The translations under genes and the position numbers were made by a program. Below, in pieces: positions 1-64,000 of a stretch of 64,000 bases of DNA. The notes under the pieces were generated by a model. It ran no database searches. It was not told the DNA's origin and was given only the letters and a program-made list of their open reading frames with translations. Source of the stretch: Pseudooceanicola atlanticus (GTDB lineage: Bacteria; Pseudomonadota; Alphaproteobacteria; Rhodobacterales; Rhodobacteraceae); NCBI RefSeq assembly GCF_000768315.1, contig NZ_AQQX01000002.1, positions 1-64,000 of the forward strand, in the 5' to 3' direction. Positions within the stretch are counted from its first letter, which is position 1. The number at the start of each line of letters is the position of its first letter.

Positions 1-312
1 ACCTGCAGACTCTCATTATGAACGAGGGACCAACAGGGGGCAGGTCACTGCCAATCTTTGTAACAAGCATGTCTGCAGGTCATCATTTGATGTTCCAGAG
101 TGTTTCCAGAACTTCGAAGGTGGCGTGTTTCAGAGAGGCATCGATCGATTTCGGGCACGCCGGGCTGCAGCAAAGGATCCTTGGTTCGTGGCCTAACAGT
201 GGAACCCGCAAGCGCTTGAAGTGTTTGAGTTTAGCACGCGAATTCTAAGAAAGGACTTCGAAAAGATGAGCGCCCCCTGTAGTGACAAGCCGATGACGCA
301 ATCCTGAGCGCC
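1..312. other. Leader region without recognisable gene; 10-bp inverted repeat at its start
   Basis: No convincing gene was seen. A 76-codon open frame at 18–248 has no recognisable domain. Bases 1–10 (ACCTGCAGAC) are the exact reverse complement of bases 71–80 (GTCTGCAGGT). The repeat may continue to the left of the window, so its true length is unknown. It could be the end of a mobile element or a hairpin. Confidence 0.3.
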
Positions 313-1608
313 ATGCTATTCCAGCAACTGTCGTCCTTTTTCGCATTCGAGACATACCACCTTCAACTCGCCTTCGTTGGCATGGTCATTATCGTTTCCT
401 ATTGGTTGCCTCGGATGGTGTCCAAGAGGGAACCTGTCGCGGCGCCGATGATGCTGATCTTCGGGGGTTTGGCTGCGTTCTTGCTTCCTGAGTTGCCACC
501 GCTGCCGGATCCTGTCAGCTCGCCGGCGATTTGGGAACATGTTAGCGAGATGGCGGTGATTGTTGCGCTATTCGGTGCCGGGATGCGCATCGACGAAATC
601 GGCTCGTGGGGCCGATGGCGCCCTGCTACAAGACTGCTGGCCGTCGCGATGCCGCTAACCATCATCGCCGTTGCGCTTCTCGGGGTGGGTGTTGCGAGCC
701 TGTCCTTTGCAAGTGCGGTCTTGTTAGGAGCGATCCTAGCGCCCACCGATCCGGTGCTGGCTTCAGACGTTCAGGTCGGCCCGCCGCACAAGGGAGAAGA
801 GCGCCCTGTACGCTTCGCACTGACGACAGAAGCGGGTCTGAACGATGGCCTTGCTTTCCCATTTGTCTACCTCGCTTTGTTCGTGGCTCACGAAGGAATA
901 ACGCCGGTTACTTGGGGGCTTGAGTGGATCGGCAAAGATGTCATTTACAAAATAGTTATCGGCGGCGTGGTCGGTTGGGCCGGTGGGCGCGCATTGGGCT
1001 TCGTGCTGTTCAACATTCCCAGAAATGCTGCCCTCGCTGAAACGGGCTCCGGCGTGATTGCATTGGCCGGAGTGTTCCTGTGCTACGGTTCGAGCGAGCT
1101 GATCGAAGGATATGGTTTCATCGCTGTCGCTGTAATGGGCTTCACTTTGCGACGGATCGAGAAAGAAAACGACTTCCACCGCAGGCTACACGATTTCTCC
1201 GAGGCTATAGAGCACGGGCTTACGGCCCTTATTCTGGTCGCTTTCGGAAGCGTCCTGCCCGTGCTTCTGGCGGACCTGATCTGGACCCATGTTGCAATTG
1301 CTCTGTTACTGATCCTTGTCGTAAGGCCAGTGACCGGATGGATCAGTCTCTTGGGAACCAGCTTGTCGGCGCGTGAGCGGCTAGTCGTCGCAATCTACGG
1401 CGTGCGTGGCATCGGTTCCATCTATTACCTCGCCTATGCAACCTCCCAGGGCGAGATCGAAGAGCAGGCCGAGCTTTGGTCTATCGTTGCGATAGTCGTG
1501 TTGCTGTCGACAATTCTGCACGGCTTTACCGGCGGGCGTGCAATGGAATGGTTGCGCCCGCCTGGGCGGCAGAACGAGAAAGCGGCGGGAGCGACAGAGC
1601 AGTTCTAA
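313..1608 (+). CDS. CPA1-type cation:proton antiporter
   Basis: A 431-residue integral membrane protein made almost entirely of hydrophobic segments. It carries the ion-binding core of the NhaP/CPA1 Na+(K+)/H+ antiporters: GAILAPTDPVLASDVQVG at about residues 138–155 and TTEAGLNDGLAFPF at about 171–184, with the conserved aspartates. It should exchange cytoplasmic Na+ or K+ for external protons for pH and salt homeostasis. No long hydrophilic C-terminal regulatory tail is present, and the last 20 residues are only a short charged tail. The ATG at 313 has no clear Shine–Dalgarno sequence. It stands alone, with a long gene-poor stretch after it. Family assignment is firm; ion specificity is not visible. 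Confidence 0.9.
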   Translation: MLFQQLSSFFAFETYHLQLAFVGMVIIVSYWLPRMVSKREPVAAPMMLIFGGLAAFLLPELPPLPDPVSSPAIWEHVSEMAVIVALFGAGMRIDEIGSWGRWRPATRLLAVAMPLTIIAVALLGVGVASLSFASAVLLGAILAPTDPVLASDVQVGPPHKGEERPVRFALTTEAGLNDGLAFPFVYLALFVAHEGITPVTWGLEWIGKDVIYKIVIGGVVGWAGGRALGFVLFNIPRNAALAETGSGVIALAGVFLCYGSSELIEGYGFIAVAVMGFTLRRIEKENDFHRRLHDFSEAIEHGLTALILVAFGSVLPVLLADLIWTHVAIALLLILVVRPVTGWISLLGTSLSARERLVVAIYGVRGIGSIYYLAYATSQGEIEEQAELWSIVAIVVLLSTILHGFTGGRAMEWLRPPGRQNEKAAGATEQF

Positions 1609-2399
1609 GCTTTGCGGCCGTTCAATCCCAGCGCAGGATGTTGCAGCGTAGCCCGCCGATACCTCCGTGCGCCGTACTTGCGAAACCTGGAATCAGGCCT
1701 AGGTCGGCAGAACTGGACGAAGAGGATATGCGATCACTCCAACGAATCGGTGAGGATTGTGTTCAGAATGGAATCGGAGCTTCATTGAGCCCCAAGAGAC
1801 TGGCACTCGTCGGAATTTCAGAATGGTGTCGCATAAATGCGGTCCGGGAATTCGACGGTGAAGGCAGCTTCAGGCATCTTGCCGGCTCCTTCAAGGCGCT
1901 CTGGGGGGCAACCGCAGACCTCGTTAGCCCCATTGTGACGGTTAACCAAATCAGGAATCCCCACAAAACACTCTTCCAACCAATCCCGGCTGTAAATCTC
2001 CATTCGGCCAATGATTTAGGCTGTCACAGCACGCTCCTTCTTTGCGCATGAGCAGGCTGCCCAAGCAGCTTAGGATGCTAACTGGTCATCTGCCAGCGGG
2101 ACGCTCCAATTGTCAGGTCCGGTAGAGGCACTCTACAAAGCTGTTTCCGGACAGTTGATGCCCGCCATGACAGTATGACCGAATATTTTCACGTTTATTT
2201 CACGCCGTGCCCCGTGCGGAATTCACTGCGACCTAGGAAACGACCTCATCATCGATTTCGAAAGTCTTGGCGAGGCCTCCATGATCCAGCATCTCCAACA
2301 ACCGGGAAAATTCTCGGCTCTCCCTTTGCCAGCGCGCCACATCCGCGACTGGCGTGTGTGGCGCCTGCTCAATCTCATTTGCAAGGCGGAGATGTAGGG
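1609..2399. other. Gene-poor stretch of about 790 bp
   Basis: No gene can be supported. Short open frames exist on both strands (for example minus 1818–2003 and plus 2281–2397), but none shows a recognisable domain or good start signals. The stretch lies between the antiporter and a shortened TPR gene and is probably decayed sequence. Confidence 0.4.
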
Positions 2400-2798
2400 A
2401 TGGGCTATCCAATTATCGAAAGGCCGGTCCTCGGCTCCGACGGCTGGCCCCTGTCCGGGGCAACGCAAGGCAGCGTTGTGCAATTCGACCGCGCGATCGG
2501 AATGCTGCGTTCTGCGCCCGGAGACGCCGTGCAGGCCGCCGCAATGGCGCTGCGCCTGGCCCCGTCTTTCATCATGGCGCATATCGTGATGGCGCATGCG
2601 TTAAAGGCCGACGACCCGACGATCGGCCGCGCCGCAAACCGCCTGCTGGCATGGCTTCCGGCAACCGACAGGGAAAAATCGCACCTGGCGGCTCTGGGGG
2701 ACCCGATGCCCGTCGCGGCCCTGCAGCGACTCGTTCGGCGCTGGCCGGGCGACGCCCTTGCGATCAGTCTGCTGAGCGAGCCGCTGACAGTGGAATAA
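2400..2798 (+). pseudogene. Truncated TTC38-like TPR protein (N-terminal part only)
   Basis: A 132-residue frame starting MGYPIIERPVLGSDGWPLSG. The GxPLSG segment, the predicted helical pair with MALRLAPSFIMAHIVMAHAL (about residues 46–65) and the following basic helices resemble the first part of TTC38-type TPR proteins, which normally run to about 400–450 residues. Here the frame stops at 2798, just before the convergent SARP-like gene, and no continuation was seen. It is most likely a gene remnant; a short functional protein is possible. The full-length secreted TPR protein at 7711–9423 is a different protein. Confidence 0.4.
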
Positions 2799-2852
2799 TT
2801 CAATGGCGCCCCGCGTCCCGGCGGCGCGGGTTCAACCAAATCGCGCGACCTT

Positions 2853-5800
2853 TCAGGGTCTGACATAGCTTTGGTCTGGACGAAGCAGGATCAACGCACA
2901 ATCCTCCAGCCCGGCGGCCCGGACGACCTCCGCGTGGCTTCGGCGATCCTGATCGGATGAGGGCCACAGGACCAATTCTGCGGTTCGGATATATAGCGAC
3001 ACGATCCCGATCGGTTCCTGCGCCGCGAAGGCCTTCATCGCCGCGATCTCCTCCTCGGCCAGGGCGTGGTCGCGGTCCATCACGGCACGTTCCAGAACGC
3101 TGGCGTGGTACCAGAAAACCGAATGGGCGAGAGAGCCACGCGCCAGGCATTCCCTGCCCTTCGCAATCCAGCCATCCCGCGCGGCGCGATCCTGTGCCAG
3201 CAAGGCGGCGAGGCCCAATATTTTGCCACCGATATAGGCATCGGAGCAGGCGTCATCGAGGAGCGGCTCGATGTAGTTGCGTGCCACATCCAACTCACCT
3301 CGCCGCATATGCAGCCAAGCGTAGCAGGTCTGCACATCCTTCATGAACCGGGTTTCACCCTTCGCCGTAGCCAGCTGTGAAATCGCGACGAGGTCTTCCT
3401 CCAGCCCCTTCAAGTCGCCATTGGCCGTGCGCATTTCAGCTCTTATTTCGCGGGCGATGAGCTCTGTTCGCGCGGCCCCGCACTGGACCGCACTGTCGAC
3501 CGCAACGTCGGCCAGAAGGAATGCCTTCGGACCGGGATCGGCGAAGAACAGCGAAAAGGCCCGCATGAACATGTACTCTTCCCGCACCAGACCCAGCCCC
3601 GCCTTTTCCGCGGTTTCGATGGCCTTGGTGAAATGGTCGTAGGCGGTGGTGAACAGACCGGCGGCGTAGGTCGCATCGCCAAGGCCACCGTGGCCACGGG
3701 CGATGCCGCGCGGATCGCCCGCTGCTTCGGCTAGGTCCAGCGCAGCCGCATGATGCGCCCGGCAGGCGGCATGATCGCCACGCACGAAGGCCCGGTTGCC
3801 TCGCTGTTCATGGATTTCCGCTCGTACGGGGCCGCTCAGTCCGGCTGCATCGGCTATGTCCTCGGCTGCGTCCAGGGCCCGGTCGGCCTCGTCCCCCAGG
3901 CCAAGCCGATGCAGGACAAGCGCCTGGCGCGTCAGCATCGCCACGCGCGTTTCGGCCCGCGTGGCAAAAGCATGGGCGGTCCGGTAATCCTCCAATGCCC
4001 CGGCCATGTCGCCCCGGGTGCGGCGGATGCTGGCGCGGCACGAATGTAGCTCTGCCTGCGCTTCGGGGTCGCCGTCACGGGCCAGACCGGCCTCGATATA
4101 GGGAAAAGCAGCAGAGAACCGGCGCGCGGCGACCATGGCGTTCGCCGCAGCCACGGCCGCACGCCCGGCATCGACATCATCCGTCGCCCGCAACGCGTGA
4201 TCGGCCCAGCTGAACGGTGCCACTCCGCGGAAATGGGCCGCCGCGCGCGCGTGCCAATCCTGCCGCGTCTCCTCGGGAATGGCCTCGTAGATCGCCAGGT
4301 GGATGAGGTCGTGACCGAAGGCAAGCCCGGTTTCCGTCTCGTGCAACAGGTCACCGCTGGATCGCAGACTTGCAGTATCGGGAAAGATCGCGGCAGCGTC
4401 GGCACGATCAAAGCTGACCCCGAGGATCGCAGCCTGCCGCAATCCGTTCCGCTCGACCTCGGGCAGGCGCTCAACCTGTTCCTGCACGAGTTCCGCGACG
4501 CTCGTAGGGAGCGCGCCGTCGATCCATTGCGCTTCGAGCAGGCGGATCAGGAAAAGCGGATGCCCGGCGGCCCGTTCGATAGCCGCCTCGGGGGTGGCGA
4601 TATCAGGGGCCACGGCACGGACCAGGTCACGCGCCATCGCCTCGGGCAGCGGTGGCAGTGTGACCCGCACCAGACCCGACCGCGCCCGCACCGCAAGCCG
4701 ACGATCAAGGCTGCGTGGTCCCGGCCGTTCGGTCAGCAGAAGAACGGTGCGACTGTCCTGAAGCTGCCTGACCAGGTCGAGGATGAAATCGCCCGCACCC
4801 ATGGGACGCCAGTGACAATCCTCGATCACGACAAGCAGACCCGAGGGCTGCGCCGCGCGGGTCAGCGCGGCGGCAAGGACCTCCACGATCCGGGCCTGCT
4901 GTGCCTCGGGCGACAGCGCGCTCATCCGCAATTCCACGTCTTTGCCCGGCTCCGCATCGCGCAGCCACGACCAGACCGCCCGGTCAATCGACGACACATC
5001 GACCGGCCCCGGCAGGTTCGGTAGCCCGGCCATGATCCGTTGTGCCAGGTGACGCGTCCCGGAAGAGAACGCATCGAACCCGGCAGTCGCGATACTCATC
5101 CCGGATTGGCGGACGCTGCGGGCGATTTCCGTGGTCAGGCGACTCTTGCCAATCCCGGCCTCCCCGGCCAGGTGGATCGTCAGGCCCGTGCCCGCCGCCT
5201 GCGCTGTCGCGATCGCGGCTTTTACCTGAGCCAGTTCCGTGTCCCGTCCGATGAGCGGCAGATCAGGGCGCTTGCGCATCGCATCCGGCTGCAAGGCGAC
5301 GGCGCGCTGGCCCGCCTCGACCGCGAGGCCAAGACGCGGCGCCAGGTCCGGGGCCACGAATACCTCACCAGGGGCAGCCATCGCCGCAATCCGTCGCGCC
5401 CGGACAAGCGAACGGGATGCCGCCTGCGCGTCAACGTCCTGAGCGGTCAGCCCGAAAGACAGCGCCTCTCCGGCCGCTTCAGCCAGTTGCAGAGCCGTAT
5501 TCGACACGTCGCGCAAGGCCCGGTCGGTGAAGAGGAACGCCACCTCGCCCGGCCCTGTCTCCAGCTCCGTCGCACCTTCGGCACTCGCCCTGTCCCGCAG
5601 CCAGGCAAGATCGACCATGCCTTCGGCCTCCATGCAGATGAGCAGGAAGGCCGTGCCCGGCGTTGCTGCATCGGCCGTGTCGGGCATTGTTTTCGCTTCT
5701 GGCTCTTTGGGCGCAGCACCGGCCCCCCGGCGCAGCCGATCATAGAGCGCGCGCGTCTCGGCCGCGGGCTCCGCGCCAAGGTCGCGCCTCAGCGCGGCTT

Positions 5801-6413
5801 CCAGCGTTTCATACCGCGTCCGCACTGCCCCGCGCATGCCGCGCGCCGCATCCAGTTGCATCAGCCGGCGATGCGCCGCTTCGTTCAGCGGGTCCAGGCC
5901 CAGCAACCGATGTGCCAACGCCGCGGCCTCTGCACTGTCGCCCAAGCGATCCAGCTCCCGTGACAGGGCCTCCGTGGCGAGAGTTGCAAACCGCGCGCGA
6001 TGCTCTGCGATGGCCTGCCCAAGGTCCGACGCATTCGCGTCGATGCCTTCCAGGAAGGATCCGCGATAAAGGCGCGCCGCCTCTGCCGGATCATTGCGCG
6101 CCAGTGCTGCTTGGAAAGCGTCGAGATCGGTGGACACATCCACGCCAAGGCGCAGCTCCTCACCTTCTGCCTCGACCCAGCCCCCTCCGCCGGCGCGCCG
6201 TATCTGGGCCAGCGCCTGGCGCAGACTGCCCCGCGCCTGGTCAGCGTCGCTGTCCTCCCACAACAAGGCGGCCAGCCGCTGGCGGGTCATCGTCCGATGT
6301 CGGGCAACCGCCAGAAGCCCCGCCAGCAGGCGCGGCTTGCGGGCGCTCAGCGGCACCTTCGCACCGTCCCGCGTCATTGCGAAACCACCCAGACATTCGA
6401 GTCGGAGACTCAT
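2853..6413 (-). CDS. SARP-like regulator: winged helix – BTAD – AAA ATPase – TPR
   Basis: A 1186-residue multidomain regulator. Residues 1–95 form an OmpR-like winged helix (start MSLRLECLGGFAM), and residues about 100–245 a bacterial transcriptional activation domain (BTAD). Residues about 255–375 look like a degenerate nucleotide-cyclase-type fold (VFVAPDLAPRL near its end). A P-loop ATPase follows, with GEAGIGKS near residue 416. The C-terminal half is alpha-helical TPR-like. This STAND-like layout is typical of AfsR/SARP proteins in actinobacteria and of related regulators in proteobacteria. It is divergent from the homocysteine methyltransferase. Two 11-bp direct repeats lie directly in front of its ATG and could be an autoregulatory target. 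The signal that switches it is unknown. Confidence 0.88.
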   Translation of the reverse strand: MSLRLECLGGFAMTRDGAKVPLSARKPRLLAGLLAVARHRTMTRQRLAALLWEDSDADQARGSLRQALAQIRRAGGGGWVEAEGEELRLGVDVSTDLDAFQAALARNDPAEAARLYRGSFLEGIDANASDLGQAIAEHRARFATLATEALSRELDRLGDSAEAAALAHRLLGLDPLNEAAHRRLMQLDAARGMRGAVRTRYETLEAALRRDLGAEPAAETRALYDRLRRGAGAAPKEPEAKTMPDTADAATPGTAFLLICMEAEGMVDLAWLRDRASAEGATELETGPGEVAFLFTDRALRDVSNTALQLAEAAGEALSFGLTAQDVDAQAASRSLVRARRIAAMAAPGEVFVAPDLAPRLGLAVEAGQRAVALQPDAMRKRPDLPLIGRDTELAQVKAAIATAQAAGTGLTIHLAGEAGIGKSRLTTEIARSVRQSGMSIATAGFDAFSSGTRHLAQRIMAGLPNLPGPVDVSSIDRAVWSWLRDAEPGKDVELRMSALSPEAQQARIVEVLAAALTRAAQPSGLLVVIEDCHWRPMGAGDFILDLVRQLQDSRTVLLLTERPGPRSLDRRLAVRARSGLVRVTLPPLPEAMARDLVRAVAPDIATPEAAIERAAGHPLFLIRLLEAQWIDGALPTSVAELVQEQVERLPEVERNGLRQAAILGVSFDRADAAAIFPDTASLRSSGDLLHETETGLAFGHDLIHLAIYEAIPEETRQDWHARAAAHFRGVAPFSWADHALRATDDVDAGRAAVAAANAMVAARRFSAAFPYIEAGLARDGDPEAQAELHSCRASIRRTRGDMAGALEDYRTAHAFATRAETRVAMLTRQALVLHRLGLGDEADRALDAAEDIADAAGLSGPVRAEIHEQRGNRAFVRGDHAACRAHHAAALDLAEAAGDPRGIARGHGGLGDATYAAGLFTTAYDHFTKAIETAEKAGLGLVREEYMFMRAFSLFFADPGPKAFLLADVAVDSAVQCGAARTELIAREIRAEMRTANGDLKGLEEDLVAISQLATAKGETRFMKDVQTCYAWLHMRRGELDVARNYIEPLLDDACSDAYIGGKILGLAALLAQDRAARDGWIAKGRECLARGSLAHSVFWYHASVLERAVMDRDHALAEEEIAAMKAFAAQEPIGIVSLYIRTAELVLWPSSDQDRRSHAEVVRAAGLEDCALILLRPDQSYVRP

Positions 6414-6458
6414 CTTTCACGCACCTTTCACGCATGGGCCCCCGGGTGAATTCACGCA
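6414..6458. promoter_or_regulatory. 11-bp-spaced direct repeats upstream of the SARP-like gene
   Basis: CTTTCACGCA occurs at 6414–6423 and again at 6425–6434, an exact 11-bp period, immediately before the minus-strand start codon. A third partial copy, TTCACGCA, lies at 6451–6458. SARP proteins of actinobacteria are known to bind heptamer direct repeats spaced 11 bp apart. The arrangement here fits such a site, but binding is inference. The repeats also overlap the presumed ribosome binding region, so they could act after transcription. Confidence 0.4.
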
Positions 6459-6686
6459 GACCGGGCAAAAGCCGTCTCATCAGACAATTTGAAAGAACCG
6501 ACACATGACTCAATTCCATGCAATCCGCCGGCCTGGCCACAGGTCCGGACCGCCAAGGCCGAACATATTCTTCAGCCTGATCACACGCATGTTCGGCCTG
6601 CCACGGATCGATCCCCTCGACGAGGTGACCGGTCTGCCGCCGCAACGTCCGACGTTCCCTCAAAATCTCAACCTATGGTGACCCAC

Positions 6687-7637
6687 ATGACGACCTATCG
6701 CAATAATCTTCCCCAGCTCGAAAACACGCTGCTGCTGACAGATTCCGGCCTGGAAACGACGCTGATCTTTCATGACGGCCTCGACCTGCCGGCCTTCGCC
6801 GCCTATCCGCTGATGGAAACGCCTGAGGGGCGCGAGACGCTGGCGCGCTATTATCGCCGCCACATCAGCATCGCCGCCGATCACGGCACGGGTTTCCTGC
6901 TGGAGGCGCCGACCTGGCGCGCCAGCCGTGACTGGGGTGCGCAGCTGGGGCACAGCCCCGAGGACCTCGCGCGGATCAATCGCGCCGCGATCGGCTTCCT
7001 GTCCGACCTGCGCGGGGCCTCCGCTTCGGTTCGACCGATGGTGATTTCTGGCAATATCGGCCCGCGCGGCGATGGCTACCGGCCGGACACCGCCATGACG
7101 GCCAGCGAGGCGGAAGCCTACCATGCCGAACAGATCGGCTGGTTCGCTCAGACCGACGTGGACCTGGTGACTGCAGTTACCCTCTCGACCGTGGCCGAAG
7201 GCGTTGGCGTAATCCGCGCCGCGAAGAAGGCTGGCCTGCCCGTCGTGGTGGCCTACACCGTGGAAACCGACGGCCGACTGCCCGACGGCACCCAGCTGGG
7301 TCGCGCTTTCGAGGAAACGGATGCGCGGACCGACTGTGCTGCGGCTTATTTCATGGTCAACTGCGCGCATCCCGATCACTTCCGCGAAGCGCTCGAGGCC
7401 GGCAACGGTTGGCTGAAGCGGATTGGTGGCATCCGCGCCAACGCCTCCCGGCTCAGCCATGCCGAGCTGGACGAGGCAGAGGAACTCGATGCCGGCAACC
7501 CGGACGAGTTGGGCCGCGACTATGCCCGTCTGCGCCGCCTGCTGCCCAACCTCGCCGTGCTGGGCGGCTGCTGCGGCACCGATCACCGCCATGTCGAAGC
7601 GATGGCCGATTGCTGTGTCGGCGCCCACGCTGCCTGA
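6687..7637 (+). CDS. Homocysteine S-methyltransferase family protein
   Basis: A cobalamin-independent methyltransferase of the Pfam S-methyl_trans family, 316 residues. It starts MTTYRNNLPQ and soon shows LLTDSGLETTL, the N-terminal motif of the (beta/alpha)8 barrel. The zinc-binding cysteines appear as VNCAHP and GGCCGTD near the C terminus. Family members move a methyl group from S-methylmethionine, AdoMet or betaine-type donors to homocysteine. The ATG at 6687 is preceded by GGTG at a fair distance; an in-frame ATG at 6675 is an alternative start. It is divergent from the SARP-like regulator, which may control it. The methyl donor cannot be read from the sequence. Confidence 0.87.
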   Translation: MTTYRNNLPQLENTLLLTDSGLETTLIFHDGLDLPAFAAYPLMETPEGRETLARYYRRHISIAADHGTGFLLEAPTWRASRDWGAQLGHSPEDLARINRAAIGFLSDLRGASASVRPMVISGNIGPRGDGYRPDTAMTASEAEAYHAEQIGWFAQTDVDLVTAVTLSTVAEGVGVIRAAKKAGLPVVVAYTVETDGRLPDGTQLGRAFEETDARTDCAAAYFMVNCAHPDHFREALEAGNGWLKRIGGIRANASRLSHAELDEAEELDAGNPDELGRDYARLRRLLPNLAVLGGCCGTDHRHVEAMADCCVGAHAA

Positions 7638-7654
7638 TCCGAACCTGACCGCCT

Positions 7655-7679
7655 GTCGCCCGGGCCGCGCCCGGGCGAC
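7655..7679 (+). terminator. GC-rich hairpin after the methyltransferase gene
   Basis: A perfect 11-bp stem (7655–7665 with 7669–7679, arms GTCGCCCGGGC/GCCCGGGCGAC) with a 3-base loop lies between the methyltransferase and the secreted TPR gene. There is no T-run after it, so it may be an attenuator or mRNA-stabilising hairpin rather than a strong terminator. Confidence 0.45.
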
Positions 7680-7710
7680 GCTGCGACCTATTTCCAGAAA
7701 GGACTGACTA

Positions 7711-9423
7711 ATGACCAACCGATTGACTTTGGCCGCCGTGCTTGCCGCGACAACCGCGCTGCCTTTTCCCGCCAGTGCCCATGACACCGACCGGCGGACC
7801 GAATTGTTCAAACCGGGCGTAGAACACGCCACGACCGACCTGCCCGCAGGCGACGCCGCCCGCTTGGCTGAATTTGCCGGATATGGCAATTTCGGCTTCG
7901 ATCCGGGCACCGATGTGGCCGAAGCACGCAACGCATTCGAACAGGGCATTGCACTGCTCTGGGGCTTCAACCATGCGGCCGCCGTGCAGGCTTTTCGCGC
8001 GGCGCAGGCGGCCGACCCTCGGTGTTCCGCCTGCTTCTGGGGCGAGGCCTACGCACTTGGCCCGAACCTGAACGACGGGATGCACGAGGACAGCATCGAT
8101 CGCGCGATCGAAGCCGCGCGCATGGCCGACGAAACCGCCTCGACCAAGAAGGAGCGGATGCTGGCCCGCGCCCTCCTGCAACGCTATGCTCCGCGCGACG
8201 CGGATCGTGCATCGCTGAACGCCGCCTTTGCCAATGCGATGGCCGATGTCGCCGCGGAGTTTCCTGAGGACGCCAACGTCCAGGTGATCCGCGCCGATGC
8301 GCTGATGAACCTGCAGCCTTGGGACTATTGGGACGCCGACGGCGTCACACCGAAAGGGAACGGGGCCGCGATCCTCGCCACGCTCGAAAGGGCGATGGCG
8401 CTTGATCCCGCGCATCCCGCGGCCCTGCACCTCTATATCCACGCGGTGGAGGCTTCGTCCGATCCCGCCCGGGCCGAGGCGGCGGCGGATGCCCTGCGCG
8501 GCAGCGTGCCGATGGCCGGGCACCTCGTCCACATGCCCGCGCATATCTACAACCGCATCGGGCGCTATCGAGACTCTATCGAGGTGAACAAGGCCGCCAT
8601 TGCGGCGGACGAAGCCTATCTCGCTGCGACGGGCCACGGGGCCAGCGCGCTCTACCGCTACGGCTACTACCCTCACAACATCCACTTCCTGCTGGTCGGC
8701 GCACAGATGGCGGGCCTGAAAGACGAGGCACTGGAGGCGGCGGACAAGCTGGTCGCCGTGACCTCGGAAGAGGTGAGCGGGCAACTGGCCTGGGTGCAGG
8801 CGATCGAGACGGCGCCATATACAGCCCATGCCCAGTTCAGCGCCCCTGAGGAAATCCTGGGGCTAACCGATCCGGGCGACGCCTTCCCCTTCGTGAAGGG
8901 CCATTGGCACTATGCACGTGGCACGGCCTTCGCCCTTCTGGGCGATACCGACGCCGCGCTGGCCGAACAGAAGGCCATCGAACGGATCATCGCCGACGCC
9001 GACCTGTCCGGCCTTGAGGATCAGTTCCTGCCCGCCCGCGACGTCCTTGAAATCGCCAAGCACATCGTGGAGGCGCGGATCGCGCATGCGCAGGGCGACC
9101 TGCACCAGGCCGAACATCACCTCGAATCCGCGATCGAGCTGGAAGACACCATCGCCTACATGGAGCCGCCTTACTGGTACTACCCGGTGCGCCAGACGCT
9201 CGGTGCGGTGCGTCTGGAAGCATGGGACCTGCATGGAGCTCGCAAGGCCTTTGAGGCGGCATTGCGGACGCATCCGAACAATGCCTGGGCGCTTTGGGGC
9301 CTCTGGCAGGTCGAGAAGGCGGAAGAGGTCGACCAGCTGGACATTCCTACTGTTCAGAACGCCGAGCGCGCTTTCCGCGATGCGTGGCTGGGACAGGGTG
9401 AACCCGCTCTGAACCGTCTCTGA
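7711..9423 (+). CDS. Secreted/periplasmic tetratricopeptide repeat protein
   Basis: A 570-residue protein with a Sec signal peptide (MTNRLTLAAVLAATTALPFP, cleavage likely after ASA). The mature part is built of TPR-like helical pairs: EQGIALLWGFNHAAAVQAF (about 74–92), AMALDPAHPAALHLYIHAVE (about 229–248) and a C-terminal AFEAALRTHPNNAWALWGL. Conserved HxPAHIYNRIGRY and PWDYWD segments match a family of TPR lipoprotein-like or periplasmic proteins of unknown function. Start: ATG at 7711 after AGAAAGGA. It lies in the methyltransferase/GNAT block under the SARP-like regulator. Its partner or ligand is unknown. Confidence 0.75.
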   Translation: MTNRLTLAAVLAATTALPFPASAHDTDRRTELFKPGVEHATTDLPAGDAARLAEFAGYGNFGFDPGTDVAEARNAFEQGIALLWGFNHAAAVQAFRAAQAADPRCSACFWGEAYALGPNLNDGMHEDSIDRAIEAARMADETASTKKERMLARALLQRYAPRDADRASLNAAFANAMADVAAEFPEDANVQVIRADALMNLQPWDYWDADGVTPKGNGAAILATLERAMALDPAHPAALHLYIHAVEASSDPARAEAAADALRGSVPMAGHLVHMPAHIYNRIGRYRDSIEVNKAAIAADEAYLAATGHGASALYRYGYYPHNIHFLLVGAQMAGLKDEALEAADKLVAVTSEEVSGQLAWVQAIETAPYTAHAQFSAPEEILGLTDPGDAFPFVKGHWHYARGTAFALLGDTDAALAEQKAIERIIADADLSGLEDQFLPARDVLEIAKHIVEARIAHAQGDLHQAEHHLESAIELEDTIAYMEPPYWYYPVRQTLGAVRLEAWDLHGARKAFEAALRTHPNNAWALWGLWQVEKAEEVDQLDIPTVQNAERAFRDAWLGQGEPALNRL

Positions 9424-9430
9424 TGACATG

Positions 9431-9454
9431 GGGTGCCGGCGCTCTCCGGCACCC
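9431..9454 (+). terminator. Hairpin after the secreted TPR gene
   Basis: A perfect 9-bp inverted repeat (GGGTGCCGG at 9431–9439, CCGGCACCC at 9446–9454) with a 6-base loop starts 8 bp after the TPR stop codon. No U-tract follows. It is probably a partial terminator or processing site inside the operon. Confidence 0.45.
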
Positions 9455-9494
9455 TCAACCGACACAGGCCGCAATTCGGTCCAAGGACAAGACA

Positions 9495-10094
9495 ATGACA
9501 CACGCCACTCTGGCCACACTTTCGCCGCCCGCAAAGACGGCCTCCCGCACGCCCGCCGACCAGGCGCTTTCCATTATCCAGAGCGCCTTTGAACAGGACC
9601 CTCCCGTCCGCTGGCTCTATCCGAGTGACGCGGATTACCAGCGGTACTTTCCAGACTTCGCCGCCGCCTTGGGCGCGCCCGCCTTTACGGAGGGAACCCT
9701 GGCCCTCAACGCCGCTGCCGCCGCGCTCTGGGTTCAACCTGGCTCCGAACCGGATGAGGCCGCCTTGGGCGCACTCATCGAACGATCCATCCCGGCGCAC
9801 CGCCAGGCGGACGTCTTCGCCGTGATCGAAGAGATGGGTGCGCATCACCCGGAGGAGCCGCACTGGTATCTGCCCGTCCTCGGCACGCACCCCGAGATGC
9901 AGGGGAGGGGTCATGGCGCCGCACTTCTCCGTCCCGTGCTTGAGGTCTGCGACCGCACCGGCGTGTCGGCCTATCTTGAGGCGACGACCGAACGCAATCG
10001 CGCACTCTACGCCCGCCACGGGTTCGAGGCGACGGCGGAAATCAGGGTTGCCGACTGTCCACCACTGACCGCGATGGTCCGCAGCCCCCGGTGA
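9495..10094 (+). CDS. GNAT family N-acetyltransferase
   Basis: A 199-residue acetyltransferase. The acetyl-CoA binding motif A appears as VLGTHPEMQGRGHGAALL (about residues 130–147; the Q/R-x-x-G-x-G/A signature is QGRGHG), followed by LEATTERNRALYARHGF (motif B region), typical of the toxin/antibiotic-tailoring type of GNATs. The start at 9495 (MTHATLATLSPP) was chosen over an upstream in-frame start because AAGGA lies 8 bp before it. It is the first of three GNAT genes in tandem. The substrate is unknown. Confidence 0.85.
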   Translation: MTHATLATLSPPAKTASRTPADQALSIIQSAFEQDPPVRWLYPSDADYQRYFPDFAAALGAPAFTEGTLALNAAAAALWVQPGSEPDEAALGALIERSIPAHRQADVFAVIEEMGAHHPEEPHWYLPVLGTHPEMQGRGHGAALLRPVLEVCDRTGVSAYLEATTERNRALYARHGFEATAEIRVADCPPLTAMVRSPR

Positions 10095-10107
10095 CAGGAC
10101 CAGAGCC

Positions 10108-10269
10108 ATGACAGTCGAATTGTGTAAAACGATTGGCGCGTTCGACTGTCTGAATGCGGCCACAGACCGAAGCCCTGAACTTTTCACACGCCGCGTCGTC
10201 GTAACGCCTGGTACGACCCGAGCGGTGGACTTTCCACCGATCCACTTATTGTTGAGGCAACCGCGATGA
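10108..10269 (+). CDS. Candidate 53-residue small ORF coupled to the next GNAT gene
   Basis: An ATG frame of 53 codons begins MTVELCKTIGAFDCLNAATD and ends in TGA overlapping the ATG of the downstream GNAT gene (ATGA overlap). An AGGA lies about 10 bases before the start. No known family was recognised. It could be a leader peptide giving translational coupling, or simply open sequence. It contains an inverted repeat (10110–10119 with 10141–10150). Confidence is low. Confidence 0.25.
   Translation: MTVELCKTIGAFDCLNAATDRSPELFTRRVVVTPGTTRAVDFPPIHLLLRQPR
10110..10150. repeat. 10-bp perfect inverted repeat, 21-bp spacer
   Basis: GACAGTCGAA (10110–10119) and TTCGACTGTC (10141–10150) are exact reverse complements. 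They lie between two GNAT genes. The repeat could be an operator for a dimeric regulator or an RNA stem at the start of the small ORF. Confidence 0.45.
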
Positions 10270-10787
10270 CATCCGGACTGACGCTACGACCCTACGAAAG
10301 CTCCGACGCAGAAGCCCTTTCTGCGATCTATCGCCGGGCCGTGTTCCAACTCGGGCCGCGCGCCTACCGGCCCGATCAGGTCGCGGCATGGCTCTCCATC
10401 GCGCCGGACGCCGGAATGTTGCACCAGATCTACACCGATGGCCGGCACGCCATAGTCGCTGCCAATGGAGCGAATGGGCTGATCGGGTTCGCTGATCTTG
10501 CCGACACCGGCCACATTCGATTTCTCTATGTGGATCCCGATCACGCCGGTCGCGGCATCGGCGGCGCCCTTGTGAACAATCTGCTTGAACATGCGCGCGA
10601 TGCCAGGGTTTCCAGCGTTCATTCCGACGCCAGCGAACTGGCGCGTCGGGTGTTCGAGCGAGCCGGTTTTTCCTGCGTCTCTCGGCAGGAGCACGAGATC
10701 GCAGGCACCTGGATCCACAACTTCTTAATGCGCAAACGCGTGTTGGGCGCCCAGGCTTCAGCACGGCGTTCGCAGCCAAAGGAATAG
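10266..10787 (+). CDS. GNAT family N-acetyltransferase
   Basis: A 173-residue GNAT. Motif A is FLYVDPDHAGRGIGGALV (about residues 80–97) with the acetyl-CoA pyrophosphate loop GRGIGG, followed by SDASELARRVFERAGF. The length and the overall pattern (RPYESSDAEALSAIYRRAV at the N terminus) resemble the YafP-type acetyltransferases. The start ATG overlaps the stop of a possible 53-codon ORF. It is the second of three consecutive GNATs. The acceptor substrate is not predictable. Confidence 0.87.
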   Translation: MTSGLTLRPYESSDAEALSAIYRRAVFQLGPRAYRPDQVAAWLSIAPDAGMLHQIYTDGRHAIVAANGANGLIGFADLADTGHIRFLYVDPDHAGRGIGGALVNNLLEHARDARVSSVHSDASELARRVFERAGFSCVSRQEHEIAGTWIHNFLMRKRVLGAQASARRSQPKE

Positions 10788-10795
10788 ATAGGCCA

Positions 10796-11464
10796 ATGGG
10801 ATTAAATCTCGAATTCGACATCCGACGTGCCGAACAGAAGGACGCCGCGGAAATCGCGAACCTCTTCCTCATCTCGTCGGACGGTCTGGCCACCTATATC
10901 TGGCGCAAGCTGGCCAAAGATGGCGCGTCGCTAGAAGACCTCGGTGCGGCACGCTATGCCCGCACGGAAACCGCCTTTTCCTATCAGAATTGCCTGCTCG
11001 CGACGCAGGGCGAAAGCATCATTGGAATGGCCCACGCCTATGAGATGCAGGTGGCCAGAGGGGAGCCGGAAACGGACCCTGTGCTCGCTCCCTACGCGGC
11101 GCTAGAAGAGCCGGGATCGCTCTACATTTCTGGACTGGCGGTGCACGCCCCGTTCCGCTCTCGCGGGATCGGAGCCGCCCTTCTAGACTGCGTCGAGGCC
11201 CTGGCCTTCACCCGCGCCATACCGCACCTGTCGCTGATCTGCTTCGAACGGAACACCCGCGCCATCGACTTCTACCTGCGTCTCGGATTTCGCGTCGCGG
11301 ATCGGCGGCCCATCGTTCCGCACCCGGATCTGCACTATTCCGAAGGGGACGCGTTTCTCATGACCCGCACCGTTGGCAGAGTGCGGGCCGGCAAAGTGAG
11401 CGCCCCCCGCCGCGCCCTTGCCAGCCCTCACGGCGCCAGCGCCATCTCATCAACTCAGCAATGA
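10796..11464 (+). CDS. GNAT family N-acetyltransferase
   Basis: A 222-residue GNAT-fold protein. Its N-terminal half (IRRAEQKDAAEIANLFLISS) is followed by motif A SGLAVHAPFRSRGIGAALLD (about 117–136, pyrophosphate loop RSRGIG) and SLICFERNTRAIDFYLRLGF (motif B). The C-terminal 35 residues are basic, poorly conserved-looking and probably unstructured. It starts 8 bp after the previous GNAT, so the genes are co-transcribed. The substrate is unknown. Confidence 0.83.
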   Translation: MGLNLEFDIRRAEQKDAAEIANLFLISSDGLATYIWRKLAKDGASLEDLGAARYARTETAFSYQNCLLATQGESIIGMAHAYEMQVARGEPETDPVLAPYAALEEPGSLYISGLAVHAPFRSRGIGAALLDCVEALAFTRAIPHLSLICFERNTRAIDFYLRLGFRVADRRPIVPHPDLHYSEGDAFLMTRTVGRVRAGKVSAPRRALASPHGASAISSTQQ

Positions 11465-11480
11465 ACAAAGGCATAGCCCG

Positions 11481-11876
11481 ATGACCTCCAGAATACTCCA
11501 AATCTGTCTTGCCGCGATCTTCCTTTTCCTCGGCGCCTGGTGCCTTCTGGCTCCGGGCATGGTGGTGCGCCTCACCTTCCGCCCTGAACTCGCAACCGCG
11601 ACCGAACAGGCGCGCTTCCTGATGGGCTGCTTCGGCGCGCAGGCGGTGCTTTGCGGCACGATCATCGCCACCGCCCGTTTCACCCCCACGACTTTCCTGG
11701 TCTTCGGGCTGGTCGGTTCGGTCCCTTTCTTCGCATTCAACATCTGGTTCTGGCTGATTGAGCCGGTCCTCAACACCTGGATGCTCCTGGACCTTGCCGG
11801 CAACATCGGGATTCTCGCGACAGGTCTCTGGGGATGGCGTCTTTCGAAAAGAGAACTTCTGATCCCGTCCTATTGA
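11481..11876 (+). CDS. Small four-helix integral membrane protein
   Basis: 131 residues with four hydrophobic segments: ILQICLAAIFLFLGAWCLLA, LMGCFGAQAVLCGTIIATA, FLVFGLVGSVPFFAFNIWFW and LLDLAGNIGILATGLWGW. The arrangement is that of small DoxX/DUF4345-like four-TM proteins of unknown function. The start at 11481 follows AAAGGCATAGCCCG. It begins 16 bp after the third GNAT gene and probably closes that operon. No catalytic motif is visible. Confidence 0.6.
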   Translation: MTSRILQICLAAIFLFLGAWCLLAPGMVVRLTFRPELATATEQARFLMGCFGAQAVLCGTIIATARFTPTTFLVFGLVGSVPFFAFNIWFWLIEPVLNTWMLLDLAGNIGILATGLWGWRLSKRELLIPSY

Positions 11877-12324
11877 ACGACCCTGGCATCGACAAAATCC
11901 TGAAGGATCAGCACCCATACCACCCACAGTAATTACAGCGAAAGCGCAGACGGCCCCGTCAATGCCACGACGCCCAGATTCAGCCCATCGCGGTTTGGGC
12001 CGGCTACTCCGAAACGGCCTTCGCTGTGCGCAACGCCTTCGCTTCACAGGAGGCGCTGGAAGACTCGGCAAAATTGTCACCGAAGATCAGACATCGCGTT
12101 CCAGGACTAAATTGGTGCGCGCGCGGCAAACGTCCCGTCCCACCTACTTATTATCAACTTGCCAGCGCCAAACCGGGTAGACCGCTGAATATCCGCTTCG
12201 TTAGCCGCCTCGAAATACATTCGCACCGGCAGCGAAAGACCACTTTCCACCCATTCTATTGAAAAACACCTGTTCGCAAGCGCCGAAATAGCCCACCTGG
12301 TGCGAGCGTGAATGCATTTTTCTG
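11877..12324. other. Gene-poor stretch before the IS1182-type remnant
   Basis: No intact gene was seen. In one plus frame around 11,980–12,060 the string IAVWAGYSETAFAVRNAF weakly recalls the SETxF motif region of PhzF-type isomerases, but nothing supports it on either side. The stretch is most likely debris next to the transposase remnant. Confidence 0.3.
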
Positions 12325-13671
12325 TCAGGCTTTCCGCGGTTGATGCGGTGCGGGAAGGACCTCGGCCAGCTTGCGGATGTTCTGGGCGGTAGCAACGAGG
12401 AGGAATTCGTCATTTGCGCCGTATGGGCCGTGTAATCGGAGCCGTCCCGGGCCGGGTATCGGCTTGAGGCAGGCAAGTAGCATCTCGACCTTCTTCCGCA
12501 ACCGCATCGAGCTCACATATTGTTCGGTCTTCGCGATCTCGCGGGCCACTTGCCGAACGTCTTCGTTCTCCTCGCGGGTGACGGACCGGAAGTCCATGTT
12601 TGGGCAGCAACGCGTCTTTAGGACAGGCCTTAAAGGTGTGCTTCAGGCGCCAGTATTTGGCCGTCCCTTTACCGGTCGGCCCCGCTAGGGATCTGAGTAT
12701 TTCCGGCGGAATTGCTTCAGCGCGTGTCCTTCGGGGCAGATGTATTGGTCGTTCCAATTTGCGCGCCGACTTGTAAATGACGGGGATATGCGCGGCGAGC
12801 TTGCGATTGACCCGCCAATACTGCACCGGCCCGGTGCCACACGCAGTGTTTTCGATCAGGCATTCGGGAAGCAGGTCGACCTTGGTTTCAATGCCCCTAA
12901 GAATGGTTTTGGCTGATCCCACTTCAGTCTGCCGGATCGATCTGTCTCCACCACAATTCACGATAACACCATGGTCTCTGTCGACCAGGTAGTTATCGGA
13001 ATAGCTGAAGAATGCCGGGCGTTTCCGGGCCGCAGTCCGTTGGTTTGCAGGGTCGGAATGCGAGGTGAACTTCGGGCTGGACTTCGGCGGCTTCGCCGAA
13101 CGCTGCGTTATCCGGCGCGTCCAGATATTCTCGATCCGCCCGCAGCGCATCAGATGGATCGATCAGCCTGGCGCCCCGGTCCAGCTTCGGCGATGCGTTC
13201 TGCTTGTTCGCATCAGCTTCGATAAGGCCGGCGTCGACGGCCATACGCTGCCCGCTGACCATGCCCTCTTCGAGGCATCGCGCCACCGTCGTTTCGAGTA
13301 CATGACGCAACGGTTCGCGGTCCCGGAACCGACCGTGCGGTTTCTTGGAAAAGGGTTGATTGATCGGGCACCCTTTCGCCAATGTCCAACCGACAGAACC
13401 AGCGATAGGCCAGGTTCAGATGCACCTCTTCGCAAAGCCGCCGTTCCCTCAGGGTGCCGAAGCAATACCCCACCAACAGCATGCGAATCATCAGCTCCGG
13501 ATCGCCCGACGAGCGGCCCGTATGCCTGTAGAAATCGGCGAGATACGGGCGGATACCTGAGAGGTCGACGAACCGGTCAATAGAGCGGAGCAAATGGTCC
13601 TTTGGGACGTGATACGCCAGCGAGAACTCGTAGAACAGCGCCGGTTCCGCCTCTTGCCGCCGTCCCATCAT
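12325..13671 (-). pseudogene. Decayed IS1182-type transposase
   Basis: Pieces of one transposase are spread over several minus-strand frames. The N-terminal part (13671 to about 13,300) contains DRFVDLSGIRPYLADFY and RMLLVGYCFGTLRERRLCEE. The middle (about 13,380–13,000) contains GQRMAVDAGLIEADANKQN, and further downstream DHGVIVNCGGD. The C-terminal part (12597–12325) contains RKKVEMLLACLKPI, GRLRLHGPYGANDEF and LVATAQNIRKLAEVL. This order matches IS1182-family DDE transposases (about 450 residues). At least two or three frame changes split it, so it cannot make a full enzyme. Terminal inverted repeats were not identified. Confidence 0.8.
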
Positions 13672-13900
13672 TCCCGATCCTCCAACCCTATGAAAGAATT
13701 GCTTCAGCCGGGTGGGCGTCAAACAAGCACAAATTTTCAACGGAATACGCCCTCAGTGTCAGCGTCTGATTACTGGGTGCTCCTCGTGCGAATTTCTTGC
13801 AAGGGCCAATATCGGGTACTCTAACAGGGCCGAAAGCTGCTGTTCGCGGTCCCCAGGCCCCCACGTGATCAAAGCCACATTTTTCCACGCAGACAGAGCG

Positions 13901-14818
13901 CTAGCTTCCACCGGTTTCGTGCATCAATCCTGGCAAATGACGGATAAGGAACGTGGCAAGGGCGTCAACCTGTGGCGGGTTTCCCCGCCGTTCGTGCATG
14001 AGCAAGCTGATCTCGGGAGAACCCGCAGTCCAGTGCGGCAAGACGCGTCCCAGCCGCCCCAAGCTGATATCCTCGGCGCAGACATAAGCCGGCAGGGCCA
14101 CCACACCCAAACCGTTGGCCGCCGCCTGTTTCAGGGTGGACATGTCGTCGCTACGCAGGCGCACGGCGTAGGGAACCGAGGCCGTGCTACCGCCCGGCCC
14201 GACCAGAGACCAGGAATTGCCCCCCGGGCGCCAGCCAAGAGCAAGCGCGGGTTCGCCGTCCAGATCGGTCGGAGAAGCCGAAGCATCCAGGCGTTTCGCG
14301 ATGTCGGGGGCCGCGAAAAGGTGCCACGGCACTTCTGTGATGCGTCGTTGGATCAGACCGGAGTCGGGTAGCAGCTTGGCATGGCCCCGGATCGCTAGGT
14401 CGATGCCGTCCCCGATCATGTCCGCGTAGTCGTTAGAGGCCTGAAGGCGCAGCACCACGCGCGGGTTCTCGGCCAGGAAGCGCGGCAGGATGCGGCCGAG
14501 CGCGAACTGCGCGACCCCGACAGAGCATGACAGCGTGACCGTGCCCTCCAGAACGTCCGTGTCCTGGCGCACCGCCGCCTCGGCCGCGGCCATGCAGTCC
14601 AGCGCCATCTTTGCGTGGCGGTAGTAGGCCTCGCCCGCCTCGGTCAGGGACATGTGCCGTGAATCCCGGTTCAGGAGCCGGGTACCGAGCACTTCTTCCA
14701 GCGTTTTGACCTGCCGGCTGATCCGCGACTTGGGAATGCCCAGCGTGCGCGCCGCCGCGGAGAAGCCCTGTTTCTCGACGACATGCACCAGGTAATAGGC
14801 TTGGTTGAGGTCCATCAT
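13901..14818 (-). CDS. LysR family transcriptional regulator
   Basis: 305 residues. The N-terminal helix-turn-helix (YYLVHVVEKQGFSAAARTLG, about residues 8–27) is followed by the linker helix and a periplasmic-binding-like effector domain (residues about 90–295). The segment IPKSRISRQVKTLEEVLGTR is the recognition helix with the typical LysR pattern. It is divergent from the pirin gene, with a CGTTCT-N6-AGAACG inverted repeat between them. LysR regulators usually control the divergent gene, so pirin, flavin reductase and DUF2798 are the likely targets. The effector is unknown. Confidence 0.93.
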   Translation of the reverse strand: MMDLNQAYYLVHVVEKQGFSAAARTLGIPKSRISRQVKTLEEVLGTRLLNRDSRHMSLTEAGEAYYRHAKMALDCMAAAEAAVRQDTDVLEGTVTLSCSVGVAQFALGRILPRFLAENPRVVLRLQASNDYADMIGDGIDLAIRGHAKLLPDSGLIQRRITEVPWHLFAAPDIAKRLDASASPTDLDGEPALALGWRPGGNSWSLVGPGGSTASVPYAVRLRSDDMSTLKQAAANGLGVVALPAYVCAEDISLGRLGRVLPHWTAGSPEISLLMHERRGNPPQVDALATFLIRHLPGLMHETGGS

Positions 14819-14841
14819 CTCTTTCTTACGCTTCGCATTAC

Positions 14842-14859
14842 CGTTCTATTTTCAGAACG
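14842..14859. promoter_or_regulatory. Candidate LysR operator between lysR-type and pirin genes
   Basis: CGTTCT (14842–14847) and AGAACG (14854–14859) form a perfect 6-bp inverted repeat with a 6-bp spacer and contain the T-N11-A pattern of LysR binding boxes. The site is 24 bp upstream of the regulator start and about 75 bp upstream of the pirin start. Binding is inferred. Confidence 0.5.
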
Positions 14860-14932
14860 ATGGGTTCCGAAATCAACGGATTTCCCAGCTATCGTCCCGC
14901 CCTTAGGTTCGCCATCAGCACAGGAGGCGAAC

Positions 14933-15799
14933 ATGAACGCACAAGACATACCCCGGATCGACGGGCCCCAGAGCACGATCACGGCGGTCCAGCATGGCGA
15001 GACAATGACTCGGAGCGAGGGATTCGAAGCGGTCAGCTTCATCCATCGCCAGCTTGACGGGCTGATGGACCCGCTGATCATGGTGGACCATTTCACCATG
15101 ACCGCACCAACCTTTGCGCCCCATGCCCATGCAGGGATTTCGGCGGTCAGCGTGTTGTTCGAGGACAGCACCGGCCACTTCCGCAACAGGGATACGCTTG
15201 GCAACGATATCAACCTCGCGCCCGGCGATCTCTATTGGCTCAAGGCCGCGCGTGGTGCCGTGCATGACGAAGCACCGACACCCGGATCGCGCACCCATGC
15301 GCTCCAGGTCTTCGTGAACCTACCGGCGGCCCAGAAGTTGGACGCGCCCGATGCCCTTCACGTGGCCGCAAAGCAAATGCCGGTGATCGAGGGCCCCGGC
15401 CATCGGGTGCGGGTGATGACCGGCGCCAGCAATGGCGTGACCGGAGCGATGCCACCCGCCATGCCCCTCACCATCCTTGATATCGCATTGCAACCGAACG
15501 GCCGCTTCACGCACCACATAGCGGAGGGAGACGCGCTCTGGCTGCATACGATCCGAGGGGATGTCGAACTGGTCGTCGACGGCACCAGACAACGCCTCGG
15601 CCCTGACGAAGCGCTGGCGGTGCATGGCGTCGAAGAGATCAGCCTGCTGAGCACCCAAGGCGGACAGGCTGTTCTGCTGAGCGGCAGGCCCCTGCGAGAA
15701 CCCTTCGTCCAGAAGGGCCCATACGCGATGAGCAATGCGCAGCAGCTGGCCTCGGTTATTGCCGCCCATGCTGCCGGAGAGCTTGGCGCGCTCGATTGA
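14933..15799 (+). CDS. Pirin family protein
   Basis: A 288-residue bicupin. The N-terminal cupin has the metal-binding pattern FAPHAHAGISAVSVLFED (PHxH type) and a later GAVHDEAP that supplies the remaining His and Glu ligands. The second, less conserved cupin (about residues 175–270) precedes the C-terminal EPFVQKGPYAMSN, characteristic of pirins. Pirins bind Fe2+, and some have quercetinase activity; the real role is unknown. Start 14933 follows AGGAGGCGAAC, a strong ribosome binding site. It is the first gene of a three-gene unit under the LysR regulator. Confidence 0.92.
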   Translation: MNAQDIPRIDGPQSTITAVQHGETMTRSEGFEAVSFIHRQLDGLMDPLIMVDHFTMTAPTFAPHAHAGISAVSVLFEDSTGHFRNRDTLGNDINLAPGDLYWLKAARGAVHDEAPTPGSRTHALQVFVNLPAAQKLDAPDALHVAAKQMPVIEGPGHRVRVMTGASNGVTGAMPPAMPLTILDIALQPNGRFTHHIAEGDALWLHTIRGDVELVVDGTRQRLGPDEALAVHGVEEISLLSTQGGQAVLLSGRPLREPFVQKGPYAMSNAQQLASVIAAHAAGELGALD

Positions 15800-15849
15800 A
15801 GACTTCACCCGACAGCGAACCAACGACCTAAAATGAACGGAGAAAACCC

Positions 15850-16389
15850 ATGAAAATCCTGGCCTTCGGCGCAAGCAACAGCAAGGCGTCCATCAACAAA
15901 TCCCTGGCACGTTTCACCGCCACGCTGGTCCCCCACGCCGAGATCGAGGTGCTGGACCTTGCAGACTACGATCTTCCGATCTTCAGCACGGATCTTGAGG
16001 CCCAGATCGGGCATCCCCCGGCTGCCTTGGCGTTCTTCGACAGGATCGGCGCAGCGGACGGCGTGATCGTGTCCTTTGCAGAGCATAACGGCTCCTATTC
16101 CGCCGCATACAAGAACCTCTTCGACTGGGCCAGCCGGATCGACCCGAAGGTGTTTCAGGACAAGCCGACGGTCTACCTTTCGACCTCTCCGGGTCCAGGC
16201 GGTGCGGGCAGCGTTTTGGCCGCGGCCAAGGGCTCGGCTCGCTTCTTCGGGGCTGATCTGAGAGCTGCCGTGTCCGTAGCCAGCTTTTACGACGCCTTCG
16301 ACAGCGAGACGGGATCCATCACCGAACCGACTGCCCTGGCCGCATTGACGGCCGCCGCCGAAACGCTGGCCCTGGCAGAGGTCGCCTGA
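15850..16389 (+). CDS. NADPH-dependent FMN reductase family protein
   Basis: A flavodoxin-fold reductase of 179 residues. It starts MKILAFGASNSKASINKSLA, with the phosphate-binding loop GASNSKAS, then IVSFAEHNGSYSAAYKNLFD (flavin-contacting SxxEHNGS… segment, about 77–96). Enzymes of this family reduce free or bound FMN, quinones or azo compounds with NAD(P)H in the cytoplasm. It follows the pirin gene by 50 bp in the same unit, with GGAGAAAACCC before the start. The physiological substrate is unknown. Confidence 0.88.
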   Translation: MKILAFGASNSKASINKSLARFTATLVPHAEIEVLDLADYDLPIFSTDLEAQIGHPPAALAFFDRIGAADGVIVSFAEHNGSYSAAYKNLFDWASRIDPKVFQDKPTVYLSTSPGPGGAGSVLAAAKGSARFFGADLRAAVSVASFYDAFDSETGSITEPTALAALTAAAETLALAEVA

Positions 16390-16390
16390 G

Positions 16391-16636
16391 ATGACCCGTA
16401 ACATGAGCATTCACAGGCTGACCGGATCGTTCGTCATGTCGGCCTTCATGTCGATGGCCCTCTCGGGCGTCTTCAGCCTGCTTGAGTTCGGAGTGTCCTG
16501 GACCTGGCTTCGGACCTGGGGACAGAGCATCCTGATCGCCCTACCGATCGCTTTCGTGCTGGATATGATACTGGGAGAGAAACTCCGCGCTCTTGCCGAT
16601 GATCTGGCGGACAAAGCGGCGAAAGCCTGGTCATGA
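16391..16636 (+). CDS. DUF2798 small membrane protein
   Basis: 81 residues with two hydrophobic segments: LTGSFVMSAFMSMALSGVFS at about 10–29 and WGQSILIALPIAFVLDMILG at about 43–62. This is the layout of DUF2798 proteins, small two-TM inner membrane proteins of unknown function. It starts 1 bp after the flavin reductase stop codon, so translation is coupled. The C terminus is amphipathic and basic. Confidence 0.75.
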   Translation: MTRNMSIHRLTGSFVMSAFMSMALSGVFSLLEFGVSWTWLRTWGQSILIALPIAFVLDMILGEKLRALADDLADKAAKAWS

Positions 16637-16671
16637 CGCCGTCCGTTACCGTGAGCCGGAGTCACTCCGCA

Positions 16672-16722
16672 GAAACGCCCAAGCCATTAGTTGAATATTG
16701 AAATTAGGCAACTGGGCGTTTC
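16672..16722. terminator. 10-bp inverted repeat between convergent genes
   Basis: GAAACGCCCA (16672–16681) and TGGGCGTTTC (16713–16722) are exact reverse complements with a 31-bp AT-rich spacer. They sit between the convergent DUF2798 and CoA-ester lyase genes. It may act as a bidirectional terminator, although the spacer is long, or be the end of a small relic element. Confidence 0.4.
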
Positions 16723-16877
16723 CGACACGACCTCATAATCGCCCGTCCGGCACAGGATGTCGATCCAGAACCACGTCCGATGCGCACGGGGGCTCCTCGA
16801 CCTCATTGAGCCCCATGGGTCCGAGGACCTTGATTGCCGTCGCCGTGCGCAGGTCCAGGATCAAGCTGTCGACAAAC

Positions 16878-17681
16878 TCATGGGGCCCGGCCGATATCGG
16901 CCAGGACCTGCCTTGCGCGTTCGATCACCGGCCGGTCGACCATCTTGCCATCGACCTGCACGACCGAGCCAGAGGCGACCGACAAGGCCGACAATACGCG
17001 GCTTGCCCAGTCGATCTCGGCTTCGGAGGGAGTGAACGCGTCGTTCGTGAAAGCGACCTGCGCGGGGTGAATGCAAAGCTTCGCGCTAAAGCCCAGCATG
17101 CGTGATCTCGCCACCTCGTCCTTCAGGAGCCCGCCGTCCTTGAGTTCCGGTGTCACGCCATCCACCGGCGGCACCAGTCCGCCAAGGCGCGAGGCCAGGA
17201 CGATCTCGAACCGCGCGGGATCGAGGACCTGGCCGGTGCCGGGTATCCGAGTATCCGCGCCGAAATCCAGGTTGCCAAAGACCAGTCGGGTCACCCCGGG
17301 GCAGGTGACCGACCGGCGCAGGGCGGCAAGTCCCTCGGCCGTTTCGATCAGCGCGACCAGCGCGCGACCGGGCAGCCTTTCGGCCACAGCCACAAGGCTC
17401 TCCGGAGTGGCTTTCGGCACCATGACCGCCGAGACGTCGCAGGAGGCAAGGGCCGCGAGGTCATCTTCGAACCAGGGCGTATCCGCACCGTTGATCCGCA
17501 CGAGGCCCGCCCCGCCGTTGCCGAACCAGTCGGCGACATGACCCCGTGCTTCGGGCTTCGCTTCGGGGCCGACCGCGTCCTCGAGGTCGAGGATGATGGC
17601 GTCGGCCCCCGACCCCGCCGCCTTGGCAAATCTGTCGGGCATGCGACCCGGAACGAAGAGGTAACTACGAGGGGTTTTCAT
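16878..17681 (-). CDS. CitE/HpcH-type CoA-ester lyase
   Basis: 267 residues of the HpcH/HpaI aldolase superfamily. The N terminus SYLFVPGRMPDRFAKA and GADAIILDLEDAVGPEAK are diagnostic of the citrate lyase beta/malyl-CoA/citramalyl-CoA lyase branch. VALIETAEGL carries the metal-binding Glu and KLCIHPAQV the CoA-contact region. Such enzymes cleave (3S)-citramalyl-CoA, malyl-CoA or methylmalyl-CoA into acetyl-CoA or propionyl-CoA plus pyruvate or glyoxylate. It is the last gene of a five-gene unit whose CoA transferases and hydratases would make such a substrate. Its start overlaps the dehydratase stop (ATGA). The exact substrate is not known. Confidence 0.85.
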   Translation of the reverse strand: MKTPRSYLFVPGRMPDRFAKAAGSGADAIILDLEDAVGPEAKPEARGHVADWFGNGGAGLVRINGADTPWFEDDLAALASCDVSAVMVPKATPESLVAVAERLPGRALVALIETAEGLAALRRSVTCPGVTRLVFGNLDFGADTRIPGTGQVLDPARFEIVLASRLGGLVPPVDGVTPELKDGGLLKDEVARSRMLGFSAKLCIHPAQVAFTNDAFTPSEAEIDWASRVLSALSVASGSVVQVDGKMVDRPVIERARQVLADIGRAP

Positions 17682-18529
17682 GACGCGGGTTCGATCACGG
17701 CACTGGCCTGCATTGCAAGTTCACCGTCCGGTCCCTTTGCCCAGATCGGAATCGCGCCATCGGCCTCTTCCCCGGCCTCGAGCGTGAACGGGTGGTCGCC
17801 AAAGAGCGGCGCCATGCCGCGGAACTCGAAGCGGGTCAGTCGCCCAGCCCCGGAGGCCGTGGCAAAGCCCTGAAGCAAAGTGGCCGTCAGCGGGCCGTGC
17901 ACGACCAGATCGCGGTAATCCTCTTCTTCGCGGGCATAGGTCCGGTCGTAGTGGATGCGGTGGCCATTCGAGGTCAGCGCGGAATAGCGGAACAGGAGCA
18001 CGGGATCTGGGGTGACCTGCTCGAAACGGGTGGCGCCGTCGGGCGCAGCGGCAGGCGTCGGCTTGGGCGCACCAGGTGCAGGCGCCTCGCGGTAGACGAT
18101 GTCCTGCTCCTCTTCGATGCAGAGCGTTCCACCCTGCGAGAGCGAGTGCTTCACGGTCACGAAGACGAGTTGCCCTGCGCGGCCGGACTTTGCCTTCACG
18201 GCGACGATCTCGCTGACCTTTTCGGCCTCGCGGCCGATCGTGAGCGGCGCGTGGTAATTGAGGCGTCCACCGGCCCACATGCGACGGGGCAATGTGACGG
18301 CGGGCAGGAAGCCCCCGCGCTTGGGATGACCGTCCGGCCCGATATTGCGGCGCTGCACGAACGGATTAAAATAGAGCCAATGCCAGCCGGGCGGCAGCGG
18401 GTCCCCGTCCGCTGGCGCGTGATCCAGGTCCAGCGTCGCAGCCAAGCCCGCGGCGCGGTCGGCCGAGATCGTCTGAACATGGCGTTCGGTCCGGCCGACC
18501 GCGTCGGAGTAATCAGGTGTAGATGTCAT
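17678..18529 (-). CDS. HTD2/mesaconyl-C4-CoA hydratase-like hot-dog dehydratase
   Basis: 283 residues with two hot-dog folds. The N-terminal half contains LPPGWHWLYFNPFVQRRNIG and GGFLPAVTLPRRMWAGGRL, which are signature stretches of the HTD2/mesaconyl-C4-CoA hydratase group. The C-terminal half contains LLFRYSALTSNGHRIHYD (active-site N-x-x-x-I-H-Y/H motif, about residues 180–197) and LVVHGPLTATLLQG. Relatives hydrate mesaconyl-C4-CoA to (S)-citramalyl-CoA, the substrate of the lyase encoded next door. That match between neighbours is the main reason to propose a C5-dicarboxyl-CoA route. Confidence 0.8.
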   Translation of the reverse strand: MTSTPDYSDAVGRTERHVQTISADRAAGLAATLDLDHAPADGDPLPPGWHWLYFNPFVQRRNIGPDGHPKRGGFLPAVTLPRRMWAGGRLNYHAPLTIGREAEKVSEIVAVKAKSGRAGQLVFVTVKHSLSQGGTLCIEEEQDIVYREAPAPGAPKPTPAAAPDGATRFEQVTPDPVLLFRYSALTSNGHRIHYDRTYAREEEDYRDLVVHGPLTATLLQGFATASGAGRLTRFEFRGMAPLFGDHPFTLEAGEEADGAIPIWAKGPDGELAMQASAVIEPAS

Positions 18530-18539
18530 CTTTGGCCCT

Positions 18540-19733
18540 TCAGTAGATGGCCTCGTCCTCGATCAGAGCGCTGATCTGCGCCCCGCTGAGGCCAAGGAGT
18601 TCCCCGTAAACGTAATCTTCATCGCCGCCGAGCGCGGGCGTGCCTCGCGTGATCCCCGGGGCGTCATCCCCGGCGAACCGCGCGGGTCGGCCGACCGCGG
18701 CGCGCCGGTTGCCATCCGTTTCGGCGACGTCGAGGATCGCGCCCCGTGCCCTCATGTGCGGGTCTGACACGATGTCGGACGCAGCCCACGACAGATGCGC
18801 TGCAACGCCTGCTGCCTGCAACCGCTCCGCCGCCGCTTCGCCCCCCTGCCCCGAGGTCCAGTCGCTGATCGGCGCGTCAAGCGCGCGGCGGTTCGCGTAC
18901 CGTTCGGCCTGCGTGGCAAAGCGGGGATCATCGGCCAAGTGCGGCTGCCCGATTATCGTCGTCAGCACCTTCCATTCTGCGTCGCTGGACACCGAGATCG
19001 AGAGCCAGCGATCGGTATCGGCCGTCGGGAAAAGTCCGTGCGGCGCGCGGGTCAAGTCGTCATTGCCCATGCGGCCGACGGACACGCCAGCGGACGCCGC
19101 CGTCAGAAAGTCGCCCACGAGGGACGAAGCAACCTCGCGCGCGGCGACATCCACGTGGCACCCCTCCCCCGTGCGCCGACGGCGATTGAGAGCGGCAAGC
19201 GTGGCCAGGGCCGCGTGCATTCCGACCGAATGATCCATGACGTGCCGCATCTCGACCGGCGGCCCATCGGCATGCCCCGAGAGATATCCCAGCCCTCCCC
19301 AAGCTCCGAAGAGCGGGGCGTAGCCGGCGAAATGGCTTTCCGGGCCGGTCTGACCCGATGACGACACGGAGACCATGACGATATCGCGCTTCACGCCGCG
19401 CAGGACCTCGTAGCCAAGCCCGAGGCGCGACATCACTCCGGCACGGAAACTCTCGGCGGCGACATCAGCGACACCGACCAGCTTCTTGGCCAGAGCGACC
19501 CCCTCCGGATGTTTCAGGTTCAGCCGCACCGAAAGCTTGTTCGACGACACCTGATCGAAGGTCGCCGGCCCCTGTCGCCCATAGACGGCATGTGACTTGC
19601 GGAAGATGTCGGGCCGCAGCGCGGTTTCTACCTTGATGACCTCTGCGCCCATCTGGCTCAGCATATGCGTGCAGAAAGGCCCGGCAGCATGGACCGTGAA
19701 ATCGGCGATACGAAGACCTGTCAAAGGTTTCAT
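18540..19733 (-). CDS. CaiB/BaiF family CoA transferase (first copy)
   Basis: 397 residues of the class III CoA transferases. MKPLTGLRIADFTVHAAGPF and MGAEVIKVE are the N-terminal CoA-binding signatures. GEGCHVDVAARE holds the expected catalytic aspartate (HVDVA). These enzymes move CoA between acids through an aspartyl-CoA intermediate. The start at 19733 was chosen because GGAGGG lies 8 bp upstream and it overlaps the previous stop codon (ATGA); a longer in-frame reading upstream is a shadow of the neighbour. It is tightly coupled to a second CaiB-type gene, so the two may form a heteromer. Confidence 0.88.
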   Translation of the reverse strand: MKPLTGLRIADFTVHAAGPFCTHMLSQMGAEVIKVETALRPDIFRKSHAVYGRQGPATFDQVSSNKLSVRLNLKHPEGVALAKKLVGVADVAAESFRAGVMSRLGLGYEVLRGVKRDIVMVSVSSSGQTGPESHFAGYAPLFGAWGGLGYLSGHADGPPVEMRHVMDHSVGMHAALATLAALNRRRRTGEGCHVDVAAREVASSLVGDFLTAASAGVSVGRMGNDDLTRAPHGLFPTADTDRWLSISVSSDAEWKVLTTIIGQPHLADDPRFATQAERYANRRALDAPISDWTSGQGGEAAAERLQAAGVAAHLSWAASDIVSDPHMRARGAILDVAETDGNRRAAVGRPARFAGDDAPGITRGTPALGGDEDYVYGELLGLSGAQISALIEDEAIY

Positions 19734-20881
19734 GCGGTCGCCCTCCGACCTGGTTGGCAGGACAGGATCGACTGGTCCGCGCCGAGGCTGGCGAGCGTGT
19801 CGCGGACCGGCAGCGCGTCCGGCCCAAAGCGGAACGGCAGCGATTGCACCTGCACCGGCCCATCGGGCGTGTGGATCGTCGCGAAGATGCCGCGCGCGGT
19901 TTCCTGAAGACCCGTCAGAACCTGTTGCGGCGCATTGTAGCGCGCCATGGGAACACCGAGTGTCTGGGCCTGCGCCACCAGATCCTCGACCTTGCGATGG
20001 CGTGCCCAGTCGCGGATCCGCTGGTTGATCTCGGCGCCGCGCGCGCTGCGCCCGACCTCGTCGGCAAGTTCCGGGTCCTGCGCCCAGTCCTCGGCCCCGA
20101 GCAGGTCGATCAGCCCGAGCCACTGGCGAGTTTCCAATGTCAGCAGCTCAACGTAGCCATCGGCGCATTCGATCACGCCGCCGAACTTGAACGACCGGGT
20201 CAGGCGGTGCTCCACCGAACCGTCGCCGTAGCGCTGGATGGCAAAGGCCCCGACGGCGACGTTCGCATCCTGGACCGAAGCGTCGACGTACTGCCCCTCA
20301 CCTGTCCAAAGCGCAGCCAACGCCGCCATTGCGGCGGTCGTTCCGCCCTGCATCTCGGCGAAATGACCGGCGATCTTCAGCGGCGGACGATCCGGGAACA
20401 AGTCAGCCGTCAACCCGTTCGGCAACAGGAAACCCTCTCCACCGGCATGGATCAGGTTGATCTCGTCCCCCTTCCAGCCCGCCTTGGGCCCGAAAGCGCC
20501 GAACGGCAGGACGGACAGATGCACGATATGCGGGTGCTCCCTTGCGATAGCCGCGTCATCAAGCGCCAACCCGGTGCGCTCCGCGACCGGTGTGTCGTCA
20601 ATGAATATGTCGGCCTCCGCCAGGAGCTTATGCATATCCTTCCGAAAATCCGGTCCCGCCGGATCGCAAACGACGCTGCGCTTGCCGAGTGACAGGTAAG
20701 TGAACAATGCGCTTTGCCCCCCAGGGAGGAGAGGAGGCTCTTCCCTGAGAGGGCTGCCTTCGGAAGGCTCGGCCATGATGACCTCGGCACCCATCTGGCA
20801 CAACAGGCGCCCGGCCTGAGCCGCGGCCACGCCAGTGGCACGCTCGATGACGCGAAGGCCGGAAAGAGGCTTGTCAGTCAT
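19730..20881 (-). CDS. CaiB/BaiF family CoA transferase (second copy)
   Basis: 383 residues; LSGLRVIERATGVAAAQAGR and MGAEVIMAEP correspond to the N-terminal CoA-binding part, and GEGQYVDASVQDA carries the presumed catalytic Asp. It is clearly diverged from its downstream neighbour: the usual GPFCT region is replaced by AQAGRLLCQ. Start 20881 follows an AAAAGGG stretch. It lies between the 407-residue dehydratase and the first CaiB copy with a 4-bp overlap, which indicates an obligate pair or two related CoA-transfer steps. The acid substrate is unknown. Confidence 0.85.
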   Translation of the reverse strand: MTDKPLSGLRVIERATGVAAAQAGRLLCQMGAEVIMAEPSEGSPLREEPPLLPGGQSALFTYLSLGKRSVVCDPAGPDFRKDMHKLLAEADIFIDDTPVAERTGLALDDAAIAREHPHIVHLSVLPFGAFGPKAGWKGDEINLIHAGGEGFLLPNGLTADLFPDRPPLKIAGHFAEMQGGTTAAMAALAALWTGEGQYVDASVQDANVAVGAFAIQRYGDGSVEHRLTRSFKFGGVIECADGYVELLTLETRQWLGLIDLLGAEDWAQDPELADEVGRSARGAEINQRIRDWARHRKVEDLVAQAQTLGVPMARYNAPQQVLTGLQETARGIFATIHTPDGPVQVQSLPFRFGPDALPVRDTLASLGADQSILSCQPGRRATA

Positions 20882-20897
20882 GGCCGAACCCTTTTCT

Positions 20898-22121
20898 TCA
20901 ACGAACGACCGGAAGGTCCAGTTCGAGGTTGCCGCAATCGAGGAACACCCGGAGCTCGGGATCCCGCGACTGGAGGGCGACGGTGGCGATGCCCGGCGTG
21001 GTGACTTCGCCGCGCTGGTTCTCACCCCAGATCTCGATGTCCACCAGGGCGTGACCGTCCTTGATGTATTTCTTCGACACCTTGCCCTTGCACCAGGTAC
21101 TGTCACCCATGGTGTTGAAGCGGCGCATCTCGGTGCGGACGCGCTTGAGGAATGCCGCATCGCCCATCCAGTTGGTGACGAGCGACGCCATCCACGAAGA
21201 TCGTTGCGGGCCGTAATCGTAGACCCCGGGCACGCCGACCTCCTTGGCCGTGCTTTCGCGGTGGTGACCGATACCGGTGTACTCGATGCCGCCTCCGGCC
21301 TCGGGATTGCGGAAGAAGTGACCAGGGTGCTTCATTGCATTCTGGAAGACCACGCCATGGGTATGACCGCGCCCAGAGCCCACGAGGAAACCCATGGTAT
21401 CCATCAGTGACAGCGGGCCGCGCACGATGGTGTCGAGGCTTTCCCCTTCGGTCACGTCCTCCCAGTACCGCACCTTGGAGCCACGCATCTTCATCGGCTC
21501 CTCCATGATGCATGCGTCGAGCTCTTCGAACTCCTCCTGGGTGTACTCGTAGGTGGTGATATCCTTGTACTTGCCGGCGTCACGCGCGGCCTTGCGCTCG
21601 TGGCGGGTGCAGGTCCCCAAGGCGCGGGACAGCATGTCGCCGTGCTGGTTGAAGTAGGTCGCCTCGACGTACTGCAGCACGAGCCGGCCCGAGAACTTGC
21701 TTTCCTTCACGTCGATCCCGATCACGCGCTCGATTGCGTTGATGCGGTCGCCGGGGCGGATGTGGCGGAAGATTTCCCAGTCGTTGCCCGCGTAAAAGCC
21801 GTGCACGCCCGGCAGGCCCCAACGGGTCCGTCCGATCCAGCCAAGCGCCATCGGGAACATCGGATGGCTCAGCTGAGTACCGTAGCGCGATGCTGCGCCA
21901 TAGCCCGGTTCCCGGTAAAGCGGGTTCAGGTCGCCGATCCCGTTGCACCAGTTGCGCAGCGTGTCCGCAGTCGCATCCTGAAGATACGGGCCTTCAGGGC
22001 GAAGCTGCAGCCCCACCATCTTTTCAGCGGCGGCAATCGCTTCGTCGGTGATTTTGCCTTCGGCCGGCGCGCCGCCCATGCCCTTGGCCTCGTCGTCCTT
22101 GATTTTCTCTGCGGTGGTCAC
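20898..22121 (-). CDS. Double hot-dog (MaoC/FAS1-like) acyl-CoA dehydratase
   Basis: 407 residues. The N-terminal domain (about residues 45–190) contains WCNGIGDLNPLYREPGYG and HPMFPMALGWIGRTRWGLPG, resembling the FAS1-like MaoC dehydratase domain with the N/D-P-L-Y/H motif. A second domain (about 210–400) contains KVRYWEDVTEGESLDTIVRG, the start typical of MaoC-like hydratases. Fused double hot-dog enzymes hydrate or dehydrate bulky or branched enoyl-CoA esters. It is the first gene of the unit running to the lyase and begins about 70 bp from an AATGCATT operator. Substrate is unknown. Confidence 0.78.
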   Translation of the reverse strand: MTTAEKIKDDEAKGMGGAPAEGKITDEAIAAAEKMVGLQLRPEGPYLQDATADTLRNWCNGIGDLNPLYREPGYGAASRYGTQLSHPMFPMALGWIGRTRWGLPGVHGFYAGNDWEIFRHIRPGDRINAIERVIGIDVKESKFSGRLVLQYVEATYFNQHGDMLSRALGTCTRHERKAARDAGKYKDITTYEYTQEEFEELDACIMEEPMKMRGSKVRYWEDVTEGESLDTIVRGPLSLMDTMGFLVGSGRGHTHGVVFQNAMKHPGHFFRNPEAGGGIEYTGIGHHRESTAKEVGVPGVYDYGPQRSSWMASLVTNWMGDAAFLKRVRTEMRRFNTMGDSTWCKGKVSKKYIKDGHALVDIEIWGENQRGEVTTPGIATVALQSRDPELRVFLDCGNLELDLPVVR

Positions 22122-22185
22122 TTTCAGGATCTCCCTATCAGTCTGGTGTCGGTGGCGTCATGCGCATCTTGCGCGATTATTTTTC

Positions 22186-22199
22186 ATATAATGCATTCT
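22186..22199. promoter_or_regulatory. AATGCATT operator upstream of the dehydratase–lyase unit
   Basis: ATATAATGCATTCT (core AATGCATT 22190–22197) lies about 65–78 bp upstream of the 407-residue dehydratase gene. It matches the palindromes at 22295, 30933, 32369 and 32410. GntR/FCD regulators bind such short AT-rich palindromes, and a GntR gene lies 1.4 kb away. Confidence 0.6.
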
Positions 22200-22294
22200 T
22201 TTGACAGCGGTCAAGCGGGCACGTTGCAGGCATTTCGCCCTATTTTTCACTATTCCTGGGGAATTCCCCGCCCGTTTAGGCTCTAGTCCATCAA

Positions 22295-22308
22295 TTTAAT
22301 GCATTAAA
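22295..22308. promoter_or_regulatory. 14-bp perfect palindrome TTTAATGCATTAAA
   Basis: A perfect 14-bp palindrome 13 bp downstream of the isochorismatase-like stop codon (minus strand), followed by an ATTGCATT half-site at 22309–22316. Together with the site at 22186 it frames the promoter region of the minus-strand dehydratase unit. It is most likely bound by the GntR/FCD protein encoded at 22954–23601. Confidence 0.6.
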
Positions 22309-22320
22309 ATTGCATTCCGT

Positions 22321-22899
22321 CTAGAATGTCACGTCGGCTGCGCTGGTCACCTGCGCGAAGCGGCGCAGCCCGGACAGGGCGTGGTCATGCTCGTCGGCGG
22401 TTGCGCCGGCACAGCAGTCTTCAAGCAGCACGCATTCGTAGTCACGGTCGTGGCCTTCACGGACCGCCGCCGACACGACGCCGTTCGTCGATACGCCGGA
22501 CAGGACCAGGCGCCGGATGCCCTGCGCTTTTAGGAGCGGTTCCAGCTTGGTCGCGTAGAACGGGCTGACCCTGTGCTTGATGATATCCGGGTCGCCGGGC
22601 TGCGGGGCAAATCGGTCCAGCACCTGGGTTCCCCAGTCGCCCAGCTTGAACACCCCGTTGTCGCGAGCCTTCGAGAAAACCGGCGATTCCGGCGGGCACT
22701 CGGCGTAGTCCGGGGAAAAACCGACACGTACATAACCGACCATCACGCCCGCAGCACGGGCCTTGGTGATCGCAAGTTCGGTCGCTTCGTAGACGCCGCG
22801 ATCCTGCATGAGCGGGACATAGCTCTTGCCGCCCATCCCGTCGGGATGAACGAGGTCGTTCAGCATGTCCATGACAAGGAGGATAGAGTCAGATGCCAT
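22321..22899 (-). CDS. Isochorismatase-fold hydrolase lacking the usual catalytic Cys
   Basis: 192 residues. The alpha/beta fold of the isochorismatase/cysteine hydrolase superfamily is clear: ILLVMDMLNDLVHPDG supplies the first catalytic Asp, DIIKHRVSPFYAT the catalytic Lys, and VLSGVSTNGVVSAAVREGHD the conserved cis-peptide region. In amidases of this superfamily the nucleophile stands in a TxxCV motif. Here the sequence is TNGVV, with Val at that position. Relatives without the Cys include true isochorismatases such as PhzD, which hydrolyse vinyl ethers. The gene closes the importer/regulator unit. The reaction is therefore open: an ether hydrolase, or an inactive or variant amidase. Confidence 0.82.
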   Translation of the reverse strand: MASDSILLVMDMLNDLVHPDGMGGKSYVPLMQDRGVYEATELAITKARAAGVMVGYVRVGFSPDYAECPPESPVFSKARDNGVFKLGDWGTQVLDRFAPQPGDPDIIKHRVSPFYATKLEPLLKAQGIRRLVLSGVSTNGVVSAAVREGHDRDYECVLLEDCCAGATADEHDHALSGLRRFAQVTSAADVTF

Positions 22900-22953
22900 T
22901 GTGCAATCCTTTCAGGCTAGGGTTCGTCCCCGAGCCGGAAAGGGCGCGGAGGG

Positions 22954-23601
22954 CTATTCGGAGTAGCTGGCCTTGAACTCGTCCCAGGCAGAGCGGATGT
23001 GCGTTTGCAGGGCCTGGAGAAAGGCGGCCTCGTCGCGCGCGATGATGGCGCTCAGCATGTCCCGGTGCTCCTGCGAAGCTCGGTCGATGCGGTTGTCGAG
23101 GCGATTGATGAGGTCGAACGGGTAGCGCGCCCAGAGCGCCCGAACGAAGCGCAGCGTCTGCGGCAGTTCGGCCGCGATGTAGATAAGCTCGTGAAAGCGG
23201 TAATTGATCGTCCGGACCGCATCCTTGTCGCCGCGCGCCGCGGCGTCCTCGATCTGGGCCTGCAGGGAACGCAACTCCTCGATGTCCTGCGACGTCAGGC
23301 GATTGACCGCCTTCAGGCCCAGCTTGCATTCCAGCATGACCCGCAAATCGGTGATCTCTTCGGTCGCGTTGATGTCGAAGGGAGCCACGATCGCCCCGCG
23401 ATGCGATGTGCCCAGGATAAAGCCCTCGGCCTCCAGCAGCTTGATCGCCTCCCGGACGGGGGTGATCGACGTACCGATCATCTCGGCGATCTGTGCCTGC
23501 TTGAGCTTGGAACCGCGCGCGAACTGACCCGAAATGATGCCTTCCCGAAGGAAATCCGCAACGAATTCTTCCTTGGTCTGATGCTTCGCCCGGCCTTCCA
23601 T
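22954..23601 (-). CDS. GntR family regulator, FCD (FadR-like) subfamily
   Basis: 215 residues. The N-terminal winged helix contains KLKQAQIAEMIGTSITPVRE and AIKLLEAEGFI, the GntR signature. The C-terminal part is the all-helical FCD ligand domain; LRVMLECKLGL, INYRFHELIY and EHRDMLSAIIARDEAAF carry the usual Asp/His metal or ligand contacts. The ATG at 23601 is preceded by GGGGG; a TTG two codons upstream is less likely. It sits within the catabolic locus and is the best candidate to bind the AATGCATT palindromes. The inducer is probably the transported acid or its CoA ester. Confidence 0.92.
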   Translation of the reverse strand: MEGRAKHQTKEEFVADFLREGIISGQFARGSKLKQAQIAEMIGTSITPVREAIKLLEAEGFILGTSHRGAIVAPFDINATEEITDLRVMLECKLGLKAVNRLTSQDIEELRSLQAQIEDAAARGDKDAVRTINYRFHELIYIAAELPQTLRFVRALWARYPFDLINRLDNRIDRASQEHRDMLSAIIARDEAAFLQALQTHIRSAWDEFKASYSE

Positions 23602-23638
23602 TACCAACTACCCCCAACAAGGTGACGCGTGAGTGCAC

Positions 23639-23646
23639 AATGCATA
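23639..23646. promoter_or_regulatory. Weak AATGCATA site upstream of the GntR gene
   Basis: AATGCATA lies 38–45 bp upstream of the GntR start codon, one base off the AATGCATT core and without AT-rich flanks on one side. It could allow autoregulation, but may be chance. Confidence 0.25.
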
Positions 23647-23649
23647 CCT

Positions 23650-24450
23650 TCATGCCCCGGCCTCCGGAGCCTGGTCAAGTCGGAGAATTCTGCCCTCCAG
23701 GTCGGGGCTGACAGCAGGGTAGAGGTCCAGAAGCCTTGGATCATGGGCTGGAAGGACGTGATCGTCGCTGTCGGCCAGGTCGCGGATGCGGTCGTGGGCC
23801 GCAATCATGTCAGAGATATTGAAGGCGACGGCGAAGGGGATGCCGCGTTCGTATTCTTCGTAATAATGCAATGCATCGGAGGCGAGCACGACCCAGCCCC
23901 TGTCGGTCCGGATGCGCAGCACCTCCTGCCCGGCGCAGTGTCCGCCAACCCAATGGGCGCTGATCCCGTCGGCCACATCATGGTCCCGTCCGTGCAGATG
24001 CAGGCGCCCCTCGTAGAGCAGATGTACCAGCCGGGCGATTTCATCCGGCCAATAGGCATGGCGGAAAGTCTGCTTCTCCATCCAGGGGCCCGTAACATAG
24101 GACATCTCTTCCGCCTGCATGTAGAAGCGCGCGTTCGGCAGAGCATCGAGATAGCCGAGGTGATCGTAATGCGCATGGGTCAGCAGAACGGTTGAGACCT
24201 GTGCGGGGTCGATGCCAAGCGCCGCCCAGCCGTCGGGCGGAGACATGACTTGCTCATGCCCGTTCCTGGCGCCCTTCTCGGGATCGATCCCGGTATCGAC
24301 GATGATCACATCCTGACCGCTCCTGAGCACCCAGCAAAAGAAATCAAGCGTCAGGGGAGCCGTAGGGTCCGGGTCCGAAATGAAGTTGACCCCACGGGTA
24401 CGAGTTTCGTTGGTCGCGTGCCGGATGGCGTAGATTTCCCAGGTTTTCAT
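23650..24450 (-). CDS. MBL-fold metallo-hydrolase (lactonase-like)
   Basis: 266 residues. LLTHAHYDHLGYLDALPNAR supplies the HxHxDH zinc motif (about residues 91–96), GGHCAGQEVL the next histidine, and LASDALHYYEEYERGIPF the bridging Asp. This pattern and the N terminus (DFFCWVLRSG… VDTGID) resemble N-acyl homoserine lactonase-type enzymes. In this neighbourhood it more likely opens a lactone or hydrolyses an ester or thioester of the transported compound. It starts 9 bp after the LivF-type ATPase gene and is co-transcribed with the importer genes. True substrate is unknown. Confidence 0.82.
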   Translation of the reverse strand: MKTWEIYAIRHATNETRTRGVNFISDPDPTAPLTLDFFCWVLRSGQDVIIVDTGIDPEKGARNGHEQVMSPPDGWAALGIDPAQVSTVLLTHAHYDHLGYLDALPNARFYMQAEEMSYVTGPWMEKQTFRHAYWPDEIARLVHLLYEGRLHLHGRDHDVADGISAHWVGGHCAGQEVLRIRTDRGWVVLASDALHYYEEYERGIPFAVAFNISDMIAAHDRIRDLADSDDHVLPAHDPRLLDLYPAVSPDLEGRILRLDQAPEAGA

Positions 24451-24459
24451 GGCATCCCT

Positions 24460-25191
24460 TCAAGCGGCGGCTGCGCCAAGATAGGCATTGATCGCCTCCT
24501 GGCGGGCAGTTTCATCCTTGAGTTCTTCGGCCCCGCGGTGCCCGACGATCCGTCCGCCACGCAGGAAGTGCAGATCATCGCACAGGCGCATTGTCACGGC
24601 CAGATTCTGTTCGACCAGCACGATGGCCAGGTCGCTTTCTTCGCGGATGGTGGCCAGACGGTCGAAGACCCGGCGCACAAGCAAAGGCGCAAGCCCGAGC
24701 GATGGCTCGTCGAGCAGCAGGAGCTTGGGATTAGCAACCAACCCGCGCCCGATGGCCAACATCTGCTGCTCACCACCCGATAGGCGCCAGGCCTGGCGGT
24801 CGACTTTCTCCGCAATTTCAGGAAACAGATCGAGAACCATCTCCATCCTTTCCTTTCGCTCTGCAGCCGGCTTCTGGTAGCCGCCCAGCACGAGGTTCTC
24901 GCGCACGGTCAGATCACCGACGATCTCACGCCCCTCGGGCACGTAGACGATGCCCTTGGCGACCCGCCTGCGGGCGGGTGACGATAGTAGCTCCTCTCCC
25001 ATGAACCGGATCTTGCCGGTCGCTGGCGTCAGGCCCGAGACCGCCTTCATGATCGAAGATTTCCCCGCCCCGTTGGCGCCCAGCAGCGCGACCACCGCCC
25101 CGTGGCCGACGGTAAAGGAGACAGAGCTCACCGCCGGAGCTCCCGCGCCGTAGGCGACCGAAAGGTTTTCGACGCTCAGCAGGTCATTCAT
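24460..25191 (-). CDS. ABC transporter ATPase, LivF type
   Basis: A 243-residue ATP-binding subunit. Walker A GANGAGKSS, signature LSGGEQQMLAIGRGLV and Walker B LLLLDEPSLGLAP are all intact. The order LivH–LivM–LivG–LivF matches branched-chain amino acid (HAAT) importers, whose relatives also carry organic acids and aromatic compounds. The ATG at 25191 is preferred over ATG 25197 and GTG 25200 because its distance from GGGGA is best. It overlaps the LivG-type gene by 8 bp. It energises uptake of the compound bound by the substrate-binding protein at 29559–30767. Confidence 0.93.
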   Translation of the reverse strand: MNDLLSVENLSVAYGAGAPAVSSVSFTVGHGAVVALLGANGAGKSSIMKAVSGLTPATGKIRFMGEELLSSPARRRVAKGIVYVPEGREIVGDLTVRENLVLGGYQKPAAERKERMEMVLDLFPEIAEKVDRQAWRLSGGEQQMLAIGRGLVANPKLLLLDEPSLGLAPLLVRRVFDRLATIREESDLAIVLVEQNLAVTMRLCDDLHFLRGGRIVGHRGAEELKDETARQEAINAYLGAAAA

Positions 25192-25963
25192 CGTCATCAC
25201 TCCCCAGATAGATCTGGATCACGTCCGGGTTGCTGCGAACCTCTTCGGGCGACCCAACGGCGACGAACTCGCCAAAATTAAGCACGTAGATCCGGTCGCA
25301 GATCGACATCACGAGATCCATGTCATGTTCGACCACGACCAGGACGAGGTCCGTCGACGCAAGCTTGCGCAGCACGGTCGTCAGGTCGCGGGTTTCAGAG
25401 TTGTTGAGGCCGGCCGCCGGTTCATCCAGCATCAACACGGACGGCTTGCCGACCACGGCACGGGCAATTTCGACCAGGCGCTGCATGCCGGGTGGAAGCT
25501 CTGCGGGAAACTTGTCCCCGACATCTGGCAGTCCGAGATCGACAAGCGCCTTGTCGGCCGAGCGGGCCATTTCCTCGCGTTCGCGGGCGCCGGCCGGAAG
25601 GGGCAGGAAAGCCGACAGCCAGCCTGCCTTGCCGTAGCGTGCGATGCCCATCATCACGTTCTCGCGCACCGTCAGGTCCGGACAAAGCGCCACGTGCTGG
25701 AAACTCCGAACGATGCCCTTGTTGGCGCGCGCGGCTGGTGGCAGGCCGTTCAGCCGGTCACCAGCATAGGAAATCGTGCCTTGTTGCGGCGAATAGGCCC
25801 CGGTCAGGCAATTGAACAGGCTGGTCTTCCCGGCGCCGTTCGGTCCGATCAGGCCGGTGATTTCACCCGCGCGGAATTCTACATCGAGCCCCTTGAGGAC
25901 CTTGATCCCGCCGAACGAGAGCGCGATCCCTTCGCCGCGCAGGGCGTTTGTCGTCTGGTCCAT
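25184..25963 (-). CDS. ABC transporter ATPase, LivG type
   Basis: 259 residues with Walker A GPNGAGKTS and Walker B VLMLDEPAAGLNN. The signature segment reads LPPGMQRLVEIARAV, where LivG proteins usually have LPYGQQR; the Gly and the R-x-V-E-I-A-R part are kept, so activity is probable. The start at 25963 was chosen for its GGAGG 7 bp upstream and the TGATG overlap with the LivM-type stop codon. It pairs with the LivF-type subunit as the ATPase dimer of the importer. Confidence 0.92.
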   Translation of the reverse strand: MDQTTNALRGEGIALSFGGIKVLKGLDVEFRAGEITGLIGPNGAGKTSLFNCLTGAYSPQQGTISYAGDRLNGLPPAARANKGIVRSFQHVALCPDLTVRENVMMGIARYGKAGWLSAFLPLPAGAREREEMARSADKALVDLGLPDVGDKFPAELPPGMQRLVEIARAVVGKPSVLMLDEPAAGLNNSETRDLTTVLRKLASTDLVLVVVEHDMDLVMSICDRIYVLNFGEFVAVGSPEEVRSNPDVIQIYLGSDDDE

Positions 25964-26949
25964 CACGCGACCTCCGATTTTTGGGCCATGGCTTTGCGGA
26001 TGCGTGGCATGTAGTGACCGAGCAAGATCATCCCGAGCAGGGCCAGACCATAGAAGACGGGGATCCAAGCGCCGGATGCCGACAGAAGCTGCGGTACCAG
26101 TGTGACGAAGGCGCCACCGATCAGCACGCGAGGCAGGGAAAGGCCGTAAAAGCTGACCACCGAGCCAACGAGCAGGAAAATCGCCTGCCAGAAAGTGAAG
26201 CCGCCAGGAGAAACGGTGGAGCCGGAGAAGGCCAGCGTCGCCCCGCAGAGCGCACCGATCCCGCCCGAGATCCCCATGATGGAAATCCGCGCCCAGACCC
26301 TCCGCGTGCCGAAGGCGTCAGCCGCCGACGGATGCGTTTTGGCCAGCAACAGCGCCATGCCCTGACGCGACAACCGCAACCGCGCTACCGCAACACAGAC
26401 GATCACCAGCATGACCAGCGCAACATAGTAGCGCTGCATTCCCATGCTCACGCCCGGAATGAACGGCGTCGATACGTAAAGACCCTCGTAGCCGCCGGTC
26501 AGTGCATCGAAGTTGTTGATCATTTCCGGCACGGCGAGGGCGAGCGCCAGGGTGGTCACAGCCAGGTAGATGCCGTGCAGGTTGCGCGAAGGCCATGCGA
26601 AAAGCAGGCCGAAGGTCACGCCAAGCAGCAGCGCCAGCGGGACCGACGCCCAGAGCGAGATACCGTACCGGACGTCCAGCACTCCAACGGAATAGGCGCC
26701 GAGCGCGGTAAAGAAGGTGTGGCCGATCGAAACCTCGCCACCGTAGCGAACCAACAACGAGACAGCGAGAACGCCGATCGAGTTGGCAAAGCAAAGGCCA
26801 AGCGTGAAGGTCCATGACCCACCCAGCAGGAATGGCATGAAGATCAGCGCCGCCACCAGGACAGTTGTTGTCACGCCGGAGGTCGCCACGCCGGACAGGC
26901 GTGACAGGACGGTTTGGTCCGGCGTCATATGCGTCGCTTGATCAGACAC
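25963..26949 (-). CDS. ABC transporter permease, LivM type
   Basis: 328 residues, highly hydrophobic with about nine TM segments. GHTFFTALGAYSVGVL and the LivM-type EAA-like region near VWARISIMGISGGIGALCGA identify it. A GTG at 26949 with GGAGG 7 bp upstream is the probable start; the longer reading from 26979 has no such site. It overlaps the end of the LivH-type gene by 8 bp, which indicates translational coupling. It forms the transmembrane channel with the LivH-type permease. Confidence 0.9.
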   Translation of the reverse strand: MSDQATHMTPDQTVLSRLSGVATSGVTTTVLVAALIFMPFLLGGSWTFTLGLCFANSIGVLAVSLLVRYGGEVSIGHTFFTALGAYSVGVLDVRYGISLWASVPLALLLGVTFGLLFAWPSRNLHGIYLAVTTLALALAVPEMINNFDALTGGYEGLYVSTPFIPGVSMGMQRYYVALVMLVIVCVAVARLRLSRQGMALLLAKTHPSAADAFGTRRVWARISIMGISGGIGALCGATLAFSGSTVSPGGFTFWQAIFLLVGSVVSFYGLSLPRVLIGGAFVTLVPQLLSASGAWIPVFYGLALLGMILLGHYMPRIRKAMAQKSEVA

Positions 26950-27841
26950 GGGAACCTCCGACCTTTTGCAGGATACCATTGGGGAAGATGTTCAGCGCCG
27001 CCAGGATCACCGCGAGCAGGAATGTCGAGGAGAACTCGGGCGAGACATAGAAGGTGAACAGGTTCATCAGCACGCCAACCAGGACACCGCCGACCAGAGC
27101 GCCGGGCAGCGAGGCGAAGCCGCCGATCACCGCCGCGGCGAAGGCCTGTAGCATGAATGTCGCCACGGTCGTCACCGACAGGAATGTGGTCGGCACGATC
27201 AGCAGGGCCCCGACCACGCCGAGGATGGCCGCCGTGATCCATGCAAAGTAATGCACGGAGCGAAGGTTCAGGCCGCAGACCTCGGCGGCAAAAGGGTTTT
27301 CAGAGATTGCGCGGAAAGCGATCCCCAGCTTGGTGTAGTCGATGATGATGAACAACGCGCCGATGGTCACCACCGCTACGGCCAGCACGGTCAGGTCATA
27401 GCCAGTGATCAACAATCCGAGGACCGAGAATGCAAAGCGCGGGATCGGCAGGTCGAGCGCGACGATATCTGCCCCGAAGATCAGCAGCGTGACGCCCTGC
27501 GCGATCAACCCGAAGCCAAGCGTTGCGATGGTCGATGTCAGATCGCTTTCGAACACCACCGGGGAAATAATGGAGTAGATCAGGAACGCGATGGCAACGG
27601 CAGCCAGCAAGGCGACCAGGACGGCCGCGCCCCAGGACAGTGACATCAGCACGCCCGACGACAGCCCATAGACGAGGAAGGCTGTCAGGCCGGCGACGTT
27701 GCCGTGGCTGAAATTGACGACCTTCGAGCACTTGAAGATCATGACCAGTCCGAGCGCGCCGAGCGCATAGAGGCAGCCAGTGATCATGCCTGACCAGATC
27801 AGAGGAAAAAGGTCGTAAAGCAGCGAATCCCAGAAACTCAT
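26942..27841 (-). CDS. ABC transporter permease, LivH type
   Basis: 299 residues with about eight hydrophobic segments. GMITGCLYALGALGLVMIFK and VNFSHGNVAGLTAFLVYGLS near the N terminus and the region AFRAISENPFAAEVCGLN form the typical LivH pattern. The start ATG overlaps the dehydrogenase stop codon by one base (TGATG). It is the second membrane subunit of the importer and follows the two dehydrogenase genes in the same unit. Confidence 0.92.
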   Translation of the reverse strand: MSFWDSLLYDLFPLIWSGMITGCLYALGALGLVMIFKCSKVVNFSHGNVAGLTAFLVYGLSSGVLMSLSWGAAVLVALLAAVAIAFLIYSIISPVVFESDLTSTIATLGFGLIAQGVTLLIFGADIVALDLPIPRFAFSVLGLLITGYDLTVLAVAVVTIGALFIIIDYTKLGIAFRAISENPFAAEVCGLNLRSVHYFAWITAAILGVVGALLIVPTTFLSVTTVATFMLQAFAAAVIGGFASLPGALVGGVLVGVLMNLFTFYVSPEFSSTFLLAVILAALNIFPNGILQKVGGSRV

Positions 27842-28725
27842 CAGATTTTCTCCATCGCGTCTGACTCGACCAGTTGAATGACCGAGGGAAAGTATTTGTC
27901 TCCGAACCCGTTCTCGACCGCAGCCGCGTAATAGGCGCGCGCCTGGTTGGCCGTAGGCAGCGGAGTGTGGGTCTGGTCCGCCAGGTCAAAGACGTAGGAA
28001 ATATCCTTGAGCACGTATTCGGCCGGGAACGACTGTGCGGGAAACTCTCGTGGGGCCATGGCTTTCATGCCGTGGTTGCGCAGGACGAAGCTGTCACCCG
28101 ATCCTTTCGACACCGCTTCGAGCAGCGTCTCGGCCTTCACCCCGGCCCGCTCGCCCAGCACGATCATCTCGGCCAGCGCCACCGTATTGGCGAAAACCAG
28201 CATGTTGTTGACCAGCTTGAGCACCTGCCCCGCCCCGACATCGCCGCCGAGGGTGACGTCGGAGGCCATGTAGTCGAGCACGGGCTTGATGCGCTCATAC
28301 AGCGCGGGCGGCGCGCCGACCATGATGCTCAGCTTGCCCTGCTGCGCGGCTTCGCGCGTGCGGGCGACAGGGCAGTCGGCAAAGCTGATCTCGTGCGCTG
28401 CGAGCAATGCCCCGGCCTCGCGGGCGTCGGCCACAGTCGTGGTGGACAAGTCGATAACCACGGTCCCCGCCCGGGCGGAGCCCGCGATGCTCTCGGCGAC
28501 TTTCAGGACCTGCGGGCCGCCCGGCAGGGACAGGCAGACAATGTCGGCCTCTTTCGCCAGCGCCTCGACGCTGTCCATCTGCTCGACCTTCGTGTCCGCC
28601 AGCGCGGACCGCGCCGCGTCGGACAGGTCGAAGCAGAGGACGCGACCGGCATGCTTGGTCGCAATGTTGCGGCACATCGGGCCGCCCATGACGCCCAGTC
28701 CGATAAATCCGATTGTGTCGGTCAT
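27841..28725 (-). CDS. 3-hydroxyisobutyrate dehydrogenase-family NAD(P) oxidoreductase
   Basis: 294 residues. GFIGLGVMGGPMCRNI is the beta-hydroxyacid dehydrogenase Rossmann signature, DCPVARTREAAQQGKLSIMV corresponds to the substrate-binding DxPVSGG-like loop (here ARTREAA instead of SGG), and GQVLKLVNNML carries the catalytic Lys. Family members oxidise 3-hydroxyisobutyrate, tartronate semialdehyde or similar 3-hydroxy acids. The altered loop suggests a different substrate. It is encoded between an SDR and the importer permeases, so it may handle the entry or exit of a hydroxy acid. Confidence 0.85.
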   Translation of the reverse strand: MTDTIGFIGLGVMGGPMCRNIATKHAGRVLCFDLSDAARSALADTKVEQMDSVEALAKEADIVCLSLPGGPQVLKVAESIAGSARAGTVVIDLSTTTVADAREAGALLAAHEISFADCPVARTREAAQQGKLSIMVGAPPALYERIKPVLDYMASDVTLGGDVGAGQVLKLVNNMLVFANTVALAEMIVLGERAGVKAETLLEAVSKGSGDSFVLRNHGMKAMAPREFPAQSFPAEYVLKDISYVFDLADQTHTPLPTANQARAYYAAAVENGFGDKYFPSVIQLVESDAMEKI

Positions 28726-28735
28726 TGTCGTCCCC

Positions 28736-29485
28736 TCAATCCATCAACATGCCGCCGTTCACGTCGAGAACGGTTCCGGTGATCCAGTTCGAGGCAGGAG
28801 ACGCGAGGAACAGGATCGCCTGGGCGATATCCTCGGGCTGGCCGAAGCGGCCAAGCGGGACGCTGCCGTGCGGTGATGGCGCTGCCCGTTGCGTCACGGT
28901 TTCCCACATGGGGGTCTCCACGGGCCCGGGTGCGATGACACTGGCATAGATGCCCTTGTCGGCCCCGTTCTTGGCGACCCATTTCATCAGCCCATGCACT
29001 GCGGACTTGGCCGCGACGTAGGACGGGCCCGAGGCCACGCCGCCGATCTTGGACGCGATCGACCCCAGGGCGACGATCTTGCCCATGCCCTGCTCTGCCA
29101 TGATCGGGAAGATTTCCCGCACCGGGTTGACGACTCCCATGAGGTTCACGTTCAGGATCGACATCCATTCGTCATCCGTCGAGTCGACCAGGTGCTTGTG
29201 AGAGATCGTCCCGGCACAAAGGATCAGCGCGTCAATCGCCCCATGCTCGGCTTTCGTTTCGGCGATGATCGCCCGCGTTTCGTCGCGCGAGGTCACGTCG
29301 TAGCGGCGATAGACGACCTTGTCGGACTCGAACTCGGCCTGGTCCGCGATGTCGGTGGCGATGACCGTCGCACCGGCTTCGGCAAGGGCGAGTGTCGTTG
29401 CATGGCCGATGCCTCCTGCTGCGCCGGTGACGAGCGCAACCTTGCCATCAAGACGTGCGGGCGCGCTGACTGGGATGGTGGACAT
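28736..29485 (-). CDS. Short-chain dehydrogenase/reductase
   Basis: 249 residues of the classical SDR type: cofactor loop VTGAAGGIGHATT, LCAGTISH (NNAG-like, here CAG), catalytic Ser in VALGSIASKIGG and the YVAAK pair (YxxxK). The GQPEDIAQAILFLAS and ITGTVLDVNGGMLMD end is characteristic. The start at 29485 has GGGGAT upstream. It is the second gene after the substrate-binding protein and probably oxidises a secondary hydroxyl of the catabolic intermediate with NAD(P)+. Confidence 0.9.
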   Translation of the reverse strand: MSTIPVSAPARLDGKVALVTGAAGGIGHATTLALAEAGATVIATDIADQAEFESDKVVYRRYDVTSRDETRAIIAETKAEHGAIDALILCAGTISHKHLVDSTDDEWMSILNVNLMGVVNPVREIFPIMAEQGMGKIVALGSIASKIGGVASGPSYVAAKSAVHGLMKWVAKNGADKGIYASVIAPGPVETPMWETVTQRAAPSPHGSVPLGRFGQPEDIAQAILFLASPASNWITGTVLDVNGGMLMD

Positions 29486-29507
29486 AGAGATCCCCGATTG
29501 TTGAATT

Positions 29508-29549
29508 TGAAAAAGTGTCGCCCGCCGACGGGAAGGCCCGCGGGCGACA
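29508..29549 (-). terminator. Hairpin with U-run after the substrate-binding protein gene (attenuator)
   Basis: On the minus strand the gene at 29559 is followed by a perfect 10-bp stem (arms TGTCGCCCGC at 29516–29525 and GCGGGCGACA at 29540–29549) and then CTTTTT. This is a good intrinsic terminator. Within an operon, such a hairpin after the binding-protein gene commonly lets that first gene be expressed more than the rest. Confidence 0.65.
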
Positions 29550-29558
29550 GGACCGTCG

Positions 29559-30767
29559 TTACTCGCCCTTGGCGGCGTTGAATGCGACGTCGGGATAGGG
29601 CTGGAAGTCCCGGACGAGAACAAAGTCGCCATCCGTGTACTGTATGATGCCTTCCTGGCGGGTCCCGCGATGATCGTCGGCACTGAAGGTCACGCCGCGC
29701 GCACCTCCGACGGCCGCGTCGGTCATGGTGTTCATCGCCTTGACGAGGTTATCTCGCGTGATCTCGTCGCCGCTGTCGAGAAGCAGCTGGAACCCCTTGT
29801 GGAACAGGGCGGCGTTGCTCCAACCGTTCAGCCCCAGAACACCCACCGGGTCATTCGGAAAATACGTTGCAACAGCATCGCGGTAGGCTTTCACCTCCGG
29901 CTCGTCACTGGAAACCGGCAGCAGCCAGGACGAGAAATAGACACCTTCGAGCAGGTCTCCGGCCAGTTTCAGAGTCGACGGATCGGCCGTGAAGAAGGGC
30001 GCGAACCAGGCCACATCGACCCCTTGGAGATCAGCCGCCTTGAGCGCTGCCGCAAGGTTGGCGTTCGACCCGTAGAGCAACACCGTTTGCGCACCGGAGT
30101 TCTGGATGCGCCGGATATGTGCGCTGAAGCTGGTCGTCTTGACGTCGAAGGGGATGGATTCCGCGGGTGTAAGGCCGAGGTCTTCCATCACAAGATCGAA
30201 ACCGCGCTTGGCGGATTTGCCCAGCTCGTCGTTTTCCCACAGCAGCGCGATCTTCTCATGGCCCAGGCCATTGGCAGCGTATTCAGCCGCAGACGCGGCG
30301 GACCACCCGTAATCGGGCAGGAGCGGGAAGACGGCCGGGACTTCGAAGAACTGGCTGGACCCGCCAACCGGACCAATGACGGGAACGCCGGCTTCCTTCG
30401 CATAGGGCAAGACCGCCACGTTGGTCGCGGTTCCGATCGGTGCGGACAGGGCGAAGACTCCATCATCCTCGACCAGGCTACGGGATACGGCGACGCTGCG
30501 CGCAGGATCATATCCATCATCCTTGGTCACATAGTTGAAAGTCCATCCATCTGCGTCGCCGGATTCGTTGAGCATCTTGAAATAGGCTTCGGCCGCATGG
30601 GTCAGAACCGCGTAGAACGGGACTGGCCCCGTCACCGGGGTAAAGGCCCCGATCGTGACCACTTTGTTGTCCAGGTCCACGCCGGTTTCGGCCAAAGTCG
30701 GACCGGCGGAAAGCGACGCTGTCGCGGCGACGGCAAAGGCCGCGCTTCTCCAAAAACTCTTGAGCAT
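29559..30767 (-). CDS. ABC importer substrate-binding protein, LivK type
   Basis: 402 residues with a Sec signal peptide (MLKSFWRSAAFAVAATASLS, cleavage near LAETG). The mature protein has the periplasmic-binding type I fold of branched-chain amino acid-like receptors: VTIGAFTPVTGPVPFYAVL near the N terminus, and ALSAPIGTATNVAVLPYA forms one ligand-binding loop. The start was set at 30767, with GGGAGGAG 6 bp upstream. It is the first gene of the importer unit, divergent from a CaiB-type gene, with two overlapping palindromes between them. Ligand is unknown. Confidence 0.92.
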   Translation of the reverse strand: MLKSFWRSAAFAVAATASLSAGPTLAETGVDLDNKVVTIGAFTPVTGPVPFYAVLTHAAEAYFKMLNESGDADGWTFNYVTKDDGYDPARSVAVSRSLVEDDGVFALSAPIGTATNVAVLPYAKEAGVPVIGPVGGSSQFFEVPAVFPLLPDYGWSAASAAEYAANGLGHEKIALLWENDELGKSAKRGFDLVMEDLGLTPAESIPFDVKTTSFSAHIRRIQNSGAQTVLLYGSNANLAAALKAADLQGVDVAWFAPFFTADPSTLKLAGDLLEGVYFSSWLLPVSSDEPEVKAYRDAVATYFPNDPVGVLGLNGWSNAALFHKGFQLLLDSGDEITRDNLVKAMNTMTDAAVGGARGVTFSADDHRGTRQEGIIQYTDGDFVLVRDFQPYPDVAFNAAKGE

Positions 30768-30932
30768 TTTGTCTCCTCCCTGAGACGTTGGTGCTGAATT
30801 TATCTTTCTACTGCGGCCGGGACGTCTCCCGATCGAAGCAACCCCAAGCACGGAACACGCAAAGTTTTGCTGCCGACAAGGCGTCCCTCCGGAGCCCCGC
30901 CCGTTCCGAGCCAAGAATGCACTTGACGCTCA

Positions 30933-30950
30933 CATAATGCATTATGCATT
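30933..30950. promoter_or_regulatory. Overlapping AATGCATT operators in a divergent promoter
   Basis: CATAATGCATTATG (30933–30946) is a perfect 14-bp palindrome and TATGCATT (30943–30950) adds a second half-overlapping copy. On the minus strand a TTGTCA (30963–30958) stands 18 bp from CATTAT (30939–30934), a plausible sigma70 promoter for the binding-protein gene, with the operator over its −10. A plus-strand TTGACG lies at 30923–30928. Repression by the GntR/FCD protein of both divergent genes is the likely role. Confidence 0.6.
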
Positions 30951-31024
30951 CTATCGATGACAAGAGAAAATTGAAATTTCCCGATTTGGCGCTGCAAAGC
31001 GCCATCTGACAAGGAGAAGAATGC

Positions 31025-32254
31025 ATGAAAACTGGTGTTCTCGCCGGCAAAACCGTGGTCGAACTGGGCAGCATGATCGCCGCGCCCTATGGCGCACATC
31101 TACTGAATCAGCTTGGCGCAGACGTAATCAAGATCGAGCCTCCCGCAGGTGAAACCACCCGCAAGCTGGTCCGCGGAGGCCCGAGCGGAAGCTACCTGGC
31201 GTTCAACAGGGGAAAACGGAGCCTCTGCCTCGACATGACTTCGGAAGACGGAAAGGAAGCCTTTCGGAGCCTGATCGCCAGCGCCGACATAGTTCTGCAG
31301 AACCTGTCGCCATCGGCCGCGCGCAAACTGGGCGCGACTTTCGAAGACTGCAACGCGATCAATCCCGACATCATCTTTTGCCATATCAAGGGATACGGCG
31401 CAGGACCGCTTGAAGAACAGGTCGCGTCCAACCCCATCGCCGAAGCGGCGACGGGTGTCATGTACTACAACCGCCCCGATGGCCGACCGGCCCGCCTCGG
31501 GCCATCGTATCATGACCAATTCGCAGGCTGTTACGCGGTGATTGCGATTCTCGCCGCGCTGCATTCGGACCGCTCCGAAGAGCGCCGCAATATCGAGATC
31601 GGCCTCTATGAAACCGGCCTGCACATCGCAGCGCGGGACCTGCTGGGCGTGCAATTGAAGTCGCAACTCCTGGGCCGACCCGAGCAGGAACCTTCGGCCG
31701 AATTCTCGATCCCCGGCTACGGCGCCTACGAAACGCAGGACGGGCGCTGGATCTACCTGGTCATGTTGACCGATGATCACTGGCGCAAGTTCTGCACAGC
31801 CGTCGGCCTTGCACACGACCCCGAACTTGCGACCTTGCGCCGACGGAGGGCCCGGCGCCCCGATGTCGAGCAGATCGTGAGCGGGGCCGTGGCGGCCTTC
31901 GGGTTCGACGCCCTGGTCGCCAAACTCGACGCCGCCGGCGTCGGCCATACCGAAGTGCTGCCCCTGGACCGCGTGCTCGACACGCCGCAGGCGCAGGCCG
32001 GGCAAAAGGTGTCCGACTTCGGGTTCGCGGGGTACGACTTCCAGACGCCAGAATTGCCCTTAGGTCCGTTGCTCGGTGACGTTGCGGGCTCCCTGCCCCC
32101 GCCGCTTCTGGGCGAGCACTCGACCCAGATCATGCAGGAACTCGGCTTCTCCGACGCGCGAATCGCGGATATTCTCGGCCATGGGTCGGCAGTCCAGGCT
32201 GACCCCGAGGCCACGCTCTGGGCCAAGCCGCGCCAGGCCGAAACCACCGGCTGA
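31025..32254 (+). CDS. CaiB/BaiF family CoA transferase (third copy)
   Basis: 409 residues: KTVVELGSMIAAPYGAHLLN and LGADVIKIEPPAGE are the N-terminal class III CoA transferase signatures. In the region that normally holds the catalytic Asp, RRNIEIGLYETGL reads Glu (NIEI) where the two other copies have VDV/VDA. Whether Glu can replace Asp as the acyl carrier is unknown. AAGGAGAAG precedes the start, which itself overlaps an AATGCAT sequence. It is divergent from the importer unit, followed by its own terminator, and so is a monocistronic gene of the same regulon. Confidence 0.86.
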   Translation: MKTGVLAGKTVVELGSMIAAPYGAHLLNQLGADVIKIEPPAGETTRKLVRGGPSGSYLAFNRGKRSLCLDMTSEDGKEAFRSLIASADIVLQNLSPSAARKLGATFEDCNAINPDIIFCHIKGYGAGPLEEQVASNPIAEAATGVMYYNRPDGRPARLGPSYHDQFAGCYAVIAILAALHSDRSEERRNIEIGLYETGLHIAARDLLGVQLKSQLLGRPEQEPSAEFSIPGYGAYETQDGRWIYLVMLTDDHWRKFCTAVGLAHDPELATLRRRRARRPDVEQIVSGAVAAFGFDALVAKLDAAGVGHTEVLPLDRVLDTPQAQAGQKVSDFGFAGYDFQTPELPLGPLLGDVAGSLPPPLLGEHSTQIMQELGFSDARIADILGHGSAVQADPEATLWAKPRQAETTG

Positions 32255-32297
32255 CACGGCGTTCGTCGTCACGAAACCATCCGGAAATCTTCGCAAA

Positions 32298-32329
32298 GGC
32301 GGACCCACCAGCCGTGGGTCCGCCCTTTT
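32298..32329 (+). terminator. Intrinsic terminator after the third CaiB gene
   Basis: A perfect 11-bp stem (GGCGGACCCAC at 32298–32308 with GTGGGTCCGCC at 32314–32324), 5-base loop, then CTTTT. It ends the transcript of the CoA transferase and separates it from the operators of the next gene. Confidence 0.85.
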
Positions 32330-32368
32330 CCGATCTTCGGCCCAGACCGCCTCCGGCCGACCGCTTTC

Positions 32369-32380
32369 AAAATGCATTAT
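32369..32380. promoter_or_regulatory. AATGCATT operator (first of two) before the CoA hydrolase/transferase gene
   Basis: AAAATGCATTAT, core AATGCATT at 32371–32378, lies about 140 bp upstream of the start at 32515. It pairs with the palindrome at 32410. The 40-bp centre-to-centre distance (about four helix turns) would allow cooperative binding on one DNA face. Confidence 0.6.
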
Positions 32381-32409
32381 TTAGCCACACAAACAGCCAC
32401 TCCAGCTGA

Positions 32410-32423
32410 TATAATGCATTATA
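32410..32423. promoter_or_regulatory. 14-bp perfect palindrome TATAATGCATTATA (second operator)
   Basis: A perfect 14-bp palindrome about 90 bp upstream of the CoA hydrolase/transferase gene, matching the site at 30933 in its central 12 bases. A half-site TAATGCAC follows near 32464. The site contains TATAAT-like sequences, so it may overlap a promoter. Confidence 0.6.
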
Positions 32424-32514
32424 AGGGCAAAAATAACTATCGAATCGCCAATAGGCCCATAAATAATGCACCAAATCTCATTCCCTCGCTCACAGTCTCA
32501 AGTGGAGTTTACCG

Positions 32515-34056
32515 ATGACCAAAATCCGATCCGACGCGCCGTGTGCTCGCATCCGTGACCGTTCGCTCTTAGCTCGCATCGTTTCGGCCGATGCGGCAGC
32601 GAACCTTATCCGTGACGGAATGGTCGTCGGCATGTCCGGCTTCACCAGGTCCGGCGAGGCCAAGGCGGTGCCTCTTGCCCTGGCGCGCCGGGCCACGACC
32701 GATCCGCTCGGGATCACCTTGATCACGGGCGCGTCGCTTGGCAACGACCTTGACGGGCTGCTGGCAGATAGCGGCGTGATCCGCCGCAGGCTGCCTTTCC
32801 AGTCCGACGCTCGGCTGCGCGCCAGGATCAACGACGGGTCGGTCATGTACCTTGATCAGCACCTGTCCGAGACGGTCGAACAGCTGCGCTCGGGGCAGAT
32901 TCCGAAGCCAGACATCGCGATCATCGAAGCCGTTGCGATCACCGAAGACGGCGGGATCGTACCCACGACATCCGTCGGCAATTCGGCAGGCTTTGCAACC
33001 CAGGCCCGGCAGGTGATCGTCGAGCTCAATACATGCGCGCCCGCAGGTCTCGAAGGGATGCATGATATCTTCATTCCGGCCGACCGCCCTGCGCGCGAAC
33101 CGTTGTTGCTGCGCAATCCTGACGACCGCATCGGTACACCCGTGATCCGGGTCGCCCGCGACCGGATCTCAGCCATCGTCCTTTCCGACCGCCAGGACAG
33201 CTATGCAAACCTCGGGGACCCGGACGACGACACGCGTGCCATTTCGCATCACATCACTGCCTTCCTAGAGCGCGAGGTCAGACGCGGCGCATTGCCGCCG
33301 TCGCTACCGCCGCTACAGGCGGGGATCGGCAGCATCGCCAATTCCGTGCTCTCCGGGTTGACCGATGCGCCCTTTAGCAACATGACCATGTATTCCGAAG
33401 TGCTGCAGGACTCGGCCTTCGACCTGATGGATTCCGGAAAGCTCGGCTTCGCATCAGCCTCCTCGATCACGCTGAGCGCCCCCCGGCATGCCGACGTCAT
33501 GGGGCGGCTCGATCACTACAAGGACCGTCTTGTCCTCCGTCCGCAGGAAATCTCGAACCACCCCGAGATTGTGCGCCGCCTCGGCATCCTCGCAATCAAC
33601 ACTGCGCTGGAGTTCGACATCTACGGCAACGTGAATTCGACCCATGTGATGGGCAGCCACATGATGAACGGTATCGGCGGGTCAGGCGATTTCGCCCGCA
33701 ATGCCGGACTGTCCATCTTCGTCACGAAATCCCAGGCCAAGGGCGGTCAGGTGACCTCAGTTGTTCCCATGGTCAGCCATGTCGATCACACCGAGCATGA
33801 CGTGGACGTACTGGTCACCGAACAGGGTCTGGCTGACCTTCGCGGCCTGGCGCCGCGCGAACGGGCGCGCCTCATCATCGACACCTGTGCGCATCCGGAC
33901 TGGCGCGACACGCTGAGCGATTATTTCGAACGCGCCTGCCAGCGGGGCGGCCAAACACCACACGTCCTGGAAGAGGCCTTTGACTGCCATTCCACCTTCA
34001 GGACGACCGGCTCCATGGTACGCAGTCCGGCTCGCGCCCGGCCTGCGATGACCTGA
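32515..34056 (+). CDS. Acetyl-CoA hydrolase/transferase family protein (type I CoA transferase)
   Basis: 513 residues of the Cat1/Ach1/SucC-like group. The N-terminal GMVVGMSGFTRSGEAKAVPL matches the typical start, QAGIGSIANSVLSGL the CoA-binding loop, and MYSEVLQDSAFDLMDSG contains the catalytic Glu. HVDHTEHDVDVLVTEQGLAD and RARLIIDTCAHPDWR form the conserved C terminus. Such enzymes transfer CoA from succinyl-CoA or acetyl-CoA to a carboxylic acid. It is preceded by two palindromic operators, so it belongs to the GntR regulon and is a second, chemically distinct way of making CoA thioesters in the pathway. Confidence 0.9.
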   Translation: MTKIRSDAPCARIRDRSLLARIVSADAAANLIRDGMVVGMSGFTRSGEAKAVPLALARRATTDPLGITLITGASLGNDLDGLLADSGVIRRRLPFQSDARLRARINDGSVMYLDQHLSETVEQLRSGQIPKPDIAIIEAVAITEDGGIVPTTSVGNSAGFATQARQVIVELNTCAPAGLEGMHDIFIPADRPAREPLLLRNPDDRIGTPVIRVARDRISAIVLSDRQDSYANLGDPDDDTRAISHHITAFLEREVRRGALPPSLPPLQAGIGSIANSVLSGLTDAPFSNMTMYSEVLQDSAFDLMDSGKLGFASASSITLSAPRHADVMGRLDHYKDRLVLRPQEISNHPEIVRRLGILAINTALEFDIYGNVNSTHVMGSHMMNGIGGSGDFARNAGLSIFVTKSQAKGGQVTSVVPMVSHVDHTEHDVDVLVTEQGLADLRGLAPRERARLIIDTCAHPDWRDTLSDYFERACQRGGQTPHVLEEAFDCHSTFRTTGSMVRSPARARPAMT

Positions 34057-34059
34057 TTT

Positions 34060-34195
34060 CAAACTGGCTTGCTCTATACTGACGCCACGCTTAGGTATCC
34101 ACTTTACCGCTTCCTGCTTGAACGCGCGGCTGAATGCTTGTCTCGTCATGCAAATTCTACAGTTCCATGAACACCCTATCTCGGTGTCCACGAAA
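34060..34195 (-). mobile_element. Left-end remnant of an IS3-family element (orfA fragment)
   Basis: On the minus strand, MTRQAFSRAFKQEAVKWI and RGVSIEQASLKSG (start at 34149, about 30 codons to 34060) match the N terminus of IS3-family OrfA transposase subunits, which begin with a xFSxEFKxEAV pattern. Upstream lies TGGACACCGAGATAGGG (reading minus, near 34185–34165), like the terminal sequence of such elements. The frame is then lost, so only the left end survives. It lies close to the tRNA-Ser gene. Confidence 0.6.
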
Positions 34196-34480
34196 CCGGC
34201 AGCAGTTCAGATCGATCAGGTCAGCAACTGCTCTTGACGAACCACAAGCCTCCGTAGCGTTCACCTTCAAGGCGAACCCGGACAAGCGAGCGAAGCTCGG
34301 TTCTCTTGAAAAAGAAGACCTTAAATTCATCGCAAGCACCTTACAAACACGGGCAAGACGCAGCGGGGCAAACCAATCGAACGTCGCGGCAAATCGCGAT
34401 CAAACGCTTTTTCTGTTGGCCGGAAGTTTGGTGGGCAATCCACAATACTTCAGAATGAACGCCGCAAAATAAATATCATA
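34196..34480. other. Region between IS remnant and tRNA-Ser with no clear gene
   Basis: A 112-codon plus frame spans 34134–34472, but it shares its beginning with the IS remnant on the other strand and has no recognisable domain. The base composition is more AT-rich than the core genes to the right. I see no gene that can be supported here. Confidence 0.35.
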
Positions 34481-34570
34481 TGGCGGAGGAGGTGGGATTC
34501 GAACCCACGGTACGCTTTCACGCACGCCGGTTTTCAAGACCGGTGCATTCGACCACTCTGCCACTCCTCC
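34481..34570 (-). tRNA. tRNA-Ser (anticodon UGA)
   Basis: Reading the minus strand from 34570, the RNA begins GGAGGAGTGGCAGAGTGG and ends CTCCTCCG followed by an encoded CCA. The 7-bp acceptor stem is perfect. The anticodon loop is CTTGAAA, giving UGA for serine UCA codons. A long variable arm (GCGTGCGTGAAAGCGTACC region) and the T-loop GTTCGAATC are present, as expected of class II serine tRNAs. The length is 90 nt. The 3' end points to the accessory region on the left. Confidence 0.97.
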
Positions 34571-34795
34571 GGTCCGCCTGCTCTAACGGGGTGATCGCGA
34601 TTCTGGAAGAGGTGACGGGATACCCCTGACACGCCCGCTTCACACCAATGTCACAGGGGAAATGTCGCCGATCGGGCACGCCATGCTTTTCAGGCGGGCC
34701 GACACAGGATAGACTGCGTCAAAACAAATCGCGCAGGGCCGGGTATCGGCCGCATGGACCCAGCAAACCGGGCCATGCTGAGATAGGGGCAAAAC

Positions 34796-35878
34796 ATGGC
34801 AATCGCTCTCTGGAAACAGAAACGATCGGCGGTGCGGATTTCCGTGGCGATCGCGGCGCTGACCGCGTTGTCCGCCTGCATGGAAGACGGCGGTTCGCTG
34901 TTCCAGCCGGCCCCCGGGACCCAGACCAGCAGCGCCGGTTCGACCTCTACCCGCCTGGTGGAACGCGATGTCGAAGCCCCCGAAGTCTTTCAGAAAACCG
35001 AAGCCGGGCTCTGGGACGGGCGGCCGTCGCTCGGCGGTGTCTGGGTGGCGCATCCGGACGTCAAGGAACCGGAACGCGCGCTGATCCGCAATTCCTCGAA
35101 TTCCAAGTTCGTCATCGGCGCGCTTTTCCGTCCCTCCGTCGAACGGCCCGGGCCGCGCTTCCAGGTCTCCTCGGATGCGGCAGAGGCGCTCGGCATGATT
35201 GCCGGGCAGCCGGTGAACCTCAACGTCACCGCCTTGCGCCGCGAAGAGGTGCCGAACGCAGCCCCCGCCGCCGCGGCGGAGCCGGCCGAGGACACCCAAG
35301 TCGCCAGCCTGCCCGCCTCTGAAGCGGTGGAAACCCAGACGCTCGACCCGGTGGCCGGAGCCGCCGCGGCCCTCGACCGGGCCGAAGCCGGGGCCGACGC
35401 CACGGCGGGCGCAGCCGCAGGCACCGCCGCGACCGTTGCCGCCGCCACGCACGAACCGGCCGAGGAACCGCGCAAGAAGCGCCGCTTCTTCTGGCAGAAG
35501 AAAGACCCCGAGCCCGAACAGACCATGGCCGACGCGGCGCCGGTCGAAAGCCCTGCCCCCGCCACCGCGCCGCAATCCGCGGCCAGCCCGGCGGTCGAGA
35601 CGGCGGCGATTTCAAGCCCACCACCGGCCCGTCCGACGTCGAGCCTTGACAGACCCTACCTGCAGATCGGCATTTTCAGCGTCGAACAGAATGCCCGCAA
35701 CACCGCCGTTGCCATGCGCCAGTCCGGGATCATCCCCACGGTGCTCAAGCAATCGTCGCAGGGAAAGACGTTCTGGCGGGTCATTGTCGGCCCTGCCACG
35801 ACCACCGAAGAACGCGCCCAGCTGCTGACCAAGGTCAAGGCAGCGGGCTTCACAGATGCCTACGCGGTGACCAACTGA
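34796..35878 (+). CDS. SPOR-domain lipoprotein
   Basis: 360 residues. The N terminus AVRISVAIAALTALSACMED carries a lipobox (LSAC), so the protein is probably anchored to the outer membrane by lipidation. A long Ala/Pro/Glu-rich, low-complexity linker (about residues 150–275) follows, then a C-terminal SPOR peptidoglycan-binding domain (about 285–360; YLQIGIFSVEQNARNTAVAM and FWRVIVGPATTTEERAQLL). SPOR domains bind denuded septal glycan. It precedes the D-Ala-D-Ala carboxypeptidase gene with a 56-bp gap, a common order in Rhodobacterales, so a role in cell-wall remodelling at division is likely. Confidence 0.85.
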   Translation: MAIALWKQKRSAVRISVAIAALTALSACMEDGGSLFQPAPGTQTSSAGSTSTRLVERDVEAPEVFQKTEAGLWDGRPSLGGVWVAHPDVKEPERALIRNSSNSKFVIGALFRPSVERPGPRFQVSSDAAEALGMIAGQPVNLNVTALRREEVPNAAPAAAAEPAEDTQVASLPASEAVETQTLDPVAGAAAALDRAEAGADATAGAAAGTAATVAAATHEPAEEPRKKRRFFWQKKDPEPEQTMADAAPVESPAPATAPQSAASPAVETAAISSPPPARPTSSLDRPYLQIGIFSVEQNARNTAVAMRQSGIIPTVLKQSSQGKTFWRVIVGPATTTEERAQLLTKVKAAGFTDAYAVTN

Positions 35879-35934
35879 CCCCATCCCCCACGGGGTGAGG
35901 CCGCCACCGCCCGCTGACGCTTGAAGGAGGAAGG

Positions 35935-37155
35935 ATGCCTCACTCACCCCGTTTCCGGCCCGCCCTGCGGGCTTTGACCCTGACATTGCAGGGGGCCGTT
36001 CTGGCCGTGTCGCTGCTGGCCGCCGATGCGGCCCGCGCCTTCGACACCCAGGCCAAGGCCGCCTATGTCGTCGACCTGTCGACGCGCACGGTGCTGCTCT
36101 CCAAGAACGCGGACCAACCGCTGCCGCCCGCGTCGATGTCCAAGCTGATGACGCTCTACATCGCGTTCGAGGCGCTGCGCGACGGTCGCCTGCGACTGGA
36201 CGAAAAGCTGCCCGTGTCTTCCCACGCGATGAGCTATGGCGGCTCCACCATGTTCCTCGACACCACCGACCGCGTCGCGGTCGAGGACCTGATCCGCGGC
36301 ATCATCGTCCTGTCGGGCAACGATGCCTGCGCCGTCATCGCCGAGGCCCTGTCCCCCGACGGGACCGAGGCCGGCTTCGCCCGCTACATGACCCAACGGG
36401 CGCAGCAGATGGGCATGACCAATTCCACCTTCGCCAATTCCAACGGCTGGCCCGCGGCCGGACACCGCATGTCGATGCGCGATCTTGCCCTGCTGGCCAC
36501 CCACCTGATCGAGGATTTCCCGAACTTCTATCCCCTCTTCAAGGAGCGGAAGTTCGAATTCGACGGCCGCGCCCCGCAGAACGTCAACAACCGCAACCCG
36601 CTGCTGGGGCTGGGGATCGGGGCCGACGGGCTCAAGACCGGCCATACCGAGGAAGCGGGCTATGGCCTGGTCGGCTCCGCCATGCAGGGCGACCGCCGCA
36701 TCGTCTTTGCCTTTTCCGGACTGCAAAGCGCCGCACAGCGCGCCCAGGAATCCGAGGCGATCGTGAACTGGGCCTTCCGCCAGTTCACCCGCAAGAACCT
36801 GCTCAATGCCGGTGAGACGATCATGAAGGCGCAGGTCCATATGGGCGCCGCCCCCACGGTCGCGCTGACCACCGAAGAAGACCTCGTCGCGCTGGTTCCC
36901 GTCCTCGCCGGGCAGGAGCTGAAGGCAGAGGTCGTCTATAATGGCCCCATCGCCGCACCGGTCCGCGCGGGCGATCAGCTTGCCGAACTGGTGCTGAAAC
37001 CGGGCGAATTGCCGGAAACCCGCGTGCCGCTGATCGCGGGTGAATCCGTGCCGCGTGGCGGCTTCATGGTGCGCGTCACCACAGCCATCGACCACCTGCT
37101 CAAGCGGATCGGCGACCGCGCGCAAGAGGTGGCGGAAGACGGGGCAACCTCTTGA
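35935..37155 (+). CDS. D-alanyl-D-alanine carboxypeptidase (class A low-mass PBP)
   Basis: 406 residues with an N-terminal signal peptide ending near ARA. The active site has SMSKLMTL (SxxK, about residue 66), SGNDACAVIAE (SxN) and LKTGHTEEAGYGL (KTG), all intact, and a C-terminal PBP5-type beta domain (about residues 295–385). The C-terminal helix could be the membrane anchor. The enzyme removes the terminal D-Ala of peptidoglycan stems in the periplasm. AGGAGGA precedes the start. Its stop overlaps the TTG start of tmk. Confidence 0.93.
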   Translation: MPHSPRFRPALRALTLTLQGAVLAVSLLAADAARAFDTQAKAAYVVDLSTRTVLLSKNADQPLPPASMSKLMTLYIAFEALRDGRLRLDEKLPVSSHAMSYGGSTMFLDTTDRVAVEDLIRGIIVLSGNDACAVIAEALSPDGTEAGFARYMTQRAQQMGMTNSTFANSNGWPAAGHRMSMRDLALLATHLIEDFPNFYPLFKERKFEFDGRAPQNVNNRNPLLGLGIGADGLKTGHTEEAGYGLVGSAMQGDRRIVFAFSGLQSAAQRAQESEAIVNWAFRQFTRKNLLNAGETIMKAQVHMGAAPTVALTTEEDLVALVPVLAGQELKAEVVYNGPIAAPVRAGDQLAELVLKPGELPETRVPLIAGESVPRGGFMVRVTTAIDHLLKRIGDRAQEVAEDGATS

Positions 37156-37805
37156 GCGGAAAGGGATCCGCCCCTCGCGGGCTCTTCCTCAGCTTCGAAG
37201 GCATCGACGGGTCAGGCAAATCCACCCAGGCCCGGATGCTGGCCGACCGGCTGCGCGACCAGGGCCATGACGTGGTCCTGACCCGCGAACCCGGCGGCTC
37301 TCCGGGGGCCGAGGAAATCCGCGCCCTCGTCCTGCAGGGCGATCCCGACCGCTGGTCCGCCGAGACCGAGATCCTGCTCTTCACCGCCGCCCGCCGCGAC
37401 CACCTGGAACGCACCATACGCCCCGCGCTCGATCGCGGCGCCGTCGTGATCTGCGACCGCTTCGCCGACAGCACCCGCATGTACCAGGGCATGTCCCGTG
37501 GCGACCTGCGCAAGACGGTGGATGACCTGCACGACCTGATGATCGGCGTCGAACCCGACCTCACCCTGCTGATCGACATGGACCCGGATCGCGGCCTGGC
37601 CCGCGCCAAGTCCCGCCAGACCATCGAGGAACGGTTCGAGGATTTCGGCGCTGCCCTGCAGCACAAGATGCGCGCCGGATTCCTTGGCCTCGCGGGTGAA
37701 TTCCCCGGGCGCTACCGCATCGTCGACGGGGACGACACGCCCGAAAACGTGGCTGACCGCGTGGCCGATGTCGTGGCAGGCCACCTGCCCGCCATCGCCG
37801 GCTGA
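37152..37805 (+). CDS. tmk: Thymidylate kinase
   Basis: 217 residues. P-loop FEGIDGSGKSTQARML (about residues 15–30), REPGGSPGAEEIR, the DRF signature in ICDRFADSTRMYQG and a lid region RAKSRQTIEERFE are all present, so dTMP to dTDP phosphorylation is expected. The only available start before the P-loop is a TTG at 37152, whose TTGA overlaps the previous stop codon, indicating translational coupling with the PBP gene. tmk followed by holB a few hundred bases later is the usual bacterial arrangement. Confidence 0.96.
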   Translation: MSGKGSAPRGLFLSFEGIDGSGKSTQARMLADRLRDQGHDVVLTREPGGSPGAEEIRALVLQGDPDRWSAETEILLFTAARRDHLERTIRPALDRGAVVICDRFADSTRMYQGMSRGDLRKTVDDLHDLMIGVEPDLTLLIDMDPDRGLARAKSRQTIEERFEDFGAALQHKMRAGFLGLAGEFPGRYRIVDGDDTPENVADRVADVVAGHLPAIAG

Positions 37806-37806
37806 G

Positions 37807-38223
37807 ATGATCCTGACCCGCAAAACCATGATCGCCCCGCTGCTCGACACGCATCCGGCGCTCGACGCGCCATGGCAGGCGTTTCGCGACGAATGGGAGC
37901 ACCTCCCGCCCGAGGAATACCCGCTCTACCTCTTCATGGAGGATTTGGTCGGCGAATGTTCGGCCCTGCTCCACCGGGGCGACGAGGCGGCGGTGCAGGC
38001 CATCTTCGACGTGCTCGAAACCTGGCTGACCCAAGGCGACAAATACGTCACCGACTGCGCCATCGTGGGCTTCATCGAGGACATGCAGAACACCAATCTG
38101 CACGGCTCCGGCACCCGGCCCGACCAGTTCCGCCGCTTCCTCGGACCACAGGGCCGCATCTTCTGGCGCAAGGTCGACCGCTTCTGGTCGCACGGCGAAA
38201 TCATCACCGACGACCGGCGCTGA
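37807..38223 (+). CDS. Small conserved protein between tmk and holB
   Basis: 138 residues, acidic and helical, no signal peptide or TM segment. Conserved-looking blocks are PPEEYPLYLFMEDLVGECSA, LETWLTQGDKYVTDCAIVGF and DMQNTNLHGSGTRPDQFRRF. The pattern resembles proteins of the DUF7674-type (small, HEAT-like helices), but this is weak. The start ATG at 37807 is 1 bp after the tmk stop; ATG 37828 is an alternative. Function is unknown. Confidence 0.7.
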   Translation: MILTRKTMIAPLLDTHPALDAPWQAFRDEWEHLPPEEYPLYLFMEDLVGECSALLHRGDEAAVQAIFDVLETWLTQGDKYVTDCAIVGFIEDMQNTNLHGSGTRPDQFRRFLGPQGRIFWRKVDRFWSHGEIITDDRR

Positions 38224-38282
38224 GCCCTTTCCATTCCGCCCCCCGATCCGCATACTCTGCCCGCTGAAACGAAAGCCCGGCC

Positions 38283-39410
38283 ATGAGCGACGACCTGCCT
38301 CAACCCGACCGCATCGAAGGCGCGCCGCATCCCCGCGACACGCCGCACCTCTTTGGCCAGGAACTTGCCGAGGCGGGGTTTCTCGACACGTTCAATTCGG
38401 GCCGGCTGCATCATGGCTGGCTGATCACCGGGCCGCGCGGCGTCGGCAAGGCGACATTGGCCTGGCGTATCGCGCGCTTCCTGCTGGCCACCCCCGCGCA
38501 GGAGGATGACGGCCTGTTCGGCGCGCCGCCCCCGCCCGAAACGCTCGATATCCCCGACGATCACCCGGTCGCGCGCCGCATGGCCTCGGGCGCGGAACCC
38601 GGGCTCTTCGTGTTGCGCCGCCCCTATGACGAAAAGGCCAAGCGCCTGAAACGCGAGATCACCGTCGAAGAGGCGCGCAAGCTCAAGGGTTTCTTCTCGC
38701 TCTCTTCCGCCGATGGTGGGCGCCGCGTCGTGATCGTCGATGCCGCGGACGAATTGAACGTCAGCGCAGCCAACGCGATCCTCAAACTGCTCGAGGAACC
38801 GCCCGCCAACACCACGCTGCTGCTGGTCGCGCACCAGCCCTCCGGCCTGTTGCCGACGATCCGGTCGCGTTGCCGCGAATTGCGCCTCTCGCCGCTGTCC
38901 CCCACCGATATCGCCCGCGCGCTGTCGCAGGCGGAAATCGACACCGATGCCGACGACACCGCGCTGGCCGCCCTGTCCGGCGGATCGGTGGGCGAGGCGG
39001 TGCGCCTGACCAATCTCAACGGCCTGCCGCTCTATGCCGATCTGATCACCCTGCTGGGCACCATGCCGCGCTTCGACCGTGCCCGCGCGCAGGCGCTCGC
39101 CGATGCCGCCGCCGCCCGCGGGCAGGAGGATCGCCGCGCCCTGCTCTACCACCTGATCGACCTGATGATGGCCCGCCTCGCCCGCACCGGCGCGATCGGT
39201 CAGCCCCCCATGCCCGAGGCCGCCCCGGACGAGGCCGCGATCCTTGCCCGGCTAGCCCCGACACCCGCCGCGGGACGCGCCTGGGCCCAGGCCGCGGAAG
39301 AGATCGGCGCCCGCCTGCGACATGGCGAGGCCGTCAACCTTGACCCTGCCGCGCTGATCCTTGATACCGTGTTCAAACTCCAAGGAATTGCTGGCGGTCA
39401 GGCCGCCTGA
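38283..39410 (+). CDS. holB: DNA polymerase III subunit delta'
   Basis: 375 residues. The clamp-loader AAA+ domain shows GPRGVGKATLAWRIARFLL (Walker A), VVIVDAADELNVSAANAILK (Walker B region), LEEPPANTTLLLVAHQPSGL (sensor 1) and TIRSRCRELRLSPLS (the SRC motif). The four-cysteine zinc module of many delta' subunits is not evident, as is common in alphaproteobacteria. It works in the clamp loader at the replisome. It lies downstream of tmk and 22 bp upstream of tatD. Confidence 0.94.
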   Translation: MSDDLPQPDRIEGAPHPRDTPHLFGQELAEAGFLDTFNSGRLHHGWLITGPRGVGKATLAWRIARFLLATPAQEDDGLFGAPPPPETLDIPDDHPVARRMASGAEPGLFVLRRPYDEKAKRLKREITVEEARKLKGFFSLSSADGGRRVVIVDAADELNVSAANAILKLLEEPPANTTLLLVAHQPSGLLPTIRSRCRELRLSPLSPTDIARALSQAEIDTDADDTALAALSGGSVGEAVRLTNLNGLPLYADLITLLGTMPRFDRARAQALADAAAARGQEDRRALLYHLIDLMMARLARTGAIGQPPMPEAAPDEAAILARLAPTPAAGRAWAQAAEEIGARLRHGEAVNLDPAALILDTVFKLQGIAGGQAA

Positions 39411-39432
39411 AACGGGTTCACCCAGAGGCATC

Positions 39433-40248
39433 ATGACCACCGATACGGTCCAGATCACCGACAGCCATTGCCACCTCGACTTCGCCGATTTCGACGGCGA
39501 ACACGACGCGCTTCTTGCCCGCGCGAAGGAGGCCGGGGTGACCCGCATGGTCACCATCTGCACCCGCCTGCGCAACGAACCGCAGGTGCGCGCGCTGGCA
39601 GAGGCGCATGACCCGGTCTTCTACGCCGCCGGCACGCACCCGATGTCCGCAGCCGAGGAACCGATGGCTTCGGTCGACGACCTCGTCGCGCTGGCCGATC
39701 ACCCGAAATTCGTGGGCATCGGCGAGACCGGGCTGGATTATCACTACACCGCCGAAAGCGCCGAGGTGCAGAAGCAATCGCTGCGCATCCATTGCGCCGC
39801 CGCGCATCAGACCGGCCTGCCGCTGATCATCCATTCCCGCGCCGCCGATGACGACATGGCCCGCATCCTGGCCGAGGAACACGCCAACGGCGCGTTTTCC
39901 TGCGTGATGCACTGCTTCTCCTCGTCGGCAGAGCTGGCCCGTGCCGCGCTCGATCTGGGTTTCTACCTGTCGATGTCCGGCATCACCGCCTTCCCCAAAT
40001 CCTCCGAGCTGCGCGAGATTTTCGCCGCCGCGCCCCTCGACCGTATCCTGGTGGAAACCGACAGCCCCTACCTCGCCCCGCCCCCGCATCGCGGCAAGCG
40101 GAACGAACCGGCCTACACCGCCCACACCGCGCGCAAGGGGGCCGAAACCTTCGGGATGGACTACGCCGACTTCGCCGCGGCGACCCAGGCCAATTTCGAT
40201 CGTCTTTTCGCCAAGGCCGCGGCCTGGCCCGACCGAAAGGCCGCCTGA
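39433..40248 (+). CDS. tatD: TatD family metal-dependent hydrolase (3'–5' exonuclease type)
   Basis: 271 residues of the amidohydrolase superfamily. DSHCHLDFADF gives the two N-terminal histidines, GIGETGLDYHY the Glu metal ligand, LIIHSRAADDDMARIL the next His, HCFSSSAELARAALDLGF another, and LVETDSPYLAP the catalytic Asp. All ligands are present. TatD enzymes are DNases/RNases acting in DNA repair and quality control. The start at 39433 has AGAGG upstream. It overlaps the next gene's start by one base. Confidence 0.92.
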   Translation: MTTDTVQITDSHCHLDFADFDGEHDALLARAKEAGVTRMVTICTRLRNEPQVRALAEAHDPVFYAAGTHPMSAAEEPMASVDDLVALADHPKFVGIGETGLDYHYTAESAEVQKQSLRIHCAAAHQTGLPLIIHSRAADDDMARILAEEHANGAFSCVMHCFSSSAELARAALDLGFYLSMSGITAFPKSSELREIFAAAPLDRILVETDSPYLAPPPHRGKRNEPAYTAHTARKGAETFGMDYADFAAATQANFDRLFAKAAAWPDRKAA

Positions 40249-41045
40249 TGGGAGAGCTCAGGTTCACCATTCTCGGCTGCGGATCCTCCGGCGGCGTGCC
40301 GCGCCTCGGCGGGCATTGGGGCGCCTGCGACCCCGACAACCCGCGCAACGTGCGGCGCCGCTGCGCCATGCTGATCGAACAGGAAACCGACGCCGGCATC
40401 ACCCGCATCCTGATCGACACCGGCCCCGACATGCGGATGCAGCTGCTCGATGCCGGGATCGGCGAACTCGACGCCGTGGTCTACACCCATTCCCATGCCG
40501 ATCACGTGCACGGGCTGGATGACCTGCGGATGATCGTCTTCAACATGCGCAAACGCCTGCCTGTCTGGGCCGACGGCGACACCCAGGCCGCGCTTTATGA
40601 CCGTTTCGCCTATGCCTTCGTCCAGCCCGAGGGCTCGCCCTATCCGCCGATCCTGGAAATGCACACGATCGACGGGCCGGTGATGATCGACGGCGCCGGC
40701 GGCACCGTCACCCTGACACCGTTCCAGGTCAATCACGGCTCCATCGACGCGCTCGGCTTCCGCATTCGCGACCTGGCTTACCTGCCCGACGTCGCCGACA
40801 TGTCCGCCGAGGCCTGGGAGGCCGTGCAGGACCTCGATTGCTGGATCCTCGACGCGCTGCGCCGCGACCCGCACCCGACCCATTCGCATCTCGAGAAATC
40901 GCTCGACTGGATCCGCCGGGCCGCGCCGAAACGCGCCGTGCTGACCAACATGCATATCGACCTCGACTACGACGCCGTCGCGGCCGAAACGCCTGATCAC
41001 ATCACCCCGGCCCATGACGGGATGCAGATCACCTATCAAATCTGA
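40248..41045 (+). CDS. MBL-fold hydrolase, PhnP-like
   Basis: 265 residues. The N terminus ILGCGSSGGVPRLGGHWGAC and the sequence DPDNPRNVRRRCAMLIEQ are the fingerprint of PhnP-like phosphodiesterases of the metallo-beta-lactamase fold. YTHSHADHVHGLDDLR gives the HxHxDH zinc motif, and IDLDYDAVAAETPDHI the final ligands. Close relatives hydrolyse cyclic phosphate or phosphodiester bonds; in E. coli PhnP acts in phosphonate breakdown, but here no phn gene is near. It is translationally coupled to tatD, an arrangement widely seen in alphaproteobacteria, so a housekeeping nucleotide role is likely. Confidence 0.87.
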   Translation: MGELRFTILGCGSSGGVPRLGGHWGACDPDNPRNVRRRCAMLIEQETDAGITRILIDTGPDMRMQLLDAGIGELDAVVYTHSHADHVHGLDDLRMIVFNMRKRLPVWADGDTQAALYDRFAYAFVQPEGSPYPPILEMHTIDGPVMIDGAGGTVTLTPFQVNHGSIDALGFRIRDLAYLPDVADMSAEAWEAVQDLDCWILDALRRDPHPTHSHLEKSLDWIRRAAPKRAVLTNMHIDLDYDAVAAETPDHITPAHDGMQITYQI

Positions 41046-41980
41046 TGGGATCGCTCATCACCGTCATCCTGCCCGTTTTCCTGCTGATCGGCGCAGGGTA
41101 TCTGGCCACGCGCGGCGGCGCCTTCCCGCAGGTTGCCGTCGACGGGCTGATGAAATTCACCCAGAGCTACGCCTTCCCTTGCCTGCTCTTCCGCGCCGTG
41201 TCCGGCTTTGACATTGGCGAGGAATTCCACGCCCCCCTGCTGCTCAGCTATTACGTCTCCGCGACGCTCTGCTTCATCATCGGGGCTCTGGCCGCCTGGC
41301 TGGTCTTCAAACGCCCGGCCGAGGATTGCGTGGTCATCGGCTTCTGCTGCCTGTTCTCCAACACGCTGATGCTGGGCATCCCGATCACCGAACGGGCCTT
41401 CGGTGCCGACGCGCTAGAGGCGAACTTCGCCATCATCGCGATGCATGCGCCCTTCTGCTACACGCTGGGGATCGCGGTGATGGAAACCGTCCGCGCCCGT
41501 GGCAACGGTTTCAACCCGCTGAAGATCGCCGCGCAGATCGCGCGCCAGATGATCCGCAACCCGCTGGTCATCGCGCTGATCCTGGGCTTTGCCGTGAACC
41601 TCGGCGGCATTCCTCTGCCCCTGCCGCTGACCGACGCGGTCGACATGATGGTCGCCGCCTCCGTGCCGGCTGCGCTCTTTGCCGTGGGCGGCGTGCTGGT
41701 GCAGTACAAGATCGAAGGCGACTGGCGCGTCGTCATCGTCATCTGCATCATCACCCTGCTGATCCACCCCGCGCTGGTCTGGATGTTCGGCTCCTATGCC
41801 GGGCTCGACCGCGACGCCTTCCGCTCTGCGCTGATCACCGCTGCCGTGGCGCCGGGGATCAACACCTACGTCTTCGCCAACATCTACGACCGGGCCAAGC
41901 GGGTCGCGGCCTCTTCGGTCCTGGTCACCACCGCCGCCGCGCTCTTCACCGTCTGGTTCTGGCTGTCGATCCTGCCCTGA
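41045..41980 (+). CDS. AEC family transporter (auxin efflux carrier-like)
   Basis: 311 residues with about ten TM helices in two halves: FLLIGAGYLATRGGAFP at the start, VVIGFCCLFSNTLMLGIPIT with the conserved N-T-x-x-x-G-I-P-I motif, and FRSALITAAVAPGINTYVFA in the second half. AEC proteins export or import small organic acids such as malonate, malate or auxin-like compounds across the inner membrane. Its start ATG overlaps the stop of the MBL gene by one base. Substrate not predictable. Confidence 0.87.
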   Translation: MGSLITVILPVFLLIGAGYLATRGGAFPQVAVDGLMKFTQSYAFPCLLFRAVSGFDIGEEFHAPLLLSYYVSATLCFIIGALAAWLVFKRPAEDCVVIGFCCLFSNTLMLGIPITERAFGADALEANFAIIAMHAPFCYTLGIAVMETVRARGNGFNPLKIAAQIARQMIRNPLVIALILGFAVNLGGIPLPLPLTDAVDMMVAASVPAALFAVGGVLVQYKIEGDWRVVIVICIITLLIHPALVWMFGSYAGLDRDAFRSALITAAVAPGINTYVFANIYDRAKRVAASSVLVTTAAALFTVWFWLSILP

Positions 41981-42056
41981 CGCAGATTCCCGCCCACAGG
42001 ATATGGACACCCATTCCGAAATGCGAAACATTATTCCGCAAATGGGAGGAACCAAC

Positions 42057-42851
42057 ATGACCGACTTTGTCCTGACCGAGCGCCGGGGCGCGATCCTGAT
42101 CGTGACCCTGAACCGCCCCGAACGGAAGAACGCCTTCACCCGTGACATGATCACCGGGCTCGAGGACATCCTGCGCGACGCCGCAGAGGACGCGACCGTG
42201 CGTGCCCTCGTCCTGACCGGCGCCGATGGCACCTTCTGCGTCGGCGGCGACGTCAAGGCGATGAACGAAGGTGCGGGCCGCGATCTCAGCCTCGAGGAAC
42301 AGCGCGCCTCCCTGCGCGCCCGGATGGAGGTCTCGGACCTCCTGCACAACATGCCCAAACCCACCATCGCCGCCATCGAAGGCGCGGCGGCGGGCGCGGG
42401 CCTGTCGCTGGCGCTGGCCTGCGATTTCCGGGTCTCCGCCTCCACGGCCAAGATCACCACCGCCTTTGCCAAGGTCGGCCTGTCCGGCGATTTCGGCGGC
42501 ACCTATTTCCTGACCCAGATCCTCGGCGCTGCCAAGGCGCGCGAGCTTTACCTCTTCTCCCCGATTCTGTCGGGCAAGGAGGCAGAGACCATCGGCCTCG
42601 TCACCCGCTCCGTCGATCCCGGTGCGGCGCTGGATGCCGCGCTGGAACTGGCCGATCCGCTGGCCAATGGCGCGACCGTCACCCTGGGCCGGATGAAGGG
42701 CAACCTGAACCTCGCCGCAGGCGGCGGCACCCTGGCCGAGGTCATGGATCTCGAGGCCGACAACCACACCTTCTGCACCACCACCGAAGACCACCGCGAA
42801 GCCGCGGCCGCCTTCGTGGAGAAACGCAAACCCACCTTCAAGGGGGCCTAA
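42057..42851 (+). CDS. Enoyl-CoA hydratase/isomerase family protein
   Basis: 264 residues of the crotonase fold. LVLTGADGTFCVGGDVKAMN is the first oxyanion segment, AIEGAAAGAGLSLALACDFR the second, and FAKVGLSGDFGGTYFLTQIL the substrate region. Of the two usual catalytic glutamates, one position reads GDFGG (Asp), so hydratase activity should be tested. The start at 42057 was chosen for its GGGAGGA 5 bp upstream. It is followed 8 bp later by the DSD1-type gene. Confidence 0.85.
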   Translation: MTDFVLTERRGAILIVTLNRPERKNAFTRDMITGLEDILRDAAEDATVRALVLTGADGTFCVGGDVKAMNEGAGRDLSLEEQRASLRARMEVSDLLHNMPKPTIAAIEGAAAGAGLSLALACDFRVSASTAKITTAFAKVGLSGDFGGTYFLTQILGAAKARELYLFSPILSGKEAETIGLVTRSVDPGAALDAALELADPLANGATVTLGRMKGNLNLAAGGGTLAEVMDLEADNHTFCTTTEDHREAAAAFVEKRKPTFKGA

Positions 42852-42859
42852 ACCCGCAT

Positions 42860-43945
42860 ATGACCGATCTACCGACCCCGGCCCTCCTGCTCGATCTCGA
42901 CGCGCTGGAACACAACATCGCCACCATGATCGACATGGCGGCCGGGGCGGGGATCGGGCTGCGGCCCCACGGTAAATCGCACAAATCCCCGCAGATCGCC
43001 CGCATCCTGACCGAGATGGGCGCCAAGGGCACCTGTTGCGCCACCTTGGCAGAGCTTGAGGGCTTCGCGGCCGAGGATCTGCCGGGTCTGCTGCTGACTG
43101 CACCGATTGCGACGGGCGAACAGATCGCCCGCCTGGGCGCGCTGCATGCCAGGGGCGCCGACGTCATGGTCGTCGCGGACAATCCCGACATCGTGCCCGC
43201 CCTGTCGCGGATCGCCGGGGACCGCCCCCTGCCCGTTCTGGTCGATTGCGATGTCGGTCAGCACCGCACCGGCGTGGCCGATGCCGACGCGGCAGAGGCA
43301 CTGGCCCGCGCCATCACCGACGCGCCCGGCCTGACATACGCGGGCGTACAGGCCTATTGGGGCCACCTGCAACAGGTCCCCGATGTCACCGACCGCCATG
43401 CCCGGGTCAAAGAGGCCGCCCGGATGCTGGCCGCGATCCTCGACCGCCTGTCCGCTGCCGGTCTGCCCGCCGGCATCGTCACGGGCGGCGGCACCGGCAC
43501 CTTCGGGATCGACCGGCATCTTGGCCTTTTCACCGAATTGCAGCCCGGCTCATTCCTCGTGCTCGACAGTCTCTATGGCCCGCTGGCCATCGAAGCCGAC
43601 GGCACCAATCCGTTCCGTTATGCGCTTTTCGTGCGGGCCGCGGTGGTCAGCACCAATCCCCGTGGCAACCTTGCGCCGCAGGTCACGATCAATGCGGGCC
43701 TCAAGGCCTTCGCTACCGACAGCGGCCTGCCTCGCCTTGCCACGGACCGCCCCGGCACGACCTTCCGCTACATGGGCGACGAACACGGCGCCCTGACCCA
43801 GCCCGACAACCAGCCGTTCAAACTGGGGGAAGAGGTCGACCTGATCCCTTCCCATTGCGACCCGACGGTGAACCTCTATCCCTGCTACCACCTGCTGCGC
43901 GGCGGCAGGTTGGAGGGCAGCTGGGCGATCACCGGACGGTACTGA
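42860..43945 (+). CDS. DSD1/alanine racemase-type PLP enzyme
   Basis: 361 residues. The N-terminal TIM barrel carries the PLP lysine in GLRPHGKSHKSPQIARI (about residues 33–49), and DCDVGQHRTGVADADAAEAL and VTGGGTGTFGID follow. The C-terminal IPSHCDPTVNLYPCYH provides the His and Cys ligands of the divalent metal typical of D-threonine aldolase, D-threo-3-hydroxyaspartate dehydratase and DSD1-type D-serine dehydratases. It likely acts on a beta-hydroxy-D-amino acid. Start follows the enoyl-CoA hydratase by 8 bp. Exact substrate remains open. Confidence 0.87.
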   Translation: MTDLPTPALLLDLDALEHNIATMIDMAAGAGIGLRPHGKSHKSPQIARILTEMGAKGTCCATLAELEGFAAEDLPGLLLTAPIATGEQIARLGALHARGADVMVVADNPDIVPALSRIAGDRPLPVLVDCDVGQHRTGVADADAAEALARAITDAPGLTYAGVQAYWGHLQQVPDVTDRHARVKEAARMLAAILDRLSAAGLPAGIVTGGGTGTFGIDRHLGLFTELQPGSFLVLDSLYGPLAIEADGTNPFRYALFVRAAVVSTNPRGNLAPQVTINAGLKAFATDSGLPRLATDRPGTTFRYMGDEHGALTQPDNQPFKLGEEVDLIPSHCDPTVNLYPCYHLLRGGRLEGSWAITGRY

Positions 43946-43968
43946 ACGGTCCGGCCTGGCGCCTACGC

Positions 43969-45114
43969 TCAATACATCTGCGCCAGCAGCGCGGTCAGTT
44001 CCGCCTCGTCCTGCGGGACCCGTGGGTTGATCGGCACATGCGGCAGCGCCATCGCCTTGGCTGACAGCCCGGTCACCTGGTCCTCGGTCACCTCCACCGC
44101 GTCGCGCACCCGACGTGGCAGGTCCAACCCTCGGATCAGCGCATCAACCGCGCCATGCCCCGGCCCGTCAAGGCCGCTGACCCGGCGCAGCACCGCATCC
44201 GCCTTGCCCCCGGCCGTGCCGTTCCACGCCATGACATGGGGCAGCGTGATGCAGGAACAGACGCCGTGCGGTACACCGAAATTGGCCCCCAGCAGGTAAC
44301 CGATGCCATGGCTCAGCCCGGTCTGCGCGCCGGTACAGGCATTGCCCGCCAGCCAGGTCGCCTGCTGCACGTCCCCGATCGCCGCGATGTCCCCATGATC
44401 CGCATGGCAGCGCGGCAAAGCGGCAAACAGCAGCCGCAACGCCCCATCGGCCAGTGCGTCCGTATAGGCATTGGCCTGCGCCCCGCCCAACGCCTCCACC
44501 GCGTGATCGACGCTGCGGATGGCCGAGGACAGCCAAAGAAACGGTGGCGTATGGGCGACGACCTCCGGGTCCATCACCACCACGTCCGGCACGATGGCCG
44601 GGTTGCGCAGGGACCGTTTGTGCACCGCCTCCGGGTCCAGCACTCCCGCGCCCTTGGTGAATTCCGCGGCCGAGGCCGTAGTCGGCACCGCCACCTGCAC
44701 CGGCATGCCCGGGATCGGCCGCCCGTCCTGCGCCGCCAGGTAATCGCGCAACCCCTGCGCATCCGCGATCCCCAGCGCCAGGCAGGCCGAGGCGATCTTG
44801 CCCGCATCCACCACGCTGCCCCCGCCAAGGGAAATCACCGCATCCGCCCCGGCCTCCCGCGCCGCCGCCATCGCCGCGACCAGTTCCGGCATCGGCGTAT
44901 GCGCCCCGATTTCGGGATGCACCCCGGCAAATCGCGCGCCCAGCCCCGCCTTCAACCGCTCCAGCAGCGGTGTCCGCGTCGCGACAGACCGCCCCGTCAG
45001 CACGAAGGCGCGCGCCGCCCCCAGCCGGTCCAGCTCTGCACCGATGCCGCCCATGGCCCCCGGCCCGCGCAGCACCCGCATCGCCCGGGTCGTCTCGAAT
45101 GTGGTGAAACTCAT
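43969..45114 (-). CDS. Iron-containing alcohol dehydrogenase family protein
   Basis: 381 residues. The Rossmann N-terminal half contains AVISLGGGSVVDAGK (nucleotide binding, about residues 85–99), VPTTASAAEFTKGA, and the metal site is supplied by SVDHAVEALGG and SHGIGYLLGANFGVPHG. Families with this pattern include maleylacetate reductases, 4-hydroxybutyrate dehydrogenases and group III alcohol dehydrogenases. The start at 45114 follows GGAGGAGGACAGGGC, a very strong ribosome binding site. It faces the DSD1-type gene convergently and lies downstream of the phasin-like gene on the same strand. Substrate is not defined. Confidence 0.9.
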   Translation of the reverse strand: MSFTTFETTRAMRVLRGPGAMGGIGAELDRLGAARAFVLTGRSVATRTPLLERLKAGLGARFAGVHPEIGAHTPMPELVAAMAAAREAGADAVISLGGGSVVDAGKIASACLALGIADAQGLRDYLAAQDGRPIPGMPVQVAVPTTASAAEFTKGAGVLDPEAVHKRSLRNPAIVPDVVVMDPEVVAHTPPFLWLSSAIRSVDHAVEALGGAQANAYTDALADGALRLLFAALPRCHADHGDIAAIGDVQQATWLAGNACTGAQTGLSHGIGYLLGANFGVPHGVCSCITLPHVMAWNGTAGGKADAVLRRVSGLDGPGHGAVDALIRGLDLPRRVRDAVEVTEDQVTGLSAKAMALPHVPINPRVPQDEAELTALLAQMY

Positions 45115-45207
45115 GCCCTGTCCTCCTCCGCGATCAGAAGACACGGACAGAACCGCCCTGTCGACCCTTGCGGACAGGACGTTCATACCCCCGCCGACCG
45201 GCAGATA

Positions 45208-45486
45208 TCAGAGGTCGGGCATCCCGCCCTTATGCGCGATATCCACGAGGCGCCCGGCCTCTTCGTGGTAATCGTCCATCACGCCTTGCCAGAACTGCAT
45301 CTGCAGATGCATCACTTCCTGCGGCTTCGCGCTCAGCAGCTCCTGCTGAAAGGCCACGTCCTTTTCCAGCCGCTTCGCGCCAAACGCGACGATCTCCGCG
45401 CCCATCGACATGCAGGTGGTCATCATCGCGGCCATAGGATTGCCCTTGGTCCAGTCCATCGTCGTCTCGGTCTTTTTCTGCGCCAT
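45208..45486 (-). CDS. Phasin-like small protein
   Basis: 92 residues, helical and amphipathic with no TM helix: MDWTKGNPMAAMMTTCMSMG, then AFGAKRLEKDVAFQQELLSA and VMHLQMQFWQGVMDDYHEEA. The heptad-like amphipathic pattern and length fit phasins, which coat polyhydroxyalkanoate granules. The start at 45486 has CGAGGAGG upstream. It is divergent from the MaoC–Pta fusion with a perfect FNR box between. Link to PHA is inferred, since no PHA synthase gene was seen in the window. Confidence 0.6.
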   Translation of the reverse strand: MAQKKTETTMDWTKGNPMAAMMTTCMSMGAEIVAFGAKRLEKDVAFQQELLSAKPQEVMHLQMQFWQGVMDDYHEEAGRLVDIAHKGGMPDL

Positions 45487-45550
45487 CTTGCGCCTCCTCG
45501 CTTGTCCTTTGGTCACTCTCCCATCTTACCCTACGTCAGGTACGTCCGCG

Positions 45551-45564
45551 TTGATCAAAATCAA
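45551..45564. promoter_or_regulatory. FNR/FnrL-type box TTGAT-N4-ATCAA
   Basis: TTGATCAAAATCAA is a perfect match to the FNR-family consensus (TTGAT, four bases, ATCAA). It lies 59 bp upstream of the MaoC–Pta start and 65 bp upstream of the divergent phasin-like start, fitting positions for activation of both genes under low oxygen. FnrL regulators with this motif are known in Rhodobacterales. Confidence 0.75.
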
Positions 45565-45622
45565 CATCCTTGTCACGATCCCATGGCATTCCACCGCCAA
45601 TGCCGACCCGCGAGGACCCGCC

Positions 45623-47014
45623 ATGCATTTGGAAAACAAGACTTTTGATGAGCTCGAGATCGGCGCCCGCGCCGAAATCCGACGGCTCTGCACCACCGAC
45701 GACCTGATTGTGTTTGCCAATGTTTCAGGCAATCACAACCCGATGCACCTGCATGACAAGGACGGCGACGGCGATGGCGTGGACGAGGCGATCTGCCCGG
45801 GAATGTTCGTCGGCTCCCTCGTCACGGCCGTTCTGGGCAATGTCCTGCCCGGTGCCGGCACGCTCTACCGCTCGCAAAGCTTCAGCTTTGTCGGCCAGGC
45901 CATGGCAGGCGAAGAGCTGATTTCGTCGGTCGAGGTCACCGCCCTCGACCGTGCCGAAAACACCGCCACTCTGCGGACCGAGGTGCGCCGCGCCACCGAC
46001 GACACCCTCATCCTGACCGGAGAGGCGGTCGTGACCGCCCCCCGTCACAAGGTCAGCATGGACAGCGCCGACCTGCCCGGACTGATCGTGCAGCGCCACC
46101 GCCATTTCGAGAAGTTGCTGGACCTCGCCGCGCCCCTGCCGCCGATCCGCACTGCCGTCGTCTGCCCGGAGGATCCGAATTCGCTGGGCGGCGCGCTGCT
46201 GGCGCGGTCGCATACGCTGATCGAACCGATCCTCGTCGGCAACCCCGCGCGCATCACCGCCACCGCCGCCGAACTCGGCGCCGACCTGACCGGCATCGAA
46301 ATCATAGAGGTCGACGACCACCCCCTCGCCGCCGCCCGGGCCGTGGCGCTGGTGAACGAACGCCGCGCCGATGCGCTGATGAAGGGGCACCTGCACACCG
46401 ACGAACTGCTCCGGCCTGCACTGGACCGCGCCACCGGGCTGCGTGGCGGGCGGCGCTTCACTCATGTCTTCGTGATGGACGTGCCGGGCCTGCCCCATCC
46501 CCTGCTGGTCACCGATGCCGCAATCAATATCTCGCCCGACCTCAAGACCAAGGTCGACATCGTGCAGAACGCCATCGACCTCGCCCTGTCCATCGGGATC
46601 GAACAGCCCAAGGTCGGCATCCTGTCGGCGGTCGAAACCGTGAACCCCGACATCCCCTCCTCGATGGATGCGGCGCTTCTGTCCAAGATGGCGGAACGCG
46701 GCCAGATCACCGGCGGTCTGGTCGACGGGCCGCTGGCCATGGACAACGCCGTGGACCTCGCCGCCGCCCGCACCAAGGGCATCGTCTCCGAGGTCGCAGG
46801 CCGGGCCGAGGTGCTGGTCGTCCCGGGGCTCGACGCCGGCAACATGCTGGCCAAGCAGTTGACCTATATCTCCCATGCCGAGGCCGCGGGCGTGGTGATG
46901 GGAGCGCGGGTCCCGATCATCCTGAACTCCCGCGCCGATGACGACATGTCCCGCCTCGCCTCCTGCGCCGTTGCCGCACTGCATCACGCGCGCCGCAGCG
47001 GGGGCGCGGAATGA
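45623..47014 (+). CDS. MaoC-hydratase–phosphate acetyltransferase fusion
   Basis: 463 residues, two domains. Residues about 1–140 are a MaoC-like hot-dog: FDELEIGARAEIRRLCTTDD and FANVSGNHNPMHLHDKDG (active-site motif). Residues about 165–460 are a phosphate acetyl/butyryltransferase: ALLARSHTLIEPILVGNPAR, then ADALMKGHLHTDELLRPALD and VDGPLAMDNAVDLAAARTKG. This fusion is known as 'bifunctional enoyl-CoA hydratase/phosphate acetyltransferase' in alphaproteobacteria. The product acyl phosphate would feed acetate kinase encoded next (4-bp overlap). The start at 45623 follows CGAGGACCCG. Confidence 0.9.
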   Translation: MHLENKTFDELEIGARAEIRRLCTTDDLIVFANVSGNHNPMHLHDKDGDGDGVDEAICPGMFVGSLVTAVLGNVLPGAGTLYRSQSFSFVGQAMAGEELISSVEVTALDRAENTATLRTEVRRATDDTLILTGEAVVTAPRHKVSMDSADLPGLIVQRHRHFEKLLDLAAPLPPIRTAVVCPEDPNSLGGALLARSHTLIEPILVGNPARITATAAELGADLTGIEIIEVDDHPLAAARAVALVNERRADALMKGHLHTDELLRPALDRATGLRGGRRFTHVFVMDVPGLPHPLLVTDAAINISPDLKTKVDIVQNAIDLALSIGIEQPKVGILSAVETVNPDIPSSMDAALLSKMAERGQITGGLVDGPLAMDNAVDLAAARTKGIVSEVAGRAEVLVVPGLDAGNMLAKQLTYISHAEAAGVVMGARVPIILNSRADDDMSRLASCAVAALHHARRSGGAE

Positions 47015-48153
47015 CCCATATCCTGACGCTCAATGCCGGGTCCTCGTCCCTGAAATACGGGTTGTACGACGCGACGGATCCCCCCCGGCCCCTGACCACC
47101 GGAAAGGTCGGGCGCATCGGCGGCACCGCCCGTCTGTCGCCTGCGGACGGTCCCGCGCGCGACCTGCCGGGCGTGACAGATCACGCCACTGCACTCATTT
47201 CAGTATTATCAGAATTACACAACACTCACCCCAAGGCCCGCGTCACCGCCGTCGGTCACCGCGTCGTTCATGGTGGCCTCGACTACGACGCGCCCATCCG
47301 CCTGACGCCCGAGATCCTGACGAAACTCGACGCGTTGTCGCCCTTCGCACCGCTGCACCAGCCGCATAACCTGGCCGGGGTCCGGGCCGCGATCTCGGCC
47401 TTTCCGGACGCCGCGCAGATCGCCTGCTTCGACACGGCATTTCATCGCAACCACCCGTTTGTTAACGATACTTTCGCCCTGCCCCGCCGTTATTACGAGG
47501 CCGGGGTGCGCCGCTACGGCTTCCATGGCCTCAGCTACGACTACATTGCCTCCGACCTCGCGCAGCACGAACCCGACCTGTCCCGCGTGATCGTCGCGCA
47601 TCTCGGCAACGGGGCGTCGATGTGCGCGATGCGTGATGGCCGCTCCATTGCGTCAACGATGGGGTTCTCTGCCCTCGACGGGCTTCCAATGGGCACACGC
47701 TCCGGCCAACTTGACCCCGGAGTTGTCCTCTACCTGATGGATCAAGAGGGAATGAGCCCCGGACAGATCACCGAGCTTCTGTATAATCAGTCTGGCCTGA
47801 AAGGACTGTCAGGACTGACAAACGACATGCGCGATCTTGAGGCGTCCTCCGATCCCCGCGCCGCCGAGGCCATAGATTACTTCACCTTCCGCATCCGCCG
47901 CGAACTGGGCGCGCTGGCCGTGTCGCTGGGTGGGCTGGACGGCGTCGTCTTCTGCGGCGGCATCGGCGAAAACTCTGCCATGATCCGCGCCCGCGTCTGC
48001 GAGGGGCTCGACTGGATCGGCATTTCCTGCGACGCCGACCGCAATGCGGCCAATGCACGGGTGATTTCGCCCGAGGGCAGCCCCGTCCGCGTCATGGCCA
48101 TCCCCACGAACGAGGAGATCGTGATCGCCCGCGCCGCTCTGGCGCTTGGCTGA
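47011..48153 (+). CDS. ackA: Acetate kinase
   Basis: 380 residues. The ASKHA signature is clear: LTLNAGSSSLKYGLYDAT at the N terminus, YGFHGLSYDYIASDLAQ, AHLGNGASMCAMRDGRSIAS and STMGFSALDGLPMGTRSG, and GGIGENSAMIRARVCE near the C terminus. It interconverts acetyl phosphate and ADP with acetate and ATP. The ATG overlaps the stop of the MaoC–Pta gene (ATGA), so the pair is translated together. Both genes are likely induced by FnrL through the upstream box. Slightly shorter than E. coli AckA (400). Confidence 0.95.
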   Translation: MTHILTLNAGSSSLKYGLYDATDPPRPLTTGKVGRIGGTARLSPADGPARDLPGVTDHATALISVLSELHNTHPKARVTAVGHRVVHGGLDYDAPIRLTPEILTKLDALSPFAPLHQPHNLAGVRAAISAFPDAAQIACFDTAFHRNHPFVNDTFALPRRYYEAGVRRYGFHGLSYDYIASDLAQHEPDLSRVIVAHLGNGASMCAMRDGRSIASTMGFSALDGLPMGTRSGQLDPGVVLYLMDQEGMSPGQITELLYNQSGLKGLSGLTNDMRDLEASSDPRAAEAIDYFTFRIRRELGALAVSLGGLDGVVFCGGIGENSAMIRARVCEGLDWIGISCDADRNAANARVISPEGSPVRVMAIPTNEEIVIARAALALG

Positions 48154-48178
48154 TCGCCCCCGGAAAACCGACAGCGCA

Positions 48179-48222
48179 CCGACGTAATACCGACGTGACA
48201 CCGACGTGATACCGACCTATCA
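48179..48222. repeat. Four tandem 11-bp repeats before speD
   Basis: CCGACGTAATA, CCGACGTGACA, CCGACGTGATA and CCGACCTATCA follow one another without gaps from 48179 to 48222, ending 7 bp before the speD start codon. They occupy the promoter or 5' leader of the gene. The period of about one helix turn suits multiple protein subunits; slippage during evolution could also explain them. Confidence 0.7.
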
Positions 48223-48229
48223 AAATCGC

Positions 48230-48592
48230 ATGTCAGATTTCGTGCCCGGAACCCATCTCCTGATCGACCATCGCGGCGGCCGCTACGGCACCGACGCTGA
48301 AAAGCTTGAAGAAATCCTGCGCGGCGCCGCCGAAGCCGCAGGCGCCACCGTCCTGTCGGCCCATTTCCACGGCTTTCCCGACCACGCCGGTGTAACCGGC
48401 ATGGTCATCCTCGCCGAAAGCCACATCTCGATACATACCTGGCCTGAACATCAATATGCTGCGCTCGATGTCTTCGTCTGCGGCCAGGCCAATGCCCAGA
48501 AGGCCGCCGATTATCTCGCCCGCGCCCTCCTCCCCGACTGGTCCAAGGTCACCGCGGTTCAGCGGAACCATTTCTCCCACCCGTCCACGTAA
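48230..48592 (+). CDS. speD: S-adenosylmethionine decarboxylase proenzyme
   Basis: 120 residues, short SpeH-type. VILAESHISIHTWPEHQYAA contains the Glu-Ser-His cleavage site (ES/HIS) whose Ser becomes the pyruvoyl group, and LDVFVCGQA is the conserved C-terminal piece. It decarboxylates AdoMet to provide the aminopropyl donor for spermidine synthesis. The ATG at 48230 (MSDFVPGTHLLI) was chosen over a GTG 24 bp upstream, which lies in the tandem repeats. The 3' end overlaps by 34 bp the tail of the convergent membrane aminopropyltransferase gene, its obvious enzymatic partner. Confidence 0.93.
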   Translation: MSDFVPGTHLLIDHRGGRYGTDAEKLEEILRGAAEAAGATVLSAHFHGFPDHAGVTGMVILAESHISIHTWPEHQYAALDVFVCGQANAQKAADYLARALLPDWSKVTAVQRNHFSHPST

Positions 48593-50100
48593 TAGGCCAC
48601 AAGTGCATGATCCCGCACGGAATTCACCCGTGCCGCCATGCGCTCGACATCGCTGCCAAAGACCCGCGCGGCCGCCCAGACCGGCCCGTTGAGGAACGCC
48701 AGCCCCTCCGGCAGGTCCAGCTCAAGCGATGCCGGGTCCTCCACCGTGGCCAGCACGAATCCCCAATCGCCGAAGGCCGGCACAAGCTCATGATAAGGCA
48801 GCACATTCAGCCCCTCGCCCGGCGCGTAGGGGTTGCGCGTCGCCTCCCATGTCTCGACCACGGACCAATAGGCCTGCCGGGCGTAGAGCGGCGATCCCGC
48901 CTGTGTCACCACCGCCCCGCCCGCCGCGACTCGCTCCATCAGGAGAGCATAGAACTCGCGCGAGTAAAGCTTTGACAAGGTTAGGTTCTTCGGGTCCGGC
49001 AGGTCGATGATGACCACGTCGAACGCGTCCCGGGTCTCCTCGACGAACCGCCATGCATCGCGATTGATCACCTCGACCCGCGGATCGTCAAAGCTGTGGT
49101 CGTTCAGCGGTGCCAGCTCCGGATGGTCGGAGAACAGGTCGGTCACCCGCGGATCGAGGTCCACCAACGTCACGGCCTCCACCGGATGGCGCAACACCTC
49201 GCGCAAGGCCATTCCGTCGCCGCCGCCCAGGATCAGGATGTTGCGCGGCGCGGGCACCAATCCCATGGCCGGATGCACCAGAGCCTCGTGATAGCGATGC
49301 TCGTCATAGCTGTCGAACTGGATCGAATGGTCGAGGAACAACCGCACCCGATCGCGGAACCGCGTCACCGTGATCTGCTGGTAGGGCGTCGCCTCGCTGA
49401 AGATGATGTCATCCTCGTAGAGCTGCGCCTCGGTCACCGAAACGATCCGCTCGGATTGCCATAAACCCAGCCCCGTCAGGCAGATGGCGACCAACCAGGC
49501 GGCCAGGGGGGCCACCCCGATCCGCCCCCGGAAAACCCAGAGCGACAGCCCCGCCACCACCAGGTTCAGCGCCCCGAAGGCGAGCGAGGCCGACATCAGC
49601 CCCAGATGCGGCACGATCAGCACCGGGAAGGCCAACGAGGCCACCAGCGCGCCCAGATAGTCAAAGGACAGCACGTTCTCGAACCGGAACTCCGGCGCGC
49701 CGATCTCCTTCAACACGCGGGCGATCAGCGGGATCTCCATCCCCGACAGGATGCCGATGCCGACCAGCATCGTGTAGAGCGGCAACGCAACGGCCCCGAT
49801 CCACGCGTATAATGCAAAGATCACCGGCGCCAGGAACCCGCCCACCAGTCCCAGCAGGATCTGCGCCCAGGCAAAGCCGGGCAGCGGGTCGCGGACAAAG
49901 CGGGACACCCAGGCGCCCACGCCCATCGAGGCCAGGAAAATGCCCAGCACGAAGGAAAACTGGCGCACGGAATCCCCCAGCAGATAGCTGGACAGGGTCG
50001 CGGCGATCAGTTCGTAGATCAGCCCGGCCACCGCCACCAGGAAGGTCGCGGTCAGCAGCCAGACCTCGCGCGGGGATACCCGCGGGGCGGTCTGGGTCAC
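48559..50100 (-). CDS. Membrane-anchored polyamine aminopropyltransferase (spermidine synthase type)
   Basis: 513 residues. Residues about 1–210 form seven or so TM helices (LTATFLVAVAGLIYELIAAT and LGIFLASMGVGAWVSRFV at the start). Residues 225–500 form a spermidine synthase domain: YQQITVTRF, FLDHSIQFDSYDEHRYHEAL (substrate loop), NILILGGGDGMALREVLRHP (AdoMet-type Rossmann motif) and VVIIDLPDPKNLTLSKLYSR (catalytic Asp region). It transfers aminopropyl from decarboxylated AdoMet to an amine, here at the membrane. It is the last gene of a five-gene minus unit with DUF350 and DUF4178 proteins. Confidence 0.9.
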   Translation of the reverse strand: MTQTAPRVSPREVWLLTATFLVAVAGLIYELIAATLSSYLLGDSVRQFSFVLGIFLASMGVGAWVSRFVRDPLPGFAWAQILLGLVGGFLAPVIFALYAWIGAVALPLYTMLVGIGILSGMEIPLIARVLKEIGAPEFRFENVLSFDYLGALVASLAFPVLIVPHLGLMSASLAFGALNLVVAGLSLWVFRGRIGVAPLAAWLVAICLTGLGLWQSERIVSVTEAQLYEDDIIFSEATPYQQITVTRFRDRVRLFLDHSIQFDSYDEHRYHEALVHPAMGLVPAPRNILILGGGDGMALREVLRHPVEAVTLVDLDPRVTDLFSDHPELAPLNDHSFDDPRVEVINRDAWRFVEETRDAFDVVIIDLPDPKNLTLSKLYSREFYALLMERVAAGGAVVTQAGSPLYARQAYWSVVETWEATRNPYAPGEGLNVLPYHELVPAFGDWGFVLATVEDPASLELDLPEGLAFLNGPVWAAARVFGSDVERMAARVNSVRDHALVAYYVDGWEKWFR

Positions 50101-50101
50101 G

Positions 50102-50320
50102 TCAGGACAGGATGACGGCGGCGATGATGATCGCCATGGCGACGAAGACCGCCCCGACCAGGATCGCGAGGGCGGAGTTCTGGTCCTCCTCGATCTCCTT
50201 GACGATCGGGAACGGCGTCAGCCAGGAAATCAGCATCCAGACCGCCGCCATCAGCCCCAGGCCGATGGCGGAATAGACGATGGTGCTGACCACCTCTGCC
50301 AATATGATCGTGTCGAACAT
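50102..50320 (-). CDS. DUF350 family inner membrane protein
   Basis: 72 residues with two TM helices: AEVVSTIVYSAIGLGLMAAV and SALAILVGAVFVAMAIIIAA, joined by the polar loop FPIVKEIEEDQN. This is a single DUF350 unit; many relatives (such as YjfL) have two. The start at 50320 (MFDTIILAE) follows AAAGGGACCTTTC. The stop is 1 bp from the aminopropyltransferase start, so the products are probably made together and may be partners in the membrane. Role unknown. Confidence 0.82.
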   Translation of the reverse strand: MFDTIILAEVVSTIVYSAIGLGLMAAVWMLISWLTPFPIVKEIEEDQNSALAILVGAVFVAMAIIIAAVILS

Positions 50321-50333
50321 GAAAGGTCCCTTT

Positions 50334-50498
50334 CTACTTGATGCGTCCGCCGGTGCCGATGACACGGCCCGCCGATCCCGCACGCACGGAAGTGTCCAGA
50401 TCGGCGCTTTCCGCGCCGATCCCGTAATAGCCCATCCAGGTCGTGGTCCCGATCGCGGCCAGCCCGACGGCAAGAAAAACGATGCGGATCAAGGGCAT
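50334..50498 (-). CDS. 54-residue single-pass membrane protein
   Basis: A small protein with one hydrophobic N-terminal segment (IRIVFLAVGLAAIGTTTWMG), likely an uncleaved anchor, then a short basic tail GSAGRVIGTGGRIK. The start at 50498 was chosen because it lies 1 bp after the stop of the DUF4178 gene and fits an operon of tightly packed genes. The tail could be in the periplasm. No family was recognised. Confidence 0.55.
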   Translation of the reverse strand: MPLIRIVFLAVGLAAIGTTTWMGYYGIGAESADLDTSVRAGSAGRVIGTGGRIK

Positions 50499-50499
50499 G

Positions 50500-51795
50500 T
50501 CAGTCGTCCTCCTCGTCCACCCAATCGCTGCCGCTCCATTTGCGGCGCAGGGCCAGCATCCGGCGCAGCAGGAACAACGCCGGCACGACCGCAAAGATCG
50601 CCGCCAGCATGAACAGCCATTTGCCGCTGGATTCGCTTTCGAAGACCTCGACCCCGACGACGGTCAGCGCCGCGCCCTCGCGCAGCCATGTGCCGGCCTC
50701 GCTGACCTCAAGCTCGACGGTGTAGTCGCCCGGCTCCGGCGCGTGGAACAGCAGCGTCGTGCGGGTCGATCCTTCGGTCCAGCGTCCATCGGCATCGCGC
50801 CCGTGGTAATAGCCCACCTCGCGCCCCGCCTCGAAGACCGGCTGGTCGTCCGGGCCGGTCACCGCGATGTCCATGTAGGCCCAGGAATTCGACACATTTG
50901 TGTTGACCCGAACCTTGGTCAGCCGCTCCGTATCGGCGATCGCGAAGGGCACCTCCTGCGGCAGGGTGGAGACCGGAATGTCCTGCACCCGCGCCACCAG
51001 GGTCCCCGGCATCGTGCTGAGGACAAAACCCAGCAGCGCCGCCGCAATTCCCATCAACAGGGCAGACACCCAGAAGAAGGGCTGCGTATTCAATGCCTTG
51101 TAGGGCATCAGCGGGTGGTTGCGGCTGCGACCGGAGGGCAGTTCCGCCCCGAAATCCAGGTAGGTCTGCGGCGGCAGGTAGGAGGAGACCTCGACCTCCC
51201 GCTCCGTCGCGCTTTGCTGGAAGCTCAGCATCGTGCGGTCGCCCAGCAGGCTCACGGCGGTGGCCGTGTCGCCGATCCGCGGCATCCAGGTGAATTCGCC
51301 CTCGGCAAAGGTGATCTGCGCGGTGCTGGTTTCGTAATACCGGTAGCGCGCGCCGCCGGCCCGTGCCGTCGGGCGGCTCTCGGCGCGTTCGACCTGCGCC
51401 GGCGTGATGAACCCCGGAGAGACCGGCCCGCGATACTTGCGGGTGAAAACCAGGTGCCCCTCTTCGACGCTCATCCAGGCATAGCCGTGAGTGGGCGAAA
51501 ACAGCTGGTGATCCACCCAGGTCCAGACCTGCCCCTGCCAGCGCTCCTCCCAGCCCAGCGTGCCGATGATGGTAAAGGTGACGCCCTCGATCTCGGCCTG
51601 CATGCCAAGGGCAAAGGGCGTGTCGGGCCGCGACATGCCGGAATATTCGCGCAGCACCTTGTAGCCGTGCACCGCATCCAGCGCCGCGCCGCAATAGCCG
51701 CAGATATGGGTTGTCACCCGGCCGCCGCCCAACACATCCAGCCCCGCCCCGCAGGCTGTGCAATTGATCGTGTGGGTCTGCGCGGCCAGCGTCAT
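50500..51795 (-). CDS. DUF4178 protein with zinc ribbon and TM segments
   Basis: 431 residues. N-terminal zinc ribbon CTACGAGLDVLGGG and HICGYCGAALDAVHG give two Cys pairs (about residues 12–38). A DUF4178 domain follows (GWEERWQGQVWTWVDHQLFS, about 80–100, and SPTHGYAWMSVEEGHLVF). Two TM helices are FFWVSALLMGIAAALLGFVL (about 230–250) and LFMLAAIFAVVPALFLLRRM near the end, with an all-beta domain between them (SNSWAYMDIAVTGPDDQ). The start ATG overlaps the previous stop (ATGA). Function is unknown, but it sits with polyamine and DUF350 genes. Confidence 0.75.
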   Translation of the reverse strand: MTLAAQTHTINCTACGAGLDVLGGGRVTTHICGYCGAALDAVHGYKVLREYSGMSRPDTPFALGMQAEIEGVTFTIIGTLGWEERWQGQVWTWVDHQLFSPTHGYAWMSVEEGHLVFTRKYRGPVSPGFITPAQVERAESRPTARAGGARYRYYETSTAQITFAEGEFTWMPRIGDTATAVSLLGDRTMLSFQQSATEREVEVSSYLPPQTYLDFGAELPSGRSRNHPLMPYKALNTQPFFWVSALLMGIAAALLGFVLSTMPGTLVARVQDIPVSTLPQEVPFAIADTERLTKVRVNTNVSNSWAYMDIAVTGPDDQPVFEAGREVGYYHGRDADGRWTEGSTRTTLLFHAPEPGDYTVELEVSEAGTWLREGAALTVVGVEVFESESSGKWLFMLAAIFAVVPALFLLRRMLALRRKWSGSDWVDEEDD

Positions 51796-52403
51796 TGCGA
51801 CGACTCCACCGTGACCTCGAACGGGTCGATCCACTCGCCGGCGAACCAGCTGTGACCGCCCGGCCAGAACTCACCGCTCAGCAGCACGCCCTCGACGGAC
51901 AAGGCATTGACGAAATTGTAGGTTTCGCCAACCTTGAGTACTTCGTCGAATTCTCCGCGGATGGCCAGGCAGGTTGCCTCGTCGAACTCGGTGACACGGA
52001 AATGCATGCCGTCATAGCTGAAGGTACGGCCCAGGATCGGGGCCTTGGGGATGGCAGGCGCGCGGCCCTCGGGGATGACGCGCTGCACGGCGACGTCGCC
52101 CTCGTCGATGGACAGCCAGACGGGGTGGCCATCGGCATCGAGCGCCCAGAATTCATCCCACCAGCCGCGGCCATAGCTGAACCGCGCATGGCCCAGCACG
52201 TCGAACACCCCCGCCGCGCAACGCACCCTGTCGCCCAGCCCGAACAGCAACGGCGCGTCATGCATCACCCCGGCCTCGCCGGCCAGGCGCACGGCCTCGT
52301 CTTCGTGGAACAGGGTCGTGCCACAGGATGGACAGGTCAGCATCCGCACCCCCGAATGGGGCGTGATCCGGTCACCGCAATTGGGACAGCTGATCTGGGC
52401 CAT
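51792..52403 (-). CDS. DUF4178 protein with zinc ribbon (soluble)
   Basis: 203 residues, no TM helix. It opens with a zinc ribbon CPNCGDRITPHSGVRMLTCP and CGTTLFHEDE (two C-x-x-C knuckles), then a DUF4178-type beta domain: GHARFSYGRGWWDEFWALDA, GHPVWLSIDEGDVAVQRVIP and FSYDGMHFRVTEFDE. The start at 52403 lies at the zinc ribbon. It is the first gene of the minus-strand unit and a shorter paralogue of the next protein. Both together suggest a membrane complex with a regulatory or scaffolding role. Confidence 0.75.
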   Translation of the reverse strand: MAQISCPNCGDRITPHSGVRMLTCPSCGTTLFHEDEAVRLAGEAGVMHDAPLLFGLGDRVRCAAGVFDVLGHARFSYGRGWWDEFWALDADGHPVWLSIDEGDVAVQRVIPEGRAPAIPKAPILGRTFSYDGMHFRVTEFDEATCLAIRGEFDEVLKVGETYNFVNALSVEGVLLSGEFWPGGHSWFAGEWIDPFEVTVESSQ

Positions 52404-52586
52404 GATGCGGCGAGTTCCCGTGACAAAAGGATCAAGTGAATGCCGTGCGACCATGGCCTGTCCAACCGGATATCGCAACCCGACACGGCGCAGCGATCCG
52501 CCGGTCCCAAGCTTGCCAGGCTGGCCGTTTCGCCTTACGAATTCCAGAAGGGCCGCGCCGGTCGCGTGCACCCTATGAGGCAAGCA

Positions 52587-53357
52587 ATGCATTTTACAGT
52601 CAATTACTTCCGGGGTGATGAAGACCCCAAGAGCGGCCCGGTCAAGGTGGGCTGGCTTCTAGGTGAAACCGACAGTCCCGTGATCTACGATGCCCCTCGC
52701 CGCGTGAATTCCCGCAACGCCCGGCGCGAACATGCCAAGAGCGCCTCGCGCTGTCCGGCCGTCCTGAATCTGGAAAGCCGGTATTTCGAAGTGCCGGTGC
52801 CTTTCGACATCAATATCGGCTTCGAACGGGACCGAGACGGACGCCCGGTGCTCAAGAACCTGTCCGGCTCCGCCAGCACGATCCGCGGATCAACCCTGGG
52901 CAAGCGGATCTCGATCACCAACGAGACCGAGTGGCGCTATCCCGACCGGCCCATCATTCAATTGAAGCTGCCCTATCTCTTCATCGCCGACGAACCGGTC
53001 TACCTGACGCAGCTGGACGCCTACCTGCATTACCGCAGGCAACCCCTGCCCGGCACGATCTTTGGCGGGCGGTTCCCGATCAATGTCTGGCCGCGTCCGC
53101 TGATGTGGGCCTTCGAATGGCACGACACGACAAAACCGATCACCCTGAAACGGGGCGAGCCGCTGTTCTATTGCCAGTTCGAATTCGACAATCCCGAACG
53201 TACCGTCCAGCTGGTCGAAGCCGAGATGACGGACGAACTCAGCACCTATATCAAGCATATCGGCGGCGCGGTGAACTACGTGAACCAGACGTTTTCCCTG
53301 TTCGAGGCGGCTGAAAAGGTGCGACCCCAGACCCTTCTCAGCCCGCGCAAACCGTGA
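52587..53357 (+). CDS. Conserved hypothetical protein coupled to a sulfotransferase fusion
   Basis: 256 residues, no signal peptide or TM segment. Beta-rich with conserved-looking RYFEVPVPFDINIGFERDRD, WRYPDRPIIQLKLPYLFIAD, FEWHDTTKPITLKRGEPLFY and CQFEFDNPERTVQLVEAEMT. No family was recognised. The start at 52587 (MHFTVNYFRGDEDPK) has GAGG 5 bp upstream; ATG 52575 is an alternative. Its stop overlaps the GTG start of the next gene (GTGA), so the two proteins probably work together. AATGCATT over its start codon is judged coincidental. Confidence 0.7.
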   Translation: MHFTVNYFRGDEDPKSGPVKVGWLLGETDSPVIYDAPRRVNSRNARREHAKSASRCPAVLNLESRYFEVPVPFDINIGFERDRDGRPVLKNLSGSASTIRGSTLGKRISITNETEWRYPDRPIIQLKLPYLFIADEPVYLTQLDAYLHYRRQPLPGTIFGGRFPINVWPRPLMWAFEWHDTTKPITLKRGEPLFYCQFEFDNPERTVQLVEAEMTDELSTYIKHIGGAVNYVNQTFSLFEAAEKVRPQTLLSPRKP

Positions 53358-55324
53358 CCGGACCGCAGCAGGCTACCGGACAGGCCCCGGGACAGACCGC
53401 GCCGGCAGAGAACGTCCCGCCGATCAAGCGCGCCCAGGACCTGTTCAATGCCGGGCGCGTGTCGGAATGCTACGCGATCATCAAGCCGATGATCGACACG
53501 CCACCCGCTGACGCGCGGGACCGCAGCAACATCGCCTATCTCCAGCTGGGCTGCGCGCTCTACAAGACCGGCGACATGGAGGCCGCGCGCAAGCTGAACG
53601 CCGCCCTGTCGACCGCGCATTGGCGGCCCATGCGGTATCGCCTGTCGCTGCGGCTGGGCGATATGACCACGGCGAAACGCATCCGCACCGCGCCCGACGT
53701 CACTGACCGCGAACGCGACGATTTCCGCACCACCGCCGGTCTGCACCTGATCTGGGCCAAGAAATACCGGCTGGGCTTTCCGCTCTATGCCTGCCGCCAC
53801 AACGCGATCCTGTTCCCCAAGACGGTGCCCAACCGCTGCCGTCACGTGCCGCTGCCCGATGACCCGGCGCAGGACGAGACCACCATCGTTCTGGAACAGG
53901 GGCTGGGCGACGTGTTGTTCCACCTGGCCCACATCCGGGCCGAGGGGCAGCACGAGACCTCTCGCTTCATCGGGTTGCGCAAATACGGGCCGCTGATCCG
54001 GCGCTATTTCCCGCGCGCCACCTACCTCGCCCACGAGGACATGACGGATGCCCATGGCACGCCGCGCATCCACCTGGCCGCCGATTTCGTCGGGCGGGGG
54101 TTTCGCCGCAACTGGCACCTGGCGCCGGGCATCACCTTCGACACGCCGATCCGCCATGCCGGGGAACCGCCGGTCTGGGGGATTTGCTGGCGCGGCGGAT
54201 CGGGGCAGAACCGGCGCGAGGAACGTCATATCCCGCTGCAGATCTTCCTGGACCTGCTGCCCCGCGACGCACGTTTCCTGGCGCTGCAATTCGACCTCAC
54301 GAAAGAGGAACGCACGATCCTGCTGGCCGATGGCCGCTGCATGATCCCTCTGTCGGACATCACGCAGAACCCGGTCCACACGATCGACATGATCCGCCCC
54401 CTGGCCGGCGTGATCTCGGTCGACAGTGCGAACTGGCACATGGCGGGGCTGAGCGACGTTCCCATCTTTGCCATCATGAACCGCACCGCGCATTGGTTCT
54501 GGGGCAAGGAAAGCCGCGCCGAAACCGCCTTTCCCTGCGCCACCACGGTCCGCAAGGAAGATGTCGGTCCGGCCCGCGTCGGCGAATGGGTCCGCGACAC
54601 CCGCAAGGCCTGGCGCGAACGCGAGGCGCAGGGCCATCCGAAACCCGCCAAGCTCAGCCGGACGGAGCCGCGCGACCGTCCCGTTCTGATCGTCGGCCTG
54701 CCACGCTCTGCAACCTCGATGACGACGCGGGTGCTGCACAGCCAGGGGCTGTGGCTGGGCGAAACCGTGCCGGGCAACCGCGAAAACCCGCAGGGCTATT
54801 TCGAAAGCCGGATGATCCGCGACCAGTTGATCAAGCCGACCCTGTCCGCACTTGGCGCAGACCCTCTCGGCGTGCGGCGGCTGCCGGCCTGGGATGTGCT
54901 GCCGCCCTTCCCCGCCCTGCGCGACACGCTGTTCGCGATGCTGCGGCGCGAAGGCTATGACGGGCGGCAGCCCTGGGGCTTCAAGGATCCCAAGCTCACG
55001 CTGCTCTGGCCGCTCTTTGCGCGGGCCTTTCCGCAGGCCCATTGGGTCATCGTCACGCGGGACCGGGACAAGGTGCTGGACAGCCTGTGCCGGACCTCAT
55101 TCATGGCGCGGCATTCCACCAGCCCGGAATTCTGGCTGCCCTTCTGCAGCGCCTATGACCACCGCCTGAACCTGCTGCGCGCCAGTGGGGCGCAGGTGCA
55201 CGAGGTGGACAGCGACGCGCTGTCGGGTGGATCACTGAGCCAGATCAAGGGCGTGATCCGCGCCGCCGGTCTCGGCTTCAATGCAAGGGATGCGCGGGCC
55301 GCGCTGGTGCGGGACGGCGGCTAG
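53354..55324 (+). CDS. TPR – glycosyltransferase-like – sulfotransferase fusion
   Basis: 656 residues. Residues about 25–120 form TPR-like helices (AQDLFNAGRVSECYAIIKPM). Residues about 170–430 resemble the GT9/ADP-heptose transferase-like domain found in TPR proteins (TTIVLEQGLGDVLFHLAHIR and GVISVDSANWHMAGLSDVP). The C-terminal part (about 445–656) is a sulfotransferase-like domain: VLIVGLPRSATSMTTRVLH carries the 5'-PAPS loop, and WVIVTRDRDKVLDSLCRTSF the 3'-phosphate-binding motif. It may modify a surface glycan or protein using PAPS. GTG start overlaps the upstream gene. Confidence 0.8.
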   Translation: MTGPQQATGQAPGQTAPAENVPPIKRAQDLFNAGRVSECYAIIKPMIDTPPADARDRSNIAYLQLGCALYKTGDMEAARKLNAALSTAHWRPMRYRLSLRLGDMTTAKRIRTAPDVTDRERDDFRTTAGLHLIWAKKYRLGFPLYACRHNAILFPKTVPNRCRHVPLPDDPAQDETTIVLEQGLGDVLFHLAHIRAEGQHETSRFIGLRKYGPLIRRYFPRATYLAHEDMTDAHGTPRIHLAADFVGRGFRRNWHLAPGITFDTPIRHAGEPPVWGICWRGGSGQNRREERHIPLQIFLDLLPRDARFLALQFDLTKEERTILLADGRCMIPLSDITQNPVHTIDMIRPLAGVISVDSANWHMAGLSDVPIFAIMNRTAHWFWGKESRAETAFPCATTVRKEDVGPARVGEWVRDTRKAWREREAQGHPKPAKLSRTEPRDRPVLIVGLPRSATSMTTRVLHSQGLWLGETVPGNRENPQGYFESRMIRDQLIKPTLSALGADPLGVRRLPAWDVLPPFPALRDTLFAMLRREGYDGRQPWGFKDPKLTLLWPLFARAFPQAHWVIVTRDRDKVLDSLCRTSFMARHSTSPEFWLPFCSAYDHRLNLLRASGAQVHEVDSDALSGGSLSQIKGVIRAAGLGFNARDARAALVRDGG

Positions 55325-58300
55325 ACCAGACGCGGCGCCATCGCCTCTGCCGAGGGGCGGGCAAAGACCCGCCGCAGCGACCGCGCCTCATGCGCGCGCA
55401 GGGTCAGTCGGGCCGGTTTCATCCAGTGGATATCGTCGCGCATCTGCGGGAAGACCTGGTAGAGTTCGGCCAGGTGATGATCCGGGATCGCATCCGCCCC
55501 GACGGCCCCGGGCAGGAAGCTTTCACAGGCCGCCCCTTCGGCAAAGATGACCTCGTGGCGGTCGAAGCACAGGTGGAAATACTCCACTTCTCCGCCATAG
55601 CGCCGATAGGTATTGTCGTAATCGATCAGGAACTTGGCCGGGACAAAGACCTCGGGCTCGCCGAACAGAACATCCGCCTGCCAGCCCGCGATCAGCATCC
55701 GGTGCTGTGGCGACACGACAAGCTCTCTCCGGTTGCCCAGCACGCCCTCGCCGATCACCACCGGGGCCGAAGACCCCATGGCGCTGACCGTGCGGCTGCC
55801 GATCCAGCGCAGCGGACGCATGCCGCGATCCTTGGTGCGCACCATGTCACCCGCGCGCAGCCGTTCGACCGGTCGATAGCCGTTGGCTGTCAGGATGTGG
55901 GTGCCGCGGGCGAAACAGATGACGTTCTCGAAGCCCGAGAATGTGGCCGTGTCCCCGCTGGTAAAGACGATGGTGCCGCTTTCATTGTCGCCGCCGCCAT
56001 AGGTGATCGACGACACCTGGTTGCTGTCGCCAAGCGCCGACAGGTCCAGCGTGTCATTGTCGGTGTCGCCCGCATCCTCGCCGCCGAACAGCTGGTAATT
56101 GCCCGGTCCCGTCAGGGTGATGTAGTCGCTGCCCGACCCGCCATAGAGCGTATCGTCCCCACCGGCAGAGCTGATGCTATCATCACCCGACCCGCCATAG
56201 ACTTCCTGTCCGCCGCCCGCGCTCAGCACGTCGGCCCCGCCGCCGCCCTGGATCGAGGACCCGGAGGCCGCAGAGGACCCGTCGATCGTGTCGCCGAAGT
56301 CCGAGCCCCAGACCTCTTCCACGTTGCTGGCGCCCATGTCGAAGGAAATGCCCGACCCCGCATCCGCCGCCGACACCGTGTCGCGCCCGGTGCCGCCGTC
56401 GATCACGCTGTCGGTCTCGTCGATGATCAGCAGATCATCGCCCGACCCGCCATAAAGGCTGTCGTCGCCGCTATTGCCGTCGATCTGGTCGTTGCCCGCG
56501 CCGCCGGCCATGCTGTCGCCCGCAGACGACCCGGACAACGTATCGGCCTGGTCCGTCGCCGCGACCTCTTCGATGCCGTAGAAGTTGATCGTGTCGCTGC
56601 CATGGGTGACGGTTCCGGACTCCGCGCTGGTATAGGTGATCGTCGCCCCGGTCGTGTCGAAACGGGTGAGGTCCAGTACGTCATTATCGGACCCGGCCTC
56701 GCCGCCATAGATCGTGTCGGTGCCGTAACCGTCATCCATGATGAACGTGTCATCACCCGACCCGCCGAACAGGGTGTCGGACCCGGTGCCCCCGTCGATC
56801 ACATCCGCCCCGGCCTCGCCATAAACGGAATCGTCTCCGGAATTGCCCGACAGAACGTCTGCGCCAGAGCCGCCATAGATCGTGTCACCGGCCTGTCCGC
56901 CTTCGACGGTATCGGCGCCCTGACCCGCGACGATGCTGTCGGCCAGCGCGTAATCCCAATCCTCGACCGCGTCGCCCTGGCTGTCGATGTAGCCGCCGGT
57001 CATGACATCGTCGCCCGCTGTCCCGGTGACGGTGCCATCGGGGCGGTTGCCGCCGACGACGCTCTCCATCTCGGAGAAGCTCATGATGTCGCCGTTGGAG
57101 AACTTCACCGTCCCTGCCCCGTCATCGCCGCTGGCGAAGAAGACATAGGCGTCGCCCGACACGGCGCTCAGGTCCAGGATATCGTTATCGCCCGAGGTTT
57201 CGCCGCCCGCGACGCTGTGGTTGCCCGGCCCGGTGATGTAGAACGTATCGTCGCCCGACCCGCCGCTGAGGCTGTCATCTCCGGACCCGCTGGTGATGCT
57301 GTCATTCCCGGCACCACCGAAAACCGTGTCGCTGCCAGCCCCGGCCACCACGACGTCGTCCCCGGCATAGCCATAGATCACATCGTCGCTTGCCCCGGCC
57401 GTGACGCTGTCGGCCTGCGCGGTCAGGTCGATACGCTCGATCTCGGAGAAGGTGATCGTGTTGGTGCCGAAGGTGACTGTTCCGGCCTCCGGCCCGGAAT
57501 AGGTCACCGTCACGGCAGAGGTGACGGCGGTCAGGTCCAGCACGTCGGTATCCGACCCGCCTTCGCCGCCCTCGATCGTGTCATTGCCCGCATTGTCGGC
57601 GATGCGGATCGTGTCCTCACCCGACCCGCCATACAGCTCGTCCGGGCCTTGCAGACCAGCCAGGTCATCATTGCCCGCGCGACCGTAGAAGATGTTCGTA
57701 TAGGCGTCGCCCGACAGGCTGAAACCATCGAAACCGACCAACGTGTCGTCGTAGTCAGTACCATAGGCACCGTCTATGCCGGACCAGATCACATCCCCCG
57801 TGGCTGCCCCGCCCAGCGTATTCGTCGCCAGATTCAGAGAGACCGCAGAGGTTTCGTTGCCGAAGTCGATGTAATCCATACCGGTGCCGCCGGTATAGGT
57901 GTCGTTGCCCGGCCCGGAATAGAGCGTGTCCGACCCGTCCCCGCCGTAAAGCTGGTCGTCACCCGATCCGCCATCCAGCGCGTCATCGCCGGAATCGCCA
58001 TACAGCGTGTCGGTGCCAGCCCCGCCATACAGCGCGTCGTTTCCAGCATTGCCATAGACGTAGTCCGTGCCAGTTCCGCCAAGGGCGGTATCGCTGCCGG
58101 CCCCGGATTGGATCGAGTCATTGCCGGAGCCCGCGAACAGGCTGTCATCGCCGGAATTGCCGTAAATGGTATCGTTGCCGGAATACGTCGCGATCGTATC
58201 GTTGCCGGTTCCGCCAGAAACGGTATCGTCACCGCTGCCGCTATCGAGACTGTCAGCCCCTGCGCCGCCGGAGATCGAGTCATTGGCCGTACCGCCGTAT

Positions 58301-59763
58301 ATCACGTCGTCGCCCGAGCCGCCGATCAGGCTGTCGGTCCCGCCTTCACCGTAGATGGTATCGGCCCCGGCCCCGCCATCCATCGTGTCGTTGCTGCTGT
58401 CTTCGGCCACACTGAACGAGTTGTTGTTGCCAGAGGTGCCAAGCGCCCAGAAGGCGGAGCTGGACTCGTCGTAGTAGACGAGGTTGCCGTCGGTCTGCAT
58501 GACAAGCTCACCGGGCGATCCGCTGCTGGACCCAGTGGAGGCCAGGATATTTCCATCCTTGTCATAGGCGATCAGGTTGCCATCGGTGCCCACATGCAGG
58601 CGCTCGGCACCAAGGACGGTGTGCCCGAAGACGTTGTAGACCTCGAGCGTGCCATTGCCGTCATTGTCGATCTGCACGACGATTGATCCGTCCATACGGA
58701 CGATCAGCCGGGCATCGTTGTTCGAGGAATAGAGCGCCTGCCCGATATAGAGGTCGTCGCCCGGCCCCATCCGGTCGGACGAACCGCCGAAATCGGGCGT
58801 TTCGTAACCGCCGCGCATGACGTCGTCGCCCGATCCGCCGGCCAGGTAATCTGACCCGCGGTCGGCGATCATCGTGTCGGACCCGGCCCCGCCGTAAAGC
58901 GAGTCGTTGTTCCAGCCGCCGCCAAGGTAATCGGCCCCGATGCCGCCATAGACGTTATCCGACCCGGCCCCGCCCTCAAGGCTGTCATCGCCCGTCCCGC
59001 CATAGACCCAGTCGCCATCGTTGCTGCCATAGACGGCATCGTCACCGGTGCCGGCGGTCACGGTGTCATTGCCGGCGCCTGCGTGGATCTTGTCGTTCTC
59101 GTTGCCATCGCCGCTGCCGATGGCGTCGCCTTCGCCGTCGGTATAGCCGTTGCCCATGTTTTCGGACCCGGAGCCGCCGGCGACGATCTTGTTGCTGTAA
59201 TTCGTGAAATTCTCGATGCCGCGGAACTCCAGCCGCTCACCGTTGTAGAAGGTGATGTAGCCGTCGCTGCCGCTGTAGAAGCCGTAGCCCGAAATATAGG
59301 TGTCGGTCAGCCCGCTGAAATCGAGCGTGTCGTCGCCGCTATTGCCCTCGATATAGGCGCTGGTGCCCGAGGTGACGAAAATGATGTCGTTGCCGCGGCC
59401 ACCGTAAACATCGTCATCGCCGCTATCGGAGTAGAGCGTATCGTCGCCGCTGTCGCCCTCTAGCGTGTCCTGCCCGGTGCCGCCATAGATGACATCGTTG
59501 CCGGAACTGCCCCAGAAACTGTCATTGCCGCTGCCGCCATACAGCCAGTCATTGCCGCCGCTGCCGCCATAGATCGTGTCGTCGCCCGACCCGCCATAGA
59601 CGGTATCGTCCCCCGATCCGGCGTCGATCGTATCGCTGCCACCATAGCCGTAGACGGAATCGTTCCAGCCGTCGCCACCATCAATGGAATCACCATCCCC
59701 GTCCGAGTAACTGGACGAGATGGAATCATTGATAGATGTGCCGTCGACCTTGCCGTCAGCCAT
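55321..59763 (-). CDS. RTX protein with bulb-lectin-like insert and C-terminal Hint domain
   Basis: 1480 residues, extremely rich in Asp and Gly, with dozens of GGxGxDxL/Y calcium-binding nonapeptides (for example GGSGDDTIYGGSGGNDWLYG). Residues about 331–455 form an insert with MDGSIVVQIDNDG, GTDGNLIAYDKDGN and MQTDGNLVYYDESSSAFW, which resembles bulb-type (B-)lectin QxDxNxVxY repeats. From about 1284 a Hint/intein-like module begins: CFARGTHILTANGYRPVERL and VVSPQHRMLIAGW (block B His). No signal peptide: likely exported by a type I system, and the Hint domain may cleave itself. Its stop shares the CTAG palindrome with the convergent gene's. Confidence 0.88.
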   Translation of the reverse strand: MADGKVDGTSINDSISSSYSDGDGDSIDGGDGWNDSVYGYGGSDTIDAGSGDDTVYGGSGDDTIYGGSGGNDWLYGGSGNDSFWGSSGNDVIYGGTGQDTLEGDSGDDTLYSDSGDDDVYGGRGNDIIFVTSGTSAYIEGNSGDDTLDFSGLTDTYISGYGFYSGSDGYITFYNGERLEFRGIENFTNYSNKIVAGGSGSENMGNGYTDGEGDAIGSGDGNENDKIHAGAGNDTVTAGTGDDAVYGSNDGDWVYGGTGDDSLEGGAGSDNVYGGIGADYLGGGWNNDSLYGGAGSDTMIADRGSDYLAGGSGDDVMRGGYETPDFGGSSDRMGPGDDLYIGQALYSSNNDARLIVRMDGSIVVQIDNDGNGTLEVYNVFGHTVLGAERLHVGTDGNLIAYDKDGNILASTGSSSGSPGELVMQTDGNLVYYDESSSAFWALGTSGNNNSFSVAEDSSNDTMDGGAGADTIYGEGGTDSLIGGSGDDVIYGGTANDSISGGAGADSLDSGSGDDTVSGGTGNDTIATYSGNDTIYGNSGDDSLFAGSGNDSIQSGAGSDTALGGTGTDYVYGNAGNDALYGGAGTDTLYGDSGDDALDGGSGDDQLYGGDGSDTLYSGPGNDTYTGGTGMDYIDFGNETSAVSLNLATNTLGGAATGDVIWSGIDGAYGTDYDDTLVGFDGFSLSGDAYTNIFYGRAGNDDLAGLQGPDELYGGSGEDTIRIADNAGNDTIEGGEGGSDTDVLDLTAVTSAVTVTYSGPEAGTVTFGTNTITFSEIERIDLTAQADSVTAGASDDVIYGYAGDDVVVAGAGSDTVFGGAGNDSITSGSGDDSLSGGSGDDTFYITGPGNHSVAGGETSGDNDILDLSAVSGDAYVFFASGDDGAGTVKFSNGDIMSFSEMESVVGGNRPDGTVTGTAGDDVMTGGYIDSQGDAVEDWDYALADSIVAGQGADTVEGGQAGDTIYGGSGADVLSGNSGDDSVYGEAGADVIDGGTGSDTLFGGSGDDTFIMDDGYGTDTIYGGEAGSDNDVLDLTRFDTTGATITYTSAESGTVTHGSDTINFYGIEEVAATDQADTLSGSSAGDSMAGGAGNDQIDGNSGDDSLYGGSGDDLLIIDETDSVIDGGTGRDTVSAADAGSGISFDMGASNVEEVWGSDFGDTIDGSSAASGSSIQGGGGADVLSAGGGQEVYGGSGDDSISSAGGDDTLYGGSGSDYITLTGPGNYQLFGGEDAGDTDNDTLDLSALGDSNQVSSITYGGGDNESGTIVFTSGDTATFSGFENVICFARGTHILTANGYRPVERLRAGDMVRTKDRGMRPLRWIGSRTVSAMGSSAPVVIGEGVLGNRRELVVSPQHRMLIAGWQADVLFGEPEVFVPAKFLIDYDNTYRRYGGEVEYFHLCFDRHEVIFAEGAACESFLPGAVGADAIPDHHLAELYQVFPQMRDDIHWMKPARLTLRAHEARSLRRVFARPSAEAMAPRLV

Positions 59764-60050
59764 ATCCCTACCTCAAACACCCATGTCCACTTCTACCGGC
59801 GGATCATGATCACTGCTGGGGATGCCGCGCATTGGTGGCTGACGTTTCGCCGTACTTCCCCGCGGCGACCATCAGGCAAAAATAGGGCCAAAATGTGGCG
59901 TCAACCTAAAGCCGCCACACTCAAGGGTTGTATTATTATTACAAATCAATGCTTAATTGAGTGATTGGACATGTGTACACCTGACGTTGAGGCAACGGTA
60001 TTTCCTTCGACTTCTTGCAAGCTATACTTGTCGACAGGGAGAGTAACGCC
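59764..60050. other. Divergent intergenic region of RTX and TetR genes
   Basis: 287 bp, more AT-rich than its surroundings, with no gene. CACTCAA at 59918–59924 and TTGAGTG at 59957–59963 form a 7-bp inverted repeat with a 32-bp spacer, flanking an AT-rich run. These could be regulatory for either gene; nothing stronger was seen. Confidence 0.4.
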
Positions 60051-60674
60051 ATGGTCAGAGCAACGCAGGGCAGCCGAAAAGGCAGCTGGCGCAAGGATGA
60101 GATCATCGATGCAGCCGCGGAATGCTTCATGGAACGCGGCTACCAGGCCACCACGATCGACCATGTCGCCGCCCGGTTGAACGCCACCAAGGGCCGCATC
60201 TACCACCATTACGCCACCAAGACCGACCTCTTCTTCGAAGTGCACCGCGTCGGGATGGAACACCTGTTCGAGGCCATCGCCCCGGCGGAAACGATGCAGG
60301 GCACGGCGCATCAGCGGCTGAACGCGATGATGGTGGCGCATGCCAAGGCCATGCTGGATTACCACACCTATGAAAACGTCGTTGCACAGGGGGTTCAGCT
60401 GCACCGGTTCGAACAGATGTCGCCGGAACAACGCGCGACCCTGCGGGAACTGATCACCCTGCGCGATGATTTCGAGCAGAAATTCAAGACAGTGCTGCAA
60501 CAGGCGATGGACGAGGGATCCATCGACCAGATGGATGTCTCGATCACCACCAAGACGCTGCTGGGTGGTCTGCAATGGTCGATCTTCTGGTATCGCCGCC
60601 AGCCGAACGAGACGCCGGAACACCGCGAAATGCTGGCCCGCAAGATGGTCGAGCCCTTCGTCAAAGGGCTTTGA
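60051..60674 (+). CDS. TetR family transcriptional regulator
   Basis: 207 residues. The N-terminal helix-turn-helix is SWRKDEIIDAAAECFMERGY followed by QATTIDHVAARLNATKGRIY and HHYATKTDLFFEVHRVG, a classic TetR pattern with the recognition helix near residue 44. The C-terminal ligand domain (about 75–205) is helical and ends LLGGLQWSIFWYRRQPNETP. The start at 60051 follows GGGAGA. It lies upstream of the dehydrogenase/monooxygenase pair and probably represses them through the ATACT-N4-AGTAT operator. Ligand is unknown. Confidence 0.92.
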   Translation: MVRATQGSRKGSWRKDEIIDAAAECFMERGYQATTIDHVAARLNATKGRIYHHYATKTDLFFEVHRVGMEHLFEAIAPAETMQGTAHQRLNAMMVAHAKAMLDYHTYENVVAQGVQLHRFEQMSPEQRATLRELITLRDDFEQKFKTVLQQAMDEGSIDQMDVSITTKTLLGGLQWSIFWYRRQPNETPEHREMLARKMVEPFVKGL

Positions 60675-60725
60675 CCCCGGCGATGCGGAGGGGCGGTCCG
60701 GGGGCTGGGCGTAAGCGGCTGACGA

Positions 60726-60755
60726 TTGACAGACCAAAAACATACTGACTAGTAT
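60726..60755 (+). promoter_or_regulatory. Promoter with embedded TetR-type operator
   Basis: TTGACA (60726–60731), 18-bp spacer, TAGTAT (60750–60755) form a good sigma70 promoter. The −10 hexamer is the second half of the inverted repeat ATACT-GACT-AGTAT (60742–60755), typical of TetR operators. Binding would block the promoter of the epimerase-type gene, whose start is 20 bp further on behind GGGAGGA. Confidence 0.7.
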
Positions 60756-60774
60756 CTTTTTGGGAGGACATTGC

Positions 60775-61740
60775 ATGAAAGTCATGATCACCGGCGCCGC
60801 AGGGTTCCTGGGCCGCCGCCTGACGCAGGCGCTGATCGCGCGCGGGATGTTGACGGGGCCGGATGGCACGGACCAACCGATCACCCGCCTTATCCTGGCC
60901 GACCTGACCGAACCGCCGCTTCCCGAGGCAGAAGGGATCGAGGTCATTCGGCATACCGGCGACCTCTCCGATCCCGCGATCCGCGACGCGCTCTGCGCCG
61001 AACCCTATGACGCGCTGTTTCACCTGGCGTCCCAGTTGACGCTGCACGCAGAACAGGACCCCGACGGCGCGTGGGACGTGAACGTTGCCCCGCTTCGGGC
61101 GCTGATCGCCGCCGCGCAGGGCAGACCTCGAATCGTCTTTGCCTCTTCCATCGCGGTGTTCGGGGGGCACTTGCCGACCGAGGTGACCGACGATATCGCC
61201 CCGCTGCCCGAAACCACCTACGGCATCCACAAGGCGGTGAACGAATTGCTGTTGCTCGATGCCTCGCGCCATGGCCGGATCGACGGGCGCGCCCTGCGCC
61301 TGCCCATCGTGCTGATCCGACCCGGCGTGACCCAGCCCGTCGTGTCGGACCGCGTCGCCGCCATCGCCCGCGAACCGCTGGAAGGCCGCGACATGGAAGC
61401 CCCCCTCACGCCCGAGGCAGAGGTGCCCGTGATCTCGGCCGGGGCCGTGATTGACGGGCTGATCGCCCTGCATGACGCCCCCGCTCGCCTGCTGCCGCCG
61501 AAACGAGCGCTGAACCTGCCCGCGCTGACGGTCACCGTCGCCGAAATGGTCGCCGCCGCCAGCCGCGCGGGCGCGACGGGCAAGGTCACCTTTGCCCCTG
61601 ATGAACAGATGCAGCGGGTGGTGAACAGCTGGCCCCGCCACTTCGCGTCGCATTACGCCAAGGGGTTGGGGATCGGGCCGGATGCCAGTTTCGACGCGAT
61701 CATCCAGGATTACCTAACCCATAGGGAGGGCAGCGCATGA
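60775..61740 (+). CDS. NAD-dependent epimerase/dehydratase, DenD-like sugar-acid dehydrogenase
   Basis: 321 residues of the extended SDR family. MKVMITGAAGFLGRRLTQAL is the GxxGxxG cofactor motif, HLASQL takes the place of HxAA, and the catalytic triad appears as ASSIAVFGG and TYGIHKAVNE (YxxxK). RALRLPIVLIRPG and a C-terminal extension resemble D-erythronate dehydrogenase (DenD)-like proteins. It would oxidise or epimerise a sugar acid with NAD+. The start at 60775 has GGGAGGA 6 bp upstream. Its stop overlaps the next gene's start. Confidence 0.85.
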   Translation: MKVMITGAAGFLGRRLTQALIARGMLTGPDGTDQPITRLILADLTEPPLPEAEGIEVIRHTGDLSDPAIRDALCAEPYDALFHLASQLTLHAEQDPDGAWDVNVAPLRALIAAAQGRPRIVFASSIAVFGGHLPTEVTDDIAPLPETTYGIHKAVNELLLLDASRHGRIDGRALRLPIVLIRPGVTQPVVSDRVAAIAREPLEGRDMEAPLTPEAEVPVISAGAVIDGLIALHDAPARLLPPKRALNLPALTVTVAEMVAAASRAGATGKVTFAPDEQMQRVVNSWPRHFASHYAKGLGIGPDASFDAIIQDYLTHREGSA

Positions 61741-63029
61741 CCGACACCTGCATCATCGGCGCCGGGTCCTCCGGCGTGACGGTTGCCAAGTCGCTGAAGG
61801 ATGCGGGCCAGACGGCCGACATCTTCGAAAAGGGCAGCCAGATCGGCGGCATGTGGCGGTACGAGAACGATAACGGCCAATCGTCGTGCTACGCCTCGCT
61901 GCATATCGACACGAGCCGCCCTAACCTGGGCTATTCCGATTTCCCGATCGACCCGTCCCTGCCCGACTTCCTGAGCCACGCGCAGTTCTTGGGCCACCTT
62001 GAGGCCTATGCCGACCACTTCGGCATCCCGGAGATGGTCCGATTCAACACCGCCGTCACCTCGGTCGAGCCGGAGGGCGACCGCTATCGCGTGACGCTCG
62101 ATACCGGGGAAAGCCGCGATTACGCGCGCGTCGTGATCGCCAATGGCCACCTCTCGGACCCGCGGATGCCGGATTTTCCGGGCCAGTTCGACGGCACCGC
62201 GATCCATTCGCACCATTACCGCAGCGCCGATCCCTATATCGGCAAACGGGTTCTGGTGGTCGGCATCGGCAATTCGGCCGTAGATATCGCCGTGGACCTG
62301 TGCCGTCGGGCAGAGCATGTGACCCTGTCGACCCGCCGCTCGGCCTGGGTGATGCCGAAATACCTGATGGGTGTGCCGATCGACCAATGGTCGGGCTTCC
62401 TGGGGCGGAAGCTGCGCCTGCCGACCCCTGCGGTGCGGCGCATCATGGCGCAGCTGATCAAGCTGGGGGTCGGCGACCAGCGCCGGTTCGGCCTGCCCCG
62501 GCCCGAACATCCGATGTGGCGCGAACATGCGACGCTATCGCAGGAATTGCTGCCCAATATCGGCCACGGCTATATCGACGTGAAACCCAACGTGAAGCGG
62601 CTGGACGGCACGCGCGTCGCCTTTGTCGACGGGACGGACGCGCCCTATGACGCGATCATCTACGCCACCGGCTATAACCTGACCTTCCCGTTCCTCGACA
62701 GGGGCGTGTTTGACCCCGACCTGCAAGCCGGAGAGCTGTATCGTCGCATGGTCGTGCCCGCCCATCCCGGCCTGATCCATGCCGGGCTCGTGCAGCCGGT
62801 CGGCCCGACGATCCCGCTGGTGGAAACGCAGGGAAAATGGATCGCCGCGCTCGCCTCCGGCCGGATGACCTTGCCCCCCAGGGCAGAAATGGACCGCGAG
62901 ATCACCGCCCACAGGGATTACCAGCGCCGCACCTACCTGGACGCACCGCGCTATGCGCTGGAGGTCGATTACAAGACCTACACCAGGCAGATGCTGGCAG
63001 ACATGAAGGCGGGACAGGCGGGCACCTGA
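61737..63029 (+). CDS. Flavin-containing monooxygenase family protein
   Basis: 430 residues. FAD motif CIIGAGSSGVTVAKSL at the N terminus; the flavin-monooxygenase fingerprint FDGTAIHSHHYRS (FxGxxxHxxxY, about residues 151–163) and the NADPH motif VVGIGNSAVDIAVDL follow. IYATGYNLTFPF is the conserved ATGY segment. It should hydroxylate or oxygenate a soft nucleophile or ketone with NADPH and O2. ATGA overlap with the epimerase-type gene and GGGAGGG upstream show coupled translation. Both genes are probably repressed by the TetR protein. Confidence 0.9.
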   Translation: MTDTCIIGAGSSGVTVAKSLKDAGQTADIFEKGSQIGGMWRYENDNGQSSCYASLHIDTSRPNLGYSDFPIDPSLPDFLSHAQFLGHLEAYADHFGIPEMVRFNTAVTSVEPEGDRYRVTLDTGESRDYARVVIANGHLSDPRMPDFPGQFDGTAIHSHHYRSADPYIGKRVLVVGIGNSAVDIAVDLCRRAEHVTLSTRRSAWVMPKYLMGVPIDQWSGFLGRKLRLPTPAVRRIMAQLIKLGVGDQRRFGLPRPEHPMWREHATLSQELLPNIGHGYIDVKPNVKRLDGTRVAFVDGTDAPYDAIIYATGYNLTFPFLDRGVFDPDLQAGELYRRMVVPAHPGLIHAGLVQPVGPTIPLVETQGKWIAALASGRMTLPPRAEMDREITAHRDYQRRTYLDAPRYALEVDYKTYTRQMLADMKAGQAGT

Positions 63030-63041
63030 CCCGCCCGGGGG

Positions 63042-63623
63042 CTAGAGCGTCCGCATCCAGAATTGCAGTGGATGGGCGGTTTCGTCGGCCTCGCCCACGT
63101 CGCGCCAGTTGAAATGGGCGATCACGCCGGGCAGCGGGGCATAGCCACGGCCACGCCAGAACGGCTCGAGCGAGCGGGCAGCGGCGGGGCGCATCGGATG
63201 ATCCTCGGGCCGCACGACACCGCAGAAGGCCGAATAACGGCGGCCCAGCTCGCGGGCATGGGCCTCTCGCGCGTCAAAGAACGCGTGGCCAAGGCCATGG
63301 CCCCGGTAGTCGGACAAAAGCACCGATTCCGCGCAATAGAAGATATCCGACAGCGCCTCGGGCCGGTCGGCGAAGGCCGTTGCGAAGTCTTCGTCCGACA
63401 CTTCCAGCCCCATTCCGGTGGACGCGCCGACGATCCGCGGGCCGTCGAAGGCCGCCACGACAATGGCCGTGGGGTGGGTGTAGCCCGACAGGTACTTCCG
63501 CTCGTACTCGACGTCCCCATCGTAGAGATAGGGCCAGTCGCGAAACACCTCGATCCGCAGCCGCGCCAGGTCATCCAGCGCGGTCTCCAGCGCATCGCCT
63601 GTCAGCACGCGGGTCTCGATCAT
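63042..63623 (-). CDS. GNAT family N-acetyltransferase
   Basis: 193 residues. The N terminus IETRVLTGDALETALDDLAR is typical of GNATs, GHGLGHAFFDAREAHAR (about residues 112–128) is motif A, with the acetyl-CoA loop RGHGLGHA, and PFWRGRGYAPLPGVIAHFNW gives motif B and the C-terminal strand. Substrate is unknown. Its start overlaps the stop of the SnoaL-like gene by 4 bp (ATGA). It is convergent with the flavin monooxygenase gene, 12 bp apart. Confidence 0.85.
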   Translation of the reverse strand: MIETRVLTGDALETALDDLARLRIEVFRDWPYLYDGDVEYERKYLSGYTHPTAIVVAAFDGPRIVGASTGMGLEVSDEDFATAFADRPEALSDIFYCAESVLLSDYRGHGLGHAFFDAREAHARELGRRYSAFCGVVRPEDHPMRPAAARSLEPFWRGRGYAPLPGVIAHFNWRDVGEADETAHPLQFWMRTL

Positions 63624-64000
63624 GAGACCTGCGCGATCCAGTCGGCGAGGTTGTAATAAGTGGTCACGCGGGCAATCTTGCCATCCTTCAGCGTGAAGAA
63701 CGACCCGCCGGGCAGGCGGTAGGTCTGGCCGTTGGCTTCGGGCAGGCCTTCGTCGGTTTCAAGGTAGGTGCCGTTGACCATGAATTCCGCAGCGCCGCGC
63801 GTCCCGTCTTCCGAAACGAAGATCACCATCTCGGTCAGGCGTTCCTTGTAGCACCGCTCCATATGAGCGCAGAATTCGGCGAACAGCGCCTTGCCGGTGC
63901 GGATCTTGCCCTCGTTGACATGGTGGGCCACGTCGTCGGTCAGGCAGTCCAGCATGGCGGCGGTATTGCCGTCGTTGAACGCGTCGAAATAGGTCTGCAG
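63620..64000 (-). CDS. SnoaL/NTF2-like protein, cut by the window end
   Basis: At least 126 residues; the frame runs through the last base of the window, so the start lies outside. The sequence begins with LQTYFDAFNDGNTAAMLDCL, then EGKIRTGKALFAEFCAHMER and YRLPGGSFFTLKDGKIARVT, and ends YYNLADWIAQVS. This is the NTF2-like cone fold of SnoaL-type proteins and ketosteroid isomerase-like enzymes, which include many small isomerases and hydrolases. Translationally coupled to the following GNAT gene. Function unknown. Confidence 0.75.
   Translation of the reverse strand: MQTYFDAFNDGNTAAMLDCLTDDVAHHVNEGKIRTGKALFAEFCAHMERCYKERLTEMVIFVSEDGTRGAAEFMVNGTYLETDEGLPEANGQTYRLPGGSFFTLKDGKIARVTTYYNLADWIAQVS

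What the first reader, a model, noticed from the sequence alone, without database searches (positions are those of the whole stretch)
22186..32423. A regulon of AATGCATT palindromes around one catabolic locus
The core AATGCATT with AT-rich symmetrical flanks occurs at 22186, 22295, 30933, 32369 and 32410, and in weaker forms at 22309, 23639 and 30943. All strong copies are in non-coding DNA and stand before the three transcription units of the locus. Three of them are perfect 14-bp palindromes (TTTAATGCATTAAA, CATAATGCATTATG, TATAATGCATTATA), which is remarkable in a GC-rich genome. A GntR/FCD regulator is encoded in the middle. The sites are seen; that this regulator binds them is inference.
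Basis: partly seen in the sequence, partly recalled or inferred. Interest (0 to 1): 0.8.

Follow-up and report, generated by a model that had tools for sequence, protein, structure and literature searches.

The report
Local regulon of one GntR repressor
A handful of matching palindromes in front of one catabolic gene cluster are very probably the landing sites of the repressor protein encoded inside that cluster, because the same sites sit in the same promoters beside relatives of that protein in many other bacteria; the DNA word they spell is unusual for this repressor family.

Summary
Confirmed. AATGCATT occurs 7 times in the window (0.72 expected), five of them in non-coding DNA before the catabolic promoters. 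TAATGCATTA occurs three times in the 4.94-Mb genome, always here. In 25 loci with a close GntR orthologue (74–94%), the Isochorismatase–MaoC gap (25/25) and the CaiB–binding-protein gap (21/21) carry 74 exact sites, under 1 expected from shuffles; two control gaps have none in 25 and 23. Of 55 loci with 51–57% orthologues, 45 keep an exact core just upstream of MaoC, CaiB or the binding protein. In one genome the cluster is split 72 kb apart and both halves keep sites. A TTGAC box lies 16–18 bp before the operator core in 23 of 25 MaoC promoters, so repression by blocking RNA polymerase is likely. The operator lacks the GT…AC signature of FadR-type regulators; matching that, the protein has Ile in 80 of 80 orthologues where FadR and Atu1419 use Arg45 to read that G. 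Paired sites favour whole helical turns (moderate evidence), which hints at joint binding or looping. Binding, inducer and pathway substrate remain untested. New variant of a known kind.

The parts
22954..23607 (-). GntR/FCD (VanR-type) regulator gene; an ATG start at 23601 is as likely
   Evidence: Pfam FCD 75.8 bits, GntR 47.9 bits; AlphaFold2 model pLDDT 89.3 with six main C-terminal helices; best PDB fold match E. coli McbR, TM 0.84
22190..22197 (.). operator core AATGCATT, promoter-proximal site of the MaoC unit (centre about 72 bp from the start)
   Evidence: corresponding sites in orthologues
22210..22214 (-). TTGAC, candidate -35 box, starting 17 bp before the operator core
   Evidence: offset -16 to -18 in 23 of 25 close loci; the generic promoter scan found nothing above its threshold here
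22295..22308 (.). operator TTTAATGCATTAAA, distal site of the MaoC unit, 108 bp from the proximal one
22309..22316 (.). weak operator-like ATTGCATT next to the distal site
23639..23646 (.). weak operator (AATGCATA) upstream of gntR, possible autoregulation
   Evidence: 16 of 25 close loci have a site with at most 1 mismatch within 90 bp of gntR, shuffles mean 0.32
30923..30927 (+). TTGAC, candidate -35 box of the divergent CaiB gene, starting 13 bp before the operator core
   Evidence: same offset in 7 of the 21 close loci with this gap
30933..30946 (.). operator CATAATGCATTATG between the divergent binding-protein and CaiB genes
   Evidence: 21 of 21 orthologous gaps have an exact core
30943..30950 (.). 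overlapping second operator copy TATGCATT
   Evidence: matrix score 16.3
32371..32378 (.). operator core, upstream site of ScpC
32410..32423 (.). operator TATAATGCATTATA, downstream site of ScpC, 42 bp from its partner
16878..17681 (-). CitE/RipC-like lyase
   Evidence: HpcH_HpaI 90.6 bits; RipC_Ccl 154.5 bits, below its cut-off of 375
17678..18529 (-). second MaoC-like hydratase (MaoC2)
   Evidence: FAS1_DH_region 25.8 bits, cut-off 22
18540..19664 (-). CaiB-type CoA-transferase A (start not settled)
   Evidence: best phmmer match in the PDB is a benzylsuccinate CoA-transferase subunit
19730..20873 (-). CaiB-type CoA-transferase B (start not settled)
   Evidence: CoA_transf_3
20898..22121 (-). 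MaoC-like hydratase, first gene of the left unit
   Evidence: FAS1_DH_region
22321..22899 (-). isochorismatase-type hydrolase
23650..24450 (-). metallo-beta-lactamase-fold hydrolase (lactonase-like)
24460..27841 (-). branched-chain-type ABC transporter genes (livF, livG, livM, livH; names for G, M, H by reading of the ORFs, not by a family search)
   Evidence: livF
27841..28725 (-). 3-hydroxyisobutyrate-dehydrogenase-like enzyme
28736..29482 (-). short-chain dehydrogenase (start not settled)
29559..30764 (-). periplasmic binding protein of the transporter (start not settled)
   Evidence: Peripla_BP_6
31025..32254 (+). divergent CaiB-type CoA-transferase C
32515..34056 (+). ScpC-type succinyl-CoA:acetate CoA-transferase
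   Evidence: NF053853 827 bits, above cut-off 500

Best explanation
The palindromes are operators of the GntR/FCD protein encoded at 22954-23607. As a dimer it binds the consensus A-N-A-T-AATGCATT-A-T-N-T between or across the -35 and -10 boxes of the MaoC unit, at the divergent binding-protein and CaiB genes and at ScpC, and more weakly at its own promoter, and so represses a local catabolic regulon until a pathway compound binds its metal-type FCD pocket and releases it. Shown: the sites, their conservation, the promoter geometry at MaoC, the co-occurrence with the regulator. Inferred: binding, repression, inducer. Less certain: paired sites on one face of the helix let two dimers (or a tetramer) act together, possibly by looping.
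For: TAATGCATTA: 3 in the genome, all at this locus. Close orthologue loci: Isoch-MaoC gap 25/25 with 47 sites (shuffle mean 0.49), CaiB_C-binding-protein gap 21/21 with 27 (0.37), ScpC upstream 4/4 with 7 (0.13); control gaps 0/25 and 0/23; 1 site in 346,764 bp of genes against 84 in 30,905 bp outside them. Distant loci: 45 of 55 have an exact core within 300 bp upstream of MaoC, CaiB_C or the binding protein. 25 genomes: 52 10-mers in 19 of them, 44 in the cluster, 8 elsewhere; reversed control 11. The split cluster of G129 keeps the site in both halves; the relocated ScpC of L026 keeps two. Family genomes without the regulator: 38 10-mers in 15 of 116 genomes. With MaoC as bait, the 4 loci with an adjacent GntR orthologue have the sites and 0 of 18 paralogue loci do. 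TTGAC at -16 to -18 in 23 of 25. Ile at the Arg45 column and Gln at the Glu34 column in 80/80, metal ligands N135, H139, H181, H203 in 80/80. VanR-type fold.
Against: No binding, expression or inducer data. Two relocated CaiB_C genes (L027, L029) have no site; 6 of 47 distant MaoC and 4 of 36 distant CaiB_C upstream regions have none at matrix score 10; 10 of 55 distant loci lack an exact core at the three genes. Autoregulation is weak: exact cores in only 3 of 25 close MBL-gntR gaps, matrix sites before gntR in 14 of 25 close and 5 of 55 distant loci. The generic sigma-70 scan found no promoter above threshold in two of three regions. In G231 the MaoC orthologue has no site in 400 bp although the genome has the regulator, with sites beside gntR. 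The 80 loci were found with the GntR protein as bait; the MaoC-bait test is free of that choice but small, and its three non-window positives are the same genomes as L008, L020 and L032.
Confidence: 0.87

Rival explanations
1. The sites are operators of a different, unlinked regulator, and the GntR gene is only a neighbour.
For: The operator lacks the GT...AC signature reported for FadR-subfamily sites. In an Azospirillum genome an off-locus TAATGCATTA stands beside a different GntR gene with Ser, not Arg, at the recognition position.
Against: The 10-mer is at background in 116 family genomes without the regulator; no AATGCATT within 1.5 kb of the 18 other FCD genes of this genome; the SIT recognition helix is invariant in 80 loci while gene order changes.
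Confidence: 0.08
2. The sites are activator sites: the GntR protein activates the catabolic promoters, for instance when it has bound its ligand.
For: Some FCD proteins activate: CitO, by its abstract in a search listing (PMC4746285). Many distal sites lie 80 bp or more upstream of the proximal ones.
Against: The proximal operator of the MaoC unit sits where RNA polymerase must bind, its core 16-18 bp after the start of a conserved TTGAC.
Confidence: 0.1
3. The palindromes are just AT-rich promoter cores (TATAAT-like) conserved for RNA polymerase.
For: TATAAT is contained in TATAATGCATTATA.
Against: Around the invariant AATGCATT the flanks are conserved symmetrically, many gaps have two sites, and the genome has no other TAATGCATTA.
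Confidence: 0.02

Closest known systems
Atu1419 of Agrobacterium fabrum (VanR-type FCD repressor; PMC7797058, passages and sections 21 and 23 seen)
   Same: FCD regulator of a catabolic region; short palindromic operators in several promoters of one locus; metal site with three His; operators 190 bp apart and, with a degenerate copy, 109 bp apart; here 108 and 42 bp.
   Different: Atu1419 reads ATGTATACAT through Arg45 on G3, and changing G3 to A (and C8 to T) abolishes its binding. Here position 3 is A and the residue is Ile. Whether this protein is a tetramer is unknown.
E. coli McbR/YncC
   Same: Best PDB fold match (TM 0.84); same SITPVREA recognition helix; its K-12 binding is described as seeming to include an ATATAT motif, also without that G (passage in PMC13343897).
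   Different: [quoted passage not shown] here the sites are few and local. Identity 24%.
AlkR of Pseudomonas aeruginosa (PMC12042122, passages seen)
   Same: VanR-type repressor of a catabolic gene; palindrome over the -10 regions.
   Different: Operator ATTGTCAGACAAT has GT...AC; Arg45 and Arg49 are reported to contact the major groove.
PhnR_burk (NCBIfam TIGR03338)
   Same: Best NCBIfam match of the regulator.
   Different: 96.3 bits against a cut-off of 271.5, so not a member.

Membership tests
GntR family, FCD subfamily | N-terminal GntR winged helix and C-terminal FCD domain above curated cut-offs | tested here: met
   PF00392 47.9 (cut-off 27), PF07729 75.8 (cut-off 24.3)
VanR group of FCD regulators | FCD domain without the extra helix after the linker | tested here: met
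   Predicted model: six main helices from residue 79 plus one of 4 residues; the top PDB hits include the VanR members McbR, Atu1419, AlkR and 3ihu; definition from PMC7797058 section 23
Metal-binding FCD regulators | three His and one Asn/Asp ligand | tested here: met
   N135, H139, H181, H203 invariant in 80/80; their equivalence to the known ligands is by motif position, recalled, and the metal itself is not testable here
Canonical GntR/FCD specificity | Arg45 reading the G of a GT...AC operator | tested here: not met
   Ile in 80/80; AATGCATT has no GT...AC
Autoregulated local repressor | operators in the promoters of the neighbouring genes and in its own | tested here: inconclusive
   Neighbouring promoters met; own promoter only near-consensus in 16 of 25 close loci and rare in distant ones, 5 of 55
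Tetrameric looping repressor (Atu1419-like) | tetramer bridging two operators | tested here: inconclusive
   Spacings favour a period of about 10.6 bp; oligomeric state not testable here
Binding of the operator by this protein | gel shift or footprint | not testable with these tools
   needs bench work

The most novel reading that the evidence does not exclude
An Ile45/Gln34 class of VanR-type GntR regulators has traded the family's GT...AC operator for a TGCA-centred one (ATAATGCATTAT) and controls a patchily spread catabolic cluster in Alpha- and Betaproteobacteria through paired operators set on one face of the DNA, that is by joint binding or looping of two dimers.
Probability: 0.45. Interest if true: 0.58.

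Novelty: new variant of a known kind. Interest (0 to 1): 0.5.

Why it matters
It gives a regulator, its probable operator and its target promoters for a catabolic cluster for which I found no paper, in a form that can be tested at once. The pairing of Ile at position 45 with an operator lacking the usual G makes part of the specificity code of the FCD subfamily testable: it predicts which regulators will not obey the GT…AC rule. The natural split and rearranged clusters act as ready-made genetic tests.

Tried and rejected
Literature. AATGCATT with GntR: one paper, whose passages show the word only in a primer table (PMC11784139). Longer forms of the palindrome: 101 papers, 30 listed, nothing on a bacterial operator of this kind in the titles shown; with GntR or operator, 19 papers, 18 listed, likewise. 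The gene set: no paper. McbR motif: passages of PMC6134199 gave none. So I found no printed report of this operator in these searches of the held library; most subscription papers are not held. Searches were seen as listings, apart from the papers named.

Pathway identity. NCBIfam and PDB comparisons name only broad families. The RipC-like lyase and the benzylsuccinate-transferase-like CaiB suggest a substituted dicarboxylic acid, but I do not commit to a substrate.

Is the motif general for FCD genes? Rejected: 0 AATGCATT within 1.5 kb of the 18 other FCD genes (60,594 bp). Does the mcbR region of E. coli K-12 carry it? 3 one-mismatch matches where 8.9 are expected. Promoter scan: nothing above threshold at 22060–22340 and 32250–32530, one minus-strand hit at 30963–30934. 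The 43% homologue of G101 (SVT helix) has no 10-mer in its genome.

Helical phasing was tested in four ways of different strength: 42 distinct spacings of matrix sites, 4 of 5000 jittered sets reach the value; 19 spacing clusters, Rayleigh p 0.012 at 10.5–10.6 bp; 29 distinct spacings of exact sites, 23 of 5000; the same allowing any period from 6 to 16, 99 of 2000. Spacings in related loci are not independent. I call it moderate.

Bias notes. The matrix was trained on the same orthologue loci that it then scores (the window was not in the training set); the exact-word counts do not depend on it. TTGAC also occurs 7 times in the control windows, some of which overlap the neighbouring promoter element. 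The reversed 10-mer occurs 71 times in the 120 family genomes, 24 of them in one genome (my sum). The reading of genes near off-locus sites is rough.
Full report
What is there. Five exact copies of AATGCATT stand in non-coding DNA at 22190, 22298, 30936, 32371 and 32413. Three extend to perfect 14-bp palindromes as reported. Seven in the window compares with 0.72 expected from shuffles, none of 100 reaching 7. In the whole genome (4,938,305 bp, 47 contigs) AATGCATT occurs 22 times and its reversed control 3 times; TAATGCATTA occurs 3 times, all here, control 0. Scored with a matrix made from orthologous loci, the five sites reach 23.0–28.6 and the best of the other 17 exact cores of the genome reaches 18.8.

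The cluster. On the minus strand: binding protein, short-chain dehydrogenase, 3-hydroxyisobutyrate-dehydrogenase-like enzyme, livH, livM, livG, livF, lactonase-like hydrolase, gntR, isochorismatase-type hydrolase; then, after the operators at 22298 and 22190, a MaoC-like hydratase, two CaiB CoA-transferases, a second MaoC-like hydratase and a CitE/RipC-like lyase. On the plus strand: a third CaiB CoA-transferase and a ScpC-type CoA-transferase. By gene order the sites serve four promoters plus, weakly, gntR.

Conservation. One scan of the bacterial genome collection found 111 stretches encoding a relative of the regulator and returned the best 80: 25 at 74–94% identity (L008–L032) and 55 at 51–57% (L033–L087), with record titles from Paracoccus, Salipiger and Roseovarius to Rhizobium, Azospirillum, Novosphingobium, Cupriavidus and Variovorax. 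All 25 close loci carry AATGCATT, as do 49 of the 55 distant ones at any position; 45 of the 55 have it within 300 bp upstream of MaoC, CaiB_C or the binding protein. In the close set the Isoch–MaoC gap has it in 25 of 25 (47 sites), the CaiB_C–binding-protein gap in 21 of 21 (27 sites), two further binding-protein upstream regions in 2 of 2 (3 sites), the ScpC upstream region in 4 of 4 (7 sites) and the MBL–gntR gap in 3 of 25 (3 sites); dinucleotide shuffles give means of 0.49, 0.37, 0.04, 0.13 and 0.10. Two control gaps of the same cluster, GntR–Isoch and SBP–SDR, have 0 in 25 and 0 in 23. Within the cluster spans 84 sites lie in 30,905 bp outside genes and 1 in 346,764 bp of genes. With the matrix (score 10 or more; 14 of 748,730 gene positions reach it), 25/25 close and 41/47 distant MaoC upstream regions, 21/23 and 32/36 CaiB_C regions, 23/23 and 7/7 binding-protein regions, 4/4 ScpC regions, and 14/25 and 5/55 gntR regions have a site. 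The misses include two CaiB_C genes that have moved (L027, L029). Since the matrix was trained on these loci, these numbers describe rather than test; the exact-word counts test.

Natural rearrangements. In Primorskyibacter flagellatus the binding-protein/CaiB_C half lies about 72 kb from the GntR half, and TAATGCATTA is in the same gap there (L112). In Sulfitobacter DFL-14 ScpC stands at the other end of the cluster and still has two sites (L026). Across the 25 genomes there are 52 10-mers in 19 genomes (6 have none; reversed control 11): 43 in the held loci, 1 in that split half, 8 elsewhere. The 8 elsewhere (0.32 per genome) are like the background of family genomes that lack the regulator: 38 hits in 15 of 116 genomes, 0.33 per genome. 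In that 120-genome set the two other genomes with an orthologue of 79–90% have 3 and 1 10-mers, all in the cluster; the genome with a 43% homologue has none.

A test with another bait. MaoC as query in 385 genomes of the class and 390 of the order gave matches in 16 and 6 genomes, 24 distinct loci with the window's own two. The 4 with an adjacent GntR orthologue (the window and three others) have two operators upstream of MaoC each; 18 loci with MaoC paralogues of 33–36% identity have none; two MaoC orthologues without a GntR in the held flank (77% and 58%) have none in 400 bp. The three others proved to be the same genomes as L008, L020 and L032, so they are an unbiased draw but not new loci. 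Followed up, one of the two exceptions (G231) does have an orthologue of the regulator (54%) on another contig, with operators beside it; the other (G197) has only a 35% relative with a different recognition helix (SAT) and no operator in the stretches around MaoC and that gene. G231 is thus a partial exception: there MaoC itself has no operator in 400 bp.

How it probably works. In 23 of 25 close loci a TTGAC box begins 16–18 bp before the operator core nearest MaoC, and the same holds in the window (22210–22214, offset 17). A -35/-10 spacer of the usual length would contain the core, and the -10 box would overlap its right half. For the divergent CaiB gene TTGAC stands 13 bp before the core in 7 of 21 loci and in the window. 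Such a position fits repression by blocking RNA polymerase. The generic promoter scan does not call these promoters and calls only one in the divergent gap, in the binding-protein direction, with its second hexamer inside the operator; so the -10 boxes are weak or non-standard. Sites within one mismatch of the core lie in the 90 bp before gntR in 16 of 25 loci (mononucleotide shuffle mean 0.32), which fits weak autoregulation in the close group.

Recognition. The usual FadR-subfamily operator is an AT-rich palindrome with TKGT/ACMA boxes, with NanR and BioR as known exceptions (PMC4494728 section 10). In Atu1419 Arg45 reads G3 of ATGTATACAT; changing G3 to A abolishes binding (PMC7797058 section 21), and the Arg45–guanine contact is called typical of the family (section 23). 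Here the equivalent 10-mer is TAATGCATTA: A at position 3, G at the centre. Aligned with E. coli FadR, the protein has Ile at position 45 and Gln at 34, in 80 of 80 orthologues; Ser44, Thr46 and Arg49 are kept. Of the 18 other FCD proteins of this genome 13 have Arg45 and none has Ile. E. coli McbR, the best PDB fold match, has the same SIT helix, and its binding is described as seeming to include ATATAT (one passage of PMC13343897). That Ile45 goes with the changed operator is inference from these two cases.

Paired sites. Spacings between neighbouring sites favour a period of 10.6–10.7 bp when periods from 6 to 16 are scanned (68 pairs, 42 distinct). The strength depends on how redundancy is treated (4 of 5000; p 0.012; 23 of 5000; 99 of 2000). 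In the window the spacings are 108 and 42 bp. A weaker overlapping copy at 30943 resembles the extra half-boxes noted near GntR sites (PMC4494728 section 17). Joint binding or looping, as seen for Atu1419 by electron microscopy (passage), is a reasonable but unproven reading.

Fold. An AlphaFold2 model (31 sequences, pLDDT 89.3) has the winged helix and six main FCD helices; the likely metal ligands N135, H139, H181 and H203 are invariant in 80 of 80.

Verdict. It is an ordinary kind of system, a local repressor with its operators, with two less ordinary features: an operator outside the family signature matched by a changed recognition residue, and a site spacing that hints at cooperation. 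The chemistry of the pathway and the inducer are open.

Noticed in passing
window 31020-31027: A near-operator (AATGCATG, matrix score 13.9) overlaps the start codon of the divergent CaiB gene.
   Followed up: no
window 32461-32476: A third weak operator-like stretch (score 15.2) lies between the ScpC sites and the ScpC start.
   Followed up: no
L112, L017 (G129:C4): The cluster of Primorskyibacter flagellatus is split into two halves about 72 kb apart and both keep operators.
   Followed up: yes
L107:3869: In the genome of L027 (Azospirillum) an off-locus GCACTAATGCATTAGTGC stands beside a different GntR gene (29%) whose helix has Ser at position 45.
   Followed up: partly
L113:3699: In Sulfitobacter DFL-14 an off-locus TAATGCATTA precedes what looks by eye like a tricarboxylate-type binding-protein gene, a possible extra regulon member.
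   Followed up: no
G710, G802: Two genomes of the same genus have no match to the MaoC protein at E 1e-60, and a Cupriavidus copy lies on a plasmid (L079), so the cluster looks accessory and possibly mobile.
   Followed up: no
window 20898-22121: The MaoC-like hydratase is among the best conserved proteins of the cluster (80-98% in the 25 close loci), yet phmmer finds no relative with a solved structure at E 0.001.
   Followed up: no
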